Source of the DNA: Phytohabitans rumicis
Lineage (GTDB): Bacteria > Actinomycetota > Actinomycetes > Mycobacteriales > Micromonosporaceae
Assembly: GCF_011764445.1 (NCBI RefSeq)
Contig: NZ_BLPG01000001.1
Coordinates: 7,209,001-7,273,000, forward strand
Direction: 5' to 3'
Length of the DNA stretch: 64,000 nucleotides
Shown: positions 1 through 64,000 of the stretch, in pieces
How positions within the stretch are numbered: position 1 is the stretch's first letter
Layout: the number at the start of each line of letters is the position of its first letter
Notes under the pieces: model-generated
Databases searched by the model: none
What the model saw: the letters and a program-made list of their open reading frames with translations, nothing else
What the model was told of the DNA's origin: nothing
Position numbers and translations under genes: made by a program

Positions 1-410
1 CCGAACTGGTCGAGGGTGCGGTTGGTGCCGGAGAGGCAGATCTGACCGTCCGCCACGGCATGCGCGGCGCGGCGGCGTACGTCGGCGTGGAAGTCATCCA
101 GTTCCTGCTGCGCCCGGTCGGCTGTTGCGTGCGCGGCGTCGGCGGCGCTGTCGGTGTCGTCGGCGAACCCGACCAGCCAGCGGTGCAGGCCGGCGACGGT
201 GTCCAGGCCCGGGATCGGGCCACAGTCGGCGACCAGCCGGGCGGCGACCTGGTGCAGCCATGCCGGTGGCGCGACGGGTTGGCCGTCGATGGCGAACCAC
301 GAGTGGGCCAGGATCAGCTCGACGGCGGTGAGCTGCTCGGCGACGCCGAGTTCGACGAGGTTCGCCGGTGTGGTGTCGGTGGTGGCGGTCTGGATCGTGG
401 AGTCGGTCAC
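1..410 (-). CDS. Hypothetical protein, N-terminal part (3' end outside window)
   Basis: The minus-strand frame opens with a GTG at 410, preceded by GGAG about 10 nt upstream, and stays open to the window edge, giving at least 136 residues. The protein begins VTDSTIQTA and is rich in Ala, Asp and Leu, with alternating helical stretches and no membrane segment or signal peptide. I recognise no family. It is the most distal visible gene of a minus-strand series (this gene, 518-1102, 1251-1945, 2104-2652, 3158-3685), most with good ribosome binding sites, so it probably belongs to an accessory operon of the conjugative element. Its C-terminal part is missing from the window. Confidence 0.55.
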   Translation of the reverse strand, partial: MTDSTIQTATTDTTPANLVELGVAEQLTAVELILAHSWFAIDGQPVAPPAWLHQVAARLVADCGPIPGLDTVAGLHRWLVGFADDTDSAADAAHATADRAQQELDDFHADVRRRAAHAVADGQICLSGTNRTLDQF

Positions 411-517
411 GGCCGGGTGTCTCCTATCGCGAGTGGGTGGATACGAAGAACGCCACCTGCGGCGGATGCCGAGGTGGCGTGGGCAAACGGGTGCGGTACG
501 GGGGTGCGGCAGGTGCT

Positions 518-1102
518 TTACTCGCCGGTGAGGTCGGTGCAGACCGCCTCGCTGATGTCGATGTCCATCCCGTACGGCGGGTGGAGCTCGTCGCGGAGCC
601 GGTCGGTCGCCCGGTTCCTGGCTTCCTCGTCACCGGCCGCGTCGACGTGGACGACGATCGGGACCTGCAAGGTGACCGTGTGCGGGGTGGGGATCGGTGG
701 CATACCCCAGTCCTGCAACGCCGACGCCAGAGACTGCGCCAGGCGCGGCTGGGTGGCCAGCGCGTCGAGAGCGGCCGTCCGGATGTCTGCCTGCAGTCGG
801 TGCAGTGCCCGGCGGTGCCGGTCGGTGCCGGCCTGGGCAGCGGCCCGCCGTTGCAGGTTCGCGCGGGCGTCCTCAACGAGCCGGGCGACGCAGCCGCAGA
901 GCTCGTCGTCGGAGTGGTTATGCCTGGCCGGGTCGGGCTCCGGTCCGATGGCCCGGTGTGCGGCGGCCGCGGCGGCTGACAGGAATGACTGGACGATCGG
1001 GTCAGCGGCCGGCCCGGAGCCATGCTCGGCCCAGGCGCGGGTCAGTACAGCGCGGACCCGTTCGTCGTCGAGCAGACCGCTCGGCTGGTTAGCGATGCTC
1101 AT
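518..1102 (-). CDS. Hypothetical protein (194 aa)
   Basis: The chosen ATG at 1102 follows AGGAGAACCAC, a strong ribosome binding site; the frame is open a further 21 codons upstream but without a signal. The product begins MSIANQPSGLL and ends in an acidic stretch (DIDISEAVCTDLTGE). It contains an Ala-rich central helix region and a beta-like segment TVTLQVPIVVHVDAAG near the C-terminus. There is no membrane segment. I do not recognise the family. It lies between two genes of the same strand and is probably co-transcribed with them. The function is unknown; the setting suggests an accessory protein of a mobile element. Confidence 0.6.
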   Translation of the reverse strand: MSIANQPSGLLDDERVRAVLTRAWAEHGSGPAADPIVQSFLSAAAAAAHRAIGPEPDPARHNHSDDELCGCVARLVEDARANLQRRAAAQAGTDRHRRALHRLQADIRTAALDALATQPRLAQSLASALQDWGMPPIPTPHTVTLQVPIVVHVDAAGDEEARNRATDRLRDELHPPYGMDIDISEAVCTDLTGE

Positions 1103-1250
1103 GTGGTTCTCCTGTGAGGTGAGAGCTCGGCGCGCACCAAGGCGCCGAGCGGTGTTGACAGGCACATATGCGACGTCGCGGTCCCGCCGCGGTGTCGGCG
1201 GGACCGCAGAAGCGTGCCCGGACGGGTCGTGCGGGCCGCTCAGCTTGCGG

Positions 1251-1945
1251 TCAGCGCCGCCAGCCGCACGTTCGGGGCAGGCTGTCCAGCAGCCGGTTGG
1301 CGAGCCTCAGGTACTCCACCAGGTCGTTCAGGCGTGCGGAGGTGGGCGTGAACCAGCCCGGCGGCCCGGAAGCGACCGCGACCGCGTCCGCCGGCACGGT
1401 GGCGACCGCGTCGGCGGGGACGGCCGCGAGGGCGGCGAGCCGGGTGTAGGCGTCGGCGCCGGCTTGGAATGCTTCGAGATGCTCAGTGGAAAGCTGGTGC
1501 GCCGGGTGCACGGCGGCGTTGTAGACGGCCATCGCCTGGTAGCGGGGCTGGCTGGTGTAAGCCTGCTCGGCGCGGGCCAACGGCCACCGATCGGGGTCCT
1601 CGTGGTGCCGGTCCTCGAAAGTCCAGTACGGACGCGCCGGCGGGGTCTTGGCGACCACATGCTGCCACAGCTGCCAGAGGTCGGCGGCGTGCGCGGCGGC
1701 GGCGTGGCGCATGCCGGCCAGGTCGAGCTGGCAGATCGGCCCGCCGAACGTCAGGGCCGGTGCCGGGCGGCGCTGCCGACGGATGAACCGGCGCGGAGCA
1801 GGCCCGGGCTGGGTGACGAAATGGTCCACGGGCCGACCGGGGTCAGGCCGAGCGCGGCCAGCCGGGCGCCGGCCACATCGGCCAGGTCGTCCACCGCGGT
1901 GGCGGCGGGCACGCAGACCACGACGGTGCGCGAATCGATGAACAC
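1251..1945 (-). pseudogene. Hypothetical paralogue A, reading frame broken once
   Basis: The gene starts at GTG 1945 behind a very strong AGGAGGT site. The first frame reads VFIDSRTVVVCVPAATAV and runs to a stop near 1751. The frame that continues it carries the GGPICQLDL motif and the conserved C-terminus ending at 1251. Two neighbouring genes (2104-2652 and 3158-3685) have the same layout in one frame: a variable N-terminus, a C-A-G-G-P-x-x-L-L-N/D-L motif, a helical middle and a C-terminal strand with V-I-A-V. The family comparison therefore points to a one-base indel between about 1751 and 1830. It could be a real mutation or a sequencing error; two overlapping genes are less likely because no ribosome site precedes the second frame. 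Confidence 0.55.
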
Positions 1946-2103
1946 GGGGAAACCTCCTCTTACTCGGCACGGGTGAAAGGGGCCGCGGCCAGTGCGGTAG
2001 ACGTCAGGCCACGGGCGGCGGCGTCGCCCGGCGGTGCGGGGTGACGCCGGAAGGCACCGGCCAGTGGGCGCCGCCCGAAGGCCAGACCGGGCGGGGGCGG
2101 TGC

Positions 2104-2652
2104 TCAGATGGCGACGGTGATGAGCACGTCGTTGGGGTTGGCTTGGGCCAGCAGGCCGGTGGCGTGCTGGACGAAGGCGAGCAGGGCGTCGGGTGTGCTG
2201 GCGGTGGGCTGTTGTGGCAGCCAGCCGTTGCGCATGACGACCAACACGTCGCCGACCACACGGCGCAGGCGGTGGTAGGCCACATAGGTCTGCTCGCCGG
2301 CGCGTAGCAGGTCGGCTTCGGCCGGGCGGGGTCGACGCCCGCGTACCGTTCCGGTGCGCGTCCACCGCCGAAATCGGGAGCGTGCCTCCTGGCCTGCGAT
2401 GGCGCCGGTGCCGGCGAGGTCCAGCAGGTTCAGCGGTCCGCCGGCACACCACGTGCGGTGCCCGCTGCGCGGGGCGGCGAGTAGCGGCGACGCGGACGGC
2501 GGTGCGGCGGCCAGCAGCCGGCGGTGCGGCTGGATCTCGTCGTCGAAGTAGGTGGCCAGCGGGATCGTCCAGTCGTCGATGCCCAGGTGGTCGGCCGGGT
2601 ACCAGAAGGTGATGGTGCGGACCATGACACCGCGGGGCATGGCGATCGGCAT
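2104..2652 (-). CDS. Hypothetical paralogue B (182 aa)
   Basis: The ATG at 2652 is preceded by AAGGAG with 7 nt spacing, which decides it over upstream codons. The protein has an N-terminal part ending in a D-D-W-x-x-P-L-A-T-Y-F-D-D-E segment. A central W-C-A-G-G-P-L-N-L-L-D-L motif follows, then a C-terminal part that ends PNDVLITVAI. The same order of elements occurs in the products of 1251-1945 and 3158-3685, so these are three diverged paralogues on one strand. I know no function for the family. There are no catalytic motifs I can name, no membrane segment and no signal peptide. The intact frame here is useful for locating the break in paralogue A. Confidence 0.65.
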   Translation of the reverse strand: MPIAMPRGVMVRTITFWYPADHLGIDDWTIPLATYFDDEIQPHRRLLAAAPPSASPLLAAPRSGHRTWCAGGPLNLLDLAGTGAIAGQEARSRFRRWTRTGTVRGRRPRPAEADLLRAGEQTYVAYHRLRRVVGDVLVVMRNGWLPQQPTASTPDALLAFVQHATGLLAQANPNDVLITVAI

Positions 2653-3157
2653 GGGAGGACTCCTTCCACGGGGTAGACGGGTTGCCCGCGCATGGCGAGG
2701 GCAGGGGTCACCGTTCTGCGCGGCGGCAGGCACGGCGTGTTGGGGGTGAGGCAGGGGGGATTGGCCGGGCGTACCCGTGAGTGGGTGCCGGCTGAGCCGC
2801 CGTGAGCGTCCAGAAAGCTGGATCTGGGCTGGCGGTGGCCGTCAAGAGCGGCCAGAAAAGGTGGTGTGGGTGGGCGCGGGCTGCGCGGGCAGTGACGCGG
2901 CCGACCGGCCGATTGCGGCGGGTGGGTTGATGCGGCTGCGACCGCGAGCGGGCAACGCCCGGGGTGGTGCTCAAATCTCTGTTGAGCTGTGACCGTACCG
3001 CGCCAACCCAACAGATCACGCCGCCGCGTCAAGCCCCGTACGGCAGCCGTGACCTGCGCTGTTGGCCAGTTTCGCGGCCGCAGGCGGGCGAGCTGTTGAC
3101 TGCTGTTGGGTTGCGGGGAGAGCCCTTTGCCGGGGTAGCGGCGCCGTGCCCGGCGGG
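2653..3157. other. Intergenic stretch with TGTTGG/CCAACA motifs
   Basis: This gap of about 500 bases between two minus-strand paralogues holds no convincing gene. Its notable content is a set of motifs between 3003 and 3113: CCAACCCAACAG, CTGTTGGCCAG and CTGTTGGGTTG, with a further GTGTTGGGGG near 2738. The same hexamer clusters in other gaps of the conjugative element. This is probably regulatory DNA for the minus-strand genes downstream. Confidence 0.4.
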
Positions 3158-3685
3158 CTAGACCGTGACCGCGATGACCACGTGGTCAGCCGGTAGCGCC
3201 TGGAGCAGTTCGTTGGCCACGTGCAGGAACTCCAATCGAGCCAGCGGGCTCGTGTTCGCTGGATACAGCGGCGGGCCGTCGACGATGATGACGGCGTCGC
3301 CGACCAGCCGGTGTAGGGCCTGGTGGGTCAGGAATGCCTCTTTGCCGGCATCCAGCAGCGCCTGCTGCACTGGCCCGGGCCGGTCTGCCGGGTGCGGGTT
3401 GGACCAGGCCTGGTAGCGGGCGAGGGCATCGCGGTAGCCGTGCGCGCGGATCGCGTCCAGGTTCAGCAGGCCGACCGGGCCGCCGGCGCACCGCACCGGC
3501 TGCGTCGGTATCGGCTCGATCAACGCGTCGGTGCTGGCCCCGGGGCGGGCCAGCAGGCGGGGCACGGCCCGCATGTCCTCGTCGAACAGCACAGCGAGTA
3601 GGGCGGGCCAGTCGTCGGTGAAGTCGCCGGGCACGCAGCAGGTGGCGCTGCGCACGGCCAGACCGTCAGCAGTGGTGATCGGCAC
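3158..3685 (-). CDS. Hypothetical paralogue C (175 aa)
   Basis: The GTG at 3685 lies 7 nt behind GGAGG; translation gives VPITTADGLAVRSATC and ends AVTV. The protein carries the family layout: an N-terminal D-D-W-x-x-L-L-A-V-L-F-D-E-D segment, the R-C-A-G-G-P-V-G-L-L-N-L-D motif near residue 83, a helical section with H-Q-A-L-H-R-L-V-G-D-A-V, and a C-terminal D-H-V-V-I-A-V strand. The first visible gene of the minus-strand series, it diverges from the methyltransferase remnant at 3993. The function is unknown. The frame is intact and complete compared with paralogue B. Confidence 0.65.
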   Translation of the reverse strand: MPITTADGLAVRSATCCVPGDFTDDWPALLAVLFDEDMRAVPRLLARPGASTDALIEPIPTQPVRCAGGPVGLLNLDAIRAHGYRDALARYQAWSNPHPADRPGPVQQALLDAGKEAFLTHQALHRLVGDAVIIVDGPPLYPANTSPLARLEFLHVANELLQALPADHVVIAVTV

Positions 3686-4418
3686 GTTCGTCCTCCAGCA
3701 GAGTGGGGCCAGGCGGGATTGCCGGGGCCACTCGACACCCGCCGGCCTGACGCGGCCGGTCGAGCACCGCACAGCACCGGATCAGCCAACACGCCAGCCG
3801 GACCGGACCGGAAACGGAACGGCGTGGCACCTCTTCGCTGGACAACGCGGGCAGGCGGCGCATGCCCGAACTCGACAGCGACGTTCCGCAAGGGGCATGG
3901 TGTGGCCGGGCGTGGTCCACTCACGACGGTGCGGGCACTATGATCAGCCCCATGTCGCCGTCGATGCCGGACGCAGCCAGCTGGGGCACCCGATGACCGG
4001 TAGCACCGGGGGCCCGGACCTGTCGTCCCGGCTCGATACCGCCATCCCACATAGCGCCCGGATCTGGAACTACTGGCTGGGCGGCAAGGACAACTTCGCC
4101 GCCGACCGGGAAGTCGGCGACAAGGTCAAACAGGTCGACCCCGACGTGGTCGACGTCGCCGGTCGCCTCGAGGGCGTTTCTTGGCCGGGTCGTGCGGTTC
4201 CTGGCTGGGGAGGTCGGCATCCGCCAGTTCCTCGACCTCGGCACCGGCCTGCCCACCGCCGACAACACCCACCAGGTGGCCCAGCAGGTCGCACCAGAAT
4301 CCAGGATCGTGTACGTCGACAACGATCCGCTGGTGCTGGTCCACGCCCGGGCGCTGCTCACCAGCAGCCCGGAGGGGGTGACCGACTACGTCGACGCGGA
4401 CGTCCGCGACCCGGACTA

Positions 4419-5587
4419 GAGACCTTTCGGGGTGGAGGTTTGTCGTCTGTCCACAATGCTTCTTCCGGGTGATCGCTTTCTGTGGGTTTGTCCGCTTGGG
4501 TTGATGGTCATGAGGTACGGCGACGGCGGCGGGCTCAACCAGGCGGCACGGGTGCGGCGTGAACAGGTCCGCAGGCGGGCCGCGGACCTGTTCGCCCAGG
4601 GTGTGGGGCCGGTCGAGGTCGCCAAACGGTTAGAGGTGTCGGAAAAGTCGGCGTACGTGTGGCGGCGTGCCTGGCAGGCCGGTGGTGTGCAGGCGTTGGC
4701 GTCCAAGGGCGCATCGGGGCCGGATCCGAAACTGTCCGACGCACAACTGGCCAAGCTGAAGGCCCGGCTGGAACAAGGCCCGGCCGCGGCCGGCTACGAC
4801 GAGGACCAACGCTGGACGTTGGCGCGGGTCGCGGCGTTGATCGGCCTGATGTTCAAGGTCCGGGTCAGTGTGACCACGACCTGGGAGGCGATGCGGCGGA
4901 TCGGGTTCAGCCCGCAACTGCCGACCCAGCGGGCGATCGAGCGGGACGAGCAAGCCATCGCCCGCTGGCGCCGATATCAGTGGCCGGCGGTAAAAGACTC
5001 GCGGGCAGGCTGAACGCCTGGATCTGTTTCGCCGACGAAGCCGGCCAAACTCTTCACCCCGCCAAGGCGACCACCTGGGCCCCACGCGGCCACACCCCGG
5101 TCGTCAAGGTCACCGCCAAAGGCAACGTCCGGGTATCGATAGCCGGGCTGGTCTGCTACCGGCCCGGCCACCCCAGCCGGCTGATCTACCGCACCCGCAC
5201 CTACCGCGGCCGCAAGACCGACCCGAAAGGGTTCCGGGAACCCGACTTCGCCGACCTGCTGGACGCCGCCCACCGACAACTCGGCGCACCGATCGTGTTG
5301 GTTTGGGACCGGTTAGCAGGGCACAAGTCCGCGCGGATGCGTGAGTTGATCGCCGGCCGGCCCTGGCTCAGGGTCTACCTGCTGCCCGGCTACGCCCCCG
5401 AGCTCAACCCGGTCGAGAAGGTCTGGTCGGTGATGAAACGCAGCCTGGCCAACCTCCCCGCCACCACCGCCACCGCACTGACCACCGCGGTGAAGAACCG
5501 CCTCAAACGCATGCAATACCGTGCAGGCATCATCGACGGCTACCTCACCGCCACCGGACTATCCCCACCCTGACCCCGAAAGGTCTC
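4419..5587 (+). mobile_element. IS630-family insertion sequence (1169 bp)
   Basis: Both ends carry the inverted repeat GAGACCTTTCGGGGT (perfect over 15 bp) and both sides are flanked by the dinucleotide TA (4417-4418 and 5588-5589), the usual IS630 target duplication. The element lies within the duplicated target of the neighbouring IS4-family element: AC-TA before it and TA-GATCC after it together rebuild ACTAGATCC, which is present intact at 8404-8412. IS630 therefore probably arrived after the IS4-family element. Confidence 0.9.
4510..5573 (+). CDS. IS630-family transposase, two frames
   Basis: Frame one (4510-5013) begins MRYGDGGGL, the normal start of actinobacterial IS630 transposases. 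It holds an N-terminal helix-turn-helix with a V-S-E-K-S-A-Y-V-W-R-R-A-W recognition region, then the winged segment D-Q-R-W-T-L-A-R-V. Frame two (to 5573) holds the DDE domain: the first Asp in CFADEAGQ, the second in VWDRLAGH and the Glu in APELNPVEKVW. The frames join near 4992, where the sequence GTAAAAG would allow a -1 slip. I cannot tell programmed slippage from a mutation: there is an A run, but no complete slippery heptamer. Both halves together match the family's full length, about 350 residues. Confidence 0.8.
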
Positions 5588-5846
5588 TAGATCCAAGGCC
5601 CTGTAGTTAAGGTCCTGGGCTGGGCTGTCAAGGGGTGTGTTGGTTCCGGGTATGGCAACGGGACTCATCGATGATCTGGTTTCGACCAAGAAATCGGATC
5701 TTGAGGAGTCCCGTTGGAGGGTCAGTCTGTCATCGTTCGGAGGATCGCGGTTGCGGCGGGGGTGTTCGCGCCGGGGCATCTGGGTGAGCTGACCCAGATC
5801 GTGCCGTTTGAGCTTCCCCCGTAGGCCGGACACCCGAGGTGTGGGG

Positions 5847-6721
5847 TCAACGGTCGTGATCAGACGGGGTGTGGAGTTTCTCGAACTCGATGGGACTGCG
5901 CATTCCGAGGCTGGAATGGCGTCTTACCGGGTTGTACCAGCATTCTATCCATTCGAAGATAGCGTTGGCAAGCTCGTCGCGGGTCTTCCATTTCTTGCGG
6001 TCGAGTACCTCTAGTTGTAGAGTTCCCCAGAAGGATTCCATCATGGCGTTGTCGTAGCAGTCGCCGACGGTACCCATCGAGCCGAGCAGACCGGTTTTCC
6101 GCAGACGCTGACCGAAGTCCCATGATGTGTATTGGGTGCCGTGATCGGAATGCAGAATCGTTTCCTGCCGGGCTGGTGGGCGGCGGACGATCGCCATCGA
6201 CAACGCGTCCAGGACCAGCTCGGTACGAAGATGATCGGCCATGGAGTAGCCGATGATCCGCCGACTGTAGGCGTCCATGACCGCGGCGCAGTACAGCTTG
6301 CCCTCCTCGGTAGGGTGTTCGGTGATGTCGGTCAGCCACAACCGGTTCGGCGCGTCCACATCGAACTGTCGGTTGACCAGGTCCGCCGACGGCGTGGCCT
6401 GCGGGTCACGGACGGTGCACCAGGACCGGCGCCGGTAGTACAGGCCCTGGATGCCCGCCGACCGCATCAGCCGGGCCACCCGTTTCTCATTCACGTGCAG
6501 GCCCACGCCGAGGGTCAACTCAGCGTGTACCCGGGCGACCCGTACGTTTTCTTCCGCGGATCAGCGTGGATTTTCTCGATGTACCGCAGCAGCATCTCGT
6601 TCTCCTGCTCCCGCGCCGATACCGGCCGATCCTTCCATTCGTAAAATCCGGAGCGGGACACACCCAGCACTCGGCAGGCCACCGCGACGTCGATGCCGTC
6701 ATCGGCGAGTTCTCGGACCAA
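5847..6721 (-). pseudogene. IS3-family OrfB (DDE transposase), copy 1, frameshifted
   Basis: Compared with the intact orfB of copies 2 and 3, one G is missing at 6533-6535. Translation therefore leaves the frame after the helical N-terminal part (residue about 62, KKTYGSP). The catalytic Asp-Asp-Glu residues (D in LTDITEH, D in HSDHGTQ, E in MMESFWG) lie downstream of the break and would not be made in frame from the TTG start at 6721. Copy 1 can therefore probably only move with a transposase from another copy. Confidence 0.85.
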
Positions 6722-6729
6722 CCCGAACG

Positions 6730-7026
6730 CTACTTTGGGAGCACATTCTCCCGGGCGAAGTAAGCAGCCGCCCGCTTGAGAATCTCATTCTCCACCTCAA
6801 GCTGCCGGTTACGGCGGCGCAGCTCGGCCAACTCCTTCTTCTCCGCACTGCTCAACCGACCCGCACCGCCGCCGCCGGCGTCGTCGACGTCGGCCTGGGC
6901 CATCCAGTTACGCAGACACGACTCGCTGATACCCAAATCCTTCGCCAACATCGCGACCGGTTTGTCGCCGGTCCGGGCCAACTGCACGGCTCGCTGGCGG
7001 AACTCTGCAGGGTGTGGGGCAGGCAT
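6730..7026 (-). CDS. IS3-family OrfA, copy 1
   Basis: The product (98 aa from ATG 7026) begins MPAPHPAEFRQRAVQLAR and is a helix-turn-helix protein of the IS3 OrfA type (recognition region GISESCLRNWMAQAD). A leucine-zipper-like coiled coil follows (ELAELRRRNRQLEVENEILKR). It binds the element's ends and is also the N-terminal part of the fused transposase. The heptamer C-CCA-AAG (6733-6739 on the complementary strand) ends directly before the TAG stop. Slipping back one base there would read into orfB, the standard IS3 way of making OrfAB. The sequence is identical in copies 2 and 3. Confidence 0.9.
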   Translation of the reverse strand: MPAPHPAEFRQRAVQLARTGDKPVAMLAKDLGISESCLRNWMAQADVDDAGGGGAGRLSSAEKKELAELRRRNRQLEVENEILKRAAAYFARENVLPK

Positions 7027-8786
7027 GAGACGACATCCTTCCTGGAAGCCGCCGTCCACCTCACCTCAGGTGTCCGGAGAACCGGGGGAAGCTCAGTTCG
7101 AGATGGTCGATGCGGCGTTGGCCGCGACCGATACGGTGCGGCGGCGTACTCGGCAGTTGCCTGCTCGGGTGGTGGTGTATCTGTTGCTGGCTGGGTGTCT
7201 GTTCGCCGAGGTGGGCTATCGGCAGGTGTGGCACAAGCTGACCGCGGGCCTGGCCGGGCTGGTGGTGGCTGGTCCGTCTGAGAACGCGATGTGGCAGGCC
7301 CGGACACGGCTGGGTGTGGCGCCGTTACGGTGGTTGTTCGACCTGCTGCGCGGCCCGGCTGGCCCGGCCGGCACGGCGGGGGTGTTCTGGTGCCGGCTGC
7401 TGGTCTGCGCGATCGACGGCACCACGCTGGATGTTCCGGATGCTGCTCGTAGCCGGTCGGTGTATGCCAAGCATCGCTGTAACCACGGCGGTTCGGGGTA
7501 TCCGCTGGTGCGGTTGGTGGCGTTGGTGGCTTGCGGCTCCCGCACTGTCATCGATGCGGTGTTCGGCCCCACCAGTATCGGGGAGGGCGGTTACACACGT
7601 CGGTTGGCCCGGAGCCTGCACGCGGGGATGATCGTGCTGTTGGATCGCGGCTTCGACGACGCCAAGCTGCTGGAAGTCCTCGCCGGCACCAAGGCGCATC
7701 TGCTGGTCCGGCTCAAGAACAACCGCAAGCTGCCGGTCCTACGGCGCTACCGGGACGGCTCGGTGCTGTCCCAGATCGGCAAAGTCCAGGTCCGGGTCGT
7801 CGAAGCCGAGATCACCATCGCCACCACCGCGGGCCGCCGCACCGGCCGCTACCGGCTGGCCACCACCCTGCTGGACCACCAGCGGTATCCGGCCTGCGCG
7901 CTGGTCACCCTCTACCACCAGCGGTGGGAGATCGAAACGGTCTACCTCGAGCTGAAATCCAGCATTCTCGGCGGTCGCGTGCTGCGTGCCCGCACCCCGC
8001 CGGGATCGCTCAGGAGATCTACGCCCTGCTCGTCTGCTACCAGGTCCTGCGTACCGCGATCGTGGACGCGATCACCGCCCACGGCGGCGATGTCGATCCC
8101 GACCGCGGCAGCTTCACCACCGCCCTGGCCACAGCCCGCGACCAGGTCATCCTGGCCGCGGGCGTGATCGCGGACACCGTCATCGATCTGATCGGCGTCA
8201 TCGGCCAGCGCGTACTGGCCAACCTGATGCCCGACCGGCGCCTACGCCTGAGCCCCCGAATCGTCAAACGCGCAATCTCCAAATACCAAGCAAGAGGCCC
8301 GAACATCGACCGGCGCAGCTACCAAGCCACCCTCAACATCAACGTCCTCACCCCACCCCGACCTTGACAAACAGAGCCTGGACCTTAACTACAGGGCCTT
8401 GGTACTAGATCCTGCGCGCCGCGGCCCGCACCCTGGACTTCACCCAGCCGGTCGCGGTGATGATGCTGGACATCCTGGGCAACGTCGCTGACAGCGACCA
8501 GCCCGGCCCCGCACAGATCGTGGACCGGTTCAGCAGCGCGATACCGTCGGGCAGTTATCTCGTGCTAAACGACAGCGTGGTCACGCCCGAGACCGTCGAC
8601 GCTGTGCAGACCGCCCGACGCGGCGGCGCCGACTACCACCTACGCACACCGGAACAACTCGCCGGTTTCCTCGACGGCTTGGAGACTGTCGAGCCGGGCG
8701 TCGTGCCGACACCATTGTGGCGGCCCGAACCAGGCAGCAGGCCAGCCGCCCTGAACGTCTACTGCGGCGTGGCACGCCGACCATGA

Positions 8787-9089
8787 CCGGCTTGCTTGAC
8801 TGAGTCGAAGCCGCAGGGTTTGCACCGACCGGATCCTTGCCGTCATGGACGTTGGACGAGGTCCGGCATTGCGTTGGGCCATGCACGAGTCGTTGCCAAG
8901 CGGCCGTCAAAGCTAGGGCGGCGGCCACCGGCGGCCCGCGGCTGCGGAACGCCGGGGTCATGGGTGGGCCGGATCCCTGCGACAGTCTTTCTTATATGAC
9001 CGGCGAGGATCCGAGGTCGGTGGCTTCGGCCAGCCCTATTGGCTGTAGCCAACTGCCCACGTTGACCGGTCGCGGATGGGTGATCGTGG
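8787..9089. other. Gap of about 300 bases without recognisable gene
   Basis: Between the end of the methyltransferase remnant and the AcrVA2-like gene I find no credible coding frame, repeat or strong terminator. Both flanking genes end here (convergent), so no promoter is expected. Confidence 0.4.
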
Positions 9090-9825
9090 TCATATTGGCC
9101 GCTGTGCCGGCCTGTCCAGGCAGCGGATGTCGGCCTCCGGTCGTGCCAAGTACCCGATCAGCGAAATGTAGGCGTCGAGCCGGTCGGCGAACTGCGCGAT
9201 CGTGACGTCGAGATCGGCGTCGCGTGCGTTCTGCCCGGGGACGAAATCCCTCGGCCCGGCCGCTGTGGCCAGCGCTGTGGCGCGGAAATCGGCGAAGGCC
9301 CTCGGTGAGGCTGGGTCGGTCCAGGTAGACCGGGATCGGCAGGAGCCGACCATCGACGTCGACCAGCAGTCTTAACTCGGGTCGTCCGGTGTTGACGTCG
9401 TACTCCAGGTGGGCCCACAACCCGTACGATCGATCGGCGTTTTCCCCGGCGACGTAGACGCACCAGTGCGGCAGCGTCTCGAACTGGTCCAGCTCCAGGT
9501 GGTCGGGCATTTGCGACAGAAGCCGGTCCATCAGCGACGGTTCGACCAGATAAACCGCGCGCGAGAAACGCCACGCGTACAGCGCCGATATCACCGCGCT
9601 CGGCGCCGGGCCTTCCGGGCCCGTCGGCCCCATGATGCTGGCGGCGCCGGCCATTGGCAACAGACACCAGTCTGGCCACTGCGCTGGCGGATGACGACCC
9701 TGGTAGTCCATCGTGTTCCAGGCGTCCGGCCAACGCGTCAGGATTTCCTTCTCGAGTCTGTCTGCCCGGGCGTGGGCGGCCCTTGCTATGACCCGGTCTG
9801 GTGTCCCAGTCATCAAGGACAGCAT
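9090..9825 (-). pseudogene. AcrVA2-like protein gene, frameshifted
   Basis: The first frame (start at ATG 9825 or 9813; no strong ribosome site) contains WPDWCLLPMAGAASIM, LPHWCVYVAG and GLWAHLEYDVNTGRPELRLLVD. I recall these as the conserved blocks of the bacterial protein family annotated as AcrVA2-type anti-CRISPR proteins, usually found on mobile elements. After IPVYLDRPSLTEGL the frame is lost near 9295-9320. The matching C-terminal part (AFADFRATALATAAGPRDF to the stop at 9090) continues in another frame. Joined length is about 240 residues. Whether such bacterial homologues inhibit CRISPR nucleases is unproven; many probably have other roles. The break could be real or a sequencing error. 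Confidence 0.6.
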
Positions 9826-10639
9826 CGCACACACTCGGCGGCCGACCGCAGGCAGCGCGGACGCTGGTGACCAGGGGGTGAAACGTTGGCGTCACCATTG
9901 TTCACGGCTATCCCTACGGCGTGCGGGCGCATGCGGCGAGCCGGAGCGCAGCCACCATGGTGTGCGCAGCCTCGCGACCCGTGGAAAGGGAGCGGGCAAG
10001 CCAAGGTCACGCTATGGCATAAGTCAGCTGCCCTCTTCTGTTCGGCGAGGCAAGTCGGTTGCGCCGGCAACGGATCGTCGCGGCCAACCGGCCAGGTGGC
10101 GGGTGGGCTCGATGCGACCGGGGCCGGTGTGACCGGGCGATGCGGGTTCGTTCACTGTGTGTATGAGCTTCGACCCTACCTGGCCCACCCAACAGCAGTT
10201 GATCATGTTGTTGGTGGCCGCCCGACCTGGGGTGACCTGGCTTGTTGGCTGATTAGAGGGGCTGTTGGCGCCGCGGCGGCGGGCGGCAGGTAAACCGCTC
10301 GTTGGCTGCTGTTGGCCGCCAGACGGTAGATGTTGGCTGCCGACCCGTTGGCCGTTGGCCGGGTCGCGGGCGCCGCCACGACCCGTGCCCGGACGGCGAC
10401 AACCTGTGGCTTGCGGCGGGCCGGCTGGCAACGATCGCGCCGGGCATAGTAACGGCACGTTCTACGGAACGTACCGTTATCCGCTCGCAAAGCGAATGGT
10501 GTCCACGAGGGATGCGCAACGGGGCGAGTTGCCGATACCGTGTCCGCGTTCGGGGCAGGGTGTGAGTCGCCCGTGCTTTCGCAGGGCGCCCACCGGAAGT
10601 AAGGGCACCTTGATTAGATCTTGCTGACGCGGGAGATAC
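9826..10639. other. Long intergenic stretch with dense TGTTGG motifs
   Basis: About 800 bases between two divergent genes. From 10188 to 10360 the hexamer or its core recurs about nine times (ACCCAACAGCAG, TTGTTGGTGGCC, CTTGTTGGCTG, GCTGTTGGCGCC, CTGCTGTTGGCCG, GATGTTGGCTG, CGTTGGCCGTTGGCC). A 30-bp dyad follows at 10450-10479. I see no convincing gene. This is the densest motif cluster in the window and may be a control region or a binding array of the conjugative element. Confidence 0.45.
10450..10479. promoter_or_regulatory. 30-bp dyad, candidate operator
   Basis: The arms TAACGGCACGTTC and GAACGTACCGTTA are inverted repeats with one mismatch in 13, separated by TACG. The site lies about 160 bases before the GTG at 10640. 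The size and symmetry suit a dimeric repressor. No T-run follows, so a terminator is unlikely. Confidence 0.4.
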
Positions 10640-11638
10640 GTGTCAACGCAGAAGCGCAAGATACGTTCGCGTCAATACTGGTTGCGCCGACGAACCGACA
10701 CTTCGCGGCCCGGTCGTGATTCGACCGAAAAGCCGGGCGCGCACGGGATCCGGCTTAGCGCGTTTACCGCGTTCGTTGGCGCGTTGGCGGTTGCCGCTGC
10801 GGGCTTCCTATTCGCCGCTGGTCTGGATTTCGGGCGCCACGTGTGGGAGGCGATACGCGCCGACGATCCGGTACGAGTGTTCGCTGTTGTGGAGCGCGAC
10901 CAGCAGGTGCAAGGCGAAACCTGGGTGTTTGCCGATGCCCTTGCCCCCAGTCCGCAGGAGGAGCAGCTGCTCGCGGCGGCTTCGGACCGCATCGACGAGT
11001 TCCGGACATGGGCCCGCAGAAACGGTGGCACAGACGCCGAACTCACGATCGTGAAGCTCGTGGTCGAAGGGCGAAGTGCCAATTCCGTTCGGGTCATCGG
11101 GATGCGGGCGCTGATCGACGGGCCCCGCGGTGAACCGCTGCGTGGCACACTGCTGCACGCCGGGCCGGAGCAGGGCTCGGACATCACGCAAGTCGGCCTC
11201 GGCCTCGACCTCGACCTCGACCTCGACCTCGACCTCGACCTCGACCTCGACGAGAATGATCCAGTAGCGCGGACGGTCAGTGAAGAGGGCGACCCACGCG
11301 CTGACAACTACTTCGGCGCGCCCTACTTCGGCGCCCGGCAGACCAAGACGCTCTCTCGTGGCGAGCAGGAGGTATTCCAGATTACGGCCCGTACGCTCAG
11401 GAGTTCTATCCAGTGGCACATCGTGGTTACGCTGCTGGTTGATGGGCGTGAGGAGACCGTCGAGGTCCGACCCGTTGGTAGAAACCTGATGACCACCGCA
11501 CTTCGGACCCATGGGCCGATGCCTCAGGCTGCCGGCGCGGTGAACTATCCCGAGTACCGGAGCCTGTACGTCTGGGATTTCATGCGGTCCCCGAACGGAT
11601 TTGTACGTCGCGATCCAGGAACATTTTCGCGCGATTGA
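10640..11638 (+). CDS. Membrane-anchored hypothetical protein with Leu-Asp repeat
   Basis: GTG 10640 follows GGGAG. The product (332 aa) has a basic N-terminus (MSTQKRKIRSRQYWLRRR) and one membrane helix at about residues 42-65 (AFVGALAVAAAGFLFAAGLDF). A long soluble part follows, presumably outside the membrane. At about residues 189-204 there are eight consecutive Leu-Asp pairs, encoded by a perfect CTCGAC tandem repeat. The region after the repeat contains a well-structured-looking beta section (WHIVVTLLVDGREETVEVRPVG). I do not recognise the family. It stands alone between a long regulatory gap and a convergent gene. Repeat number could vary by slippage in steps of two residues without changing frame. 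Confidence 0.65.
   Translation: MSTQKRKIRSRQYWLRRRTDTSRPGRDSTEKPGAHGIRLSAFTAFVGALAVAAAGFLFAAGLDFGRHVWEAIRADDPVRVFAVVERDQQVQGETWVFADALAPSPQEEQLLAAASDRIDEFRTWARRNGGTDAELTIVKLVVEGRSANSVRVIGMRALIDGPRGEPLRGTLLHAGPEQGSDITQVGLGLDLDLDLDLDLDLDLDENDPVARTVSEEGDPRADNYFGAPYFGARQTKTLSRGEQEVFQITARTLRSSIQWHIVVTLLVDGREETVEVRPVGRNLMTTALRTHGPMPQAAGAVNYPEYRSLYVWDFMRSPNGFVRRDPGTFSRD
11204..11251 (+). repeat. Tandem hexanucleotide repeat CTCGAC x8
   Basis: Eight perfect units of CTCGAC lie inside the membrane-protein gene at 10640-11638 and encode alternating Leu and Asp. Just before it, GGCCTC units (Gly-Leu) look like diverged members. Each unit is two codons, so changes in copy number keep the frame. Confidence 0.95.
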
Positions 11639-11745
11639 CATCGGCTTGCGCGCACTTACCTGCTGCGAACCGCGCGCGGGCACCTCCTCAGTTGATGACA
11701 GGCAGCATGGCGCCGAGCCTGTCCGACGCGTCCCGCACGACAGTG

Positions 11746-12410
11746 CTAGTCGAGGTACGCGTCAACATCAAGTTCGTCCGAGGCGTAGTCCCAGTCGTCG
11801 CGTATACGGGCGCGATCGATGATTTCGTGGACGTATTCGTGGTAGTCGTCTTGGTCGTGGTAGTCGTCGTGCCACCGTTGTGGATCGCCGGTCTTTGCGC
11901 CGAACTGGTGGAGCTGCGCGAGGTCCTGGTGGAGCAGGTCTTGGACGGTTTCGTCCATGGCGTGGGTGGGGTGGGCGTGGACGGTGACGGTCAGGCGTAG
12001 GTCGCTGTGTACGACGGCGAGGGGCCGGGTCGGCTGCGGTGGGGTGGGTCGATGCCGTATCCGTCGGGGCAGCCGTCGAGCGTGGTCCACCGCATGCGGT
12101 CGGCCGCCTGCGCGAGCAGGGCGTCCAGCTGTGCGATGGCGGCGGCTGGGCCGGTGTCGATGCGGACCGGTGCGGCGACCGGCACGCGGAAGGCGGCCCG
12201 CCGCGGGCCGGACATTACGGGCAGGTGCTGTTCGGCGAGCAGTGTGTTGCCGGCGCGTAGGGTGAGTTCGCCGTGGTTGACCAGCGCGGCCACGCGGTCG
12301 GGGGTTGATGGTTCCCCGGACCCGGACGTGTTGGCAGAGGTTCGGTGAGCAGACAGCGGCCTGGTGGTGGCGAGGCAGTGGTGGCGCGACATTCGGTGCC
12401 TGGCGAGCAT
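11746..12410 (-). pseudogene. Hypothetical protein, probable single frameshift
   Basis: The start at ATG 12410 is preceded by GGAGGAGAAGTC. The first frame runs MLARHRMSRHHCLATTR to YGIDPPH and then, near 12025-12060, loses its protein-like character and stops at 11991. A second frame from the same place reads VVHSDLRLTVTVHAHPTHAM and continues through HQFGAKTGDPQRW to an acidic tail DELDVDAYLD ending at 11746. The second frame lacks its own ribosome site and begins in the middle of a beta-like segment, so one gene with an indel is more likely than two genes. Its C-terminal part is rich in Asp, Tyr and His (DDYHDQDDYHEYVHE). I do not know the function. Confidence 0.5.
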
Positions 12411-12611
12411 GACTTCTCCTCCGGTCGGTCGATTTAAGGCGGGGTTTCACTGGTGTGGTGCCATGGCATTGCCGACCCGTCGCGGGACCCGACGGCCGCC
12501 CAACCGGATGGCCGGGCGAAGCCGTACGGGACCTGTGGTTCGCGGGCGTGCGTGGTGTGACCTATTGGCCGGTCGCCGCGCGGGTGCGAGGACGCGGCGC
12601 GAGCGCGGCGG

Positions 12612-13529
12612 CTATGCGTCGCTGAGTGCGGCAAGCGGGTCCTGGTCTGGCGTAGGCGCCGCCGGGTTGAGCGGGCCAGCGGCGCCGTGATGGGCGGGAA
12701 TGTCGGCCAGGTGCAGCCGGTGGCGGCCGTTGCCGTACAGCCGCCAGATGGGCCCGGCGGGGCTGTGGCCATTGACGGCGTCGCGGGCGGCGGTGGCGAT
12801 GGTGATGCCCGGTGTCGGGCCGTCGGCGAGGCGGCGGTGCAGGTTCTGTTCCCGGGCGCGGGTGGGCAGCCAGAACAGCACCGGGTAGTGGGGTCCGCCT
12901 TCGCGGCGTAGCCGCCGGTAGCCGTCGAGCTTGCCGGTCAGCACGGGCAGCTTCTCGGTGCCGGTGTCGTACTCGAGGAAGAAGCCGACGCCGCCGTCGG
13001 GGTGGTTCCAGACACCGTGCCCGTCGGGGTGGACGCGGCGTCCGAAGGCGTCGACCGTGCGGCTTTCGGGCCACCAGCGAGCCAGCCGGTACTCCGGATG
13101 GGCGCGCGCATCGGCGATGAGGTCGGTGAAGAACTGGTTGACACCGATGAGGTGGCCCAGGTCGGGGCGCATCATGGCACGGTCTTTGCGTTCGTACACG
13201 GCGGCCGGGGTGGGTGGCTTCTCGGTTCGAGCCAGCGCGACCGAGCGGGCGGCGAGCAGCCCAGGGACCCAGTGCAGGGGTTCGGGCAGGCCGGGGCGGT
13301 GACGCAGGAACCGGTCCACCACGCCGAGGTGCCGCAGCGTGTGCAGCCGGTGCAGGCAGGTGGTGGGTGAGGTGAACAGCATGTCGGTCAGTTGTCGGGT
13401 GGTGAGGACCTGGTGGTCGACGAGGAGTTCGGCGATGGCGTAGTCGCGGGGTTGGAGCCGGCCGGAGATGTCAACGAGGGCGCGGCGCGTGGAGCGGAGA
13501 GTGGACCGTGGATCGTTTGGTGTGGACAT
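12612..13529 (-). CDS. Replication-relaxation (Replic_Relax) family protein
   Basis: The 305-residue protein begins MSTPNDPRSTLRST. An N-terminal winged-helix region (QPRDYAIAELLVDHQVLTTRQLTDMLF, residues about 26-52, then H-T-L-R-H-L-G-V-V-D-R-F) is followed by a nuclease-like half with the conserved G-V-N-Q-F-F-T-D-L, WWPESR and GFFLEYDTGTE segments. This is the layout of Replic_Relax (PF13814) proteins, found on actinobacterial and firmicute plasmids and conjugative elements next to secretion ATPases. The family is thought to act in plasmid replication or DNA relaxation; the exact reaction is not established. It sits directly before (in transcription, after) the VirD4-like gene, so it may supply the relaxase-like step. 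No classical relaxase is visible in the window. Confidence 0.75.
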   Translation of the reverse strand: MSTPNDPRSTLRSTRRALVDISGRLQPRDYAIAELLVDHQVLTTRQLTDMLFTSPTTCLHRLHTLRHLGVVDRFLRHRPGLPEPLHWVPGLLAARSVALARTEKPPTPAAVYERKDRAMMRPDLGHLIGVNQFFTDLIADARAHPEYRLARWWPESRTVDAFGRRVHPDGHGVWNHPDGGVGFFLEYDTGTEKLPVLTGKLDGYRRLRREGGPHYPVLFWLPTRAREQNLHRRLADGPTPGITIATAARDAVNGHSPAGPIWRLYGNGRHRLHLADIPAHHGAAGPLNPAAPTPDQDPLAALSDA

Positions 13530-13722
13530 AGGTTCCCCGGTAGGAGTGAGTCCCCCTGTAGGGACTGTTGGGATCGGATGGGTGCGGGCATGACAGCCTC
13601 CTAGCTGGGCTGTTGGGTTGGTGCGGGCCGGCGTAGGGTCGGCAGTTCGGTCACCATGGCTGCGCCGGGTCTAAGCCGGGCCTGGCACCGGGGCCAGGAC
13701 TGGTGGCATCTGGCCGTGCTGG
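13530..13722. other. Short gap with TGTTGGG motifs
   Basis: Two copies of the recurring motif lie at 13566 (CTGTTGGGA) and 13611 (CTGTTGGGTTGG), upstream of the Replic_Relax gene on the minus strand. No gene is visible. Confidence 0.35.
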
Positions 13723-16356
13723 CTATCTACGGCGGGCCAACCGTTCAATGCCGGTAGGTCCGTCCGGGTCGGAGGCGGCGACGCGGGCCGTGCAGGCCTG
13801 CCGGATCGCGATGGCTTCGCCGACCGGCTCGGTCGGCGGCAGCGTGCGCAGCGTGAACGCCGGAGTGGGGCGGCCGGCGGCGACCAGCCGGGCGGCGGCG
13901 CGGTAAACGTCCATGTGGGACAGGTCGTGGGCGTCGAGTTCCGGCAGCGTGTGTTTGGCCAGATCGACCGCGTCCTCGGGCGCGACGTCGAAGAAGACCT
14001 TGTTGCGGGCGTTGGCCGACAAAGCGCGTTGGGTCTCGTTCGGCAGTTGGGCCAGGTTCTGGTGAGCGAGGACGAGGGAAAGGCGGTAGCCGCGGGCTTC
14101 GGCGAGCATGTCGTCGACCGAGCCGGGCAAATTGAGAAAATTGTGTGCCTCGTCGACGAAGACGGTGGCGTCCCGGCGCTGGTCTTCGGGTTGGCGGGCG
14201 CGGGCGGTGGCGGCCTGCCAGGCGGTGGACAGCACGAACGAGCCCATCACCCGGGCGGTGTCCTCACCCAGCTGACCCTTGGGCAGGCGGGCCAACACGA
14301 TGCCGCCGGTGTTCAGCGCCTTGGCCATGTCGAAGGTGGAGGTGGCGGCGCCGAGGGTGTACTTCGGGAACGGGCGGGTCAGGATCAGCCGCAGCCGAGA
14401 GAGCACCGGGGCGATCATCTGGGCGCGTTGGGCGTGTGGGGTGGTTTCGAATGAGTCCCAGAACCCGCGCAAGCCCTCGGGGTCGTCGAGGTCGACGGTG
14501 AGTTGGGAGCGGAACTGTTTTTGCAGCAGCAGCGGGGAAATGTTGGTCAGGACAGGGTTCGCGTGCCGCATCAACGTGAGGCCGGCCATGCGGAAGATGT
14601 CATCCATCCGCGGACCCCAGAACCTCTGGAAGATCTTGGAGAAGATGGAGACGATGTTGTCCACGGCCAAGTCGGGGTCGTCACCCAATAGCGGGTTGAG
14701 CCGGTCCCCGACGCGCTGGTCGGGGTCGATCAGGATGACCCGGTCCGCCATGGACGCGGGGATGCGGTCGAGGACGTCGGTAACGAGGTCGCCTTTGGGG
14801 TCGATGACCACCACGGCCCGGCCGGCCAGAATGTCGGCCACGATCATCCGCACCAGCAGGGTGGATTTGCCGGTGCCGGTGGAGCCGATCACGTGCAGGT
14901 GATGCCGGGCGTCCGCGACCGCCAGGCCGACCGCGTGGCCGCCGACCTCGGCCCGGCCGAGGATCTTGACGTTGCGGCCGCCGGCCGGGACCTCGATCGG
15001 TGCCGGCATCGGCTTGGCCCGCGCGCGAAGCAGCCCCGGCACCGCGAGGTCGAGCGGCAGCCCGGCCAGGACGGCGAGTTCGTCGGTGGACAGCAGGAAC
15101 CCGCCGCGCAGCGGCCGGGCGGCAAGCACCTGGGCGGGGTGGGGCATGGGCAGGCGGCGCAGTCGTTGCCGGGCGCCGCTGTAAACGCCGTAGGAACCGG
15201 CGATGCCGTGCGCGACCGTCTTGACCCGAGCGTGGAGGTTGGCGGCGGGCACCCGTCGGGGGTTGGTGTGCACGACGGCGTAGCGGATGCACGTCTGCCA
15301 GATCGGGCCGTCGACGAGCCTGTCCACCGCGGCCCGGATGTCCCGGTCCCGTTCCGGGTGGTCAACGTTGACCACCCGGCCGCCAGCCGGGCCTGGTGTG
15401 CGGTTGGCTGGCGCGGGCAGCACCGGGTCGAGCAGCGCACCCAGCCACCGGCCCGGGTTGAGCAGACCGGTCGGCGGGCGGCCGGCGCGGAGGGCGCCGA
15501 CTGTGCGGCGCAGCCGGCGGACCTGATGCGGTGTGGCGGGCCGGGTTAGGACCTGCACGCAGGCGTGTTCGTGGTCGCCGAGCCCGCCGGCGGCGGTCAG
15601 CAGCGGCCGCAGCGGGTCGGTGTCGTGGTCGGTGCGGAGCGGCTGCCAGCCGGGCAGGGCCGGGACCAGCGCGCCACCCGCGGCGACCGCGGTCAGGGCT
15701 TTCGCCTTGTCACGGCAGGTGAACAGCCGACCAGCGGCGGTGCGCATGCCCCGGACCGTCGGACGGCTGCGGCCGGCTGGCTCGGCGGGTGTGCCAGGCT
15801 TCGGCGCGACGGTGCGGGCCGGTGGGGTCGGCACGGGCGGTGATGCCGCGGTGTCAACCGTGCAGGACGCGCCGGGCCAGGCCCCGACCGCGGCGGCCAC
15901 GATCGGGCTGGTCGGGACGGTGCCAGGCACCCACAGGACGATCGACAACTGTCGGCCGGCCCACCGGTACTCCATGGCCACGTACGGGGTGCCGAAGATG
16001 AGCCGGCGCCACCAGACCGGGCGCAGGATCTCGGCCAGGGTCGCCCACCACACCGCCGCGCCTTCCGGCTGAACCTCCGGCGGTGGGGTGATGGTGACCT
16101 GGTGCGCGTGCCGGGCGAGGCGTTGGTGCCGCCACATCTGCACCCGCCCGTGCACCACGACCGTGGCGAAGAGTGCGGCGGCGGCGAGCAGCAGCAGCCA
16201 GGGCCGGTCCCGCAGCCACCAGGCCACCTGCCCGATTGCGTCGAGCCCCGGGTGGGACAAATCGTGGCGGTCTTGCCGCTGGGTACGGCCCGTCGGCGAC
16301 GGCATCGGTGTCGGCCTAAGCCAGGCCTGATCCGTCCACACCAACAGCGGCGTCAT
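13723..16356 (-). CDS. VirD4/TraG-like coupling ATPase of a type IV secretion system
   Basis: The 877-residue protein has a membrane helix at about 52-70 (RPWLLLLAAAALFATVVV). A large middle part follows. The ATPase core has Walker A GSTGTGKST at about 491-499, an IDPKGD segment soon after, and Walker B VFVDEAH at about 731-737, followed by LAHQNLAQLP (sensor/Q motif). This matches the actinobacterial TraG/VirD4-type (TraM-recognition/DUF87-like) coupling proteins, which take DNA to the conjugation channel. The start ATG at 16356 overlaps the stop of the VirB4-like gene by ATGA, so the two are translationally coupled. The frame is intact. Confidence 0.85.
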   Translation of the reverse strand: MTPLLVWTDQAWLRPTPMPSPTGRTQRQDRHDLSHPGLDAIGQVAWWLRDRPWLLLLAAAALFATVVVHGRVQMWRHQRLARHAHQVTITPPPEVQPEGAAVWWATLAEILRPVWWRRLIFGTPYVAMEYRWAGRQLSIVLWVPGTVPTSPIVAAAVGAWPGASCTVDTAASPPVPTPPARTVAPKPGTPAEPAGRSRPTVRGMRTAAGRLFTCRDKAKALTAVAAGGALVPALPGWQPLRTDHDTDPLRPLLTAAGGLGDHEHACVQVLTRPATPHQVRRLRRTVGALRAGRPPTGLLNPGRWLGALLDPVLPAPANRTPGPAGGRVVNVDHPERDRDIRAAVDRLVDGPIWQTCIRYAVVHTNPRRVPAANLHARVKTVAHGIAGSYGVYSGARQRLRRLPMPHPAQVLAARPLRGGFLLSTDELAVLAGLPLDLAVPGLLRARAKPMPAPIEVPAGGRNVKILGRAEVGGHAVGLAVADARHHLHVIGSTGTGKSTLLVRMIVADILAGRAVVVIDPKGDLVTDVLDRIPASMADRVILIDPDQRVGDRLNPLLGDDPDLAVDNIVSIFSKIFQRFWGPRMDDIFRMAGLTLMRHANPVLTNISPLLLQKQFRSQLTVDLDDPEGLRGFWDSFETTPHAQRAQMIAPVLSRLRLILTRPFPKYTLGAATSTFDMAKALNTGGIVLARLPKGQLGEDTARVMGSFVLSTAWQAATARARQPEDQRRDATVFVDEAHNFLNLPGSVDDMLAEARGYRLSLVLAHQNLAQLPNETQRALSANARNKVFFDVAPEDAVDLAKHTLPELDAHDLSHMDVYRAAARLVAAGRPTPAFTLRTLPPTEPVGEAIAIRQACTARVAASDPDGPTGIERLARRR

Positions 16357-18152
16357 GGCTGGCCGCCGTCAACGTCGCGGTCGCCGGTACACGCGGCATG
16401 CTCGACGGGGGAGCTGACCGCCTGGAACCCGACCCGGTGGCCGCCGGACAACAGCAGGCCTTCGCCGCGGCGGGCGGACAGCAGCAGCCGAGCCTCGCCG
16501 GTGGTCAGCCCGAACGCGGTGGCGATGTCGGTGATCGCGGAGGCGTCCTGGCGCAGCAGGATCTGGGTGGCCGAGTTGGCGACCACCGCCTGGCCGAGTT
16601 TGCTGTTGAGCACGTCGGCGGCGTCCTGGGTGATGACGGACAGGCCGGCGCGGCGTTTGCGGGCGGACTTGGCCAGGGTGCGCAGGAACGCCGCGCCGGC
16701 GTCGTCTTGCAGCAGTTTCCAGGCTTCGTCGACGATGACCAATTGGCGCAGGTCGTCGGCGACCGCCTGCGGGGCGGGGGTGTCGATCTGCCGCCAGATC
16801 GCGTCCAAGGCGAGCAGCATCGCCGGCGCTCGCTGTTCCTCGGACAGCTGCCGGGTGGACCACACGACCAGCCGCCCGTCGGGCATGGTGGTGGACGGGC
16901 CGTCGAAGAGGTCTTTGAGACTGCCCAACGTCCACGGCCGCAGCTGCGCCGCTAGCGACAGTGCCGGCGTGGTGCCGGCCGCTTCGAGCGCGGCGAGCAC
17001 GTCGTGCAGCAGCGGCGCGGGCCTGGACCAGGTGGCCGGGTCGAGGTCGATGCCGGCCTGCTCGTACGCGGCCAGGATGGCGGCGTGGAGGGCGGCGCGG
17101 TCCGGGCTGGGCAGGTTGCCGTCGAGCATGACCGCGACCAGGGTGACGACGAACTGGACCCGCCGGTCGAACGCGGCCGGATGCCGGTCGCCGGGCGGGA
17201 TATCGAGGGGGTTGATCCGCACCCCGGGGGCGCCGAGCTGGATGACCGTGCCGCCGACGGTGGCGGCGAGGCGGATGTACTCGTCTTCCGGGTCGATCAC
17301 CTGGATCAGCACCTCGTCGATCAGGGAGCGAAGGATTTCCAGCTTGATGAAGTAGCTTTTGCCGGCGCCGCTTCGGGCCAGCACGATGCTGTTGTGGTTG
17401 TCGGCGTTCCAGCGGTCCCACCACACGACCCCGCCGGTGGAGGTGTTCAGCCCATACAGCACGCCGCCGTGGCGGGGTGGGTCGCCGGGTAGCGGGGCCG
17501 GCAGGTCAGCTGAGGCGAGTGGGAAGGCGCAGGCCAGCGAGTCGGAGTCGAAGACGCGGCGCATGCCGAGGCTGTCCACCCCGAGCGGCAGCCCGGAGGT
17601 CCAGCCCTGCAGCTGCCGCCAGGTGGCCGGGACGGTGTCCAACATGACGGAGGCGGCGATGGCCCGAACCTCGGCCACCGACTCGCCGAGCTCGTCCAGG
17701 GTGGGGGCGTGCACGACCAGGTAGATCCCGACCCGGAACAGGCGGGCGTCGCCGCGGGCGACCCGGTCGGCCAGGTCGGCCGCGTCGTCGGCGGATGCTT
17801 CGGTGTTCGGGTCGTGCAGCCGGCCGTGGTCGGCGTCGGCGCGGCGGACGGTTTCCAGCCGGGCCCGCTGCGCCCGCAGCCGGCCGGCGGCCACCGCCGC
17901 CGGGAGCGGTTCGATGTGCAGGGTCAGGTCGAGGCGGCCTGGCCAGGCCAGCAGCGGCTCCAGCCAGGCGGCGGACACTTCGGCCGGGTACTGGGTGACG
18001 ATCAGGACGGCGGCGTAGCCGTCCCCGACCCGCAGGTGCCGTGCGGCGACCTGCACCGCGGCCGGGCCGAGGACCGCGGTCGCCGCGGCGGTGTCAGCGC
18101 CCTGGGTGGTCGGCGGGGCAGGACGTGGCCGGGCCAACCATGGAATCCGCAT
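16353..18152 (-). CDS. VirB4-like conjugation ATPase
   Basis: ATG 18152 begins MRIPWLARPRPAPP and overlaps the upstream PrgI-like stop (TGATG). The 599-residue protein has an N-terminal VirB4-type domain (YAAVLIVTQYPAEVSAAWL, then RVGIYLVVHAPTLDELGESV). Its ATPase domain shows Walker A ARSGAGKSY at about 259-267, the VirB4 signature VIDPEDEYIRLA nearby, and Walker B LVIVDEAWKLL at about 470. VirB4 proteins power assembly and transport of the conjugative channel at the inner membrane. Size and domain order are normal for the short actinobacterial form. It is part of a tight minus-strand operon with PrgI-, TrbL- and VirB2-like genes. Confidence 0.88.
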   Translation of the reverse strand: MRIPWLARPRPAPPTTQGADTAAATAVLGPAAVQVAARHLRVGDGYAAVLIVTQYPAEVSAAWLEPLLAWPGRLDLTLHIEPLPAAVAAGRLRAQRARLETVRRADADHGRLHDPNTEASADDAADLADRVARGDARLFRVGIYLVVHAPTLDELGESVAEVRAIAASVMLDTVPATWRQLQGWTSGLPLGVDSLGMRRVFDSDSLACAFPLASADLPAPLPGDPPRHGGVLYGLNTSTGGVVWWDRWNADNHNSIVLARSGAGKSYFIKLEILRSLIDEVLIQVIDPEDEYIRLAATVGGTVIQLGAPGVRINPLDIPPGDRHPAAFDRRVQFVVTLVAVMLDGNLPSPDRAALHAAILAAYEQAGIDLDPATWSRPAPLLHDVLAALEAAGTTPALSLAAQLRPWTLGSLKDLFDGPSTTMPDGRLVVWSTRQLSEEQRAPAMLLALDAIWRQIDTPAPQAVADDLRQLVIVDEAWKLLQDDAGAAFLRTLAKSARKRRAGLSVITQDAADVLNSKLGQAVVANSATQILLRQDASAITDIATAFGLTTGEARLLLSARRGEGLLLSGGHRVGFQAVSSPVEHAACTGDRDVDGGQP

Positions 18153-19093
18153 CACGGCCTCCACCCGTTGGTGGTGACCGGCTGGTCCGGCCGCGCCCGG
18201 CCCGGCCGCGGGTCGACACCGGCGTAGGGGTCCACCGCGGCGGCCAGGACGCCGGTGACGGTGCCGCCGCCCAGGACCCGGGTGGCGGCGCCGAGCGCCG
18301 ACAAGGCGCCCGCGGTGTGTTCGGCCTGCCGCATGGCGTCGCGATCGGCGTGGCGGCCGGTCGCGGTGTGGGCGATGGTGACGGTGCGCCACAGCGGGTC
18401 GCGTTGCTCGGCCAGGTCGAGTAGGAAGCCGGCGTAGTCGCAGGCCGTGTCCGCGAGGGCCGGGTTGGGCAGGGCCTGCGCGGCGTCCAGGATCCGGTCG
18501 GCGTGGGCGGCCAGGTCGACGCGGCGGGTGGAGACCACGATCTGGGTCGGCCCGGACAGGCCGTGCAGCCAGCGGGCGAACCCGCCGAGCATGGCTGCCT
18601 GCTCCCCACCGGTGCGCAGTCCGATGTTCACGGTGGACACGGCGACCAGCGCGGCGTGGGTGTTGCCGCCTAGGTCGATCGCGCCGGCCTCGGTGATGGC
18701 GTGTGCGGGCAGCCGCAGTACCGCTGGCGCCGGATCGGTCGCGGCAGTGTTTGTGCCGGCGGGTGCCCAGTGCGGTGGGGCGGTGATCCCGGTGGCGGCG
18801 GGCACCAGCCGGCGCGGGGCGCGGGTGGCGCGCAGGGCGGCCAGCAGCCACCGGTCGAAGCTGAGCCCGTCGCGGCGGCCCAGGGCGAGCACCGCCGCGG
18901 CGGCGGTCAGCGGGATGAGGGCGGCGGCCAGGATCGGCGTGGGCAGCCGGCCGGCGCCGGCCCGCCAGATCAGGTATGCGGTTAGGGCGGCGGCGGCCAG
19001 GATGGTGACCTGCCGGGCGGTCAGCCCGTAGAGGATCTTGTCGGGGGCTTCGATGTCGGCGTGGATCTTCGCGCGGATCTCGGACTCAGACAT
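18152..19093 (-). CDS. PrgI-family protein (VirB3-like membrane component)
   Basis: The N-terminus IHADIEAPDKILYGLTARQVTIL is the hallmark of PrgI-type proteins, which accompany VirB4 ATPases in Gram-positive conjugation systems. Two membrane helices follow at about 30-45 and 52-70 (VTILAAAALTAYLIW; PILAAALIPLTAAAAVLAL). After these, a region of about 230 residues resembles the extended soluble domain seen in actinobacterial members. The stop codon overlaps the VirB4-like start, and GGAGCACCCC precedes ATG 19093. It is probably a membrane scaffold of the transfer channel. Confidence 0.78.
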   Translation of the reverse strand: MSESEIRAKIHADIEAPDKILYGLTARQVTILAAAALTAYLIWRAGAGRLPTPILAAALIPLTAAAAVLALGRRDGLSFDRWLLAALRATRAPRRLVPAATGITAPPHWAPAGTNTAATDPAPAVLRLPAHAITEAGAIDLGGNTHAALVAVSTVNIGLRTGGEQAAMLGGFARWLHGLSGPTQIVVSTRRVDLAAHADRILDAAQALPNPALADTACDYAGFLLDLAEQRDPLWRTVTIAHTATGRHADRDAMRQAEHTAGALSALGAATRVLGGGTVTGVLAAAVDPYAGVDPRPGRARPDQPVTTNGWRP

Positions 19094-19268
19094 CGGGGTG
19101 CTCCTTCTCCTCGGGTGGGTTGGTGGGCCAGCCGGTGCCGGTTGCCCGGCCAGGTGGCGGTGCGGTGGGTGGGTCGGTGGGCCAGCCAGTGCCGGCAGGC
19201 ACCCGCGTGGCCTCGTTGCCGGTGTCGGCGCTGTTCCTGTCGGGCGTGGGCTGGTGGGTTCTGGGCAT
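19086..19268 (-). CDS. Small Pro/Thr-rich protein with TGWP repeats (60 aa)
   Basis: This short frame sits between the TrbL-like and PrgI-like genes on the same strand and its stop overlaps the PrgI-like start region. The sequence contains two copies of G-T-G-W-P-T-D/N-P-P, a motif that also appears twice in the disordered tail of the TrbL-like protein (ATGWPAEP, GTGWPALP). That shared motif and its position in the operon argue that it is real. It has no membrane helix. It may be a linker or a protein that binds the same partner as the TrbL tail. It could also be a detached piece of that tail. Confidence 0.45.
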   Translation of the reverse strand: MPRTHQPTPDRNSADTGNEATRVPAGTGWPTDPPTAPPPGRATGTGWPTNPPEEKEHPDV

Positions 19269-19283
19269 CGCCGGGTGGTCCTT

Positions 19284-20849
19284 TCAGCGGCTTCGGGGTG
19301 GTGTGGCGGCTGGTGGTGGGGCGCGCCAGCCGGCGGGCCTGGGCCATTTCGGTTGGGTGTCCGGCCACAGCTGAGGTCGGTCCCGCGGCCGGGTGCGGAC
19401 TGGTCGGTCGGGTAGGGCCGGCCAGCCGGTGCCGGTGGCTGCCCGGCGCTGCGGGGGCACGACGCCAGCCGGCGTCGGCGCGGTGGCCCGGATGGGTTCG
19501 CCCGAGACGATCAGCGGCGACCCGTGGGTGGAGGCGGTCAGGGTGGCCGGGACGGCGCGTTGGTAGGCCAGTGCGGTGGACGGCTGCGGGCCGTGGATCG
19601 GCTCGGCCGGCCAGCCGGTGGCCGAGCCGGTGTACGCCCAGGGGCGCGACCACCGGGACGGCTTGCGCGGCATCGCGGTGGCCGGAGTGACGTGCGCCGG
19701 CACGACCGGTATCGCTCGCGCGGCCGCGGTACCGCCCTCGGCCGAGCCGGCAGTTGCGGCGCCGGCCGAAACGTGACTGGTGTTGGCCGCCGACGTGCGC
19801 GCCGAGCGGGGCCGGAGCCGGGTGGGTCGGATCCGCGTATGAGTGGTGCGGGGCAGCCGGCCGGTTCCGCCGCGCGGAAATCGGATGGTCTTGCCGCCGG
19901 CGGCCGCTGCGGCGCCGGCTCGTCCGCCGCCCCACAGTCCGCCGGTCACGGCCCGGGTCACCTGCTGCACGACCGCAACCCGCAGGATCATCCCGAGCAC
20001 GTTGCTGCCACCGCGGCTGTGGGTGACGTACTGGCGGATCAGGCTGGGGATCTTCGCGACCGCGTACAGGATGCAGGCGATGACGAAGAGGTTGAAAACC
20101 TCGGTCGGGTCATTGGGCAGCCCGAGCTGGTCGACCTGCGCGTCCGGGGAGAAGTAGATGACCGCGGCGGTGTGCAAGGCGATCGCCTGACCACCGACCG
20201 TGCCGAGGACGCCGAGGAAGGCCCGCCACCACAGTTGAGCAACCGGGTCGGTCCACGGGGTGGCGTGGCAGGCCAAGGCGAGCGGTGCGACGCCGACCAG
20301 GACGATGGCCAGCCCGAGCCGGAGGATCCAGCCGAGGATGATCCACATGGCCAGGCCAGCGATGGTCAGCGAGACGATGGTGGTGAACAGGCCGATCGCC
20401 GGGTTGGCCAGTGACCCTTCGACGATGCGCCGCATCTGGGAGAGGGATTCGTCGGAGGCGATGTCCTGCCCGGTGATCGCCCGGGTGACCGCGTTCCCGA
20501 AGGTGATCAACGCGTCGCAGATCGGCATGGCGAAGTTGGCGGCGACGAACCCGATCACCAGGCGTGGGGCCAGGTCGGTGAAGCCGTAGCGCATCTGGAC
20601 GGTGCCGCGGGCCATCACGACCACGGCGACGGCGATGATCGCCAGGATGAAGCAGACGTTGACCACCGCCAGGGACCGGTCGTGGATGGCCTGGACCTGG
20701 GGCAGGGCGGTCACGTTCGGTACGACCAGCACGGTCGCGGCCAGCCAGCCCCAGACCGTGTTGATCACGTCAGCGGCGACACCGGCGAGCCACTTGACGA
20801 CCTGGTCAAGCAGCACGTCGACGGCGATGCCCCACGGGATCCAGCCCAT
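19284..20849 (-). CDS. TrbL/VirB6-like multi-spanning conjugation protein
   Basis: The 521-residue product starts MGWIPWGIAVDVLLDQVV. Five or six membrane helices follow: about 34-47, 58-82, 95-115, 155-200 (a long double span) and 210-240. In TrbL/VirB6 proteins this multi-spanning part forms the inner-membrane channel core. The C-terminal third is hydrophilic, Pro/Arg-rich and probably disordered, and carries the TGWP motif twice. ATG 20849 lies within 5 bases of the pilin-like gene's stop, so the genes form one operon with PrgI- and VirB4-like genes. The family assignment rests on topology and neighbourhood. Confidence 0.75.
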   Translation of the reverse strand: MGWIPWGIAVDVLLDQVVKWLAGVAADVINTVWGWLAATVLVVPNVTALPQVQAIHDRSLAVVNVCFILAIIAVAVVVMARGTVQMRYGFTDLAPRLVIGFVAANFAMPICDALITFGNAVTRAITGQDIASDESLSQMRRIVEGSLANPAIGLFTTIVSLTIAGLAMWIILGWILRLGLAIVLVGVAPLALACHATPWTDPVAQLWWRAFLGVLGTVGGQAIALHTAAVIYFSPDAQVDQLGLPNDPTEVFNLFVIACILYAVAKIPSLIRQYVTHSRGGSNVLGMILRVAVVQQVTRAVTGGLWGGGRAGAAAAAGGKTIRFPRGGTGRLPRTTHTRIRPTRLRPRSARTSAANTSHVSAGAATAGSAEGGTAAARAIPVVPAHVTPATAMPRKPSRWSRPWAYTGSATGWPAEPIHGPQPSTALAYQRAVPATLTASTHGSPLIVSGEPIRATAPTPAGVVPPQRRAATGTGWPALPDRPVRTRPRDRPQLWPDTQPKWPRPAGWRAPPPAATPPRSR

Positions 20850-20850
20850 G

Positions 20851-21177
20851 TCAGATCTCGCCGAGGATCTGGCCGAGAATCCCGAGGAAGATCGGCGCCA
20901 AGATCACGCCGGCGTAACCGAGACCGGCGGCCTTGAAAGCGACCTTGGCGCGCTCGATCTGGGCGGTGTCGCCGCCGGCCATCATGTAGAGGGCCAGGCC
21001 AGCGGTGGCGAACAGGGTCGCGATCGCGAACGCGATCCCCGCGATCCATTTGGTCGCGTCGTCGATAACGACCTCGAGATCGGCGGTCGGGTCCTCGCCC
21101 GGTTCGGGCGCGGCCAGCACGACGGCGGTGGTGATAGCGGATGCGGCGCGGGCTGCGGTACGGATGATGCGGTTCAT
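20851..21177 (-). CDS. VirB2-like pilin candidate (108 aa)
   Basis: ATG 21177 follows GGGAGGTGCCCCGTC. The N-terminus MNRIIRTAARAASAITTAVVLAAPEPGED looks like a signal sequence with possible cleavage after Ala. The rest has two hydrophobic helices (about 45-65 IAGIAFAIATLFATAGLALYMM and 85-106 GLGYAGVILAPIFLGILGQIL) separated by a short charged loop, DTAQIERAKVAFK. This is the classic VirB2/TrbC pilin pattern. It is the first gene of the transfer operon on the minus strand and stands behind a 315-base control region. Confidence 0.75.
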   Translation of the reverse strand: MNRIIRTAARAASAITTAVVLAAPEPGEDPTADLEVVIDDATKWIAGIAFAIATLFATAGLALYMMAGGDTAQIERAKVAFKAAGLGYAGVILAPIFLGILGQILGEI

Positions 21178-21492
21178 GACGGGGCACCTCCCGCCCCACC
21201 CACAGGTGGGGGCGTGCACGAAGCGGTAGGGGAGGCGCCACCAAGGGGTCACCAAGGCGTGCGGCAAGCGGGTGGGAGCGGTGCTCCTTGTCTGCCGAAT
21301 GCGGGCCAGGTGTGAACACGAACCGGGTCGGCCAGCCCGCTCACCACACACGGTTGAGCCCTTGGTAGCGCGGGGAGACACCGGTGACCGCGTCCGGTCG
21401 TGGTGACTCCTTGCCCACCAAGGGCTCGTGTTGGGTGGCCGATCTAGCAGGCCACGCTCTGTTGGGTAGCCAACGGCACCCAACAAAGCCAG
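21178..21492. promoter_or_regulatory. Control region of the transfer operon
   Basis: This gap lies upstream of the pilin-like gene and downstream of a regulator. It contains TGTTGGGTGGCC at 21429 and a perfect dyad at 21460-21485: TGTTGGGT and ACCCAACA, 8-bp arms, 10-base spacer. The spacer itself includes CCAAC. This is the best-ordered instance of the recurring motif and a likely operator for the conjugation genes. Confidence 0.5.
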
Positions 21493-22289
21493 TTATGCGG
21501 CGACGGGCACGACGCCTAGCAGTTCGCGCAGGCGCCTGCGGCGGCGTACCAGGGTGGCGTCCAGGCGGACGTGGTCAAGATCGCCGGCGCGGATCGCATC
21601 GGCCAGCTTCAGCTGTGCCTTGCGCCGCCAGTCACCGGCGACGGCGGCACTGATGCCCAACTCCGTGGCGACCTTGGCCACGGTGTGACCTTCCAGCCTG
21701 GTTCGGCCAATCAGGTGGTGCTCTTCGCTGTCGATGACGCCCGCGGCGAGCGCTCGGGCCAGGATCCAGTCCGGGTGGTCCCACGGGTTCAGCGGCGCCC
21801 GCGACCACGGCCGGTTCACGTGGATCGCGGACGCGTCGGCATCGGCGTCGCGGGCTTTACGCGCCCTGCGCGTGCCGGCATCGACCAACTTCCCGGCGAT
21901 CCGGTCGTCGTCCAGGTCGACCTTCTTCAACTGGGTCAGGAAGCCTTCCAAGACTTCGGCGTGCAGGTCGACCGTGGGCGAAGCCCAGTCAGTGCCCACG
22001 CGGCGTACCGCGCGGCGCAGGCCAGGCATGGCCAGGCCGACGCAGGCGATCACCCAGGCCGGTCCGTCCCGGCGGGCCCGGATGACCAGCTCGCGCCAGA
22101 CCGCGTCCTGCTCCGGCCGGGACATGCTCCGGCCGAGCAGCAGCTTTTTGAGCTCGTCCAGAGCCACGATTTGGTTCGGTAGCCCGGCGAAGCCCCGACC
22201 ATCGAAGGCCAGGGGGCCGGTGGGCAGGTCAACAACGCGAACGCCCGGTCAGCGGCGGCCAGCGATGACGAGGGCCAGGACGAAGCCAC
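21493..22289 (-). pseudogene. Regulator-like protein with C-terminal helix-turn-helix, frame broken once
   Basis: The major frame from GTG 22167 reads ALDELKKLLLG, then WVIACVGLAMPGLRR. It ends with a sigma-region-4-like helix-turn-helix (HTVAKVATELGISAAVAGDWRRKAQLKLADAI) and a basic tail. The neighbouring paralogue (22295-22810) shows that the N-terminus should be longer. The missing piece, SLAAADRAFALLTCPPAP, is found in another frame starting at GTG 22289, and the frame changes at a G5 run on the plus strand (22212-22216). One more base there would restore a gene of about 264 residues. It is probably a transcription regulator of the element; the break may be a homopolymer error. Confidence 0.55.
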
Positions 22290-22294
22290 CCCGC

Positions 22295-22810
22295 TCACCG
22301 CCCCGCCAGACGAACCCGCGCCAGCCGGCGACCAGGACGGCGGTAGACACTGTTGGCGGCCATCATGGCCGACCGCTCCAGTACGTGATACGGGTCCCAG
22401 AGTCGGCCGCCCGGCCGGTCGTCGTGTTCGACCAACCGGACGGCGGTGAGGAAGCCGGTCAGCACCGCGTCGTGCCATGCTTCGGCGTCGCCGGCTCGTT
22501 GGTCGGCGAGTAGTTGAGCACGCCGGCGAAGGCCGGGCATGGCCAAGCCGACACATGCCACCGTCCAGTCCGGGCCGTCGTAGCGGGCCCGCAGCACCAG
22601 CACCCGCCACACCGCTACCCGCACCCGGTGCGGTGTCCGCGCAGCACGCACGATCGTCTGGAGCTCGTCCAGACACAGCGTGCGGTCCGGAAAGCCAGCT
22701 GCCGTGCCGTCCACCACGAACGGCGACGGTGGGCTGGCCAGAACGTCGAAGGCCGATTCGGCGTGTTCCAACGCCGACATCCACCAGGTGGAGATTCGCA
22801 ATGAGGACAT
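22295..22810 (-). CDS. Paralogue of the adjacent regulator, without helix-turn-helix
   Basis: The 171-residue product (MSSLRISTWW) shares its central blocks with the neighbour: LCLDELQTIVRAA, VWRVLVLRARYDGPDWTVACVGLAMPGLRRRA and LTGFLTAV. It ends shortly after the shared domain and lacks the C-terminal helix-turn-helix. The pair is tightly spaced (5 bases), so it looks like a tandem duplication in which one copy lost the DNA-binding part. Such a protein could dimerise with and modulate the full-length regulator; that is inference. No known family name comes to mind. Confidence 0.6.
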   Translation of the reverse strand: MSSLRISTWWMSALEHAESAFDVLASPPSPFVVDGTAAGFPDRTLCLDELQTIVRAARTPHRVRVAVWRVLVLRARYDGPDWTVACVGLAMPGLRRRAQLLADQRAGDAEAWHDAVLTGFLTAVRLVEHDDRPGGRLWDPYHVLERSAMMAANSVYRRPGRRLARVRLAGR

Positions 22811-23244
22811 GGCTTCGCTCCCAACAAAAGAACAGGAAACAGGGATAGGCGCGACACCGCCCGGGTGCGCCGTAGTCCCAAGAAAGCCACATCAACCCAA
22901 CGCGAACCGGCCAACAGTCGCCAACAAGCCCACCTGGGCGTAGAGCCGAGGACGCCGCGATGACAGGCTGTTGGCCCAGCTCAGCAGCGGTGCCGACGAG
23001 GCCGCGACGGCAACGGCAGTGCGGAGCGCCCAGAAACCTTGTCGGAGACAGGTTCTCCCGTGATGGCGCAGGTCATCGCCACCGCGCGGCAGGTGTTTGT
23101 TCGATGAAACTCGATACCGGCCAACATGATGCTCGGGAGCGCCGCGTCCCACCAGTGCCTGCGCCCAACCGGGCACAACAGGGCCGGCCACACCACAGCG
23201 TTGGGCGGCTTCCACCACGCGGTAGCGGCGTGAAGGCTTGCGGT
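22811..23244. promoter_or_regulatory. Divergent control region with CCAACA motifs
   Basis: The stretch separates the minus-strand regulators from plus-strand genes. It contains ACATCAACCCAACGC, GGCCAACAGTCGCCAACAAGCCC (22909-22931), GCTGTTGGCCC (22968), GGCCAACATGA (23120) and GCGTTGGGCGG (23199). A short plus-strand frame crosses it, but its codon use is poor. It is probably a promoter region under the same control as the other motif clusters. Confidence 0.45.
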
Positions 23245-23586
23245 ATGAGCCTCGCAGACGACCTACGCTCGGCAGCTGCCGACCACGCCGCAGCCCTTAT
23301 CAACCAGGAGTTCGCCGCCGGCGTAGGCCTCGACGTGAGCCGACTGGGGCGAGCGGTGGTCGAGGCGGCCGCACCGTTTCTGCTCGACGCTGACCACGTC
23401 GACCACGCGTTGAACGCTCGGTTCCCGGCGGATGACGCAACGCCGCGGCTGCCAAGGCCCACGCCGGAAGAACTGTGGCGGCAGGCCGGCGGGGACGAGG
23501 GCCGCTACCTGCAGCTGATGCAGCAGCACCAGTGGCTGACCCTGACCACCATCCGCGTTGTGGACGACCGTTCGGCGACCGAGTAG
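23245..23586 (+). CDS. Hypothetical protein (113 aa)
   Basis: ATG 23245 has GAAGG about 9 nt upstream; a GTG at 23230 is an alternative. The product, MSLADDLRSAAADHAAALINQEFAAG, is acidic and mostly helical, with a Trp-containing segment PTPEELWRQAGGDEGRYLQLMQQHQWL near the end. It resembles small uncharacterised proteins of actinobacterial mobile elements. No catalytic motif, signal or membrane helix is visible. It is the first plus-strand gene after the divergent control region. Confidence 0.55.
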   Translation: MSLADDLRSAAADHAAALINQEFAAGVGLDVSRLGRAVVEAAAPFLLDADHVDHALNARFPADDATPRLPRPTPEELWRQAGGDEGRYLQLMQQHQWLTLTTIRVVDDRSATE

Positions 23587-23797
23587 CACAGCCCGCAGAT
23601 CTCGACAACGGTCCACGGTCGGCGTCCGGCAACGCGCCCGCAGTGAAGGCTGTCGGCCGACTTGGTGTTGGTGGCGTTCGGCAGGGGCGTTGGGTGCTGT
23701 TGGGTGGCGGATCCTGTCCCACAGCGCCAACGGACGCCTCTGTTGGGCCTTGTAAGGATGTGAACACGGCCGGCCGGCGCGGGAGCGACACCCGCGT
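23587..23797. promoter_or_regulatory. Gap with clustered TGTTGG motifs
   Basis: Within 23660-23750 there are GTGTTGGTGGCG, GCGTTGGGTGCTGTTGGGTGGCG, GCGCCAACGG and CTGTTGGGCC. The gap ends 40 bases before the start of the next plus-strand gene and probably carries its promoter. Confidence 0.4.
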
Positions 23798-24520
23798 ATG
23801 ACTGGACCTCCGAACGTCCCCGACGCACCTACCGACCCCGAACTCCTCGCCGAGCTGGCTGCCGCAGTCGGCCGGCCCACCGACGGCCTCGTCGCCGCCG
23901 ACGCCTTCACCATCAGCGACAGCGATGGCCCGGTCACGATCATCGTCTGGCGATTCGCGACCGGCCACGAGGCTGGCAGCGACCCCGCCGCCCGGCTGGC
24001 GCGACTGCTGGTGCGCACCTACACCACGCCCGGCGCTGTGGTCGTCGACCTCAACGACGACCCGACACTGCGCTCGGCGACTCAGGCAATGGGTCGCAGC
24101 TACGTACCGGTCACCTCGCCGACCCGGCTGACCGGCCCGGCGCATGTCCGGCGGCCGGCCGGGCTGGTCGCCCTGCGCTGGCCCCACCAGCAGGACGAGC
24201 TGAGCCGAAATCTGGTGGACGTGCTCACCACCTGTCGCGGGCTCCTGGCCCCCGACGGGTGCCTGCTCGTAAGCCGCGCCACAACAACACCAGACCGGCG
24301 CTACACCGATGACGCCCGCACCCTGCTCGCCGCCGCCCGTCGTGCGCAGCTGCGCCGACTGCATCACATCGTCGCCGTCACGGTGCCGCTCGCCACCGAC
24401 CAGTTCACCTACCACACCACCCCCGACGAGGTCGCCGCCCTCCACCACGACGCCGCCCAGACCGGCGGCCACTACCAAGACCTACTGGTCTTCGTCGTAC
24501 CAGTAGGCACCGATGCATAA
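23798..24520 (+). CDS. Hypothetical methyltransferase-fold protein (240 aa)
   Basis: The protein starts MTGPPNVPDAPTDPELL. Two segments resemble a class I methyltransferase fold without the usual glycine-rich loop: TPGAVVVDLNDDPTLRSATQAMGRSYV at about 86-112, a motif I-like strand followed by a helix, and LVDVLTTCRGLLAPDGCLLVSRAT at about 147-170, like the motif after the active site. The C-terminus is beta-rich and ends QDLLVFVVPVG. It may be a degenerate partner of the DNA methyltransferase at 25459, which lies downstream on the same strand. The assignment is tentative. Confidence 0.5.
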   Translation: MTGPPNVPDAPTDPELLAELAAAVGRPTDGLVAADAFTISDSDGPVTIIVWRFATGHEAGSDPAARLARLLVRTYTTPGAVVVDLNDDPTLRSATQAMGRSYVPVTSPTRLTGPAHVRRPAGLVALRWPHQQDELSRNLVDVLTTCRGLLAPDGCLLVSRATTTPDRRYTDDARTLLAAARRAQLRRLHHIVAVTVPLATDQFTYHTTPDEVAALHHDAAQTGGHYQDLLVFVVPVGTDA

Positions 24521-24886
24521 CCTCCTGACCCCCACACTGAAACTGCATGCCAGCCAGGGCCTGTCCCCACAGACCCTTCGACCACCTCAGCCCGGGCACA
24601 GACCACGTCGCCGGCCAGACGACGAACATCCCGCCGCGAATACCGGCGCCGGCCGGCTGTCGTCACCCCGGGTGCGCCGCTGTGTCGATCCGGCGTGTCG
24701 CGGCGCACTCGCCAGGAGGCCAGACCGGTCGCGACCGGACGGCCAGAATGTCGCGACCCGGCCGGCCTGCCAAAGCGACACCGCCTCCGGTCCGTGGCGA
24801 GCAGTCCGCGAGCGGCGGGCGACCAAGACCGGTGTCGTGCGCTGCGGTATCCGGGTGGCCGCCGGCCACGTGGACGGGGCCCCGCG
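24521..24886. other. Gap of about 365 bases without clear gene
   Basis: Frames here read through with poor, Arg-rich translations and no ribosome site. No TGTTGG cluster and no strong hairpin were noticed. It probably holds the promoter of the operon that starts at 24887. Confidence 0.35.
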
Positions 24887-25462
24887 ATGACCCGCCATGG
24901 CGCCCGTCGCGTCACTGACCGTGTCCGTCGCGGGTTGCGGCCCAGGATCCGCCCGATCAACTACCGGCAGGCATGCGCGTTCATCCGCACCCATCACCGG
25001 CACCTCGGACCACCACAAGGCCACAAATACTCCATCGGCCTGGCCGCCCCGACGGGAGAGCTGGTGGGCGTCGCGATGGTCGGCCGGCCGATCGCCCGCC
25101 ACCACGACGACGGCCTCACCGCCGAAGTCACCCGACTGGCCACCGACGGCTCCCGCGACACCTGCTCCACGCTGCTGGCCGCGGCCTGGCGGGTCGCCCG
25201 GAGCATGGGCTACCAGCGGATGATCACCTACACCCGCCACGACGAGCCCGGCACCAGCCTGCGCGCCGCCGGATGGCGGGCCGTCGCCGACATCCCCGCC
25301 AGCAGCGGCTGGGACCGACCTGCCCGCCCCCGCACCAGCCATGGTGCCGACCAGGTCGCCCGCACCCGCTGGCAGGTCACCACCCCCGACTGGCAAGCCC
25401 GCCTCACCGACAGCCGCAATGGCGACCAGACGGCCGCTGATGCCAGGCGGAGGCGATCATGA
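24887..25462 (+). CDS. XF1762-family protein (GNAT-like fold)
   Basis: The 191-residue protein contains the family's characteristic chain of motifs: ACAFIRTHHRHLGPPQGHKYSIG, GELVGVAMVGRPIARHHDDG, EVTRLATDGSRDTCSTLL, ARSMGYQRMITYTRHDEPGTSL and RAAGWRAV. XF1762-type proteins are common on phages and conjugative elements. The fold looks like a GNAT acetyltransferase, but the substrate is not known. The stop overlaps the next start by ATGA (25459-25462), so it is translationally coupled to the DNA methyltransferase. The preceding frame is open, but ATG 24887 is where family similarity begins. Confidence 0.8.
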   Translation: MTRHGARRVTDRVRRGLRPRIRPINYRQACAFIRTHHRHLGPPQGHKYSIGLAAPTGELVGVAMVGRPIARHHDDGLTAEVTRLATDGSRDTCSTLLAAAWRVARSMGYQRMITYTRHDEPGTSLRAAGWRAVADIPASSGWDRPARPRTSHGADQVARTRWQVTTPDWQARLTDSRNGDQTAADARRRRS

Positions 25463-26565
25463 CCCGCACCGCGCTGGCCGCGCCCGAACCCGCCGACCGT
25501 TTCCTCTACCACCGCGACGGCCCCGTCACCCTCTACCTCGGCGACGCCCACCGCGTCCTGACCGCGCTGCCCACCGCGTCCGTCGACACCGTCGTCACCT
25601 CACCGCCCTACTACGGGCTACGCAACTACGACGTGCCCGGCCAGTACGGCCTCGAACCCACCCCACAGACCTATGTGGACACAATGGTCCGGGTCTTCAC
25701 CGAAGTCCACCGCGTCCTACGCGACCACGGCACCGTGTGGCTGGTCCTCGGCGACTCCTACAGCCTCAACTCCGGCGGCGCGCCCCGCAGCGGCACCTAC
25801 AACGGCTACCGCGGCGCCGCCACTACCCGCCCCGGCCTGATCCGGCCCCGCACCCAAGACCTGCTACCCGCCAAAAACTTGATCGGAATCCCATGGCGAG
25901 TCGCGTTCGCGCTGCAGGACACCCGGCTGTGGTACCTACGGCAGGCCATCGTATGGCACAAACCCAACGCCACCCCCGAATCCGTACGCGACCGGCCATC
26001 CTGTTCCCACGAGTACGTGTTCCTGCTGGCCAAAAGCCGCTTCTACTACTTCAACCTGGACGCCATCCGGGTCCCGCTGGCCCGTCCCGACGCCCTGGAC
26101 GGCACCCGGATCATCGGCGGCCGCAACAAGGGCCACACCGGCGGGATCGGCGCCACCGCCCGCCGACGGGGCGCCACCGCCCACGGCGCCCACCCGAAGT
26201 ACACCACCGACCCAGGCGTGCACCGCAGCCCCGGCTCGCGCCGGAATCTCCTGGCAACTGGCACGCAACACACCACCGCCCACCCGGGCGGGCGCAACCC
26301 CGGCTCGGTATGGAGCATCCCGACCCGACCCTACCGCGGCGCCCATTTCGCTGTTTACCCGCTGGACCTGCCGGACCGGGCCGTCGCCGCCGGCTGCCCA
26401 CCCGAAGGCTTGGTGCTAGACCCGTTCAGCGGCGCCGCCACCACTGGCGTGGCCGCGCTCCGGCAGGGGCGGCAGTACTGGGGCATTGACATCAAGGCCG
26501 ACTACCACGACATCGCCATCGAACGGCTATCACCGCACCAACAGTCTGCGCCGGAGCCCCGATGA
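25459..26565 (+). CDS. Site-specific DNA methyltransferase (N6-adenine or N4-cytosine)
   Basis: The 368-residue enzyme has the catalytic motif TSPPYYGLRNY at about residues 47-57. The SAM-binding motif DPFSGAATTGVAALRQGRQYWGID comes near the C-terminus, at about 321-344. The order (catalytic first, SAM-binding last) is that of beta-class N6/N4 methyltransferases. The S-P-P-Y form of the catalytic motif is frequent in N4-cytosine enzymes, so cytosine is the better guess. No restriction nuclease gene is adjacent, so this is an orphan methylase, perhaps protecting the element in new hosts. It is joined by ATGA overlaps to the genes on both sides. Confidence 0.88.
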   Translation: MTRTALAAPEPADRFLYHRDGPVTLYLGDAHRVLTALPTASVDTVVTSPPYYGLRNYDVPGQYGLEPTPQTYVDTMVRVFTEVHRVLRDHGTVWLVLGDSYSLNSGGAPRSGTYNGYRGAATTRPGLIRPRTQDLLPAKNLIGIPWRVAFALQDTRLWYLRQAIVWHKPNATPESVRDRPSCSHEYVFLLAKSRFYYFNLDAIRVPLARPDALDGTRIIGGRNKGHTGGIGATARRRGATAHGAHPKYTTDPGVHRSPGSRRNLLATGTQHTTAHPGGRNPGSVWSIPTRPYRGAHFAVYPLDLPDRAVAAGCPPEGLVLDPFSGAATTGVAALRQGRQYWGIDIKADYHDIAIERLSPHQQSAPEPR

Positions 26566-27131
26566 GCAGGCCCACACAACCGGATCTCGGGTCGGTCTCG
26601 CACACGACGCGTGTTGACGCGGACCGACTCGCCACGGGGGAGACGTACGCCCAAACGAACCCGCCACACGCAAGTCCCGAGACCCACCTGGCCAGGCTCG
26701 CCGCCGACTCACCGGCAACTTCCGAGCCGATCCCGGCGCCGATCCGTGGACTGCCGATAGCCCGCTTGGACTCTTCCAAGAGCAGCAGCCAAGCGCACTA
26801 CGTCGTCACGACGATCGACTCGCGGGGGCGGCTGGCCGACCGGTCGCCGCTTCGGGTCCTACGCTGGCCGGCAGGAATGCCGATACGCGTGTCCGCCACC
26901 TCGGGGACCGTGATCGTCTTTCCGCAGGCAGCCGGACCGGAGTCGGTCACGTCGCAAGGCCACCTAAGACTTTGTCCCGACATACGCCGTACATCACGAA
27001 TCGACGCTGGTGATCGTCTGCTCATGGCAGCCTACCGGGGTCGCGGACTGCTCATCGTGCTCACGATGCCGGTCCTCGACGAAATGATGCAGGCCTATCA
27101 CCTGGGCCTGCTGGGTGAGGCGTCGCCATGA
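26562..27131 (+). CDS. AbrB/SpoVT-like protein, module 1
   Basis: The protein (189 aa) has a Pro/Thr-rich N-terminal half. It then carries two swapped-hairpin-like segments typical of AbrB/MazE-type DNA-binding proteins: IDSRGRLADRSPLRVLRWPAGMPIRVSATSGTVIVF and GHLRLCPDIRRTSRIDAGDRLLMAAYRGRGLLIVLT. The same pattern recurs in the proteins at 30679-31177 and 46621-47106, and all three are followed at once by a tyrosine integrase. It starts in an ATGA overlap with the methyltransferase and ends in an ATGA overlap with the integrase. The likely role is a regulator or accessory factor of the integrase. Confidence 0.65.
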   Translation: MSRPTQPDLGSVSHTTRVDADRLATGETYAQTNPPHASPETHLARLAADSPATSEPIPAPIRGLPIARLDSSKSSSQAHYVVTTIDSRGRLADRSPLRVLRWPAGMPIRVSATSGTVIVFPQAAGPESVTSQGHLRLCPDIRRTSRIDAGDRLLMAAYRGRGLLIVLTMPVLDEMMQAYHLGLLGEASP

Positions 27132-28174
27132 CCCTCGGCCCTGAGCCCTCGCCGTCCGCAGCCGACATCGCGGCCATCCGCGCGCTGCTCGCCCGGCTCG
27201 GCGTCACACCGCAGCACCTGCTCAGCGAGACCACTGCTGCGACGCGCATGCCGACGTTCGACGAATACATCAATCGGGTCTCGCAAGCCGTGACCGATGG
27301 AACGCGCCGCGTATACGACACCTACTGGCGGCGCATCCGGAACGTCTGGGGAGACCGGCACCTCGACGAGGTCACGCCGCTGGAGGTGAAGCAGTTGAGC
27401 GAGCAAATCCGCGGCCAGATCGTTCCCCGGCGCAATGCCCGTGGCGGCCGGACCGCCGCCGAGCACCTCGTCGGGGCGCTGCGGTGCCTCTACCGGTACG
27501 CCGTCATCGACGGCCTTATCGCCGAAAATGCCAACCCAGCGGCGAAGGTCGCCAAACCCCGCCGCCTGGCCAGCACCCGCCGCGCCCTACCAGATGGCCA
27601 TCTCGCGAGGATTAACGAAGTGGCAGCCACCACCGGCAACGACCCGAACCTGGACGCTCTTCTGCTTCGACTACACACCGAGACGGCCTGCCGAAGAGGA
27701 GGGGCGCTCGCGCTGCGCCGGTGCGACCTGGATGCGGAACAATGCCTCATCCAGCTCCGAGAAAAGGGGGAGACCGTGCGCTGGCAGCCAGTCTCACCAA
27801 CGCTGATGCGCGCCCTGCTGCTGCACTACGACGAGCGCGGGACCGGCGATCCAAACGGTCCGCTCCTCCGGTACCGCAACGGCAGACCACTCACCCGACG
27901 CCGGTACGACTACCTGTGGCGCAGGCTTGGGCAGGCCCTGCCATGGGTCGCCATCCAACAGATCAGTACACACTGGCTGCGGCACACGACCCTCACCTGG
28001 GTAGAACGGCACTTCGGCTACGCGATCGCGCGAGCGTTCGCCGGGCACGACGGAAGAACCGACGCTGGTACGACGTCGACCTACGTCCGCGCCGATCTAT
28101 ACGAGGTGGCCAACGCGGTCGCCGCCCTTACAAATGAGCCGCATCCGCTCGCGTCTGGCGTCCCGCCGTGCTGA
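27128..28174 (+). CDS. Tyrosine integrase, module 1
   Basis: The 348-residue recombinase has an N-terminal core-binding domain (TFDEYINRVSQAVTDGTRRVYDTYWRRI) and a catalytic domain with the full residue set. These are Arg in ETACRRGGALALR (about 190), Lys in REKGE (213), His-x-x-Arg in THWLRHTTLTW (282 and 285), His in FAGHDG (307) and the nucleophile Tyr in TSTYVRAD (319). It would integrate and excise the element at a specific site. The ATG overlaps the AbrB-like stop. Identity with the integrases of modules 2 and 3 is high around the active site and lower in the N-terminal, site-choosing part, so target sites probably differ. Confidence 0.92.
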   Translation: MTLGPEPSPSAADIAAIRALLARLGVTPQHLLSETTAATRMPTFDEYINRVSQAVTDGTRRVYDTYWRRIRNVWGDRHLDEVTPLEVKQLSEQIRGQIVPRRNARGGRTAAEHLVGALRCLYRYAVIDGLIAENANPAAKVAKPRRLASTRRALPDGHLARINEVAATTGNDPNLDALLLRLHTETACRRGGALALRRCDLDAEQCLIQLREKGETVRWQPVSPTLMRALLLHYDERGTGDPNGPLLRYRNGRPLTRRRYDYLWRRLGQALPWVAIQQISTHWLRHTTLTWVERHFGYAIARAFAGHDGRTDAGTTSTYVRADLYEVANAVAALTNEPHPLASGVPPC

Positions 28175-28513
28175 GAGCCCGCACACCGCACAGCTCGCCA
28201 GACTCGCTGCTGCCGCCCGCAACGCCCTGCCGTGGGGATCGCATCGAGGAGCCCGCTCAGCGACGTATGCGGCTCTGATCAGCCTCAGCAACGACCTTGG
28301 CGAGGTGGAGCCAATAGACTGTGGAGACGCTCAGCAACCGCAAACCTGAGCATCGCGCAGGGCCAGGCCAACCGTCTGGCCCTGCGCCCGCTCGGGCTCT
28401 GGAAGCACACCCCGGGGCCGCTCGGGTCGCTCCGAATCCTCGAACCTCCTCCTCGGCCACGCGCCACGTCGCTTCCGCAGATTGGGCCATGCGGGGCCCG
28501 GGAGAGCCGAGCT
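28175..28513. other. Gap behind integrase 1; possible element end
   Basis: No convincing gene. A plus-strand frame at 28134-28349 (MSRIRSRLASRRAESPHTAQ) overlaps the integrase end and has no ribosome site. The position directly downstream of an integrase makes this a place to look for an attachment site. I could not identify a tRNA or a direct repeat here. Confidence 0.3.
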
Positions 28514-28762
28514 CTACGCAGACTGCCGGCCCGACTCGTATTGGTAGACCGGTAGCCCATCAATGTCGTCCGTACGCCTGTAGACGTGGTCGACCCGGTG
28601 CGCCGGTCCGTCAACGGTGCCGAGGTAGGAGCCCGTTTGCGGCAGGACCACGGTGACGGGCAGGCTACCTGTCGTATCCAATTCGACCAGTTGGATGCGG
28701 CCGTCGACCGGGCCACCCAGCAGCCAGACCTCGACAGCACGCACCGACTCATCATCGCTCAC
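28514..28762 (-). CDS. Hypothetical protein (82 aa)
   Basis: The GTG start at 28762 gives VSDDESVRAVEVWLLGGPVDGRIQLVELDTTG. The rest includes a beta-strand-rich stretch (LPVTVVLPQTGSYLG) and ends HVYRRTDDIDGLPVYQYESGRQSA. The pattern resembles small uncharacterised actinobacterial proteins with W-L-x-G-G-P-x-D-G-x near the start, whose role is unknown. No membrane helix. A poorly supported frame (28752-29111) lies directly upstream on the same strand. Confidence 0.55.
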   Translation of the reverse strand: MSDDESVRAVEVWLLGGPVDGRIQLVELDTTGSLPVTVVLPQTGSYLGTVDGPAHRVDHVYRRTDDIDGLPVYQYESGRQSA

Positions 28763-29077
28763 GCCGCCACGCTTCCCGAAGCGGCTGGTCGCCCGGCGTG
28801 ACGTGCACGCCGCCCGGAACCATCCAGGACAACACGACCCGCCACGATGCCATCCTCGGCGCAGCCGAGTTCGGCACCGTACTGCCGCCCGTCTCGTCTA
28901 TACGGCCGGCTCCCAGTTGCTTGTCGCATGCTTCGGTGAGGCGCCGACGTATACGCAACTCCACGCACCGGCACGCCGCATGGTCAACAACGATGCCGCT
29001 GACCGGACCTCGGAATGGATGGTTCACACACGGGCAAGTTCCGTCGTGGCGCTCGGCGGGCGTCGGATTCTCGACCG
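28763..29077. other. Gap with only a doubtful minus-strand frame
   Basis: A minus-strand frame 28752-29111 (MAHAVRPGPGLTVEN) is open but rich in Arg and Cys and has no recognisable pattern, so I do not call it. It may be the damaged 5' part of a gene ending at 28752. Confidence 0.3.
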
Positions 29078-30070
29078 TCAGTCCAGGTCCGGGTCGAACT
29101 GCGTGAGCCAAGCCGGATTGCCGCCGGCGGCCGCGGCGACCAGGCCTGCCGTCAGCCAGACCAGGGCGGGCAGTGTTGCATCGCCGAGCCGGTCAAACGC
29201 CTGCTCCACGGTCAGCGGCGGCGCCGATGGGTGACCAAGCACGCTGGCGAGCACCAGCGCCTGATCCGCCTCGTCCGAACCGAGGTGATCACCGACCCAT
29301 GTCACCGCCGCTGCGGCGGCAGTCGCGGGGACTCGCTCACGTGCCGCAGCAAGCCACGCCAACATCACGCTCACCGCCGTAGTGGCCGCGAGCCCTGCCA
29401 CCTCGGCGTTGTCGGCCTCATCGAGGACATCCGCGAGCCCCCACGCGGCTTCCGCCCCACCCGTGGCGATCGTCTCGGCTACCAGCGCCCGCAACATGTC
29501 GGGCGTCCGCGCCGCCGCGTCTCCCCACTGTGCAGACAACTCGACGTCCTCGCCGAGGTCCCCGTCCTGGTAGCGGGCAACCGCATCCAGGTACGTCTTG
29601 ACCTCGGCCGCAGAGAACAGGTGCTGATTGACGTCGGTGACCATGTAGCCAACCTCGCGCCACGCATGGATGTAGGCGGCGTCGACACCAGCAGCCTCTG
29701 CGGCCTCCGCCACCCTTGCCAATCCCTCATCCCACTGCCGCTGGCCCATCGGCATGGGCTCATCGGCGTCCGGGTCAAAGAACAGCGGATCGGTAGGCCC
29801 GGGCTCGCGACCAAACTTCTCTTGGAACGCGGCCAATTGTGCGGCGAGAGCCTCCCGCATCCGCGGCGCGTCTGCCTCGCCCCAGGTCAGCACCGTCTGT
29901 CCGTCGGGCTGGCGGATCCGCTGGGCATACCGAGGGTCGCCGGAGCGCTGCACAACCAACTGGGCATGCGCCTCCCGGTCCGCGGCCTCGCGGGCCACCA
30001 GCCGGCGCTGGTGGCCTCGGGCCTGCCGTTCGGCCTCCTGGCGTTGTCGCTCGGTGCGCTTCTTCGGCAT
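29078..30070 (-). CDS. Hypothetical protein (330 aa) with Ala-rich helical C-terminus
   Basis: The N-terminus MPKKRTERQRQEAERQARGHQRR is strongly basic and predicted to be a long helix, perhaps nucleic-acid binding. A middle segment, ADEPMPMGQRQWDEGLARVAEAAEAAGVDAAYIHAWREVGYMV, looks folded. The C-terminal half consists of Ala/Val-rich helices, including AVSVMLAWLAAARERVPATAAAAAVTW and a final LVWLTAGLVAAAAGG, that could be amphipathic or weakly membrane-associated. I do not know the family. The gene stands alone and complete. Confidence 0.6.
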   Translation of the reverse strand: MPKKRTERQRQEAERQARGHQRRLVAREAADREAHAQLVVQRSGDPRYAQRIRQPDGQTVLTWGEADAPRMREALAAQLAAFQEKFGREPGPTDPLFFDPDADEPMPMGQRQWDEGLARVAEAAEAAGVDAAYIHAWREVGYMVTDVNQHLFSAAEVKTYLDAVARYQDGDLGEDVELSAQWGDAAARTPDMLRALVAETIATGGAEAAWGLADVLDEADNAEVAGLAATTAVSVMLAWLAAARERVPATAAAAAVTWVGDHLGSDEADQALVLASVLGHPSAPPLTVEQAFDRLGDATLPALVWLTAGLVAAAAGGNPAWLTQFDPDLD

Positions 30071-30678
30071 TGCTGCACCTCACTCAGCGTCGTACCTGAT
30101 CCACGCGGCGTACGTCTTCAGCACATAGTTGCATGTTCACCAGCACCGTCAGCGGCGGCGGGTCAATGGATCATCCGCACGTGTTTCGGTCCCGAAGCAC
30201 CCCCGCCATCGATCCCTACCGGACCTGCGACGTGGCCCTGGACAGCCCTCAGCGTGATGCGTTGGGGTTCTCCTCCACCAACCAGGACCGCGCACCACAC
30301 GCGAGGACTTGCCGAGTGCGTGGACAGCCTGCGGCCGTCCCTTCACGGCAGGCACAGCGGCCGGCTGCGCCGGAGCCTGACGCCAACCCTGACACATTCG
30401 AGGACCACAGACCTGATCACCCGACCCGTATCCGTGTGCGTCGCGGGCCTGTTAGTGTCGTGGCATGTGCACCCGTTTGGTGCACAAATGCTACGCGTGG
30501 GGCCCCTCGGACACCGGTTTCGGTGGAATCCCGCGGTAAGCGGACGTTCGGCCGGTTGGCGGGGACTATCGGACACCGACCAAGCGCACCTGCTGCAGAT
30601 GCTGATCGAGGGGCCCGGGTCCGTCGAACGGTCTGATCTTGCCCTTTTCCCGAGTTCGCGTCCCTGGCCCAGTCGACG
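30071..30678. other. Gap holding a palindromic element upstream of module 2
   Basis: No gene is supported over this 600-base stretch. Its main content is the conserved block at about 30454-30531, which recurs at 46438-46515 upstream of module 3. Confidence 0.35.
30466..30486. repeat. Palindrome in a block shared with module 3
   Basis: Arms TGTGCACC and GGTGCACA are perfect inverted repeats with spacer CGTTT. The palindrome is followed by AAATGCTACGCGTGGGG and then CCCCTCGGACACC. The same palindrome and flank occur at 46450-46470, where 12 extra bases (GTTCAATCC-type hairpin) are inserted between the G and C runs. It lies about 190 bases before the AbrB-like start in module 2 and about 150 in module 3. 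It could be an operator for the AbrB-like protein or an integrase core site. Confidence 0.6.
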
Positions 30679-31177
30679 ATGAGTGGCATGGGCTCGTCCG
30701 CGCAGTCGGCCGGCGCTCGCCCTGAGCGGCTGATCGGGGCGTTGATTCCTCCGCCCACACGGCGTTCCACCGGTGCCGGTTGAGGTGCCAGCTCTGCCCA
30801 GACTCCGGTTGCCGGCCGACGCCTGGTCTGGGCCTTTTCTACTCGACGCGGTGCGCCTGGACGCCTCTGGGCGGTTCTGCTCGCGCTTCCTGTTGCGAGT
30901 GCTGGCGTGGGCGCCGGGGCATCGCGTCGATCTGCGCGTCGGCGTCGACGCGGTGGTGATCGCCTCCTGCGCGGCGGGCCGGCAGGCGGTGGGCAGCCGC
31001 GGCGAACTGACCCTGCCGGTCTCCGCGCGGATACTGGCCGGACTCGACATGCAGGCACGGGTCGTGCTGGTCGCGGTGCCTGCACAGGATCTGTTGATCG
31101 TGCACCCTCCGGTGCTGGTCGCTCGTCTGTTGGCCGGGCACTACGGTCGCCAGCCGGAGCGCCACGACGATGGCTGA
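30679..31177 (+). pseudogene. AbrB/SpoVT-like protein, module 2, probable frameshift
   Basis: From ATG 30679 the frame reads MSGMGSSAQSAGARPERLIGALIPPP, which resembles the N-terminus of the module 3 protein (ARSEQLIGVLVPAAG), but it stops at about 30783. The rest of the module 3 pattern continues in another frame: LPADAWSGPFLLDAVRLDASGRFCSRFLLRVLAW, then GSRGELTLPVSARILAGLDMQARVVLVAVP to the stop at 31177. A one-base indel between about 30750 and 30780 explains this. Alternatively a GTG at 30773 starts a shorter functional protein that keeps both AbrB-like segments. The gene overlaps the integrase start by 8 bases. Confidence 0.55.
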
Positions 31178-32201
31178 ACCGGAGCGGGTCGCGCAGGCGC
31201 GAAGGTTGCTCGCAGAGTTGGGCGTGACCGTCGCCGACCTGCAGGCCGCCGAGAGTGTCGGGGTCGAGATGCCCACGGTCGCGGAGTACCTGCCGCAGGT
31301 GATCGCCGCGGCCGGATCTGCCGGGCGCACCTACGGCAACTACTGGATGCGGATGGCGGCGCTGTGGGGTGATCGACGGCTGGACGCGATCTCCGCAACC
31401 GACATCGAGGCGCTGCAGCGCGAAGCGGTCGCCAGGGCAGTGGCGCGGCGCAACGGTCGCGGTGGCCGGCACGCCGGCGAGCACGTGATCGCGGCCGCGC
31501 GGGCGTTCTTCCTGCGGGCGATCGCCGACGGGCTGATCGTCGCCTCGGCGAGCCCGGCGCATCAGATCGGCAAACCGCGCCGGCTACCCAACACCCGCCG
31601 CGCGTTGACACCCCGGGAACTAGTCGAGATCAACGACGCGGCCCGGACCAGCGGTAACGACGCCATACTCGACGCGCTGCTGCTGCGCCTGCACACCGAG
31701 ACCGCCTGCCGACGCGGCGGCGCGCTCGCCCTTCGCCGAATGGACCTCGACCCCGATCACGGACTCGTGCGGATACGCGAGAAGGGCGAGACGCTGCGCT
31801 GGCAGCCGATCAGCCTCGACCTGGCCGCCCACTTGGTCGACCACGCCCACCACCGCGGCGCCGTAGCGCCCGCGGATCAGTTGCTGCGCTACCGCGACGG
31901 CCGTCCGCTGACCTCGCGGCGCTACGACCACCTGTGGGAACGGATCGGCGATCGGCTGCCCTGGGTCGCCGCTCAAGGCATCTCCACCCACTGGCTGCGG
32001 CACACCACACTGACCTGGGTGGAGCGCAACTTCGGCTACGGCATCGCCCGCGCCTACGCCGGACACACCGACAAGACCGGCCCAGCCACCACCACATACA
32101 TCAAAGCCGACCTACAAGCCGTCGCCACCGCCCTGGCCGCGCTGACCGGCCAACCACATCCACTCGCGACCAGCCTCGAAGACCTCGGGATCCGCACCTG
32201 A
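31170..32201 (+). CDS. Tyrosine integrase, module 2
   Basis: The 343-residue protein carries a core-binding domain (TVAEYLPQVIAAAGSAGRTYGNYWMRM) and a catalytic domain. The catalytic residues are Arg (ETACRRGGALALR), Lys (IREKGETLRWQ), H-x-x-R (THWLRHTTLTWVERNFG), His (YAGHTDKTG) and Tyr (TTTYIKADLQ). It is closer to integrase 3 (47096) than to integrase 1. It starts with ATG 31170 inside the end of the AbrB-like gene. The natural C-terminus, HPLATSLEDLGIRT, is present, which helps to show what integrase 3 has lost. It is intact and likely active. Confidence 0.92.
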   Translation: MAEPERVAQARRLLAELGVTVADLQAAESVGVEMPTVAEYLPQVIAAAGSAGRTYGNYWMRMAALWGDRRLDAISATDIEALQREAVARAVARRNGRGGRHAGEHVIAAARAFFLRAIADGLIVASASPAHQIGKPRRLPNTRRALTPRELVEINDAARTSGNDAILDALLLRLHTETACRRGGALALRRMDLDPDHGLVRIREKGETLRWQPISLDLAAHLVDHAHHRGAVAPADQLLRYRDGRPLTSRRYDHLWERIGDRLPWVAAQGISTHWLRHTTLTWVERNFGYGIARAYAGHTDKTGPATTTYIKADLQAVATALAALTGQPHPLATSLEDLGIRT

Positions 32202-32770
32202 CCGCAACCGCACAGCGGTGGACCGCACCGCCCCCAACGTCGTGGCGCACGCCGTGCCTGAGTGACGGTAGAGGACTGGGGACCAGGGCTGCCTACCCGG
32301 CTTCGGCGAGCCGACCGACCGCCTGCCGCGATCGGGGACGCACCCCTACATCCTGGCGCGCGCCGGCCCAGTAACACGCATGGCGTATGCCACCGTGTCG
32401 TTCCAATCCCCGAGGGCCCGTACAACCTGGGAACGCGGCTAACCAGCGGCGATCCAACATTCGTAGGTACCGCCCCGGCCTGCGTGAGCGTAGGCGCCGA
32501 TGCGACATTGTGTGTCGCCTGAGCCGAGCACGAACGCTGTGGTGAGGTCTATCTATCTACGGACAGTGGAAGATCGTCGTGGCCCACACGCGTAGCCAGC
32601 CTGGCGGCCATCGGCGCCAGGCGATGGTAGGGCTTACCTCCGACCGTATTCGTCGTCGGTTACGAGGTCCCGGCCAGTACGCCCAGGTGTGCCGGTCCGT
32701 GGTCATGTCGGTCGCCCAGCGCATACTGAGGTCCTGCTGGTTCCGGGCACGGTTTGTGAGAGGAGGGCGC
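32202..32770. other. Gap before the giant STAND gene, with repeat block A
   Basis: No gene is supported. At 32418-32470 lies CCGTACAACCTGGGAACGCGGC followed by a CAGCGGCGATCC segment, a diverged copy of blocks at 57340 and 62330. The promoter of the 32771 gene is probably in the last 200 bases. The frame of that gene is open back to 32579 but without protein-like sequence before about 32760. Confidence 0.4.
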
Positions 32771-35700
32771 TTGGGGCGCGCGAAGGCGAGCGGTGAGCAG
32801 GATGCCGTCCGTGGCTACGGGTACCAGTACGACCATGTCGCCGCCACCGCCTATGACCTGTACCGAGAGCGTCGCCATTTCACCCTTAGGCTTGTCGATC
32901 CCGAAGTGGGAGCGGTCGATGACTGCGTCCTCGTCTTGGCGCCAGTCACCGCCAGCGCCGGGCCAGAGGTCCATGGCTACCAGTACAAGTCTGCGGCAGG
33001 AAACCTGACATTGGCGGGACTGCTGGCCGCCGGAAAGACAAGGAAGGGTGAGCCGAAACCATCGCTGCTGGCGGAGCTTCTCGACGGCTGGCGGAAACTG
33101 AGTGCCCGCCACGGCGGCAACGAGGTGGCTGTCCACCTTGTGACGCCCGGCGCGCTCTCCCGCCGTGATCGGCCGCTAACGGCAGCGGTGAAGGCGGTCA
33201 GGGGAGCCGTGTTCCCAGCTCCATCCCGCCAACATACGGCCGCTTTCGTTGAATCCGTCCTGCAGCCGCTAGCTTCGGGTGGGCGGCTCCAAGACGTTGA
33301 TCCGGCGTGGAACCCGATCCTGGAGTGGATCCGCGAACAGATCGGAATGCAGGAAAGCGAGGTCGAGCCTTTCCTAGCTGCGCTTCGCATCGACACCGAA
33401 ACCGCCTCCGCGATGCCAGCGCACCCGGACCGACTGCCGCCTGAGCAGCGTTCCGAGGACATTGGTCATCTCGCGGCGGTGCTGCACCGCCGGGTGCAGG
33501 ACGGCGAGCCAGGTCAGGCCGTCGTGCTGACGCCTGAGGATGTGGCAGCACTGGCAGGGTTCGGCTCTCGCGGCCGCCCGCGGCACCTGCATCGCTTCCC
33601 GATCGACCTCGACCGATACACCCCTTTGGTTGAGGCTGAGCAGGCGCTGGCCACAGCGCTTGAGTTGGCGCCAAGCGGGTATCTGTGTGTTCTGGGGCCG
33701 CCAGGGAGCGGCAAGTCGACTCTGCTGGCCCATGCCACGCCAGGACTCGCCGACCGTGTGGTGACCTACCTGGCCTTCCTGCCTGGTGATGCGGCTGCCG
33801 CCGGCCGCGTCTCGGCGACCGATTTCCTTCACGACGTCGTCGTGCAGATGGAAGCGTCACAACTCAAGGTTCGGAAGAGCCTACCGGAGCGTGACCTGAA
33901 CGAGTTACGGCTCCGATTCCGGGACCTGCTGAGTGCCGCCAGCGCGGAGTTCGCGGAGACCGGCCGCCGCACCCTGCTGATCGTGGACGGTCTCGATCAT
34001 GTCGCCCGCGCGCGCGTGAGCCAGCCCTTGCTCGACGAACTCCCGACGCCGGAAGCTGTCCCGGACGGTGTCGTGATCGTGATGGGCTCTCAGACACTCT
34101 CACCGCTGAACGCCAAGATCCAAAATCATCTCGGCGGGGCCACCAAAGACAACACCCACCGTACTGTCGACCTGGCAGCTCACCGACTGACGTCGGCCGC
34201 AGTAGAGGGCGCATGCCATCGGCTCGCGGAGGCGGTCCCGGAGTTGGCGTTGACCAACAGGCAGATCGCCCGTGTGGTGCAACTTGTAGGCGGACACCCA
34301 CTCGCCTTGGCCTACGTCACCAACTCACTTGTCGACCTCATTGAGGAGCATGCCCTCGGTGCCGAGGCGTCCGTGGCCGACTGTGTCCGGATTCCCGCCA
34401 GTGCCGTTGACTGTGCCTTGGACCGCTGCGTCCGCTACTCCGGCAGTGTCGCTGACGACTACGCCGCCTACCTGGCCGACCTGCCAGACAGCGACGCTCT
34501 CCAAACACTTCTGGGAGACCTTGCCCGACTCCGGTCGCCGATCAACATGCGGTGGGTGCAGATGTGGGCGGACTCCTCGGCGCTGCGTAGCCTCGTTCGG
34601 CTCAAGCACCTGTTCCGCGTCCTTGACCGCCACTCGTGGATGTTCTTCCACGACTCGTTCAGGCAATTCGTACTGGAGGCGACCAGCGTCGATCTGCTCG
34701 GTGAACCGGACCCCGACGCCGACGCGCAGCACCACGCGCTCCTGGCGGATGAGTGCGCAGCGGCTGAGGAAGGATCGCGGGAGAACGGCGAGGAGTTCTT
34801 CCACTGCGCACAAGCTGGCCAGCAACAGCGTGCGCTTGCTTTGGCGACACCCGACCGACTCCGCGCCAGATTCCTTGCCGGCACCTCACCTGCCGTCCTT
34901 ACCGAGGACATTCGGACCGCCATGCGCCTCGCAGCCGAGGAGAGCGACGCTGCAGCGCTCGTTGGGCTCATGCTCATCCAGGCCGAACTTCAGTCACGCG
35001 AGCAGGTACTGGAGTCGGTCGACCTGACTGGTACGTGGATCGACGCCGGCGATCTGAACGCGGCCCTCGCGTACGCCCTTCCTAGCGCGACGCTGCGCAT
35101 CCCGATCCGGCATGCCCTGACCGCCGCCGTCAAGCTCGATGATCTCGCGCATCCCGCCGGACGCCTGTTGTTCGACGCCGCGGACATCCATGAACTCGGG
35201 TCAGTCGGTGGCACCGAACGATGGGAGATGTTGTCGGCTTGGGCGCAGGGTACCGTTCGCTTCCGTCCTCTATCGGTGCTCCACACCATCCTGCGACGGA
35301 TGTCTGAGCGCGCCCTGTCGCGCTTCACCGCGACAACAGAAAGCTACAGGCATCATGCTGCGTTCGCTCTGGGCGGGCACGCCGCCTACTTCGCGCGCTG
35401 CGCCGTCTCCGAGCTGCTCCGGACCGGAAGGTTGGTGGACGCCGAAGATCTGACGGCGAAGCTCCACGCCGGTGCATCCACATTGCTGGCAGCTATCCCC
35501 GCTCAGGACGCAGACGAGCGGACGTGGGGAGACGAGCTGATCGAATCAGCCTACGACGCCGTAGCGGATACGAGCATCCAAACGGCGAGGGTCCGGGCGA
35601 AGGCCGGTCAATGGGAGGAGGCACTCCAAACCCTTCAGAACCTAGCCACACCGTCCACCGGTGGAAACGATGCCGAACAGCGCGCGCTCGCCGCGATGGG

Positions 35701-38218
35701 CCAGAAGAACGCCGGCGAGGCCGCCTGGATCGCGTTGCAGATTGCCGCCAAGGCAACGCGCCCGTTGGCCAGAACCACACCCGACAGCAGACCAGCACCC
35801 ACCCCAACGGACGCGACTGACATGCAGCGCAAGACCTCCGTGGCCGCTGCCGCGTTCACATTCGGCACCAATCAGCTGGAGCGGCTCGACACGCCTGCCT
35901 CGATCACCAGCGGAGACCTATCGAGCACAGAGCACCAATCAGCCGTCCTCGGCGCCGCACTGCGCGTCCGCACTAGCCACCTCATCGTCGCCGGACTCAC
36001 AGCTCGATCCGTCGGGCAGACAACCACCGAGGACCTACTGATTGCAGCCGCGCCGACGCTACGGCAGCCGCCAGCCAATCAGCCAGCAGGTGCAAAGATC
36101 GATCCCGGAGCGGCCGCGCACCACGACAGGGCGGCCATCAGCCACGCCGCGCAGCTCAACAAGGCGGTGACGAACCTCGCTGTTCTACAGGCAGCCGTCA
36201 TCCTCGGCGATCTACCCATCGCAACGCTACGTGGCCTCGCTAGCCGCGCGCTCGCCACTATGCCAAGCGTCCCCGACCGTCTCTCCCTGGCCAGTGCACG
36301 CGCCGCAAATATGACCTTGATGCAGATGGTCATCGACGTGGCGACCCGTGGCTCGGCAGAACTGCTCCGCTACGTCGGAGAGAAGATCGCAGAGCCCGAT
36401 GGAGGCTCGTCGCCGCGCAGCAGACCGGCCGGCGCAGCAGCTGAGGGCGCCCTCAACTCTCGACGACCGCAGCGCCTCGGACTGCATATCCTGCGACGTG
36501 GCGTACGGATTGCATGGCTGGACGACGCGATCGCGGACGCCGACGCCGAGCTTCAGCAGACGTCGGGCGCCTACGAACGCGTGGACCTCCTCGTGACACA
36601 GGCAGCAGCGCACCTGCAGGCAGGGGAAACCGATACCGGCCGAGCGCTACTAGCACGTGTCATGCCCGAGTCGTTCAGCCCGCACTGGCGAAAGGATGTT
36701 CAGCTCGAAGTTTGGGTCCAGTGGCTCGTGCGCGCCACCCAGAACCGACCCGAGGCTCTGCTCGCCGAAGCCGTCGATGTCGCCCCGCTGATCGCCGCCC
36801 TGACCGATGCCACCGACGGCAGTGCCGAAGCCGCCGCTGAACTCTTGCTACAAGCAGTGGCTCGCGCTGCCCCACGCCACGCCGTGCGGCTAGCTGCATG
36901 GCAACTACGGGAAGGATCCCTATCGCTCACCGCAGCCCACGAGGCGTTGGCTGCCGGGATCGCCGCCAACATCCTCAACGCCGTCGTTCGTAACCCTGAC
37001 GACATCGAGGCTCACCACGCCGCCACCCTGCTGTGCTCCGTTATCGCCGCGGTCCTGGCACCACTATGCCCGTCCGCTCCAACCAGTGTGCTCCAGCCGA
37101 TACGCGACCTCATGACACGACTCCCGACCCCGGTCGCCACGACCCTCACAGAACAACTCACACGCGCGGTTGACGTCCATGTGCTCGCCAACACACGCCG
37201 GGACTGGCGCCGTGCCCTCCACCTTCCAGCCACTCCCACAAGCCAACGAGACGAAGCCGACGAGGATGCCTACCAACGACCCACGAGCCGAAACTCATCC
37301 CGGAACTGGGGAACCAGCGAGTACGGCCTCTTCAAACACGCTGACGGATCGACAAGCACCCCTGAGGCCGTCCACGAGGCGATCTCAGACCTAGAAACCG
37401 CACTGTCATGGCGGTCACGGCAGGCCGAAACCGACACCTTCTCCTGGCTACCCATACTTCAGCCTCTCATCGCTCGCGCCAACCGGCAGCAACTCGACGA
37501 ACTTGTCCTCGCGTTCGACCGTGCCCACGATGAGGCACAAATCCTCGTCGCCATCGCAGAGCAGTTGGAGAGTATCGAGGATCGCGATGATGCGGCGGCC
37601 ATCGCGCGAGTCGCTCTCGGCAAGACGGAACCCGAGTGGTGGGACGCCCACCACCGGCACGGAACCCGCCGGAGGGCATGGCAAGCCTTGGCGTCCTACG
37701 AGGGCTTGAGCGCTCGCAAGGAAGCCATGCGCGACCTGGCTCAACTACTGACATCTGCCGACTACTGGCCCGGCAACCTGATGTTGCAGCTCGACGACAT
37801 CCTGCCCGTCATCGCCCCCGACCTGCCGGCCGACGCCGTCTGGAACCAGGTCCGCCAATACCTGAACGTGATGCGCACAGGCGTCGTTGAAAGCCAACGG
37901 CCGCTCCTCGACGGACCAATTCACGCCGCCTGGTGGGCAAACCAGGCTGACGCGGTAACCATGGCGAAGCAGGACACCGATCCTCCGCTCCCGCACTGCG
38001 ACCAGGGCGACGTACCGCTTTCCATCCAAGCTGGACAGGCGCTCGTGGAGATGCTTGTCATCGATTTGGACCACCCAGCCTGGGTCGTTCGAGAGGCCGC
38101 ATGCGCCGCCTTGGCCTGGGCACTGACGCAAAGAGATTCGTTCGCCAACCAGGCTGCGACTCTAGCGGCAGGGCTGCTGGCCAGCCAAGACCATGAGCCT
38201 GCACTCGTGCCCCGCTAA
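32771..38218 (+). CDS. Giant nuclease-STAND protein, Avs-like candidate antiviral sensor
   Basis: TTG 32771 lies just behind AGGAGG (GTG 32756 is an alternative); the product is about 1815 residues. The N-terminal 100 residues, GYGYQYDHVAATAYDLY, then VDDCVLV (about 49-55) and HGYQYKS (about 67-73), have the D...Q-x-K pattern of a PD-(D/E)XK nuclease like the DUF4297/Cap4 effectors. The STAND NTPase follows: Walker A GPPGSGKST at about 309-317 and Walker B LLIVDGLDHV at about 402-411. The remaining 1300 residues are helical repeats. This is the layout of Avs proteins, which bind phage proteins and then activate the nuclease. Specific phage recognition cannot be read from sequence. Confidence 0.75.
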   Translation: MGRAKASGEQDAVRGYGYQYDHVAATAYDLYRERRHFTLRLVDPEVGAVDDCVLVLAPVTASAGPEVHGYQYKSAAGNLTLAGLLAAGKTRKGEPKPSLLAELLDGWRKLSARHGGNEVAVHLVTPGALSRRDRPLTAAVKAVRGAVFPAPSRQHTAAFVESVLQPLASGGRLQDVDPAWNPILEWIREQIGMQESEVEPFLAALRIDTETASAMPAHPDRLPPEQRSEDIGHLAAVLHRRVQDGEPGQAVVLTPEDVAALAGFGSRGRPRHLHRFPIDLDRYTPLVEAEQALATALELAPSGYLCVLGPPGSGKSTLLAHATPGLADRVVTYLAFLPGDAAAAGRVSATDFLHDVVVQMEASQLKVRKSLPERDLNELRLRFRDLLSAASAEFAETGRRTLLIVDGLDHVARARVSQPLLDELPTPEAVPDGVVIVMGSQTLSPLNAKIQNHLGGATKDNTHRTVDLAAHRLTSAAVEGACHRLAEAVPELALTNRQIARVVQLVGGHPLALAYVTNSLVDLIEEHALGAEASVADCVRIPASAVDCALDRCVRYSGSVADDYAAYLADLPDSDALQTLLGDLARLRSPINMRWVQMWADSSALRSLVRLKHLFRVLDRHSWMFFHDSFRQFVLEATSVDLLGEPDPDADAQHHALLADECAAAEEGSRENGEEFFHCAQAGQQQRALALATPDRLRARFLAGTSPAVLTEDIRTAMRLAAEESDAAALVGLMLIQAELQSREQVLESVDLTGTWIDAGDLNAALAYALPSATLRIPIRHALTAAVKLDDLAHPAGRLLFDAADIHELGSVGGTERWEMLSAWAQGTVRFRPLSVLHTILRRMSERALSRFTATTESYRHHAAFALGGHAAYFARCAVSELLRTGRLVDAEDLTAKLHAGASTLLAAIPAQDADERTWGDELIESAYDAVADTSIQTARVRAKAGQWEEALQTLQNLATPSTGGNDAEQRALAAMGQKNAGEAAWIALQIAAKATRPLARTTPDSRPAPTPTDATDMQRKTSVAAAAFTFGTNQLERLDTPASITSGDLSSTEHQSAVLGAALRVRTSHLIVAGLTARSVGQTTTEDLLIAAAPTLRQPPANQPAGAKIDPGAAAHHDRAAISHAAQLNKAVTNLAVLQAAVILGDLPIATLRGLASRALATMPSVPDRLSLASARAANMTLMQMVIDVATRGSAELLRYVGEKIAEPDGGSSPRSRPAGAAAEGALNSRRPQRLGLHILRRGVRIAWLDDAIADADAELQQTSGAYERVDLLVTQAAAHLQAGETDTGRALLARVMPESFSPHWRKDVQLEVWVQWLVRATQNRPEALLAEAVDVAPLIAALTDATDGSAEAAAELLLQAVARAAPRHAVRLAAWQLREGSLSLTAAHEALAAGIAANILNAVVRNPDDIEAHHAATLLCSVIAAVLAPLCPSAPTSVLQPIRDLMTRLPTPVATTLTEQLTRAVDVHVLANTRRDWRRALHLPATPTSQRDEADEDAYQRPTSRNSSRNWGTSEYGLFKHADGSTSTPEAVHEAISDLETALSWRSRQAETDTFSWLPILQPLIARANRQQLDELVLAFDRAHDEAQILVAIAEQLESIEDRDDAAAIARVALGKTEPEWWDAHHRHGTRRRAWQALASYEGLSARKEAMRDLAQLLTSADYWPGNLMLQLDDILPVIAPDLPADAVWNQVRQYLNVMRTGVVESQRPLLDGPIHAAWWANQADAVTMAKQDTDPPLPHCDQGDVPLSIQAGQALVEMLVIDLDHPAWVVREAACAALAWALTQRDSFANQAATLAAGLLASQDHEPALVPR

Positions 38219-38283
38219 CCGCAGGATGCAGCGACGGCGCACCACCATCGACCACGTCCGAAGCCGACGAGCCAACTGAAAGT

Positions 38284-39216
38284 GTGGGAATCGGAGGCGA
38301 CGCCGTACGCGAGATGGCCGCCCGCGCTATAGCCTCGGCCGCAGTAACATCGGGCCGCCGGGAACCACTGGTCTCATGTATCCCGTGCCCGGGAAGCCGA
38401 TCCTGGCTCGTCGCCGATAGCCTGCGGCGCGCATCTCCCATCGACCTCACCGAGACCCCAACACTGCCCCTGCCCGCCGCCTACCGGCTGACACTGCCGC
38501 GATCGCCCCATATGCGCGAGCCTGACCTCGACATGGGCCCATACGCCGAGAAGATCCAGGAAATAGCCCTTCACGCGGATCTCGACCCTGAAACGCTGCT
38601 GCACAGGCTCTCCTGGCTGACAGACCATGCCCAACGGCACATTCCAGACGACCGTGCCCTTCAACGGGCCGCCAAAGGCACATCGATCAACGGAATGCTC
38701 GTTCCCGCCTGGGCGCAAGCTGTCAGGGCGGCCTTCGGCCGGATCGTCAGCGAACTGGTCGCCGCACGACAGATCCAGCCGGACGCGCCGGGCCTTGCCG
38801 CCGCCCTCGAACTAGTCGATATCGACCTGGTTGCTCAGCCCTTCACCGCCACGCCGTCCTGGATCCCCGTCCCCATCCTGCGCGACTGGATCCCAGCGGA
38901 GCAATGGCTCAGCGAAACCAACGAAAGACTCGCGCAATACGAGGCGGGTTTAGCCGGCATCGATACAACGGCCACGGACAATGACCCGACAAACCGCCTC
39001 ACACTGACATCGGGCCTGCTAGATCAACTCGCAACCATCGGCATCGGTCCGATCGCCGCCGTTATCGGGGCTGACCACGAGTTCGTCGTTGGTGACAGGG
39101 GTGCCTTCGCAGAGCGGTATCTCCTGTCCACCACCTTCGACCATGTACAAGAATCACCCCCGGCGCGGTCCTCGGGCATCGTTCTGCCCCTAACCCGGCA
39201 CCGACAATTCGCATGA
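38284..39216 (+). CDS. Probable displaced continuation of the STAND protein (310 aa)
   Basis: The frame in which this ORF lies is open from before the stop of the STAND gene. It reads LTAGCSDGAPPSTTSEADEPTES, then GIGGDAVREMAARAIASAAV, without a ribosome site at GTG 38284. HEAT-like helices, a L-P-L-P-A-A-Y-R-L-T-L-P segment and long helical parts (LHRLSWLTDHAQRHI, PAWAQAVRAAFGRIVSELV) look like further sensor region rather than an independent enzyme. I suspect the original protein ran on through a now-lost frame near 38200-38218. It could also be a separate partner gene. No catalytic motifs are visible. Confidence 0.45.
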   Translation: MGIGGDAVREMAARAIASAAVTSGRREPLVSCIPCPGSRSWLVADSLRRASPIDLTETPTLPLPAAYRLTLPRSPHMREPDLDMGPYAEKIQEIALHADLDPETLLHRLSWLTDHAQRHIPDDRALQRAAKGTSINGMLVPAWAQAVRAAFGRIVSELVAARQIQPDAPGLAAALELVDIDLVAQPFTATPSWIPVPILRDWIPAEQWLSETNERLAQYEAGLAGIDTTATDNDPTNRLTLTSGLLDQLATIGIGPIAAVIGADHEFVVGDRGAFAERYLLSTTFDHVQESPPARSSGIVLPLTRHRQFA

Positions 39217-39713
39217 TTCAGACCAGGGACTGGCTGCTCGCCGACGGCGTGCGCCCGTCCGCTAACAGGTCCGGACCCAAACATTGGACAAGTTGGGCGG
39301 GCAAGCCCTTGCTGGTCTGGACCACCTCGCTTGCCCTGCATACCAACGCGGCCACCTGGCTATGTCTTAGCCCTGACCTCGCCGATGCTCATCAATGGCA
39401 ACCGCACCCTAGGCAACCCCTTTGCTGGCAGGACGCCCATGGGACGATTACGGCAGCGACCCTGCTCTGGCGTCGATCGTCGACCAGCATCAGGCACGGA
39501 CTCCACGAAACAGCCGGCCAAGGAAGCGCCGTCGTCCTAACAAATGCCGGGCTGACCACCCTCTCGAAGCGTGCCCCCATCCGGCGGACTCACCAGGTGA
39601 CACGATCCGCCGGCGGCAGCGAGTACGACCGCCCGTCGGAAGAGAGGCACCAATCGGCCATAGCTGTGCTCGCCACTACTCCAGGAGAGCGAGCGCGATC
39701 TAGGAGGCCGTAG
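39213..39713 (+). CDS. Small protein following the STAND gene, or its last domain (166 aa)
   Basis: It begins MIQTRDWLLADGVRPSANRSG in an ATGA overlap with the previous ORF. The segment PLLVWTTSLALHTNAATWLCLSPDLADAHQWQ and the later ATLLWRRSSTSIRHGLHETAGQGSAVVLTNAGL read as a folded beta-rich domain. Some long STAND defence proteins end with a domain of this sort, so it may belong to the same protein after a second frame change. It may equally be an independent gene coupled to it. The last 40 residues are basic and look disordered. Confidence 0.4.
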   Translation: MIQTRDWLLADGVRPSANRSGPKHWTSWAGKPLLVWTTSLALHTNAATWLCLSPDLADAHQWQPHPRQPLCWQDAHGTITAATLLWRRSSTSIRHGLHETAGQGSAVVLTNAGLTTLSKRAPIRRTHQVTRSAGGSEYDRPSEERHQSAIAVLATTPGERARSRRP

Positions 39714-39767
39714 GAGATCACCGCAGCACTACAAATGTCAGGGACAAGAATCGCTGGAGGCAATCCA

Positions 39768-40155
39768 GATCAGGTTCAGGCCGGGTACGACGGCGCCTTA
39801 CTTCCAGGGTGTCCACTCGGTCCAGGTGAAGACGGCGACCGCGGCGGCGACGACGGTGCTGAAGGCGACGATGACGCCACGCTTGCGTAGCCTCGCCCAC
39901 CAGCTACGCCCGTCCGCCGGCTGTGGACCGCTCGCATGCTGTCCGGTGACGGTGGCGTGATCGCCGTGCGTGGTCTGGGCGCCACCCATGCTGGAATGCG
40001 CGCCGCTAGCGCTTTGGCTACCTACGGCGGTGCCCAGCGCGCCGGACGCGGTTACCGGTCCGGCGGTGCCGTTCGAGATGTTGGTGCCGTTGGCTGTGTG
40101 CTGCGACGTTACGGTGATCGTGTTTTGGCCGCCGGTGACCACGAACTGGACCGCG
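39768..40155. repeat. 388-bp perfect inverted repeat, left arm
   Basis: The complement of this stretch is identical base for base to 42716-43103. It covers the last 118 codons of the minus-strand gene at 39798-41750 plus 30 bases beyond its stop. Homology ends sharply on both sides. The arms enclose 2560 bases of unique sequence. Confidence 0.97.
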
Positions 40156-41750
40156 TTTTCGCCGGTCGGTATCGGCGGCTGTAGCAGGTCCAGGTCGACA
40201 TCGGTGGAGGGGCGGTCGGCGGTCCGCTCGGGCTCGGTCCGAGACTCCGGGCTCTGCTCCTCCTCGGGCGGATCGAGGAATCGGAGGTTCAGGTCCTCGC
40301 GCTGCCGTTGGCCGGCGAGGCGGACGGCCGCCATCTTGGGGACCATGTCCTCCATTAGGCCGTTCAGCTCCTTGTGATAGCGGTCGAGGTCCGCCTGCGT
40401 GTTCGCCAGGTGCGTGGTGGCGTCGGCGGCCCGCTCGCGGATCCAGCGCTCGAGTTCCGGCGCCGGCACGGTGGCGTCGACCGTGAACACAGCTCGAATT
40501 TGGCTGCCTTGCACCTGCCAGCGCGGTTCGTGGTGACAGGTAGCGAGCGACGCTCGAACGATGCCGGCGTCGCCGTCGAAGTTGACGGCGACCATGTAGT
40601 CCCGCATGGTCCTGGTAACCATCCGAGTGGGATGGGGAACATCGCGTGCCTGCTTTCGGTACTCGCGAGGCGGCTCCACCACCATGGGATCGCTGCAGTA
40701 GGCCGTGACGGGTACGCGGTACCTCGCGACCAGCCGCTCGATGACAGCCTGGGGATCGTCGTCGAAGGTGTCATCATCGAGTGCAGCGATCTCCTCAACC
40801 GCGTCGCGGAGGCGCCGTCGAAGCTTGGTCGACGGCAGCTCGCCGGCCGCGGCAAGGAGCAAGGGATTCACGTCATCGAGTATCGCGCACGCCGGCCGTC
40901 TACCGCCGACGGCGCACACGTCGGCAATTCGTGCGTGACCTGCGGCGACGCTGTGGGGCGCAAGACCCTCCGCCGGCCATGTGCGAGCAAGCGCGTACGG
41001 GTCGGCGACAGTGAACAACTCAAACCGGCCGGTGAGGACGCCGCCACGGTTGCGGGCAGTCACTGTCCAGGTGGCCTCGCATGTCGCGTCCACTGGCTCG
41101 AGGAGATCGAGCGCGACATCCGGCAGTTGCAGGACTTGCCCAGGACGGAGATCGAACTCCGGATAGACCAGCTCGATGCAGTGGCCGCCCTCCGTGGACG
41201 TAATGGCGGTGTCCGGCTCAACGACATTACGCAGTCCGTGGTGGAACGAGTGCGGCGACAGCCTGATCTGCTCTGAAAGTTCGATTCGCCGCCGCGCCCG
41301 CCGTTCTCGCGCGCGTAACGCCGCGCGTTGCTCATCGGCAGTCTCGACCCGCGCCTTTCCAGCAGGCGCCGGCGGGATCGGGATCTCGGTCAGCAGGGCC
41401 TCATCAAGATCCGCTCGAAGGAGCTGTCGCTGGCCGTAAGCGTAGAGCTGAATCGTCACCCGCGCGCCCTGGACCAGGAGCTCGCCGAGGTTGCGCACCG
41501 ACACCTGTAACGGCGCGATCTTGCGCAGTCCAAGCAGCTTGTCGGTCCGGTCGTAGACCGCCGATTCCAACTGGCTCAGGTAGAGCCCCACCTGAGCCTC
41601 ATACCGCCTACGAGCCGGGTCGTCCGGATCGTCGGCATCCATCAGGGACAGCAGGCGGTGTTCCTCGCGAGCGACAAGAAGCGAGGTGTACCCGACCACG
41701 TCGGGCCGGGTCTCCAGCTCGAACGACGCCGGCTGTACCTCCAACTGCAT
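39798..41750 (-). CDS. Unknown protein with membrane-anchored C-terminus shared with the AbiTii protein (650 aa)
   Basis: ATG 41750 follows GGAGGAGG. Residues 1-120 (MQLEVQPASFELETRPDVVGY onward) are alpha/beta. Then come an Arg-rich coiled segment (RARERRARRRIELSEQI) and a beta-rich region with W-T-V-T-A-R-N-R-G-G. After a helical section a long acidic linker leads to residue 532. From there to 650 the protein is identical to the C-terminus of the 42114 product: a Thr/Ser/Gly/Asn-rich stretch (TGGQNTITVTSQHT), a basic segment WWARLRKR and one membrane helix (VIVAFSTVVAAAVAVFTW). I do not recognise the N-terminal part. Being paired with an AbiTii protein suggests phage defence. Topology would leave the large part on the side of the WWARLRKR residues, probably the cytoplasm. 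Confidence 0.65.
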   Translation of the reverse strand: MQLEVQPASFELETRPDVVGYTSLLVAREEHRLLSLMDADDPDDPARRRYEAQVGLYLSQLESAVYDRTDKLLGLRKIAPLQVSVRNLGELLVQGARVTIQLYAYGQRQLLRADLDEALLTEIPIPPAPAGKARVETADEQRAALRARERRARRRIELSEQIRLSPHSFHHGLRNVVEPDTAITSTEGGHCIELVYPEFDLRPGQVLQLPDVALDLLEPVDATCEATWTVTARNRGGVLTGRFELFTVADPYALARTWPAEGLAPHSVAAGHARIADVCAVGGRRPACAILDDVNPLLLAAAGELPSTKLRRRLRDAVEEIAALDDDTFDDDPQAVIERLVARYRVPVTAYCSDPMVVEPPREYRKQARDVPHPTRMVTRTMRDYMVAVNFDGDAGIVRASLATCHHEPRWQVQGSQIRAVFTVDATVPAPELERWIRERAADATTHLANTQADLDRYHKELNGLMEDMVPKMAAVRLAGQRQREDLNLRFLDPPEEEQSPESRTEPERTADRPSTDVDLDLLQPPIPTGENAVQFVVTGGQNTITVTSQHTANGTNISNGTAGPVTASGALGTAVGSQSASGAHSSMGGAQTTHGDHATVTGQHASGPQPADGRSWWARLRKRGVIVAFSTVVAAAVAVFTWTEWTPWK

Positions 41751-42113
41751 CGTTCCGTTCCTCCTCCAACTGCTGCCCTGCTTGCCACCCGAGCATCTCA
41801 CCCGGCAGGTTCCCTTTGCCGTCCTCCCGCATCGGGGCGTTTGCCGGCGGCGCGGTACATGCTAGGTGGGTCGGGCCTCTGCTCCGCCTGGCCTTTCGCG
41901 TTGCCTCGGCAGCTCGACGGCCGCGCACCTCGGCCAACGCCTGCACCTTTCCACAACAACGGGTCAGAGGTCGGGTTCGTTGGTTGACTTGCCGGAGGTC
42001 GACCCGGCCGCACCGGACAGCGGGTCTACGCCGCTCGCGAAGCAAGGGAGAATGCCTGCGTTCCGGTACGGCGAGGGGAGGCACTGTCGCACGGGCGTGG
42101 GAGAATGCTCGCC
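41751..42113. promoter_or_regulatory. Divergent promoter region of the inverted-repeat pair
   Basis: The 363 bases lie between the starts of the two divergent genes and must contain both promoters. I see no strong dyad or motif cluster. It is enclosed by the long inverted repeat, so an inversion would turn it around together with both genes. Confidence 0.45.
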
Positions 42114-43073
42114 ATGGTCGCCAGGCGTCAGGGCCTTCGTGCGCAGATCGAGGCGGGGGTGCTCGACGACACCCTGCCGGTGTCGTCGCTGCTGCAGAAG
42201 TGTGTCCTGCTAGGTGGGCAGGCCGGATCGCAGAAAATGGTCGACTGGGCCCGGCAAGAGCTCAACGGCTACGACCCGAAGACCGTGCCGGTGTACCGTC
42301 GCCTGTCCATCGGCCTGATGGCGGTGATGACGAACCGCGCCGGATACAACCCGATGCATCGACGAATCAGCGACTCCGTCCTGCCGCCGAGGGTTCGCGA
42401 GTTTTTACGTGAAGAGGGCACCGACCTGGACATCGCCGTACTTCACGGGAACATCGGGCAACTGGAGGCGCTGGCAGGTACGGGCAAGGCCGAGCACACG
42501 CTCATCCCCTGGTGGGGTGACATCATCACGGACCTGCTGAATAAGTACAGCGTGGCGGACAACACCCGGGTTCAGTTGGTTTACTGGCCCGTCTCCGACT
42601 CGGCGCTCAAGGGCCTGCTCGTCCAGGTCCGCACCGCCTTAGCCGAACTCGTCGCCGAACTCGATGCGCTGACACCACAAGGCCAGGATGTCCCGGACAA
42701 AGCAGCCGCCGACCGCGCGGTCCAGTTCGTGGTCACCGGCGGCCAAAACACGATCACCGTAACGTCGCAGCACACAGCCAACGGCACCAACATCTCGAAC
42801 GGCACCGCCGGACCGGTAACCGCGTCCGGCGCGCTGGGCACCGCCGTAGGTAGCCAAAGCGCTAGCGGCGCGCATTCCAGCATGGGTGGCGCCCAGACCA
42901 CGCACGGCGATCACGCCACCGTCACCGGACAGCATGCGAGCGGTCCACAGCCGGCGGACGGGCGTAGCTGGTGGGCGAGGCTACGCAAGCGTGGCGTCAT
43001 CGTCGCCTTCAGCACCGTCGTCGCCGCCGCGGTCGCCGTCTTCACCTGGACCGAGTGGACACCCTGGAAGTAA
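42114..43073 (+). CDS. AbiTii-domain protein with shared membrane-anchored C-terminus (319 aa)
   Basis: ATG 42114 (alternative 42105) is preceded by GGGAG. Residues about 5-150 have the AbiTii pattern: LRAQIEAGVLDDTLPVSSLLQKCVLLGG, then W-A-R-Q-E-L-N-G-Y-D with V-P-V-Y-R-R downstream, and later LIPWWGDIITDLLNKY. AbiTii domains are associated with abortive infection, and their mechanism is unknown. From about residue 202 the sequence is identical to the C-terminus of the divergent 650-residue protein: Thr/Ser/Gly-rich stretch, basic WWARLRKR and a membrane helix ending FTWTEWTPWK. Sharing that tail suggests both proteins assemble at the same membrane site. Confidence 0.75.
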   Translation: MVARRQGLRAQIEAGVLDDTLPVSSLLQKCVLLGGQAGSQKMVDWARQELNGYDPKTVPVYRRLSIGLMAVMTNRAGYNPMHRRISDSVLPPRVREFLREEGTDLDIAVLHGNIGQLEALAGTGKAEHTLIPWWGDIITDLLNKYSVADNTRVQLVYWPVSDSALKGLLVQVRTALAELVAELDALTPQGQDVPDKAAADRAVQFVVTGGQNTITVTSQHTANGTNISNGTAGPVTASGALGTAVGSQSASGAHSSMGGAQTTHGDHATVTGQHASGPQPADGRSWWARLRKRGVIVAFSTVVAAAVAVFTWTEWTPWK

Positions 43074-43103
43074 GGCGCCGTCGTACCCGGCCTGAACCTG
43101 ATC
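42716..43103. repeat. 388-bp perfect inverted repeat, right arm
   Basis: Identical in reverse complement to 39768-40155. It begins inside the codon preceding the shared AVQFVVTGG segment and ends 30 bases after the stop of the AbiTii gene with CCTGAACCTGATC. Confidence 0.97.
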
Positions 43104-43523
43104 ATCAGGCGCCGCAGCCGGGGACGCCAGACTGGCTTCAAGGTCGTCGTGCTGGAATGCAAAGGCATCCAGCAGGACATGGACGAGTTGCTGCGCGGCT
43201 ACCCGCATGACGAGAACTGGACGTCCCGGTGGCCCGGTCGACGCCGCCGACGCATCTGGCCCTCAGCCGGATCACCTCCTATCTGCTCGACCCGGACGGT
43301 GACGGCGACCTGTGGTCGGGCCCGCTCCAGCTCCCACGGCCACCGACACCGCCGACGTTCAGGAGGAGCCAGCGTCCGCCGGTCCCTACGTCTTCGACAT
43401 CCCGCCTGATCGGCGCAGCTGGTTCGTTCAGATCCTCACCCGCGCGGCGGCCGCCACCACGCTGCTGTTCGCCGGCAACGGCGCCGCCGCCCGCGGCTAC
43501 GCACACCCCGCCAGCGCGGCGAC
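43104..43523 (+). pseudogene. Degraded gene remnants
   Basis: Protein-like pieces appear in successive frames: VVVLECKGIQQDMDELLRGYPHDENW, then LALSRITSYLLDPDGDGDLWSGP, then VFDIPPDRRSWFVQILTRAAAATTLLFAGNG. None has a start with ribosome site. They look like one or two decayed genes, the last with a hydrophobic segment. I cannot name the family. Confidence 0.35.
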
Positions 43524-43850
43524 ATGCCCACTATCGACCAACAGGCGCTGTTCGACCTCGATCCGCCGTGGGCCACCAGCACCGCAACCACCCTGCGCCT
43601 ACCCGACGGCCTCCACCTGGAGGGCACCCGGTACCGAACCCCGCTACCAGACGGCAAGGTCCTCGAAGTCTTTCGCGGCGTCGAACGACGCCTGTACAGT
43701 CTGCTCGCCAACGGCCAGATCGGACCGTACCTGCGGGCTGCGCCGGGCACCTATCGCAAATGGTCCAGAACACCACGCCCAAGTGGCGCAGTGCTCTCCC
43801 TCGGCCGTGACGGCACCGCACTCGTCGTACGCGTCACCAACGGACGCTAA
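43524..43850 (+). CDS. Hypothetical protein (108 aa)
   Basis: ATG 43524 starts MPTIDQQALFDLDPPWATSTATTLRLPDGLHLEG. The rest reads as a compact beta-rich protein (YRTPLPDGKVLEVFRGVERRLYSLL) ending LSLGRDGTALVVRVTNGR. No ribosome site of note and no known family. It may be the C-terminal part of the degraded gene upstream. There is no membrane helix. Confidence 0.4.
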   Translation: MPTIDQQALFDLDPPWATSTATTLRLPDGLHLEGTRYRTPLPDGKVLEVFRGVERRLYSLLANGQIGPYLRAAPGTYRKWSRTPRPSGAVLSLGRDGTALVVRVTNGR

Positions 43851-44080
43851 CCGCACTCGGCAGTGCCCGGGGTTACGAAGCTGGTCACCACCGCCGGTCG
43901 CAGTGGCTCACGTCGCCCGAACGCGAGCTCGTCTCCCGGCGAAGTCGATTGGGCAAGACGACGGCGAGGGCGTCGCCGACCGGGTTGGCGGCGCGCAGGC
44001 CGGACGAACTCGACGGCCATTCCGGTGGCGGCACGGATCCTGTTCCGTGGTCTCGCCCTGTCCTTGACGTCGGCGACCTG
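43851..44080. other. Short gap between convergent genes
   Basis: The stretch lies between the stop of the 43524 gene and the stop of the split resolvase-like gene. No gene or strong hairpin was found. Confidence 0.3.
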
Positions 44081-44259
44081 TCATGCGGTGGGGTGGTGGG
44101 CGGTGACGGTCTGGGCGAGTTTGCGGTGGGCGCCGGTCAGGCTGCGGGTTTGGGCGATCCCGGCGGTGGGGTTGCTGCTGTTGGGTTTGGCGAGGGTGCC
44201 GCGGCGTGCCCAGACGTCGGTTGAGCTTCCCCCGTAGGCCGGACACCCGAGGTGTGGGG

Positions 44260-45135
44260 TCAACGGTCGTGATCAGACGGGGTGTGGAGTTTCTCGAACT
44301 CGATGGGACTGCGCATTCCGAGGCTGGAATGGCGTCTTACCGGGTTGTACCAGCATTCTATCCATTCGAAGATAGCGTTGGCAAGCTCGTCGCGGGTCTT
44401 CCATTTCTTGCGGTCGAGTACCTCTAGTTGTAGAGTTCCCCAGAAGGATTCCATCATGGCGTTGTCGTAGCAGTCGCCGACGGTACCCATCGAGCCGAGC
44501 AGACCGGTTTTCCGCAGACGCTGACCGAAGTCCCATGATGTGTATTGGGTGCCGTGATCGGAATGCAGAATCGTTTCCTGCCGGGCTGGTGGGCGGCGGA
44601 CGATCGCCATCGACAACGCGTCCAGGACCAGCTCGGTACGAAGATGATCGGCCATGGAGTAGCCGATGATCCGCCGACTGTAGGCGTCCATGACCGCGGC
44701 GCAGTACAGCTTGCCCTCCTCGGTAGGGTGTTCGGTGATGTCGGTCAGCCACAACCGGTTCGGCGCGTCCACATCGAACTGTCGGTTGACCAGGTCCGCC
44801 GACGGCGTGGCCTGCGGGTCACGGACGGTGCACCAGGACCGGCGCCGGTAGTACAGGCCCTGGATGCCCGCCGACCGCATCAGCCGGGCCACCCGTTTCT
44901 CATTCACGTGCAGGCCCACGCCGAGGGTCAACTCAGCGTGTACCCGGGGCGACCCGTACGTTTTCTTCCGCGGATCAGCGTGGATTTTCTCGATGTACCG
45001 CAGCAGCATCTCGTTCTCCTGCTCCCGCGCCGATACCGGCCGATCCTTCCATTCGTAAAATCCGGAGCGGGACACACCCAGCACTCGGCAGGCCACCGCG
45101 ACGTCGATGCCGTCATCGGCGAGTTCTCGGACCAA
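44260..45135 (-). CDS. IS3-family OrfB transposase (DDE), copy 2, intact
   Basis: The 291-residue frame starts at TTG 45135 but is most likely made as a fusion with OrfA by -1 slipping. An HTH_21-type segment (CRVLGVSRSGFYEWK) comes first. The integrase core has D132 (WLTDITEH), D193 (HSDHGTQYTS) and E229 (NAMMESFWGTLQLE), plus the downstream R-R-H-S-S-L-G-M-R-S-P signature of IS3 enzymes. Length is normal for the family. The sequence equals copy 3; copy 1 differs by one missing base. Confidence 0.93.
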   Translation of the reverse strand: MVRELADDGIDVAVACRVLGVSRSGFYEWKDRPVSAREQENEMLLRYIEKIHADPRKKTYGSPRVHAELTLGVGLHVNEKRVARLMRSAGIQGLYYRRRSWCTVRDPQATPSADLVNRQFDVDAPNRLWLTDITEHPTEEGKLYCAAVMDAYSRRIIGYSMADHLRTELVLDALSMAIVRRPPARQETILHSDHGTQYTSWDFGQRLRKTGLLGSMGTVGDCYDNAMMESFWGTLQLEVLDRKKWKTRDELANAIFEWIECWYNPVRRHSSLGMRSPIEFEKLHTPSDHDR

Positions 45136-45143
45136 CCCGAACG

Positions 45144-45440
45144 CTACTTTGGGAGCACATTCTCCCGGGCGAAGTAAGCAGCCGCCCGCTTGAGAATCTC
45201 ATTCTCCACCTCAAGCTGCCGGTTACGGCGGCGCAGCTCGGCCAACTCCTTCTTCTCCGCACTGCTCAACCGACCCGCACCGCCGCCGCCGGCGTCGTCG
45301 ACGTCGGCCTGGGCCATCCAGTTACGCAGACACGACTCGCTGATACCCAAATCCTTCGCCAACATCGCGACCGGTTTGTCGCCGGTCCGGGCCAACTGCA
45401 CGGCTCGCTGGCGGAACTCTGCAGGGTGTGGGGCAGGCAT
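45144..45440 (-). CDS. IS3-family OrfA, copy 2
   Basis: Same 98-residue helix-turn-helix plus coiled-coil protein as in copy 1. The slippery heptamer C-CCA-AAG lies at 45147-45153 (complement) directly before the stop, allowing OrfAB production. Confidence 0.9.
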   Translation of the reverse strand: MPAPHPAEFRQRAVQLARTGDKPVAMLAKDLGISESCLRNWMAQADVDDAGGGGAGRLSSAEKKELAELRRRNRQLEVENEILKRAAAYFARENVLPK

Positions 45441-46292
45441 GAGACGACATCCTTCCTGGAAGCCGCCGTCCACCTCACCTCAGGTGTCCGGAGAACCGGG
45501 GGAAGCTCAGGTGGGTCGGATCAGGTAGTTGGTGGTCAGGATGGTGGCGTGGTGGGCGAGGAGGAACTCCAGGATGTGGTGCAGTTTCTGACTGTTGCGG
45601 GAGTGTCGGCTCAGCGCTGACGTGCAGGCGACGAAGTTGCCGCCGGTCGCCTTGCCGAGTAGGTCCATCAGGTGCTGGTCGAAGCGCGGGTCGATCGCGC
45701 CGAACACCATCGTGGTGTCATCGCGGTTGGCTGGTGGTGCGGTGGCGATCTCGTCGCCGGTGGGAAGGCCGGGGATTGGGGCAGTGGGTAGGCGGAGCGG
45801 CCGCCGGCCGCCGTCGGTGAAGGCTTCGGTCAGCGCGTGCAGGCATGCCCAGGCGCGGGGGTAGCGGGCGGGCAGACCGGTGAACGGGTTGGGGCCTTGG
45901 TAGTCGACGGGGTTGCGGCGGCGCGCGGCGAGGAAGTGCGATAGTGGGCCGGCGGCGTACTCGGTGGCCGTGGTGATCCCTGAGGTGAGTTGGCCGTTGT
46001 GGTGGGCCTGTTCGAGCAGGCTGTTGCGGACTACCAGGGTGACCTTTGTCTTGAGGTCCAATGGGGTGTCGAGTGGTTTGTGGTCGAACACCTCCTTGAC
46101 GAACGGGGTGATCAGCACGTCCTGGTCGTGCGGGGGCATGGGTGGCCAGCGCTTCGGCCCGGGCAGGATGTCCTGGCCGCTGCGGGAGGCGAGGTCGCGG
46201 TCGACTCCGCAGGCGGTGGTCAGCATGTGGGGCAGCACGTCATCGCAGTATTCGATCATGTGGTCGGGGTTGGGACTGGTCATCTGCTCCAC

Positions 46293-46620
46293 CCGGGCCG
46301 TTCGGCATCAGTTGGTCAATGTCGTCCGAGGTGATCGTCGCTTGTGGAGCGGCCGTGGTGGTGGAGGCGCTGGACCTTGCCCAAAGGCCCTGCGTCGCCA
46401 CGCTTTCGGGGAGTTGCTGCCGCGGTCTGCGGCGGCTATCGTGGTGGTATGTGCACCCGTTTGGTGCACAAATGCTACGCGTGGGGGTTCAATCCCCCCT
46501 CGGACACCAGTTGTGGTGGATTTCCACCACCGGTTCGCATCTGTGCGCATGCGCCCTGACGCGTTCGGGTGATCCCCCGAACGGGACTCACTTTGGGCAG
46601 ATCCGGGTCTGGCGGCCACG
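46293..46620. other. Gap upstream of module 3 with the palindromic block
   Basis: No gene is supported. The conserved block at 46438-46515 fills the centre. A G5-TTCAATC-C5 hairpin lies at 46482-46498. Confidence 0.4.
46450..46470. repeat. Palindrome in a block shared with module 2
   Basis: Arms TGTGCACC and GGTGCACA with spacer CGTTT, identical to 30466-30486. The following flank is AAATGCTACGCGTGGGG, then a hairpin GGGGG-TTCAATC-CCCCC, then CTCGGACACC. The last part looks like a tRNA 3' end but has no 5' half. Confidence 0.6.
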
Positions 46621-47106
46621 ATGACCGCCGTGAGACGCCCGAATCCGGCCAGATCCGAGCAGCTGATCGGCGTGCTGGTGCCGGCTGCTGGTCCGCTGCC
46701 GTGTCCAGATCCGGTGTCGATGCCGGAGCTGCCGGTGCGACGGCCATCGACCGGGCCAGAGCTGCCGGTGTTGGACATGGCCCGGCTGGACCGGTCCGGA
46801 CGGCTGTCGGTCCGCCCGTTGCTGACGGCGTTGGGCTGGCGTCCGGGTCACCGGGTGCACATCGACGTCGTTGACGGCGTCCTGACGATCGCGTCGGCGG
46901 TGACCAGCGGGCATGTCGTGACCGGCCGGGGCGAGCTGGTGGTGCCGGCCGCGATGAGGCGGTTGTGCGGCATCGCCGACGGATCACAGGTCGTCCTGGC
47001 CGGCTACCCGTCGACGGACCTCGTCACGGTCCATCCCGCGAACGCGGTCGCACAAGTGTTAGGCGAGCTCCACGCCCGCCGCGCGGGAGGCCGGCATGCC
47101 GGCTGA
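46621..47106 (+). CDS. AbrB/SpoVT-like protein, module 3 (161 aa)
   Basis: This is the clearest member of the three. LDRSGRLSVRPLLTALGWRPGHRVHIDVVDGVLTIAS forms one AbrB-like unit and GRGELVVPAAMRRLCGIADGSQVVLAGYPSTDLVTVHP the second, so the protein probably carries two swapped-hairpin halves in one chain. The N-terminal 45 residues are Pro-rich. It overlaps the integrase start by 11 bases, like the other two modules. The likely role is DNA binding at the palindrome upstream or at the integrase sites, as regulator or directionality factor; that is inference. Confidence 0.7.
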   Translation: MTAVRRPNPARSEQLIGVLVPAAGPLPCPDPVSMPELPVRRPSTGPELPVLDMARLDRSGRLSVRPLLTALGWRPGHRVHIDVVDGVLTIASAVTSGHVVTGRGELVVPAAMRRLCGIADGSQVVLAGYPSTDLVTVHPANAVAQVLGELHARRAGGRHAG

Positions 47107-48094
47107 CCCGGACCGCATCGTTACCGCGCGGGCGCTGCTGGCCCGGCTCGGCGTCACCGTCGCCGACCTGCAGCAAGCCGAGCGACCACGGACGCCGACC
47201 ATGGCCGAGTACCTGCCCCGCGTGATGGCGGCCGCCGGCCCGGGCGCGCGACGCACCTACGGCTCCTACTGGACGCGGATGGCGCAGGCGTGGGGCGACC
47301 GACCCCTCGATGCGGTCGCGGCCAGCGACATCGAGGCCCTACAACACGAGATCATCGCCGGCGCCTGCTCCCGGCGGACGAGCCGTGGTGGCCGGCACGC
47401 CGGCGAGCACGTGATAGCCGCCGCCCGGGCGGTCTACACCCGGGCCATCGCCGACGGCCTGATCGACCCAGGCGCGAGCCCGGCGCATCGGGTGGTCAAG
47501 CCACGCCGGCTACCGAGCACGCGGCGGGCACTGACCCCGAGCGAATTGGAGGAGATCAACCTCGCCGCCCGGTGCACCGGCAACGACGTCATCCTCGACG
47601 CACTGCTGCTACGGCTGCACACCGAGACCGCCTGCCGCCGCGGCGGGGCGCTCGGCCTGCGCCTGGTGGACCTGGACGTGGATCGCGGGCTGGTGCGGCT
47701 GCGGGAGAAGGGCGGCACCCAACGTTGGCAGCCCATCACCCTCGACCTGGCCACCAGCCTGGCCGACCACGCGGCCTGTCGCGGCGCCGTATTGCCCACC
47801 GACGGCTTGCTGCGGTTCCGCAACGGGAGTGCGTTGACCAGCCGCCGCTACGACCACCTCTGGCACCGCCTCGGCCAGCAAATACCGTGGGTCGCCGCCC
47901 AAGGCGTCTCCACCCACTGGCTACGTCACACCACCCTGACCTGGGTCGAGCGGCACTTCGGCTACGGCGTCGCCCGCGCCTACGCCGGCCACACCGACCG
48001 AAAAGGCCCAGCAACCACCACCTACATCAAGGCCGACCTACAAGCAGTCGCCACCGCCCTGGCGGCAATGACCGGGCAACCACATCCCCTCTGA
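47096..48094 (+). CDS. Tyrosine integrase, module 3, tail replaced by IS3
   Basis: The protein (332 aa) has all catalytic residues: Arg in ETACRRGGALGLR, Lys in REKGGTQRWQ, H-x-x-R in THWLRHTTLTW, His in YAGHTDRKG and Tyr in TTTYIKADLQ. IS3 copy 3 is inserted at 48092, and its first bases supply the TGA stop after TGQPHPL. Beyond the element the old reading frame goes on for 11 codons (AVPAHSPPLS, stop at 49413). Only the extreme tail behind the nucleophile is lost, so the enzyme may well be active. Confidence 0.88.
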   Translation: MPADPDRIVTARALLARLGVTVADLQQAERPRTPTMAEYLPRVMAAAGPGARRTYGSYWTRMAQAWGDRPLDAVAASDIEALQHEIIAGACSRRTSRGGRHAGEHVIAAARAVYTRAIADGLIDPGASPAHRVVKPRRLPSTRRALTPSELEEINLAARCTGNDVILDALLLRLHTETACRRGGALGLRLVDLDVDRGLVRLREKGGTQRWQPITLDLATSLADHAACRGAVLPTDGLLRFRNGSALTSRRYDHLWHRLGQQIPWVAAQGVSTHWLRHTTLTWVERHFGYGVARAYAGHTDRKGPATTTYIKADLQAVATALAAMTGQPHPL

Positions 48095-48130
48095 GCTTCC
48101 CCCCGTAGGCCGGACACCCGAGGTGTGGGG

Positions 48131-49006
48131 TCAACGGTCGTGATCAGACGGGGTGTGGAGTTTCTCGAACTCGATGGGACTGCGCATTCCGAGGCTGGAA
48201 TGGCGTCTTACCGGGTTGTACCAGCATTCTATCCATTCGAAGATAGCGTTGGCAAGCTCGTCGCGGGTCTTCCATTTCTTGCGGTCGAGTACCTCTAGTT
48301 GTAGAGTTCCCCAGAAGGATTCCATCATGGCGTTGTCGTAGCAGTCGCCGACGGTACCCATCGAGCCGAGCAGACCGGTTTTCCGCAGACGCTGACCGAA
48401 GTCCCATGATGTGTATTGGGTGCCGTGATCGGAATGCAGAATCGTTTCCTGCCGGGCTGGTGGGCGGCGGACGATCGCCATCGACAACGCGTCCAGGACC
48501 AGCTCGGTACGAAGATGATCGGCCATGGAGTAGCCGATGATCCGCCGACTGTAGGCGTCCATGACCGCGGCGCAGTACAGCTTGCCCTCCTCGGTAGGGT
48601 GTTCGGTGATGTCGGTCAGCCACAACCGGTTCGGCGCGTCCACATCGAACTGTCGGTTGACCAGGTCCGCCGACGGCGTGGCCTGCGGGTCACGGACGGT
48701 GCACCAGGACCGGCGCCGGTAGTACAGGCCCTGGATGCCCGCCGACCGCATCAGCCGGGCCACCCGTTTCTCATTCACGTGCAGGCCCACGCCGAGGGTC
48801 AACTCAGCGTGTACCCGGGGCGACCCGTACGTTTTCTTCCGCGGATCAGCGTGGATTTTCTCGATGTACCGCAGCAGCATCTCGTTCTCCTGCTCCCGCG
48901 CCGATACCGGCCGATCCTTCCATTCGTAAAATCCGGAGCGGGACACACCCAGCACTCGGCAGGCCACCGCGACGTCGATGCCGTCATCGGCGAGTTCTCG
49001 GACCAA
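48131..49006 (-). CDS. IS3-family OrfB transposase (DDE), copy 3, intact
   Basis: Same 291-residue protein as in copy 2, with the D132, D193, E229 triad. Frame start TTG 49006; a fusion with OrfA is expected through the slippery heptamer. Confidence 0.93.
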   Translation of the reverse strand: MVRELADDGIDVAVACRVLGVSRSGFYEWKDRPVSAREQENEMLLRYIEKIHADPRKKTYGSPRVHAELTLGVGLHVNEKRVARLMRSAGIQGLYYRRRSWCTVRDPQATPSADLVNRQFDVDAPNRLWLTDITEHPTEEGKLYCAAVMDAYSRRIIGYSMADHLRTELVLDALSMAIVRRPPARQETILHSDHGTQYTSWDFGQRLRKTGLLGSMGTVGDCYDNAMMESFWGTLQLEVLDRKKWKTRDELANAIFEWIECWYNPVRRHSSLGMRSPIEFEKLHTPSDHDR

Positions 49007-49014
49007 CCCGAACG

Positions 49015-49311
49015 CTACTTTGGGAGCACATTCTCCCGGGCGAAGTAAGCAGCCGCCCGCTTGAGAATCTCATTCTCCACCTCAAGCTGCCGGTTACGGC
49101 GGCGCAGCTCGGCCAACTCCTTCTTCTCCGCACTGCTCAACCGACCCGCACCGCCGCCGCCGGCGTCGTCGACGTCGGCCTGGGCCATCCAGTTACGCAG
49201 ACACGACTCGCTGATACCCAAATCCTTCGCCAACATCGCGACCGGTTTGTCGCCGGTCCGGGCCAACTGCACGGCTCGCTGGCGGAACTCTGCAGGGTGT
49301 GGGGCAGGCAT
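49015..49311 (-). CDS. IS3-family OrfA, copy 3
   Basis: Identical to OrfA of copies 1 and 2 (98 aa, helix-turn-helix and coiled coil). The slippery heptamer lies at 49018-49024 on the complement, just before the TAG. Confidence 0.9.
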   Translation of the reverse strand: MPAPHPAEFRQRAVQLARTGDKPVAMLAKDLGISESCLRNWMAQADVDDAGGGGAGRLSSAEKKELAELRRRNRQLEVENEILKRAAAYFARENVLPK

Positions 49312-49415
49312 GAGACGACATCCTTCCTGGAAGCCGCCGTCCACCTCACCTCAGGTGTCCGGAGAACCGGGGAAGCTCACTCGCTGTCCCAGCCCACAGC
49401 CCACCTCTGAGCTGA

Positions 49416-49895
49416 CTTGTCTACGCTTCTCCAGCTCTTTGCCGTAGCGAACGTTGCCCTGCAACAGAGGACGACGCTGACGGATTTGCGCGCGAACGAC
49501 CAGTTCGGCGGCACCTGAAGTTTGTCGCACACGCGTCCCAGACGATTCCCACTAGCACCCGCACGGCTCGTGGCGCTGCGAGTACCCGGCCGCCACGAGG
49601 CAAAGCGCTAGCGGCCAAGGCGGGCCACCACCCGCCTCAGCTGCCTTCGAGGCGTACACGGACAACCTGCTCCCTACGCGCGCCTGACCGCACGGTCCTT
49701 GTCGCTCGCCGGGCCGGTCCTTCAACATGACCACGCGTAGGCTGCGCTGGGCATGTCGGTCCACGAGGTCCCCAGGTTCCGAGTCTTCGCGGTTCCGGCG
49801 CGGCCGTTTGCCGTTCGACCCTCCATCCTCCCGCAGCGCACTCGCTACGCGTGACACCATGCAGGTCGGTTTTCAAGGCAGGAGATCATCACCCG
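49416..49895. other. Gap of 480 bases without recognisable gene
   Basis: Frames are interrupted or Arg-rich. No repeat family member was noticed. The last 30 bases contain the GGAG site of the next gene. Confidence 0.35.
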
Positions 49896-50672
49896 ATGAG
49901 CCACCTATGTTTGCCTGACCCACGGGACCGGAGTCTTGCCTGGTGGAAAGACGAACCGGCATGCCTTGCGTGGTGGCGGGCGGTCACCGACACCGAAGCC
50001 CCGACCGGACTCCCGTACGCCGTCGATTTGGCTCGTCTCTACTCCTACTCGGTACCTACTCCCGAGGCCCTGATTGCTCTACGAGAGTTGGGTCCCTTGA
50101 TTGAATTGGGCGCTGGTGCTGGCTACTGGGCGCGGCTGCTGCGCGACCTGGGAGTAGATCTCGTCGCGTACGACATCGAAGAGCCCTCAACCAACAGCTG
50201 GATCGCTGACGCACCTGCCTGGACAAAGGTCGAGGTTGGTGACGAGCATTCGCTCGCCGGCCATTCCGGCAGGACCTTGTTCGTATCCTGGCCGGAACGG
50301 CCTAGCGGTTTCATGTCCACCGTACTCGATGTATATCCACCTGCGACGCTCGTGTTGATCACAGACGGTCGGGTCTCGGTCGGTGCCGATCCGCTCTACG
50401 ATCGTCTGGCGAGCGGCTGGGAACAAGACATGGCAATGGACATCCCAAGATGGCCTGGTCGCTATGACAGCCTGATGATCTGGCACCGCACGGACAGCCG
50501 CCATCCCGAACGACACCGCCGTCGGCGTCGCGCATCGCGATCAGCGGGAGCGGCTCCGAAACGAAGTGACGAGATGTGCGCCACCCTCAGGCGACGCAGG
50601 TGTCGCGATCAGCAGCCGCAGCGTAAGCCCCTGGGAGACATCAGGCGCAAGTTCGCCCCAAACGCCAGATGA
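49896..50672 (+). CDS. SAM-dependent methyltransferase-like protein (258 aa)
   Basis: ATG 49896 gives MSHLCLPDPRDRSLAWWKDEPACLAWWRAV. A class I methyltransferase fold follows, with motif I LIELGAGAGYWARLLRDLGVDLVAYDI at about 70-96. The later strand TLFVSWPERPSGF is in the position of motif IV. The last 55 residues (HPERHRRRRRASRS onward) are very basic and unlike the rest, so the true end may be earlier and the reading frame altered near 50500. The substrate cannot be deduced. No operon partner is clear. Confidence 0.6.
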   Translation: MSHLCLPDPRDRSLAWWKDEPACLAWWRAVTDTEAPTGLPYAVDLARLYSYSVPTPEALIALRELGPLIELGAGAGYWARLLRDLGVDLVAYDIEEPSTNSWIADAPAWTKVEVGDEHSLAGHSGRTLFVSWPERPSGFMSTVLDVYPPATLVLITDGRVSVGADPLYDRLASGWEQDMAMDIPRWPGRYDSLMIWHRTDSRHPERHRRRRRASRSAGAAPKRSDEMCATLRRRRCRDQQPQRKPLGDIRRKFAPNAR

Positions 50673-50815
50673 CCCCTCGGACATAAGCACAGAGGCCAAG
50701 ATGCGTCCGCCCACGGCTGGCTGTGCAGGCGAGTTAAGCTGCCCCATGCCAGCGACCCAAGCCCATCCCGCGCTCGGCCGGCAACATGTCGTACCTGTGC
50801 CGTAGCGTCCACGGC

Positions 50816-51064
50816 GTGACGACAACGAACGACCAGGCATACGAGCGCTACCGTAGTGCGCTCAGCCGCACGGCTTCGCTTGGCAGCGACCGGCGCGGCA
50901 GCGGAGAGCGAGCCACGTGGTGGCGCCACATGCATGGTTTCCTCAGCGAGCATGACCGCAGCGAGGATGGCAAATGCCGCAAGCCCGAATGTGGGGAGGA
51001 TTGGCCCTGCACGATGGTTCTCGGCATAATCACGGACTTGGATTCGGGCAACGCCGGTTGGTGA
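50816..51064 (+). CDS. Small hypothetical protein (82 aa)
   Basis: GTG 50816 is chosen; an upstream ATG at 50786 is possible. The product, VTTTNDQAYERYRSALSRTASLG, continues with WWRHMHGFLSEHDRSEDGKCRKPECGEDWPCTMVLGIITDLDSG. The H-x(n)-C-x(4)-C-x(5)-C arrangement suggests a small zinc-binding protein of a type often seen in actinobacterial accessory DNA. No family name is known to me. Confidence 0.45.
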   Translation: MTTTNDQAYERYRSALSRTASLGSDRRGSGERATWWRHMHGFLSEHDRSEDGKCRKPECGEDWPCTMVLGIITDLDSGNAGW

Positions 51065-51187
51065 ACGGCAGGCTGGTAGCAGCACCTCGCTGCAGTCGGG
51101 TCCGTCGAAGTGGAACTCCTCGACGAGGAACTGGAAGTGTTGCGTCACCTCGGCGTGGAAGGACACGGGTTGCTTGCGCTTGCCCAT
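51063..51187 (-). pseudogene. N-terminal gene fragment
   Basis: From ATG 51187 the frame reads MGKRKQPVSFHAEVTQHFQF and then LVEEFHFDGPDCSEVLLPACRS, a convincing protein opening. It then turns into antisense of the 50816 gene without clear protein character. It is probably the start of a gene cut off by rearrangement. Confidence 0.3.
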
Positions 51188-51647
51188 GCGGGCCTCCCTC
51201 GTCGGTGACAACGGTGATCGTAGGCGTTGCCGGCGACATCGAGGAGGCTCGTCAGCGTGCTGTCGTTGACGGGACACGCGGCAGGCTCTCAGTTGTGCGG
51301 CGCAGCCGGCCCACGACCAATGTGGCTGCCACGCGCGGGCCTGCGGCTCATCGGTGTTGGTCGGGGTGGGCCGGGGCGATGATGGTCGCGGCTTGTGCGT
51401 CGTTGGTGGGCGGGGTTGGCCCAGGACTTGGCAGCGGGTCAGGCCGTGGCGGTGCCACAGGTGCTGTAGGCGCTACAACGCCGCCGCTGCCAGCGATATG
51501 ATCATGTTGGCGGCGCGGTCGTCCACCGCAAACACGGCCGCGCCGCCTCTGAAGCGGGCCGATGCCAAGTCGTCGGCCCCTCCAACCGAGAACCACGGCA
51601 GAGATCCGGGATGGGCATTTGGAGCGTTGGATCAGAATCGTCGCCCA
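51188..51647. other. Gap without recognisable gene
   Basis: About 460 bases between a gene fragment and a convergent membrane-protein gene. I noticed no supported frame, repeat or hairpin. Confidence 0.3.
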
Positions 51648-52499
51648 TTATCGCATTGCCTCCCAGGCGGAGGCATTCACTGTGAGCGCTCCGGTCGCGT
51701 CGACGTCGTCGACGATTATGAAGACCACGCGGTCACGATTCGTTATTACACAGAAACGGTCACCTTGCCGGGGATTGCGCAATGTTTCCCATCCCAGGCC
51801 AGCCTCCAGATCATCGAGGCACCTTCTCGGATCAGCCGTTGACTCTTTCGAGTTAACTCCAAGCTTCTCGCCCTCTGCGACCAACGTCGGCGCATCTCCG
51901 CCTGGACAGCTACCATATTGCAGATCGTCGCCGTCGCTCCCGTTTCCATGCCTCACGGTCGGCACGTCCAGGTCGATATGAATCCAGTTGAAGCAATCGT
52001 CTACAGGTAGCCGGAGCCGCTCGCCTGTGTAGATGGCTCTATAGTTGCGGGCAATAGCCTCGACTGGTTCGGATGCGTCGAAGGCGGCGGGTGAGTCCAG
52101 CCGTGGCCCCGGTGTTGCACGGTTAGACGTCCCTCGCTTTGATGCTTCGTCGGGTGGTCGGGTCGCGGCCGGCTTCGCACCAGATTGAGGCAATGAGTTT
52201 GTTGAATCAGTAAATATGGTCATCAGAATGATCGCCACAACCACAACCGCCCCCATACTTACCCGCGTTCCCATGCCGATGGGATGCCGCCGATGATCGC
52301 GGATAGCAAAATAAGCCATCGCCGCGACCGACACTGCAAATACGCATCCGATCGTCTTAGCTTCCCAGCCGTCGAACTGAACAAGAACAAACACAACCCC
52401 AATGGGGCCACAAAAGATCCCCATGACTTCCGACAACCAGGTCCGTGCACGCACCGAATTGGTCGCGCTTTGATCTTCCATCGGTAGTTGGTTCGTCAC
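51648..52499 (-). CDS. Membrane-anchored hypothetical protein (283 aa)
   Basis: From ATG 52499 (or 52481) the protein has three membrane helices: about 23-41 (VMGIFCGPIGVVFVLVQF), 47-65 (TIGCVFAVSVAAMAYFAI) and 78-97 (VSMGAVVVVAIILMTIF). A Pro/Ser/Thr-rich linker and a soluble C-terminal domain with several Cys follow (DDCFNWIHIDLDVP, QYGSCPG, DPRRCLDDLE, DRFCVITNRDR). The last part, FCVITNRDRVVFIIVDDVDATGALTVNA, is beta-rich. This is a common plan for actinobacterial surface proteins of unknown role. Base composition is less GC-rich than the neighbours, which suggests separate acquisition. Confidence 0.65.
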   Translation of the reverse strand: MTNQLPMEDQSATNSVRARTWLSEVMGIFCGPIGVVFVLVQFDGWEAKTIGCVFAVSVAAMAYFAIRDHRRHPIGMGTRVSMGAVVVVAIILMTIFTDSTNSLPQSGAKPAATRPPDEASKRGTSNRATPGPRLDSPAAFDASEPVEAIARNYRAIYTGERLRLPVDDCFNWIHIDLDVPTVRHGNGSDGDDLQYGSCPGGDAPTLVAEGEKLGVNSKESTADPRRCLDDLEAGLGWETLRNPRQGDRFCVITNRDRVVFIIVDDVDATGALTVNASAWEAMR

Positions 52500-52885
52500 G
52501 GCCGGCAGTGTAGGTCTGATCCGGGCGACAGCCGCCGCACCGCGCGTCCGCTCCGATGGTCGATCAATGTAGTGCCGCCGAACACAGCATCCTTACCGAA
52601 ACGAAAGGACATCGGCCGGCCAGGCCATTGTCTTCCCCCGTTGCCAACTGACCACGAGATGGTTCCGCGACGTACAGATCGCCGCCCGCCACGCCTACGC
52701 ACGCACCCACCATGCGCCACGACCGGGCCCGCAAGAACCTCGACCGCCACCCCAACTACATCCTCGCCGCGTACATGGCCTCCGGCACGTAACCACTGGA
52801 TCACGACTTTGCCGAGAAGAGGGCATACGATTGATGTCGAGGGCTTTAGTCCCTAGAGCGATCTTCAAAGACTCCTTCTGGAGGA
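52500..52885. other. Gap with small plus-strand remnants
   Basis: Protein-like pieces in different plus frames (RWFRDVQIAARHAYARTHHA and, from ATG 52711, MRHDRARKNLDRHPNYILAAYMASGT with a stop at about 52793) look like the remains of one small gene with a frame break. I cannot name it. Confidence 0.35.
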
Positions 52886-53553
52886 CTAACTCGACGGCAG
52901 TCCCAGTTTGTCAAAGAATGCCCGGTTGCGCTCCGTGGCGGCGTTTATAAGCCTGTCGAAAGACATGACTTCTATGTACGCCTTCGCTGGCTCATTAAAT
53001 CCGAAGTATCCGAGGCCGTCATGAGTCCGCCGGAGATTTGCGTACTCACACTTACTCACTAGCGTCGGCGTGAGGTCAGCCAGGATGTAGCAGAATGCCG
53101 GCGAATCCTGGGAAGCTGGGATTGGACGTCCCGAAGCCGTCAACACACCACAGGGATCTGGGCGTCCCGATCGCTCCGCAATGGTCCGGAAATGCTTGTG
53201 CTCGTAGCGGTAACGCATCGCCGCGAGGACGGCGCGTAGCCTCGTGCCGTCCGGGTCTTCGCGGTCGTACCGCTCGACTCGGTGAGAAACAGCAACGGGA
53301 GCCTCTCCTGGTCGTCGTCGGGCAGGTAGCCCGCGTCGACCACGGCGGCGGCGGCCTCCGGCTCAAGCTCGGTCGCGCGGGCCAGGGATCGCCCTTCGCA
53401 TGAACCGGCGGCTGAGGCTTCGACCAACCACGTCCCCTGGGGCGGTGCAGCTCCACCGTCGCCTCCACCGCCACCACCACCGGCCCTCTCGGTGTCCCTC
53501 GCCCGTGGCCCAGCCGCGCCGAGCGGATACCGGTACGCCATCACATTGAACAA
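52886..53553 (-). pseudogene. Unknown protein gene, frame broken
   Basis: The C-terminal frame reads ERYDREDPDGTRLRAVLAAM, then RYRYEHKHFRTIAERSGRPDPCG, and ends SFDRLINAATERNRAFFDKLGLPSS at 52886. The ending resembles the tail of some GHKL-type ATPases or their C-terminal domains seen in defence islands (a Y-I-E-V-x-x-F-D-x-L with N-R-x-F-F-D-K-L). Upstream in another frame comes ELEPEAAAAVVDAGYLPDDDQERLPLLFLTES. The two join near 53275. Further upstream the frame becomes Gly-rich and doubtful, so the 5' end is uncertain. The family suggestion is weak. Confidence 0.4.
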
Positions 53554-53590
53554 CTTCGGGCCCGAACACCAACGTGTCGATCACCTGCCA

Positions 53591-53742
53591 TGACTCCGTA
53601 GACCCCGGAGGGTTTTACACGTTCTCCCTGCGAACCAACGGCGACGGCAGCGCCTCCACCGCCAGCTACTGCTACTCAGGTGACCATCCCGACCACTGGG
53701 TGCGGGCGAATGGCATGGAATCTAACCATGTGACTTGGTAGA
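53591..53742 (+). pseudogene. C-terminal fragment of a secreted-type protein
   Basis: An open frame without start reads CHDSVDPGGFYTFSLRTNGDGSAS, then SYCYSGDHPDHWVRANGMESNHVTW, stop at 53740-53742. The paired Cys and beta-rich character suggest an extracellular protein. It is followed directly by a terminator-like hairpin. Confidence 0.4.
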
Positions 53743-53750
53743 TCCTCTTT

Positions 53751-53794
53751 GGCGTGGCCGGATCGCGCTTTCATGCGGCCGGTCCGGCCACGCC
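53751..53794. terminator. Hairpin terminator
   Basis: GGCGTGGCCGGA (53751-53762) and TCCGGCCACGCC (53783-53794) form a perfect 12-bp stem with a 20-base loop, followed by GTTTG. It sits 8 bases behind the stop of the fragment at 53742. Confidence 0.65.
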
Positions 53795-53898
53795 GTTTGA
53801 GGTCGGTCGACTTCCAGTGACCGATAGGCGGATAGGGTCGCGTCCCCAACCTCCGGATGTGTCCACGTTTTCGGGCAACTTCCCCGCCCGGGTTTGAC

Positions 53899-54044
53899 GG
53901 GTGGTGGCGTGCGGGCGCACCGACCACGAGCAGTCCACCGCCGTCGGCGACTACATATGCTGGCGAAACCACCACGCCACGTCCAACCACCTACGCCTGA
54001 ACTCCAAGATCCGCCACCTCGATCACCTGACCAAAGCCGCGTGA
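53899..54044 (+). pseudogene. Transposase C-terminal remnant (IS630-like)
   Basis: The frame VACGRTDHEQSTAVGDYICWRNHHATSNHLRLNSKIRHL to the stop at 54042-54044 resembles the tail of IS630-type transposases, which end with Y-I-x-W-R-N-x-H-A. No catalytic part and no inverted repeats are present. Confidence 0.45.
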
Positions 54045-54092
54045 CGAGGCACTAGGTTGGAGATAACCAACAGCGTCGATGCCGGAGGCGCC

Positions 54093-55682
54093 ATGGACCA
54101 GGTGGATCCGACTGAGCGGGTGCTGGCTCTGATCAGGTCGAAGAGGGCGCGAGAAGCGCTGCGACGTTGGTTGACCGACCATACCGCGACCCTCCTACCG
54201 ACAGGCTGGTCCGGCAAGGGCTACACCACGGCGCAATTGCTCGGTGCCCTCCTCGGCAGGTATCGCGACCACCCGATCGTTGTGGTCATGAAGATCATCG
54301 AAAAGGGTGATGGCGGCAAGGAATATGCCGCTCACCATAGGGCCCTCCAGGACTCACCCGTGTTTGCGCAGAAGCATCTTGCTGCGCTGATCGGACAAAG
54401 GATTGTTGTGCCGGGTGGCGGATCGATCATCCTTCAAGGCGTAGCCGGCGGCGGCCTCGACACCATGTCCCAGCTCGACGACGCCCTGCCGAGCTGGCAC
54501 GCTCCGCGGGAGGTTTGCCAGCACATCACGAACTCGCTGCTGACCGAATGGAACACCGAATCCGATCCGAACCTGGAGAAGGTTGGGACCGCGCTCGCCG
54601 CGCAGCTCGGCAACCGCCTCACGTCCGCCGGAACGGTCGCTGCGTGGGCCGGCCGCCACCAGGGCCTGCTCCACGACCCTGTGCCTTGGCTGAATGCAGG
54701 AGCGTACCCACAGGTCAACCCGTTCGTACTGATCGGCAAGGACTCCTGGGGCGAGCGCCTGGAGGCCCTCGTCTTGCGCGGCAAGACCCACGGCGACCTT
54801 CATCCCGGAAATCTGCTGGTCGGCGCCAAAGGCTCCCCCTTCTGCCTCGTCGATCTCTCCCGCTACACCGCGGAAGGGTGGCTGAGCTGGGATCCGACCT
54901 ATCTCACGCTGACAGCTATGGCCAAGGTGCTGCCTGACCTGACGCCACGCGGGCAGGAGGCGCTGAAGGCGTGGTGCCTGGATCCGGACGAGGTCATGGA
55001 GGTCGAGGGACTGCCTGGACATTTACGAGCGATGTTCATCGGCGTGCACCAGGCCGGCGCCGAATGGGCCCGGCGACACAGCAACACTGCGGGCTGGGAG
55101 CGCCAGCGCCACCTGTGCCTGGTCGTGATCGCTTTGATCCTCACCGGCAGGAAGCAACTTCTCTCGGAGGACTCCCGGAGATGGTTCTTCTGGCTCGCCG
55201 CGGCCGTCGCCACTCGGCTGGCCGACGCCATCCCAGACTTCCCGCGTGCGGTCGACCCTCTCATGCTGTCGAACCACCTGTTCGCCGATGACCCGCAGCA
55301 CATTGCCGACGACTCGCGAAACAAGATCATCAGCTTGGATGAGCGGCGTCCGGCCCGCCAACCGCCGCAGCCGCCAGCAAGAGACACTGGGCCAGCCACG
55401 GTGGAAGCCGAGTACTGGACCCGGCTGGTCGCCGAGTTGCGCAGCGTCCAGTTTGCCGCGCCGGACTGGGCGACGATGGCAGCCCGCACCAACAGCCTCC
55501 GCATGCTGCTCGTATCAGCACCGGAGGGAGGCGCCGACAACAGCGAGGTTACGGAGTACCTCGACTTACTCACGACGACGCTTGACGCGGTGGTGCGTCC
55601 CGGTGCGACACCCGCCGAGACACGAGCGGCGAGCGAGCGCGCCGAGATGCTCCGATCCTGGATCCTCGACCAGCTCTCCTGA
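54093..55682 (+). CDS. Protein-kinase/aminoglycoside-phosphotransferase-like protein (529 aa)
   Basis: ATG 54093 follows GGAGGCGCC. The N-terminal part has a phosphate-loop-like segment, PTGWSGKGYTTAQLLG, and a strand with catalytic-Lys spacing (DHPIVVVMKIIEKGDGGKE). The central motif THGDLHPGNLLV (about 232-243) and CLVDLSRY (about 251-258) correspond to the catalytic loop and metal site of the kinase/APH fold. The C-terminal 150 residues form a separate helical domain after a Pro-rich linker. Such kinase-like proteins occur in actinobacterial ternary-complex/effector-associated systems; that placement is inference. A coiled-coil gene follows after 15 bases, probably co-translated. Confidence 0.65.
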   Translation: MDQVDPTERVLALIRSKRAREALRRWLTDHTATLLPTGWSGKGYTTAQLLGALLGRYRDHPIVVVMKIIEKGDGGKEYAAHHRALQDSPVFAQKHLAALIGQRIVVPGGGSIILQGVAGGGLDTMSQLDDALPSWHAPREVCQHITNSLLTEWNTESDPNLEKVGTALAAQLGNRLTSAGTVAAWAGRHQGLLHDPVPWLNAGAYPQVNPFVLIGKDSWGERLEALVLRGKTHGDLHPGNLLVGAKGSPFCLVDLSRYTAEGWLSWDPTYLTLTAMAKVLPDLTPRGQEALKAWCLDPDEVMEVEGLPGHLRAMFIGVHQAGAEWARRHSNTAGWERQRHLCLVVIALILTGRKQLLSEDSRRWFFWLAAAVATRLADAIPDFPRAVDPLMLSNHLFADDPQHIADDSRNKIISLDERRPARQPPQPPARDTGPATVEAEYWTRLVAELRSVQFAAPDWATMAARTNSLRMLLVSAPEGGADNSEVTEYLDLLTTTLDAVVRPGATPAETRAASERAEMLRSWILDQLS

Positions 55683-55697
55683 TCGCGATCCACCGAG

Positions 55698-56150
55698 ATG
55701 GCCGGCCCGCTCGCTACCTTCGCCACGAAGGCTCAGCATGAACTCGAGAGGATTCAGGAGTGGACCGAGGTTCCCCCGGAACTCGAGCGGAAGGTCGGCG
55801 AAGTGCTCGGGATTGTCCGCCGACTCAGACAGGAGGCTAAGGCCCTGTCCGGCCACGCAAAACCAGCGTTGATCAGCGGCATGGACGCGAAACTCGCGGA
55901 CGTACGTCGCGCAACGGAGACGTTCAAGGACTACGTCATGCGGGCAGATCGGGCTGTTGCCCACAAGTACTCGGAGGGTCGCAACGAACTTGCCCGGTTG
56001 GTGGGCGGGACGGCTGCGGTAGCCGCGGGCTACTTCGGCGACGAAGTCGCCCGCCACAATCCTTCAGCGCTGCGCGACAGCACGCGCAGCCACGTAATCA
56101 GCGTGCAGATCGAGCGTGGGAACGACAGCTCCTCCCGCTACGCGAGTTGA
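55698..56150 (+). CDS. Coiled-coil hypothetical protein (150 aa)
   Basis: It begins MAGPLATFATKAQHELERIQEW and is helical throughout, with LERKVGEVLGIVRRLRQEAKALSG and MDAKLADVRRATETFKDYVMRADRAVAHK as coiled-coil segments. A short hydrophobic stretch (RLVGGTAAVAAGYFG, about 101-115) may insert in the membrane. The gene lies 15 bases after the kinase-like gene on the same strand, so they likely work together. No known family. Confidence 0.55.
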   Translation: MAGPLATFATKAQHELERIQEWTEVPPELERKVGEVLGIVRRLRQEAKALSGHAKPALISGMDAKLADVRRATETFKDYVMRADRAVAHKYSEGRNELARLVGGTAAVAAGYFGDEVARHNPSALRDSTRSHVISVQIERGNDSSSRYAS

Positions 56151-56157
56151 CGCCCGC

Positions 56158-56966
56158 TTACGCGAGAGACGGTCCTGCGATGGCCCGTTCGACGGCCGCC
56201 AGCACGGCGTTCATCGGCTGCACGAACTCCGCGCGGAACCGGTCTGCCTCACTGTAGGGGCCGAGGAAAGCGGCCAGCTCCGGCAGCATTCGCAGTACGA
56301 TCTCATCCTGTGTGGCCTGTGGCATGACTTCTTCGTACTCGGTGACTAAGGCCCGGAGGTAACCCTCGGCGGCGCTCACGGAGTCGACCAGCTCCGGCTC
56401 GGCCGCGAAGACGCCGTCCTCGGCACGCATGGTGCGCACCATGGTTTCCAGGCTCAGCTGCGCATCCAGAACGGATTGCATCAGCTCGTCATAACGCATG
56501 ACGCGCACGCGGCGGTCAGCGAAGACGAGTTCATGGTTCAGGGCAGTGGCCCGCAGCAGCCGCCGAGCCCGCTTGGCGCGGTTGTACTGGTCGACCAGTT
56601 CACGGAGGTAACGCTGCCGGGTCTCCTGGATCCCGGCCGCGCGCAACTCCATCTGCTTCAGCCGCTCAACCCGCCGGTCCGACTCTCGATTAAACGCCTG
56701 ATAGAGCAGGGATATCCCCCGCCGAGCACGACCACAAGGAAGAACTGCAGGAGCGTCTTGTAGGCCTCGGCGCCGACGAGCCTGGCCAGCGCGTCATGCC
56801 ACACGATGAGCGCCACCGCGGCACACGAACAAACCGCCGCGCCTACGGCGATGACCGTCGCGAGCCGGCGCATGAGGGACTGACCAACACCATCGATAGC
56901 GAAGAACTCTAATGCGTCCCAGCAACTTAGGTGGTGGTAGTACTCCAGGAAGTCACGCAGAGCCAC
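56158..56966 (-). pseudogene. Two-TM coiled-coil protein (SLATT-like), frame broken at a G run
   Basis: From GTG 56966 the first frame reads VALRDFLEYYHHLSCWDALEF. Two membrane helices follow (LATVIAVGAAVCSCAAVALIV and LLQFFLVVVLGGG). At 56715-56719 the complement has five G; with six, the sequence continues ISLLYQAFNRESDRRVERLKQMELRA into the intact frame 56158-56652. That frame holds a long helical domain (RYLRELVDQYNRAKRARRLLR) ending AIAGPSLA. Two short-looped TM helices plus a coiled coil are the pattern of SLATT-type effectors in bacterial defence systems, but I cannot confirm the family. It is convergent with the kinase-like operon. Confidence 0.5.
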
Positions 56967-57756
56967 GACGCTGCTGACGCATCGAAGTTTGCTGTGCGGA
57001 CCCGACGGTTCCATCCGCGGGCGACAGCTGGCCACGGAGGCTTGGCAGCGGCCAGATCTGGTGCACGCTCGTCGGCATGAGCGGGCGCCTCGCGAAGGCG
57101 GCCAACCATGACCGCAGTAACTCAGGGTAAGTACGCGTCGAAGTGCGGCTTCGATAGGCGGGTGGCGAAGATGGTGCTCGTTGACCGGGTGTCGCTCCAA
57201 GGGCTGAGTACAGCGCAGGTGCAAATCCCCTTCGACCAGCCGCCCAGGGGTCGGTTGAGTGCTTCGCGCTGGCGAAGAAGTCCCTAGTCAGCGCACAGAC
57301 GCGGGGGCAGGCGCGCAGGTGCGGAGTGGAGGCGGGTCACCGTACAACATGGGAACGCGGCGCGACCAGCGGCGATCCGACGTTTGTGGTGCTGGATGGT
57401 AAGTGGCGTCTGCCGGCGCGGGGAGTATAACCAGTGTTGGCGGCGCGGGGCCCTTCCGCTTGTTGCTGATTGGCGGCAAGGGGAGGGCCGCGCTGTCCTG
57501 AGGTGTCTGCAGAGTCGAGTGCATGAGCCGGACGTTCGACGGCAGAAGGCAGCACGCGCCCTTCTGCCCGAATCAGCGGCGGCCCGCCGTGCCGGACGAC
57601 GGTTGACGCTGTCAGGCGCCGTCGCCGCGACTCCCCGCAGACACCGAAATCCGTCAGCAGTCGCGCCGGCGCGAGTCCCTCCGAGCCGGTGCATCGCCCG
57701 GATCGCGGTACGAGAGCATGTCAAGGATCACGCCCCGGCGCGACTAAGGTGTCCCG
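56967..57756. other. Long gap with repeat block B
   Basis: No supported gene in nearly 800 bases. Block B occupies about 57213-57395 and matches block C (62206-62372). The final 150 bases should hold the promoter of the Schlafen-type gene. Confidence 0.4.
57213..57395. repeat. Repeat block B
   Basis: Starts GCGCAGGTGCAAATCCCC, then runs through GACGCGGGGGCAGGCGCGCAG and GTGGAGGCGGGT to CGTACAACATGGGAACGCGG. The order and most bases equal block C at 62206-62372; a shorter relative is at 32418-32470. All three lie beside probable defence genes. Confidence 0.65.
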
Positions 57757-58968
57757 ATGACGTTTGAGCGAAGCGCGGAAGCATCCAAATACCTAGCAGG
57801 TGTTAAATTTGTTCGTGATCGAGACGCACTTAGGTTCGCTGGGTCAAATGATGTTCGCCTTAGCGGCGCTGGCGAATATTTCTACGGCCCCTACGAATTC
57901 GTCCATCGAGCAAGCTTGTCCTCGCTTAGACATGCCTTGATGGCCGCAAGTCACTTCTACGGTTGTCTTTCCGTCAATGAGCGAAGGCGTACCGAAAACG
58001 TAACTCTTAGATTGCATACCACGGAAGGTACGGGAAGCGGACCGGACTGGTTGGCCGATCAGGTTCGGATGAAGTTGACGTGGACCGCTCATGACCCTTC
58101 AGAATTCGACGAGGACATTGTAATTCCCGAACCTGGTTCTATAGTGCTGACCGACAGCGACGAACTGCTGGTTGAAGTCGAGATTCCCATCGATGGGCGA
58201 GATCCGTTTGAGCCGTTTCCCGAGCTACAGAGAATCCTCTCATCATGGAGTAGTGAACGCGGCGTTGAGCTAGTGGCTTTAGAGGGCCAACTGTCGAACC
58301 CATATCTTTGGTCTGGATACTTTCGACTCCCTACACGAGGTCGCACGATAGGCGACGTCCAAGAATTTGCCCTTCAGGCGCACGGCATTAGTGCGGCGTT
58401 CGTTGACAACTCCATGAGCGTCGACCTCCTAGTCACCGTACTGGAGTCGGGTCTAGCTGCGGTCTTGGTAGGCATCCAGGAATCCGAGTTTTTCGAGTGC
58501 AAGAGGCAGCTTCGCCTAACAGACGAACGCAGCATGTTCGATTTTGCAAGAGATGTCGCCGCTTTCGCCAACAGTGGTGCCCGTGGCCTACTTGTCGTAG
58601 GACTTGAGACTAAGTCGAGGCGCGAGGGAGACTTTGTCGTCGCTCTGCACCCTGTGCCCGACGCGACGCGTCTCGCACGTCTAGCACGTCGTACGATCGA
58701 CAGGCTCATCTTTCCGCCGATTGATGATTTACAAGTCAAGACCGCCCAGGCAGGGTCGGCTGGAGCTTACCTAGTCTACTGCATAATTCCAGAGCAAGCA
58801 GCGGAACTAAAGCCATTCATGGTTGCTGGCGCCTTCATGGACGGAAAGATTGACGGATCAATTATTAGCATTCCTCGGCGCAGAAATGACGAAACACTAC
58901 ACCTGAGCCCGGCGTCAATTCATTCCTTTCTCGCGGCGGGATACGCCCTATTCCGCAGGAATGGGTAA
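57757..58968 (+). CDS. Schlafen/AlbA_2-domain protein (403 aa)
   Basis: The C-terminal half holds the AlbA_2 (Schlafen-type) domain. E-S-E-F-F-E-C-K-R-Q-L (about 242-252) gives the E-x-K type acidic/Lys pair. AFANSGARGLLVVGLETKSRREGDFVV (about 269-295) and the strand AYLVYCIIP follow. In bacteria such domains bind or cut nucleic acids and are frequent in defence loci. The N-terminal 240 residues are alpha/beta and unknown. The gene is visibly poorer in GC than its neighbours and uses many T- and A-ending codons, a sign of recent transfer. It stands alone on its strand. Confidence 0.75.
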   Translation: MTFERSAEASKYLAGVKFVRDRDALRFAGSNDVRLSGAGEYFYGPYEFVHRASLSSLRHALMAASHFYGCLSVNERRRTENVTLRLHTTEGTGSGPDWLADQVRMKLTWTAHDPSEFDEDIVIPEPGSIVLTDSDELLVEVEIPIDGRDPFEPFPELQRILSSWSSERGVELVALEGQLSNPYLWSGYFRLPTRGRTIGDVQEFALQAHGISAAFVDNSMSVDLLVTVLESGLAAVLVGIQESEFFECKRQLRLTDERSMFDFARDVAAFANSGARGLLVVGLETKSRREGDFVVALHPVPDATRLARLARRTIDRLIFPPIDDLQVKTAQAGSAGAYLVYCIIPEQAAELKPFMVAGAFMDGKIDGSIISIPRRRNDETLHLSPASIHSFLAAGYALFRRNG

Positions 58969-59344
58969 TCGGCGGACCACTTCATCGCCGCCACTGGCAT
59001 GATCGAATGCGCTGTCATCGGCAGATTCGCGCACTCACGTTCAGGGCAGCGGCCGTGATCAGGTTTACGCAAAGTGATTCGATGCGGTGGCTGACATAGC
59101 TGGTGGCAACCTGCGGTGATCCACTAGTGGCGCCCGTTCCCACGAGCGCCTGCTGGGGTGGCGCCGAAAGCACTAGCAACTGGTGCCCGTTCTCGCGGAC
59201 GTAGCCACGCACTGGGACAACCGACGCCCGTAATATATGGGTGAGTTGTCCCCCGTTACCCCGGCGGCGGCTGCGGGGCACGCCGGATGCCTCGCTGATC
59301 AGCTCGGTGCCGCTGTGCATACGACCGGAAGGAATGTCGCGGGC
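58969..59344. other. Gap before the NB-ARC gene
   Basis: The frame of the next gene is open from ATG 59237, but the ribosome-site-like AAGGA is in front of ATG 59345. I see no other gene. The region should hold its promoter. Confidence 0.35.
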
Positions 59345-62110
59345 ATGCCGATTCCCGTTCCGTGGTCGGATTACAGCGCTGACCAGGTAGAACAACTCAT
59401 GGCCGCGTTGCTGACGCGGTTGATGCCTGAGGCACAGCGTGTCGACGGCAGTGGCGGCGACGGTGGCGTGGATGTACGGGTGCCGGCCGTTGGCGGACTG
59501 CACATCTATGAGATCAAGCGTTTCGCCGAACGGCTCAAGCCCGGTCAGCGACAACAGATCCAGAAGTCGCTGCTAAGGGCTGTTCGCACTCAGCCCAGGA
59601 TGGTGGCGTGGACGCTGGTCGTGCCACTCGACCCGACGCCCACCGAACTGGAATGGTTCGAGTCGCACCTGCAAGGCCTGTCGCCCGTGCCCATCACATG
59701 GATGGGCCGCACTACTATCGAGACCCACCTGAGCGCACACGACGACCTGCTGCGTACGTTCGCTCCGGGCTCGGTCGAGACTCGGGCGCTGGATCGGGCG
59801 GTCGAAGCGTTAGGCCGACAGATGGGCGACCGCCCGCTCACAGCCCCGCAACGTGTGGGCGTCGTTCCTGCACCAGCGACGTCGTTCCAGGAGCGCCGGG
59901 AGATTTTTGAGGATTTTCCGCTTGGTGAGACGGTTGTCTTAAGCGGTCTCGGCGGCGTCGGCAAGACACAACTCGCAGCTGACTTCATCCGCGGCCACCA
60001 GACGGACGCCACAGTGGTCGTCTGGGCAACGGCATCGTCTCGGGACTTGGTTTTGGCGACCTATGCCGAAGCGGCTCGGGTAGTACTTGGTCCGCAGGAC
60101 AGCGTCCAGCAGGCGGCCGACCGGCTTCTCGCTTGGCTCGCGACCACAGAGGACATCTGGCTGGTCGTTCTCGACGACGTACAAACACCTGCTGACCTAC
60201 GCGGACTCTGGCCGCAGGGATCTTCCGGAAGAGTCGTCGTCACGACGAGACGCCGAGACGCGGCCCTTGCCGGACATCGGCGCCGTACCGTCGACGTCGA
60301 TGTCTTCAGTGTCGAACAGGCCGCCCGCTACCTGCGGTCGGCACTTCGGGAACAGCACCCACTTGGCGACGACATCGACGGTGTCGCGACTGACCTTCAG
60401 GGCTTGCCTCTCGCGCTCGCCCAGGCGGCGGCGTTCATGCTGGACCGGCAGCTACGGTGTAGCGAGTACCGGCGCCGGTTTGCGGACCGACGCAGGCGCC
60501 TGAGCGAGCTACTGCCCGAACCAGAAGCCCTGCCGGACGAGCACCGCGACACCGTTGCAACGACGTGGTCACTCTCGATCGACGCCGCGAACCGGCTCGC
60601 GCCTGTCGGGATGGCTCGGCCGCTCATGGAGTTGCTCAGTGTTCTGGAACCTGAAAGCATCTCGGCCGGTCTCGTGGCCGACGGCGCCGCCCGGAACTGG
60701 CTATCGTACGCGATTTGGTCGGCAGCCGGCTCGACCGGTGACATCGGCGCAGTCGATATCGACACGATCCGTGACGGGCTGCGAACGCTATACAGACTCA
60801 GCTTGCTGCGTCAGGACGACGATATCGTCCGAGTGCATGCCCTCGTCCAGAGAGTCACACGCGAAGGACTCGACGGCGAACGGCGCTCATCGGTCATTTG
60901 GGCGGCCGCTGACGCGTTACTTGGGTACTGGCTCCGAGGAGGCCATTCGGGAGAACTCACCCTGACGATGCGGGCCAACGTCGACGCCCTGCGCCGTCAT
61001 GACCAGGGCGAACTCATTGCAGGCGGGCATAAAGTATTGATCCTCGCCGGCACTCGCCAAGGCGAGGCCGGTGATCCGCGGGGCGCCGCCGAGTACTTCG
61101 ACAACCTGCTCGCCATGTCGGCGCAGCAACTCGGACCCGACCACCCGGATGTTCTGGAACTCCGGGGCCATGCCGCTCGTTGGCGAGCGAACGCCGGCGA
61201 CCCCACTAGAGCTATTTCCATCCATGAAGAACTAGTCAAGGACTTCGCACGCGACAAGGGACCCGATGACGTCGGCACTATCGTTGCTCGCGCCAATCTC
61301 GCTGTGTGCCGTGCCCAGGCGGGCGCCTTGGCCGACGGCATTCACGAGATGGAGCAGGTACTGGCGGACTGCGAACGGCTACTCGGAGCGCACAACAGGC
61401 ACACCTTTGATGCGCGTTCCCTACTCGCCGGAATGTACGGCGAGGCCGGGGTGAGCGAGGCCGCCCTCGCGATGTTCGCCCAAGTGGCCGTCGACCGGCT
61501 CGACGCACTCGGCCCTGACCACCGGGAGACCCTCGCCGCCCAAGGAGCGCACGCTCGCTGGCTCATCGAGTTCGGCGACCCAAGGGCAGCCATCGTAATC
61601 CTGCGGCGCCTTCTCGATGCACGCACGCAGCGGCTCGGCCCCGACCATCCGGACACACTGGCGACCCGCGGAAACCTCGCAAACGCGCTGGGAAAGTCTG
61701 GCGACGTTCGGCACGCGGCCGACGACTTCGACGCGCTGCTCGCCGACTGCGTGCGAGTCATGGGCCCCAACCACCCTGAGACATTGACTGTTCGTAACAA
61801 CCACCTGCTCTACAACTCCGCCGACATGGACCCAGACGAGGCGGCGAACGCCTGGGTGGACCTCATCGACGACAGCACGCGTATTCACGGCCGGCTGGCC
61901 CCGGAAACCCTGACCAGCATGCACAACTTTGGCGAGTGGCTCGCCCTCGCTGGACACCTCGACCAAGCCGCCGGATGGCTGCAAGTCGCGCTCACCAGAC
62001 GGGCCGAGGTCCTCGGCGCGGAACATCCGCATACGTTGGCCACCGGCGCGTTCCTGGCTCAAACGCGAGACGCGATGACCCGCCGGACACCCAGCGTCAC
62101 GGACGGGTAA
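59345..62110 (+). CDS. Mrr-type nuclease / NB-ARC / TPR protein (bacterial NLR-like)
   Basis: The 921-residue protein (ATG 59237 would add 36) has three parts. The N-terminal PD-(D/E)XK domain shows GSGGDGGVDVRV (about 36-47) and IYEIK (about 54-58), the Mrr nuclease pattern. The NB-ARC NTPase has Walker A GLGGVGKTQLA (about 201-211), Walker B LVVLDDV (about 274-280) and GLPLAL (about 353). Tetratricopeptide repeats of the TPR_12 type follow from about 580 to 905, with repeated L-G-P-D-H-P-D/E-T-L. Such proteins act as NLR-like phage sensors: repeats detect, the NTPase oligomerises, the nuclease cuts DNA. The trigger is unknown. Confidence 0.82.
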   Translation: MPIPVPWSDYSADQVEQLMAALLTRLMPEAQRVDGSGGDGGVDVRVPAVGGLHIYEIKRFAERLKPGQRQQIQKSLLRAVRTQPRMVAWTLVVPLDPTPTELEWFESHLQGLSPVPITWMGRTTIETHLSAHDDLLRTFAPGSVETRALDRAVEALGRQMGDRPLTAPQRVGVVPAPATSFQERREIFEDFPLGETVVLSGLGGVGKTQLAADFIRGHQTDATVVVWATASSRDLVLATYAEAARVVLGPQDSVQQAADRLLAWLATTEDIWLVVLDDVQTPADLRGLWPQGSSGRVVVTTRRRDAALAGHRRRTVDVDVFSVEQAARYLRSALREQHPLGDDIDGVATDLQGLPLALAQAAAFMLDRQLRCSEYRRRFADRRRRLSELLPEPEALPDEHRDTVATTWSLSIDAANRLAPVGMARPLMELLSVLEPESISAGLVADGAARNWLSYAIWSAAGSTGDIGAVDIDTIRDGLRTLYRLSLLRQDDDIVRVHALVQRVTREGLDGERRSSVIWAAADALLGYWLRGGHSGELTLTMRANVDALRRHDQGELIAGGHKVLILAGTRQGEAGDPRGAAEYFDNLLAMSAQQLGPDHPDVLELRGHAARWRANAGDPTRAISIHEELVKDFARDKGPDDVGTIVARANLAVCRAQAGALADGIHEMEQVLADCERLLGAHNRHTFDARSLLAGMYGEAGVSEAALAMFAQVAVDRLDALGPDHRETLAAQGAHARWLIEFGDPRAAIVILRRLLDARTQRLGPDHPDTLATRGNLANALGKSGDVRHAADDFDALLADCVRVMGPNHPETLTVRNNHLLYNSADMDPDEAANAWVDLIDDSTRIHGRLAPETLTSMHNFGEWLALAGHLDQAAGWLQVALTRRAEVLGAEHPHTLATGAFLAQTRDAMTRRTPSVTDG

Positions 62111-62635
62111 GGTCCCTCGTCAATCATCGGCGCCGGCCAGGCTAGCGAGATCCCGTGGCGAAGCTTGTCGTTGATCCGGAGCATTAGTCCGCGGCGCTGG
62201 GGCGCGCGCAGGTGCGAATCCCGTCAACGGGCTCTCCAGGGTCATCGGAGTGCTTTGCGCCGGTGAGAAAACCCCTGGTCGGCGCAGAGACGCGGGGCAG
62301 GCGCGCAGGCGTGGAGTGGAGGCGGGTCCCGTACAACATGGGAACGCGGCGCGACCGGTCCCGGGGTGACGTTTGCGCTGGTAGAAGGGGTGTGGGCGTT
62401 GCCGCCGCGAGGGTGACCTGTTGTGGGCGGGCGAGTCGATCTTTCCGGTTGCTCCGGGCACGTCGGCCGCCCGCACGCTACACGCGTCTGGGTTCCTCAG
62501 AACCGTAGCGCTGGCCGCCTATCCGAGGCGACCAGCCTCCGAGCGGCACCGTTGTCGGCGCATTTAGCTGCGCGTGCCTGTTCAGCCATGAAGCCTTCCT
62601 CGACGCCGGGGCCGGGACTTCGTGGCCGACCAGCG
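62111..62635. other. Gap with repeat block C
   Basis: No supported gene between two convergent genes. Block C fills about 62206-62372. Confidence 0.4.
62206..62372. repeat. Repeat block C
   Basis: Starts GCGCGCAGGTGCGAATCCC and ends behind GTACAACATGGGAACGCGGC and GACGTTTGCGCTGG. It matches block B base for base over long stretches in the same orientation and is located directly behind the NB-ARC gene. Confidence 0.65.
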
Positions 62636-64000
62636 TCACAGCCCGGCAGCGATGAGTTCCGTGAGTAGCTTGGCACCGCGCTCAACGCGGTCCTCGGTGT
62701 CGAACGGCCGGCCCTCGCGTTGTACTTGCGGGATCCGAAGTAAGTGGTCCTTCCCGATTCCTAAAGCCTCGCAAACGGCGTCGAAGGCTTCTCGATCTGC
62801 CACGCCGGGCGGCGGCATGAGCTGGAAGCCCTGTTTGACGCATCTGACCCTCGTGTTACTGGAACGTAGGTCCATCCATCGCGCGGCGGTTTCGTATCCC
62901 ATGAACCACGGATCCTCGACAGCTTCCTTCTTATCGGTTGCTCTCTGAACAGCTAGCAGGAATGGGTCGCGATACCAGCTGTTCAACTGAGTCTTGTTCA
63001 GCATGCACAGCTGGAAGCCCATCGCCCCGCCAACGGTGAAGTAGATCCCGGACTTGCCCGAGCGCATGGCGTCGTACTTCACGAGGTAATACTGCCAGTC
63101 GAAGGCGTCCTGGTCGTCGATCCACTGTTGGCGGATCTCCCGCAGCACGTCGCGCAGGTCTCCGTCCGCCTCGGAGATGGCGTCGAGCAGTTCGGCAAGA
63201 ACCTTCGACGTGCGGCTCAGGTTCGAGCGTCTCGTGCCAGTGAGCAGACCGCGCCACCAGAGATCATCCTCAGGGGATCCGAATCTGAAGGAACGGGGAT
63301 TCGGGTGCCGGGAGTAGTCGCCATTCGCCAGTAGGGCACCTGTCAAGGCCGGCCAGAGACTCCGATCCGCCATGACCTTCGTGAAGGACGCTGCACGTGC
63401 GGCAAGTCGATCGGCGTTGAGATCGATGGCGACGAGGGATCCGCGTAGAAGCCGGTGATCTTCAAGGGCGAACACGACGCCGGTCAGCTCGGGATGCGCC
63501 GTCAGAAACGCGGCCTTCGCTTTTTCATCCTCGATCTGAGCTTCGTTGAACGTTGACAGACCTGCCAACGCCTCCTCCGGTGAGGCGCCCCGCACGAGGG
63601 TCGTGACCTCCCGGACGAGCGCGGGCATGTTCTCCAGGCGAAGCTCGTTGCCCGAAGCTTCGAGCAGGTTGCGCAGCACGCGGAGTCGGCGGGGAAAGTC
63701 GTCGGTCTGGTGGATGCGGTGGATGAGAACGGCGTAGAGCGTGAGCGTCTCCGCCCAGCCGAACATGCGGCTCCCGCCGAAGGCGTAGCTCTCGCAACAA
63801 GCTCGGAAGTGATCGATCGATTTGGAGCCGAACAGCAGGACCTTCTCCCCGCTCTGCGAGGCGCTGGTCGTGAGGAGATCGGCGAAGAAGGTGGCGACGT
63901 CCATGTCCCGCCACGCGTTGAACGCGTCGAAAAGGAAGTCGAGGTTCTGCGGTCCGTTCGGCCTGCCGGGGCCGAAGACTTCCTCCGCTCGTGTCTCCAG
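62636..64000 (-). CDS. DUF262/GmrSD-type protein, C-terminal part (5' end outside window)
   Basis: The frame is open from the window edge (LETRAEEVFGPGRPNGPQNLDFLFDAFNAW) to the stop at 62636, giving 454 residues. Segments such as FDWQYYLVKYDAMRSGKSGIYF, MGFQLCMLNKTQLNSWYRDPFLLAV and DDLWWRGLLTGTRRSNLSRT resemble the C-terminal half of long DUF262 proteins (GmrS-like). Their N-terminal part binds nucleotide and has the D-G-Q-Q-R motif. These belong to GmrSD/Brx-type restriction systems that act on modified phage DNA. The decisive N-terminal motif lies outside the window, so the call rests on the C-terminal pattern. An ATG at 63904 is internal. Confidence 0.55.
   Translation of the reverse strand: METRAEEVFGPGRPNGPQNLDFLFDAFNAWRDMDVATFFADLLTTSASQSGEKVLLFGSKSIDHFRACCESYAFGGSRMFGWAETLTLYAVLIHRIHQTDDFPRRLRVLRNLLEASGNELRLENMPALVREVTTLVRGASPEEALAGLSTFNEAQIEDEKAKAAFLTAHPELTGVVFALEDHRLLRGSLVAIDLNADRLAARAASFTKVMADRSLWPALTGALLANGDYSRHPNPRSFRFGSPEDDLWWRGLLTGTRRSNLSRTSKVLAELLDAISEADGDLRDVLREIRQQWIDDQDAFDWQYYLVKYDAMRSGKSGIYFTVGGAMGFQLCMLNKTQLNSWYRDPFLLAVQRATDKKEAVEDPWFMGYETAARWMDLRSSNTRVRCVKQGFQLMPPPGVADREAFDAVCEALGIGKDHLLRIPQVQREGRPFDTEDRVERGAKLLTELIAAGL

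Follow-up and report, generated by a model that had tools for sequence, protein, structure and literature searches.

An inverted repeat in Phytohabitans rumicis as the likely footprint of a recent nuclease-to-membrane-tail replacement in a PDC-S54-like protein

Introduction

Bacterial immune proteins pair one sensor with many effectors. In modular defence systems, nuclease, TIR and membrane effectors are exchanged while the sensor stays the same; the route of such exchange tends to be inferred from fusions that are old and diverged. In lactococci, AbiTii (PF18864) is the second gene of AbiT, an abortive-infection pair. The AbiT system is bicistronic (PMC3985639). AbiTii is fused to Ymh- or c2405-type HEPN domains in other bacteria, and the lactococcal AbiTii founder itself lacks HEPN – so that HEPN is not required (PMC3710099).

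PDC-S54 (PADLOC PDLC05036) is a candidate phage-defence family whose name was not found in the literature searched. Its model of 410 positions covers an N-terminal module (positions about 10–206; hereafter the N-module) and a C-terminal PD-(D/E)xK-type nuclease (positions about 290–404). Here we describe a divergent gene pair from Phytohabitans rumicis in which an AbiTii protein (P0002) and a 650-residue PDC-S54-like protein (P0001, the chimera) end in the same sequence. Coordinates refer to the window, by which we mean the whole stretch of 64,000 nucleotides that was analysed.

Two divergent genes end in an identical membrane-type tail

The pair and its shared sequence have the following features:

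39798..41750, minus strand: the chimera, a 650-aa PDC-S54-like protein in which an AbiTii tail very probably replaced the nuclease
40266..40826, minus strand: PDC-S54 N-module of the chimera, residues 309–495 (PADLOC PDLC05036 7.3e-9, profile positions 16–206 of 410)
39822..39878, minus strand: membrane-type helix of the chimera, residues 625–643 (Kyte-Doolittle 2.15 over 19 residues)
42105..43073, plus strand: AbiTii gene, the putative donor, 322 aa (PF18864 1e-23; PADLOC AbiTii 1.2e-27)
42141..42674, plus strand: AbiTii domain, residues 13–190 (PF18864, E 1e-23, above the curated cut-off)
42993..43049, plus strand: membrane-type helix of AbiTii, residues 297–315 (Kyte-Doolittle 2.15 over 19 residues)
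39768..40155, minus strand: recipient arm, apparently a copy of the AbiTii tail, which starts at about residue 532 of the chimera and runs 30 bp beyond its stop
42716..43103, plus strand: donor arm, the native AbiTii tail plus 30 bp past the stop

The original prediction reported a perfect inverted repeat, and the two arms are indeed exact reverse complements over 388 bases; a search of the own genome with one arm returned two places, both at 100%, that are the arm pair itself. Such identity is consistent with the recent copying that was also proposed. Both arms are translated in frame and encode a linker and one membrane-type helix. A single helix after a basic stretch was expected, and the tail does contain a basic stretch followed by a single hydrophobic stretch with the Kyte-Doolittle value listed above.

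Long identical inverted arms are, as general knowledge has it, a substrate for homologous recombination, and the 2560-base centre had been proposed to invert. As a switch between proteins this reading is very improbable: because the arms are identical and placed at the 3′ ends, both orientations yield the same two products and would differ only in what follows each gene downstream, and the 2560-bp centre is filled by the 5′ parts of both genes. RNA family searches around the arms and around the 46-bp repeats described below returned one match each, in both cases far below the gathering score.

The AbiTii domain named by the original prediction was recovered at the residues listed above. An alternative start, the ATG at 42114, would give a protein of 319 aa, and the ribosome site seems better placed there. 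Unlike the AbiTii fusions of other bacteria, P0002 has no HEPN RNase domain, whether of Ymh or c2405 type, and no further Pfam family was found in it up to E 1. Its relatives L022 and L023 align with it through the tail at 57–59%, as does L048 at 43%; the latter was the only one taken for comparison from 19 plasmid records with AbiTii-like matches. Since these homologues carry the tail, we call the tail of the donor arm native. Judged by homology, the tail is part of the AbiTii gene, carried by its distant homologues. Not every AbiTii protein has the tail: L024, one of the three closest relatives (57% over the domain), has a different C-terminus. A membrane-type stretch at the end, a feature that P0002 shares, is present in 14 of the 20 AbiTii relatives collected.

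We also considered the tail as a free, widespread module. This was rejected: a profile of four tails run against 394 genomes of the class matched four, namely the own genome and three with weak matches (E 2e-4 to 9.5e-4). By eye, one of the weak matches belongs to an AbiTii protein (L052), and the other two (L050, L051) look like chance.

A nuclease was very probably lost where the tail now stands

The 650-residue protein had been called an unknown. It is not wholly so – residues 309–495 match the N-terminal half of PDC-S54 (7.3e-9), in a comparison limited by the chimera not being among the matches of whole-genome searches with the same model at E 0.001. A profile of relatives, one row of which was the window's own sequence, did recover it in a genome search. 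The two unrelated N-terminal parts that were predicted to sit on one anchor are borne out, and both have defence links, one through PDC-S54 and one through AbiTii. The chimera differs from PDC-S54 in having an AbiTii tail in place of the nuclease (its match stops at model position 206) and in an extra N-terminal region of about 300 residues. Besides the window, this region has so far been found only in L003 and L043 and, in interrupted form, in L044.

A PD-(D/E)xK-type nuclease was found at the C-terminus of all three close relatives (L003, L043 and L044). L003 matches PDC-S54 positions 16–404 of 410, and its nuclease part alone matches 290–404. Comparison at the DNA level rests on L003, the sole relative found that was close enough, in which 1554 of 1749 aligned columns are identical to the window. 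L003 holds 549 extra bp, encoding ..GQGKVDIAIHWNGRLVGIIECKVW.., that the window lacks; after this gap the two agree over 23/23 bp and then diverge. This leaves two features in the window:

40182..40183, minus strand: scar, at which 549 bp are missing (183 codons, the nuclease domain; L003 9569–10117)
40160..40182, minus strand: remnant of the old C-terminus, 23 bp exact, residues QPPIPTG (L003 10118–10140)

The remnant sits between the scar and the apparently copied tail, which begins four bases on in inverted orientation. Both junctions keep the frame, the 549 bp being 183 codons and the tail being in phase; we estimate that this would occur by chance about 1 time in 9. Together, the 549-bp gap, the 23-bp remnant and the inverted AbiTii tail point with high confidence to a recent replacement of the nuclease by the AbiTii tail, with the donor adjacent.

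Inverted repeats are prone to misassembly, and the repeat might in principle be an assembly artefact. We regard this as extremely unlikely: the assembly consists of 3 contigs, and an error would have had to delete precisely 183 codons while leaving 23 bp of the former C-terminus in place and fusing the tail in frame.

The original prediction explained the identical tails of the adjacent divergent genes by a dedicated two-component membrane defence system, with both proteins on the same anchor. The comparison with L003 places the tail at the former position of the nuclease, and the pairing was absent elsewhere in a small sample: no AbiTii gene lay beside relatives of the 650-aa gene (0/3 loci), and these loci also lacked the tail (0/3); no 650-aa gene lay beside AbiTii relatives (0/4 loci, taken from the 20 relatives collected). 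With neither pair nor tail recurring in this small set of loci, we consider this explanation improbable.

Relatives of the N-module carry other C-termini

To place the chimera within its family, we read by eye the C-termini of 26 non-own PDC-S54-type places, drawn from three partly overlapping sets of genomes (L015 and L003/L005 are one gene). The nuclease is present in 20 of them, two of which (L057, L058) represent the nuclease part only. Among the other six, L017 has a TIR part, L059 and L064 stop once the N-module is complete, L018 is ambiguous, and L065 and L066 appear by eye to be chance. None of the 26 carries an AbiTii-like tail or any membrane tail of the chimera's kind, so that the family offers no independent support for the architecture being functional.

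The TIR part of L017 runs out of frame. Two plasmid TIR proteins, from Pantoea and Kocuria, resembled further N-module/TIR fusions but were rejected, having no PDC-S54 match; L017 is consequently the one place that joins TIR to the N-module. In Bosea (L076), a free-standing N-module gene overlaps a caspase/DEAD-helicase gene.

Within the genus, the whole 650-aa protein had matches in 2 of 6 genomes; across 298 genomes of the order, a search with its first 262 residues recovered nothing but the own genome. P0001 was not found in plasmids, nor were relatives found in viral contigs. Structure prediction from a two-row alignment gave pLDDT 35, and a sequence search for PDB relatives gave nothing meaningful (a single match at 0.92).

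The N-terminal part of the chimera shows no relaxed selection

Over codons 1–523, dN/dS between the window and L003 is 0.33. When single-change codons were polarised by site, the window branch had 22 synonymous and 20 replacement changes and the L003 branch 17 and 22; polarised by whole codon, the counts were 16 to 5 on the window branch and 12 to 9 on the L003 branch. As far as such counts can tell, the chimera shows no relaxed selection over codons 1–523, a result whose scope is the N-terminal part, the arms themselves being without differences.

These counts bear on the possibility that copying took place as described but left a chimera that is dead or dying, with the tail merely supplying a stop codon and a helix without a role. 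The family does contain broken or truncated members – L044 is interrupted by a segment carrying an apparent transposase gene (named by eye), in addition to the out-of-frame TIR of L017 and the early ends of L059 and L064 – and no other tailed member occurs among the 26 places. However, the chimera kept its frame at both junctions, is open over 650 codons and has no excess of replacement changes in its N-terminal part. We therefore hold decay of the chimera to be possible but doubtful.

The pair lies in a putative integrative element

The surroundings of the pair contain the following features:

30457..30502, plus strand: 46-bp direct repeat on the left side, a putative attachment site for the element carrying the pair
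31170..32201, plus strand: tyrosine recombinase (PF00589 2.5e-13), located at the putative element's left end
32579..38218, plus strand: Avs1b-like STAND NTPase gene, neighbouring cargo (PADLOC PDLC02159 1.1e-28, residues 361–855; Pfam AAA/NACHT)
46441..46486, plus strand: right 46-bp direct repeat, 44/46 identical, running into tRNA-3′-end-like sequence

The gene pair and the Avs1b-like gene look like parts of a 16-kb integrative element between the 46-bp direct repeats.

Discussion

Our analyses make it probable that the inverted repeat records recent local copying that changed the business end of a defence-type gene. The ancestral 650-aa gene would have encoded its own N-terminal region and the PDC-S54 N-module and, at the C-terminus, a PD-(D/E)xK-type nuclease. 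In the window lineage, an in-frame loss would have removed the nuclease codons, and AbiTii would have contributed its 3′ end (linker, basic stretch, helix, stop and 30 bp), copied in inverted orientation onto the leftover of its divergent neighbour. We infer that copying went by microhomology or template switch, with later homogenisation, if any.

The most likely function is one in which the N-module still senses infection, or is triggered by it, while the response has moved to the membrane – as anchoring, or as membrane damage on clustering – instead of cutting DNA. Whether the chimera is such a working membrane-acting product is, in our estimate, an even bet. If both products work, they would share a common membrane address and may co-assemble via the tail, so that the trigger of one sensor could fire both.

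The locus resembles effector exchange in modular defence in that one N-module has several partners: a nuclease, in one case a TIR (out of frame), in another a caspase-helicase encoded by a separate neighbouring gene, and in the window a membrane tail. It differs in that the donor is adjacent and identical, so that source and route can be read. On the sequence comparisons made here, the chimera is very probably a recent, still readable case of a defence-type protein changing its business end.

We tentatively suggest that defence proteins in mobile cargo clusters may swap effectors by acquiring a copy of a neighbour's 3′ end, even from the opposite strand and without long homology; here the change would be recent and from DNA-cutting to membrane-acting, with donor and recipient both present. 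Since the donor, the recipient, the lost domain and the 23-bp remnant are all identifiable, the route and its functional consequence are directly testable. With this range of partners, the PDC-S54 N-module can be counted among candidate general trigger modules.

Two divergent genes with one C-terminal end

The original prediction described a perfect 388-bp inverted repeat giving two divergent genes the same tail. We confirmed that each arm is the other's exact reverse complement at all 388 bases:

39798-41750, minus strand: P0001, the 650-residue chimera
42105-43073, plus strand: P0002, the AbiTii gene
39768-40155: recipient arm, in P0001
42716-43103: donor arm, in P0002

Each arm holds the last codons of its gene, the stop codon and 30 bp beyond, and a search of the organism's own genome (10.7 Mb, three contigs) found the arm sequence at two places, both in the window. 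In the encoded tails, a Thr/Ser/Gly/Asn-rich linker leads into a basic stretch, which is followed by one hydrophobic stretch.

To establish which gene owned the tail, we compared relatives of both. A P0002 search of 354 family genomes identified 20 with a match, own genome included; 19 relatives from this search and a Saccharopolyspora plasmid gene (L048; 43% identity, residues 86-321) gave 20 AbiTii relatives, of which 14 have a terminal stretch with a Kyte-Doolittle value of at least 1.6. Two full-length relatives, L022 and L023, are 57–59% identical to P0002 over residues 2-321, tail included, and a third, L024, has an equally close domain (57%, residues 1-226) and a different C-terminus. 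An alignment of four AbiTii-type tails revealed a common conserved pattern ending in FTW..WTPW. Because AbiTii relatives carry the tail and the loci of P0001's three closest relatives lack an AbiTii-like tail, we conclude that it is native to this AbiTii branch.

P0001 probably derives from a PDC-S54-type gene

Residues 309-495 of P0001 match the first half of PDC-S54, a phage-defence candidate in PADLOC. The nearest relative, L003 from Micromonospora sp. CPCC 205371, is 87% identical over residues 1-523 and covers PDC-S54 model positions 16 to 404. It ends in a nuclease-like domain (motif GQGKVDI..ECKVW) that is also present in L043 (62% identity to P0001) and L044 (63–70% in two pieces of an interrupted gene). 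By its motif we call this a putative PD-(D/E)xK domain; Pfam gave a weak HSDR_N match alone (0.14), and a PDB search with the domain returned zero matches. The L044 relative (5473-8418, genome G081) is split by a stretch with an apparent transposase gene.

At the DNA level, the window and L003 are 89% identical in an alignment that starts upstream of the start codon and extends to window position 40183 (L003 9568). The 549 bp of L003 directly after 9568 are absent from the window; beyond this gap, 23 of 23 bp are identical (window 40182-40160, L003 10118-10140; residues QPPIPTG), and four bases past this match the arm, and with it the AbiTii tail, starts in frame. Together, the gap, the match and the in-frame tail indicate that the window gene lost 183 codons and acquired its neighbour's end. 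The presence of short stretches common to both genes near the junction (e.g., CAGCCGCCGA) suggests possible microhomology there. The gain and the loss may have come about together, by one template switch, or in two steps in either order.

Between the window and L003, codons 1-523 have a dS of 0.20 and a dN of 0.068. Since the arms differ at 0 of 388 bases, the tail copy is young relative to the window–L003 split, or the arms have been kept alike by conversion. The main rival explanation is that the chimera is a dead gene. Residues 1-523 show constraint on both branches: synonymous-to-replacement counts are 22:20 (window) and 17:22 (L003) by site, and 16:5 and 12:9 by whole codon, so replacement changes are not in excess in the window lineage.

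The two genes did not recur together in the loci looked at: AbiTii was found in 0 of 3 loci of P0001 relatives, and P0001 in 0 of 4 AbiTii loci (four of the 20 relatives looked at). L003 has a TIR-domain gene (PF13676) upstream, on the flank that AbiTii occupies in the window, and the P0002 search of family genomes gave no AbiTii match in the genome taken as that of L003 (G004). Intact PDC-S54 was not listed in the own genome by searches that also missed P0001 itself.

Partners of the PDC-S54 N-module in other genomes

To see what else accompanies the N-terminal half of PDC-S54 (the N-module), we searched for PDC-S54-type genes in 200 family, 394 class and 336 phylum genomes, draws that partly overlap, and found matches in 12, 6 and 6 non-own genomes, respectively (26 places in total). 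By eye, 20 of the 26 places have a nuclease, one (L017, genome G091) has an out-of-frame TIR domain after the module, two stop after the module, one is unresolved and two resemble chance; an AbiTii tail was seen in none. On a Bosea vestrisii plasmid (L076, 2983-6582), a free-standing N-module gene (PDC-S54 profile 10-199, 9.7e-33) overlaps a second gene that matches both caspase and DEAD helicase, possibly forming a two-gene defence system. Because a nuclease, an out-of-frame TIR domain and a caspase/DEAD-helicase neighbour all occur with it, the N-module has more than one kind of partner.

Genomic setting

The pair is flanked by 46-bp direct repeats:

30457-30502 and 46441-46486: direct repeats, 44/46 identical
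G000:C1:7290768: third copy, in the same genome outside the window

A small gene and a tyrosine recombinase with a PF00589 match follow each flanking repeat. These recombinases share 75% identity, and no such recombinase was found in the 1.7 kb beyond the third copy. The second and third copies run on into sequence resembling a tRNA 3' end, where ARAGORN found no tRNA. Judging by this anatomy, 30457-46486 is probably an integrative element whose defence cargo comprises an Avs1b-like gene, the chimera and AbiTii. A second element, apparently with defence cargo as well, seems to adjoin it, at a site that resembles a tRNA 3' end.

Further left, 27167-28162 encodes a third tyrosine recombinase relative (55% identity to the one at 31170). 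Three copies of one IS3-type-transposase element (5793-7096, 44209-45510 and 48092-49379, the last tested for the rve domain) are 99.6–99.8% identical; one lies before the right 46-bp repeat and another just after the second recombinase. An ~80–150-bp repeat occurs at window 57213-57367 and 62206-62356 and at L003 locus positions 7347-7438 and 7551-7631; 81 bp of it were found at four places in the own genome, three within 12 kb. The gene for an NB-ARC/TPR protein further right (59237-62110) may likewise be a defence gene of NLR-like type.

Possible function and novelty

In lactococci, AbiTii is the second of two genes that make up an abortive-infection system, and lactococcal AbiTii was not toxic in E. 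coli (PMC3985639); elsewhere, the AbiTii domain has been seen before HEPN RNase domains (PMC3710099). We infer a membrane output for the chimera because AbiTii proteins often end in one membrane-type stretch. Most likely, the N-module would keep its trigger role while the output shifted from DNA cutting to the membrane. In the part of the literature covered, titles and abstract openings held no case of an adjacent, identical donor and recipient. Defence proteins are known to exchange effectors, and the present case would be a variant in which donor and recipient lie side by side and are identical.
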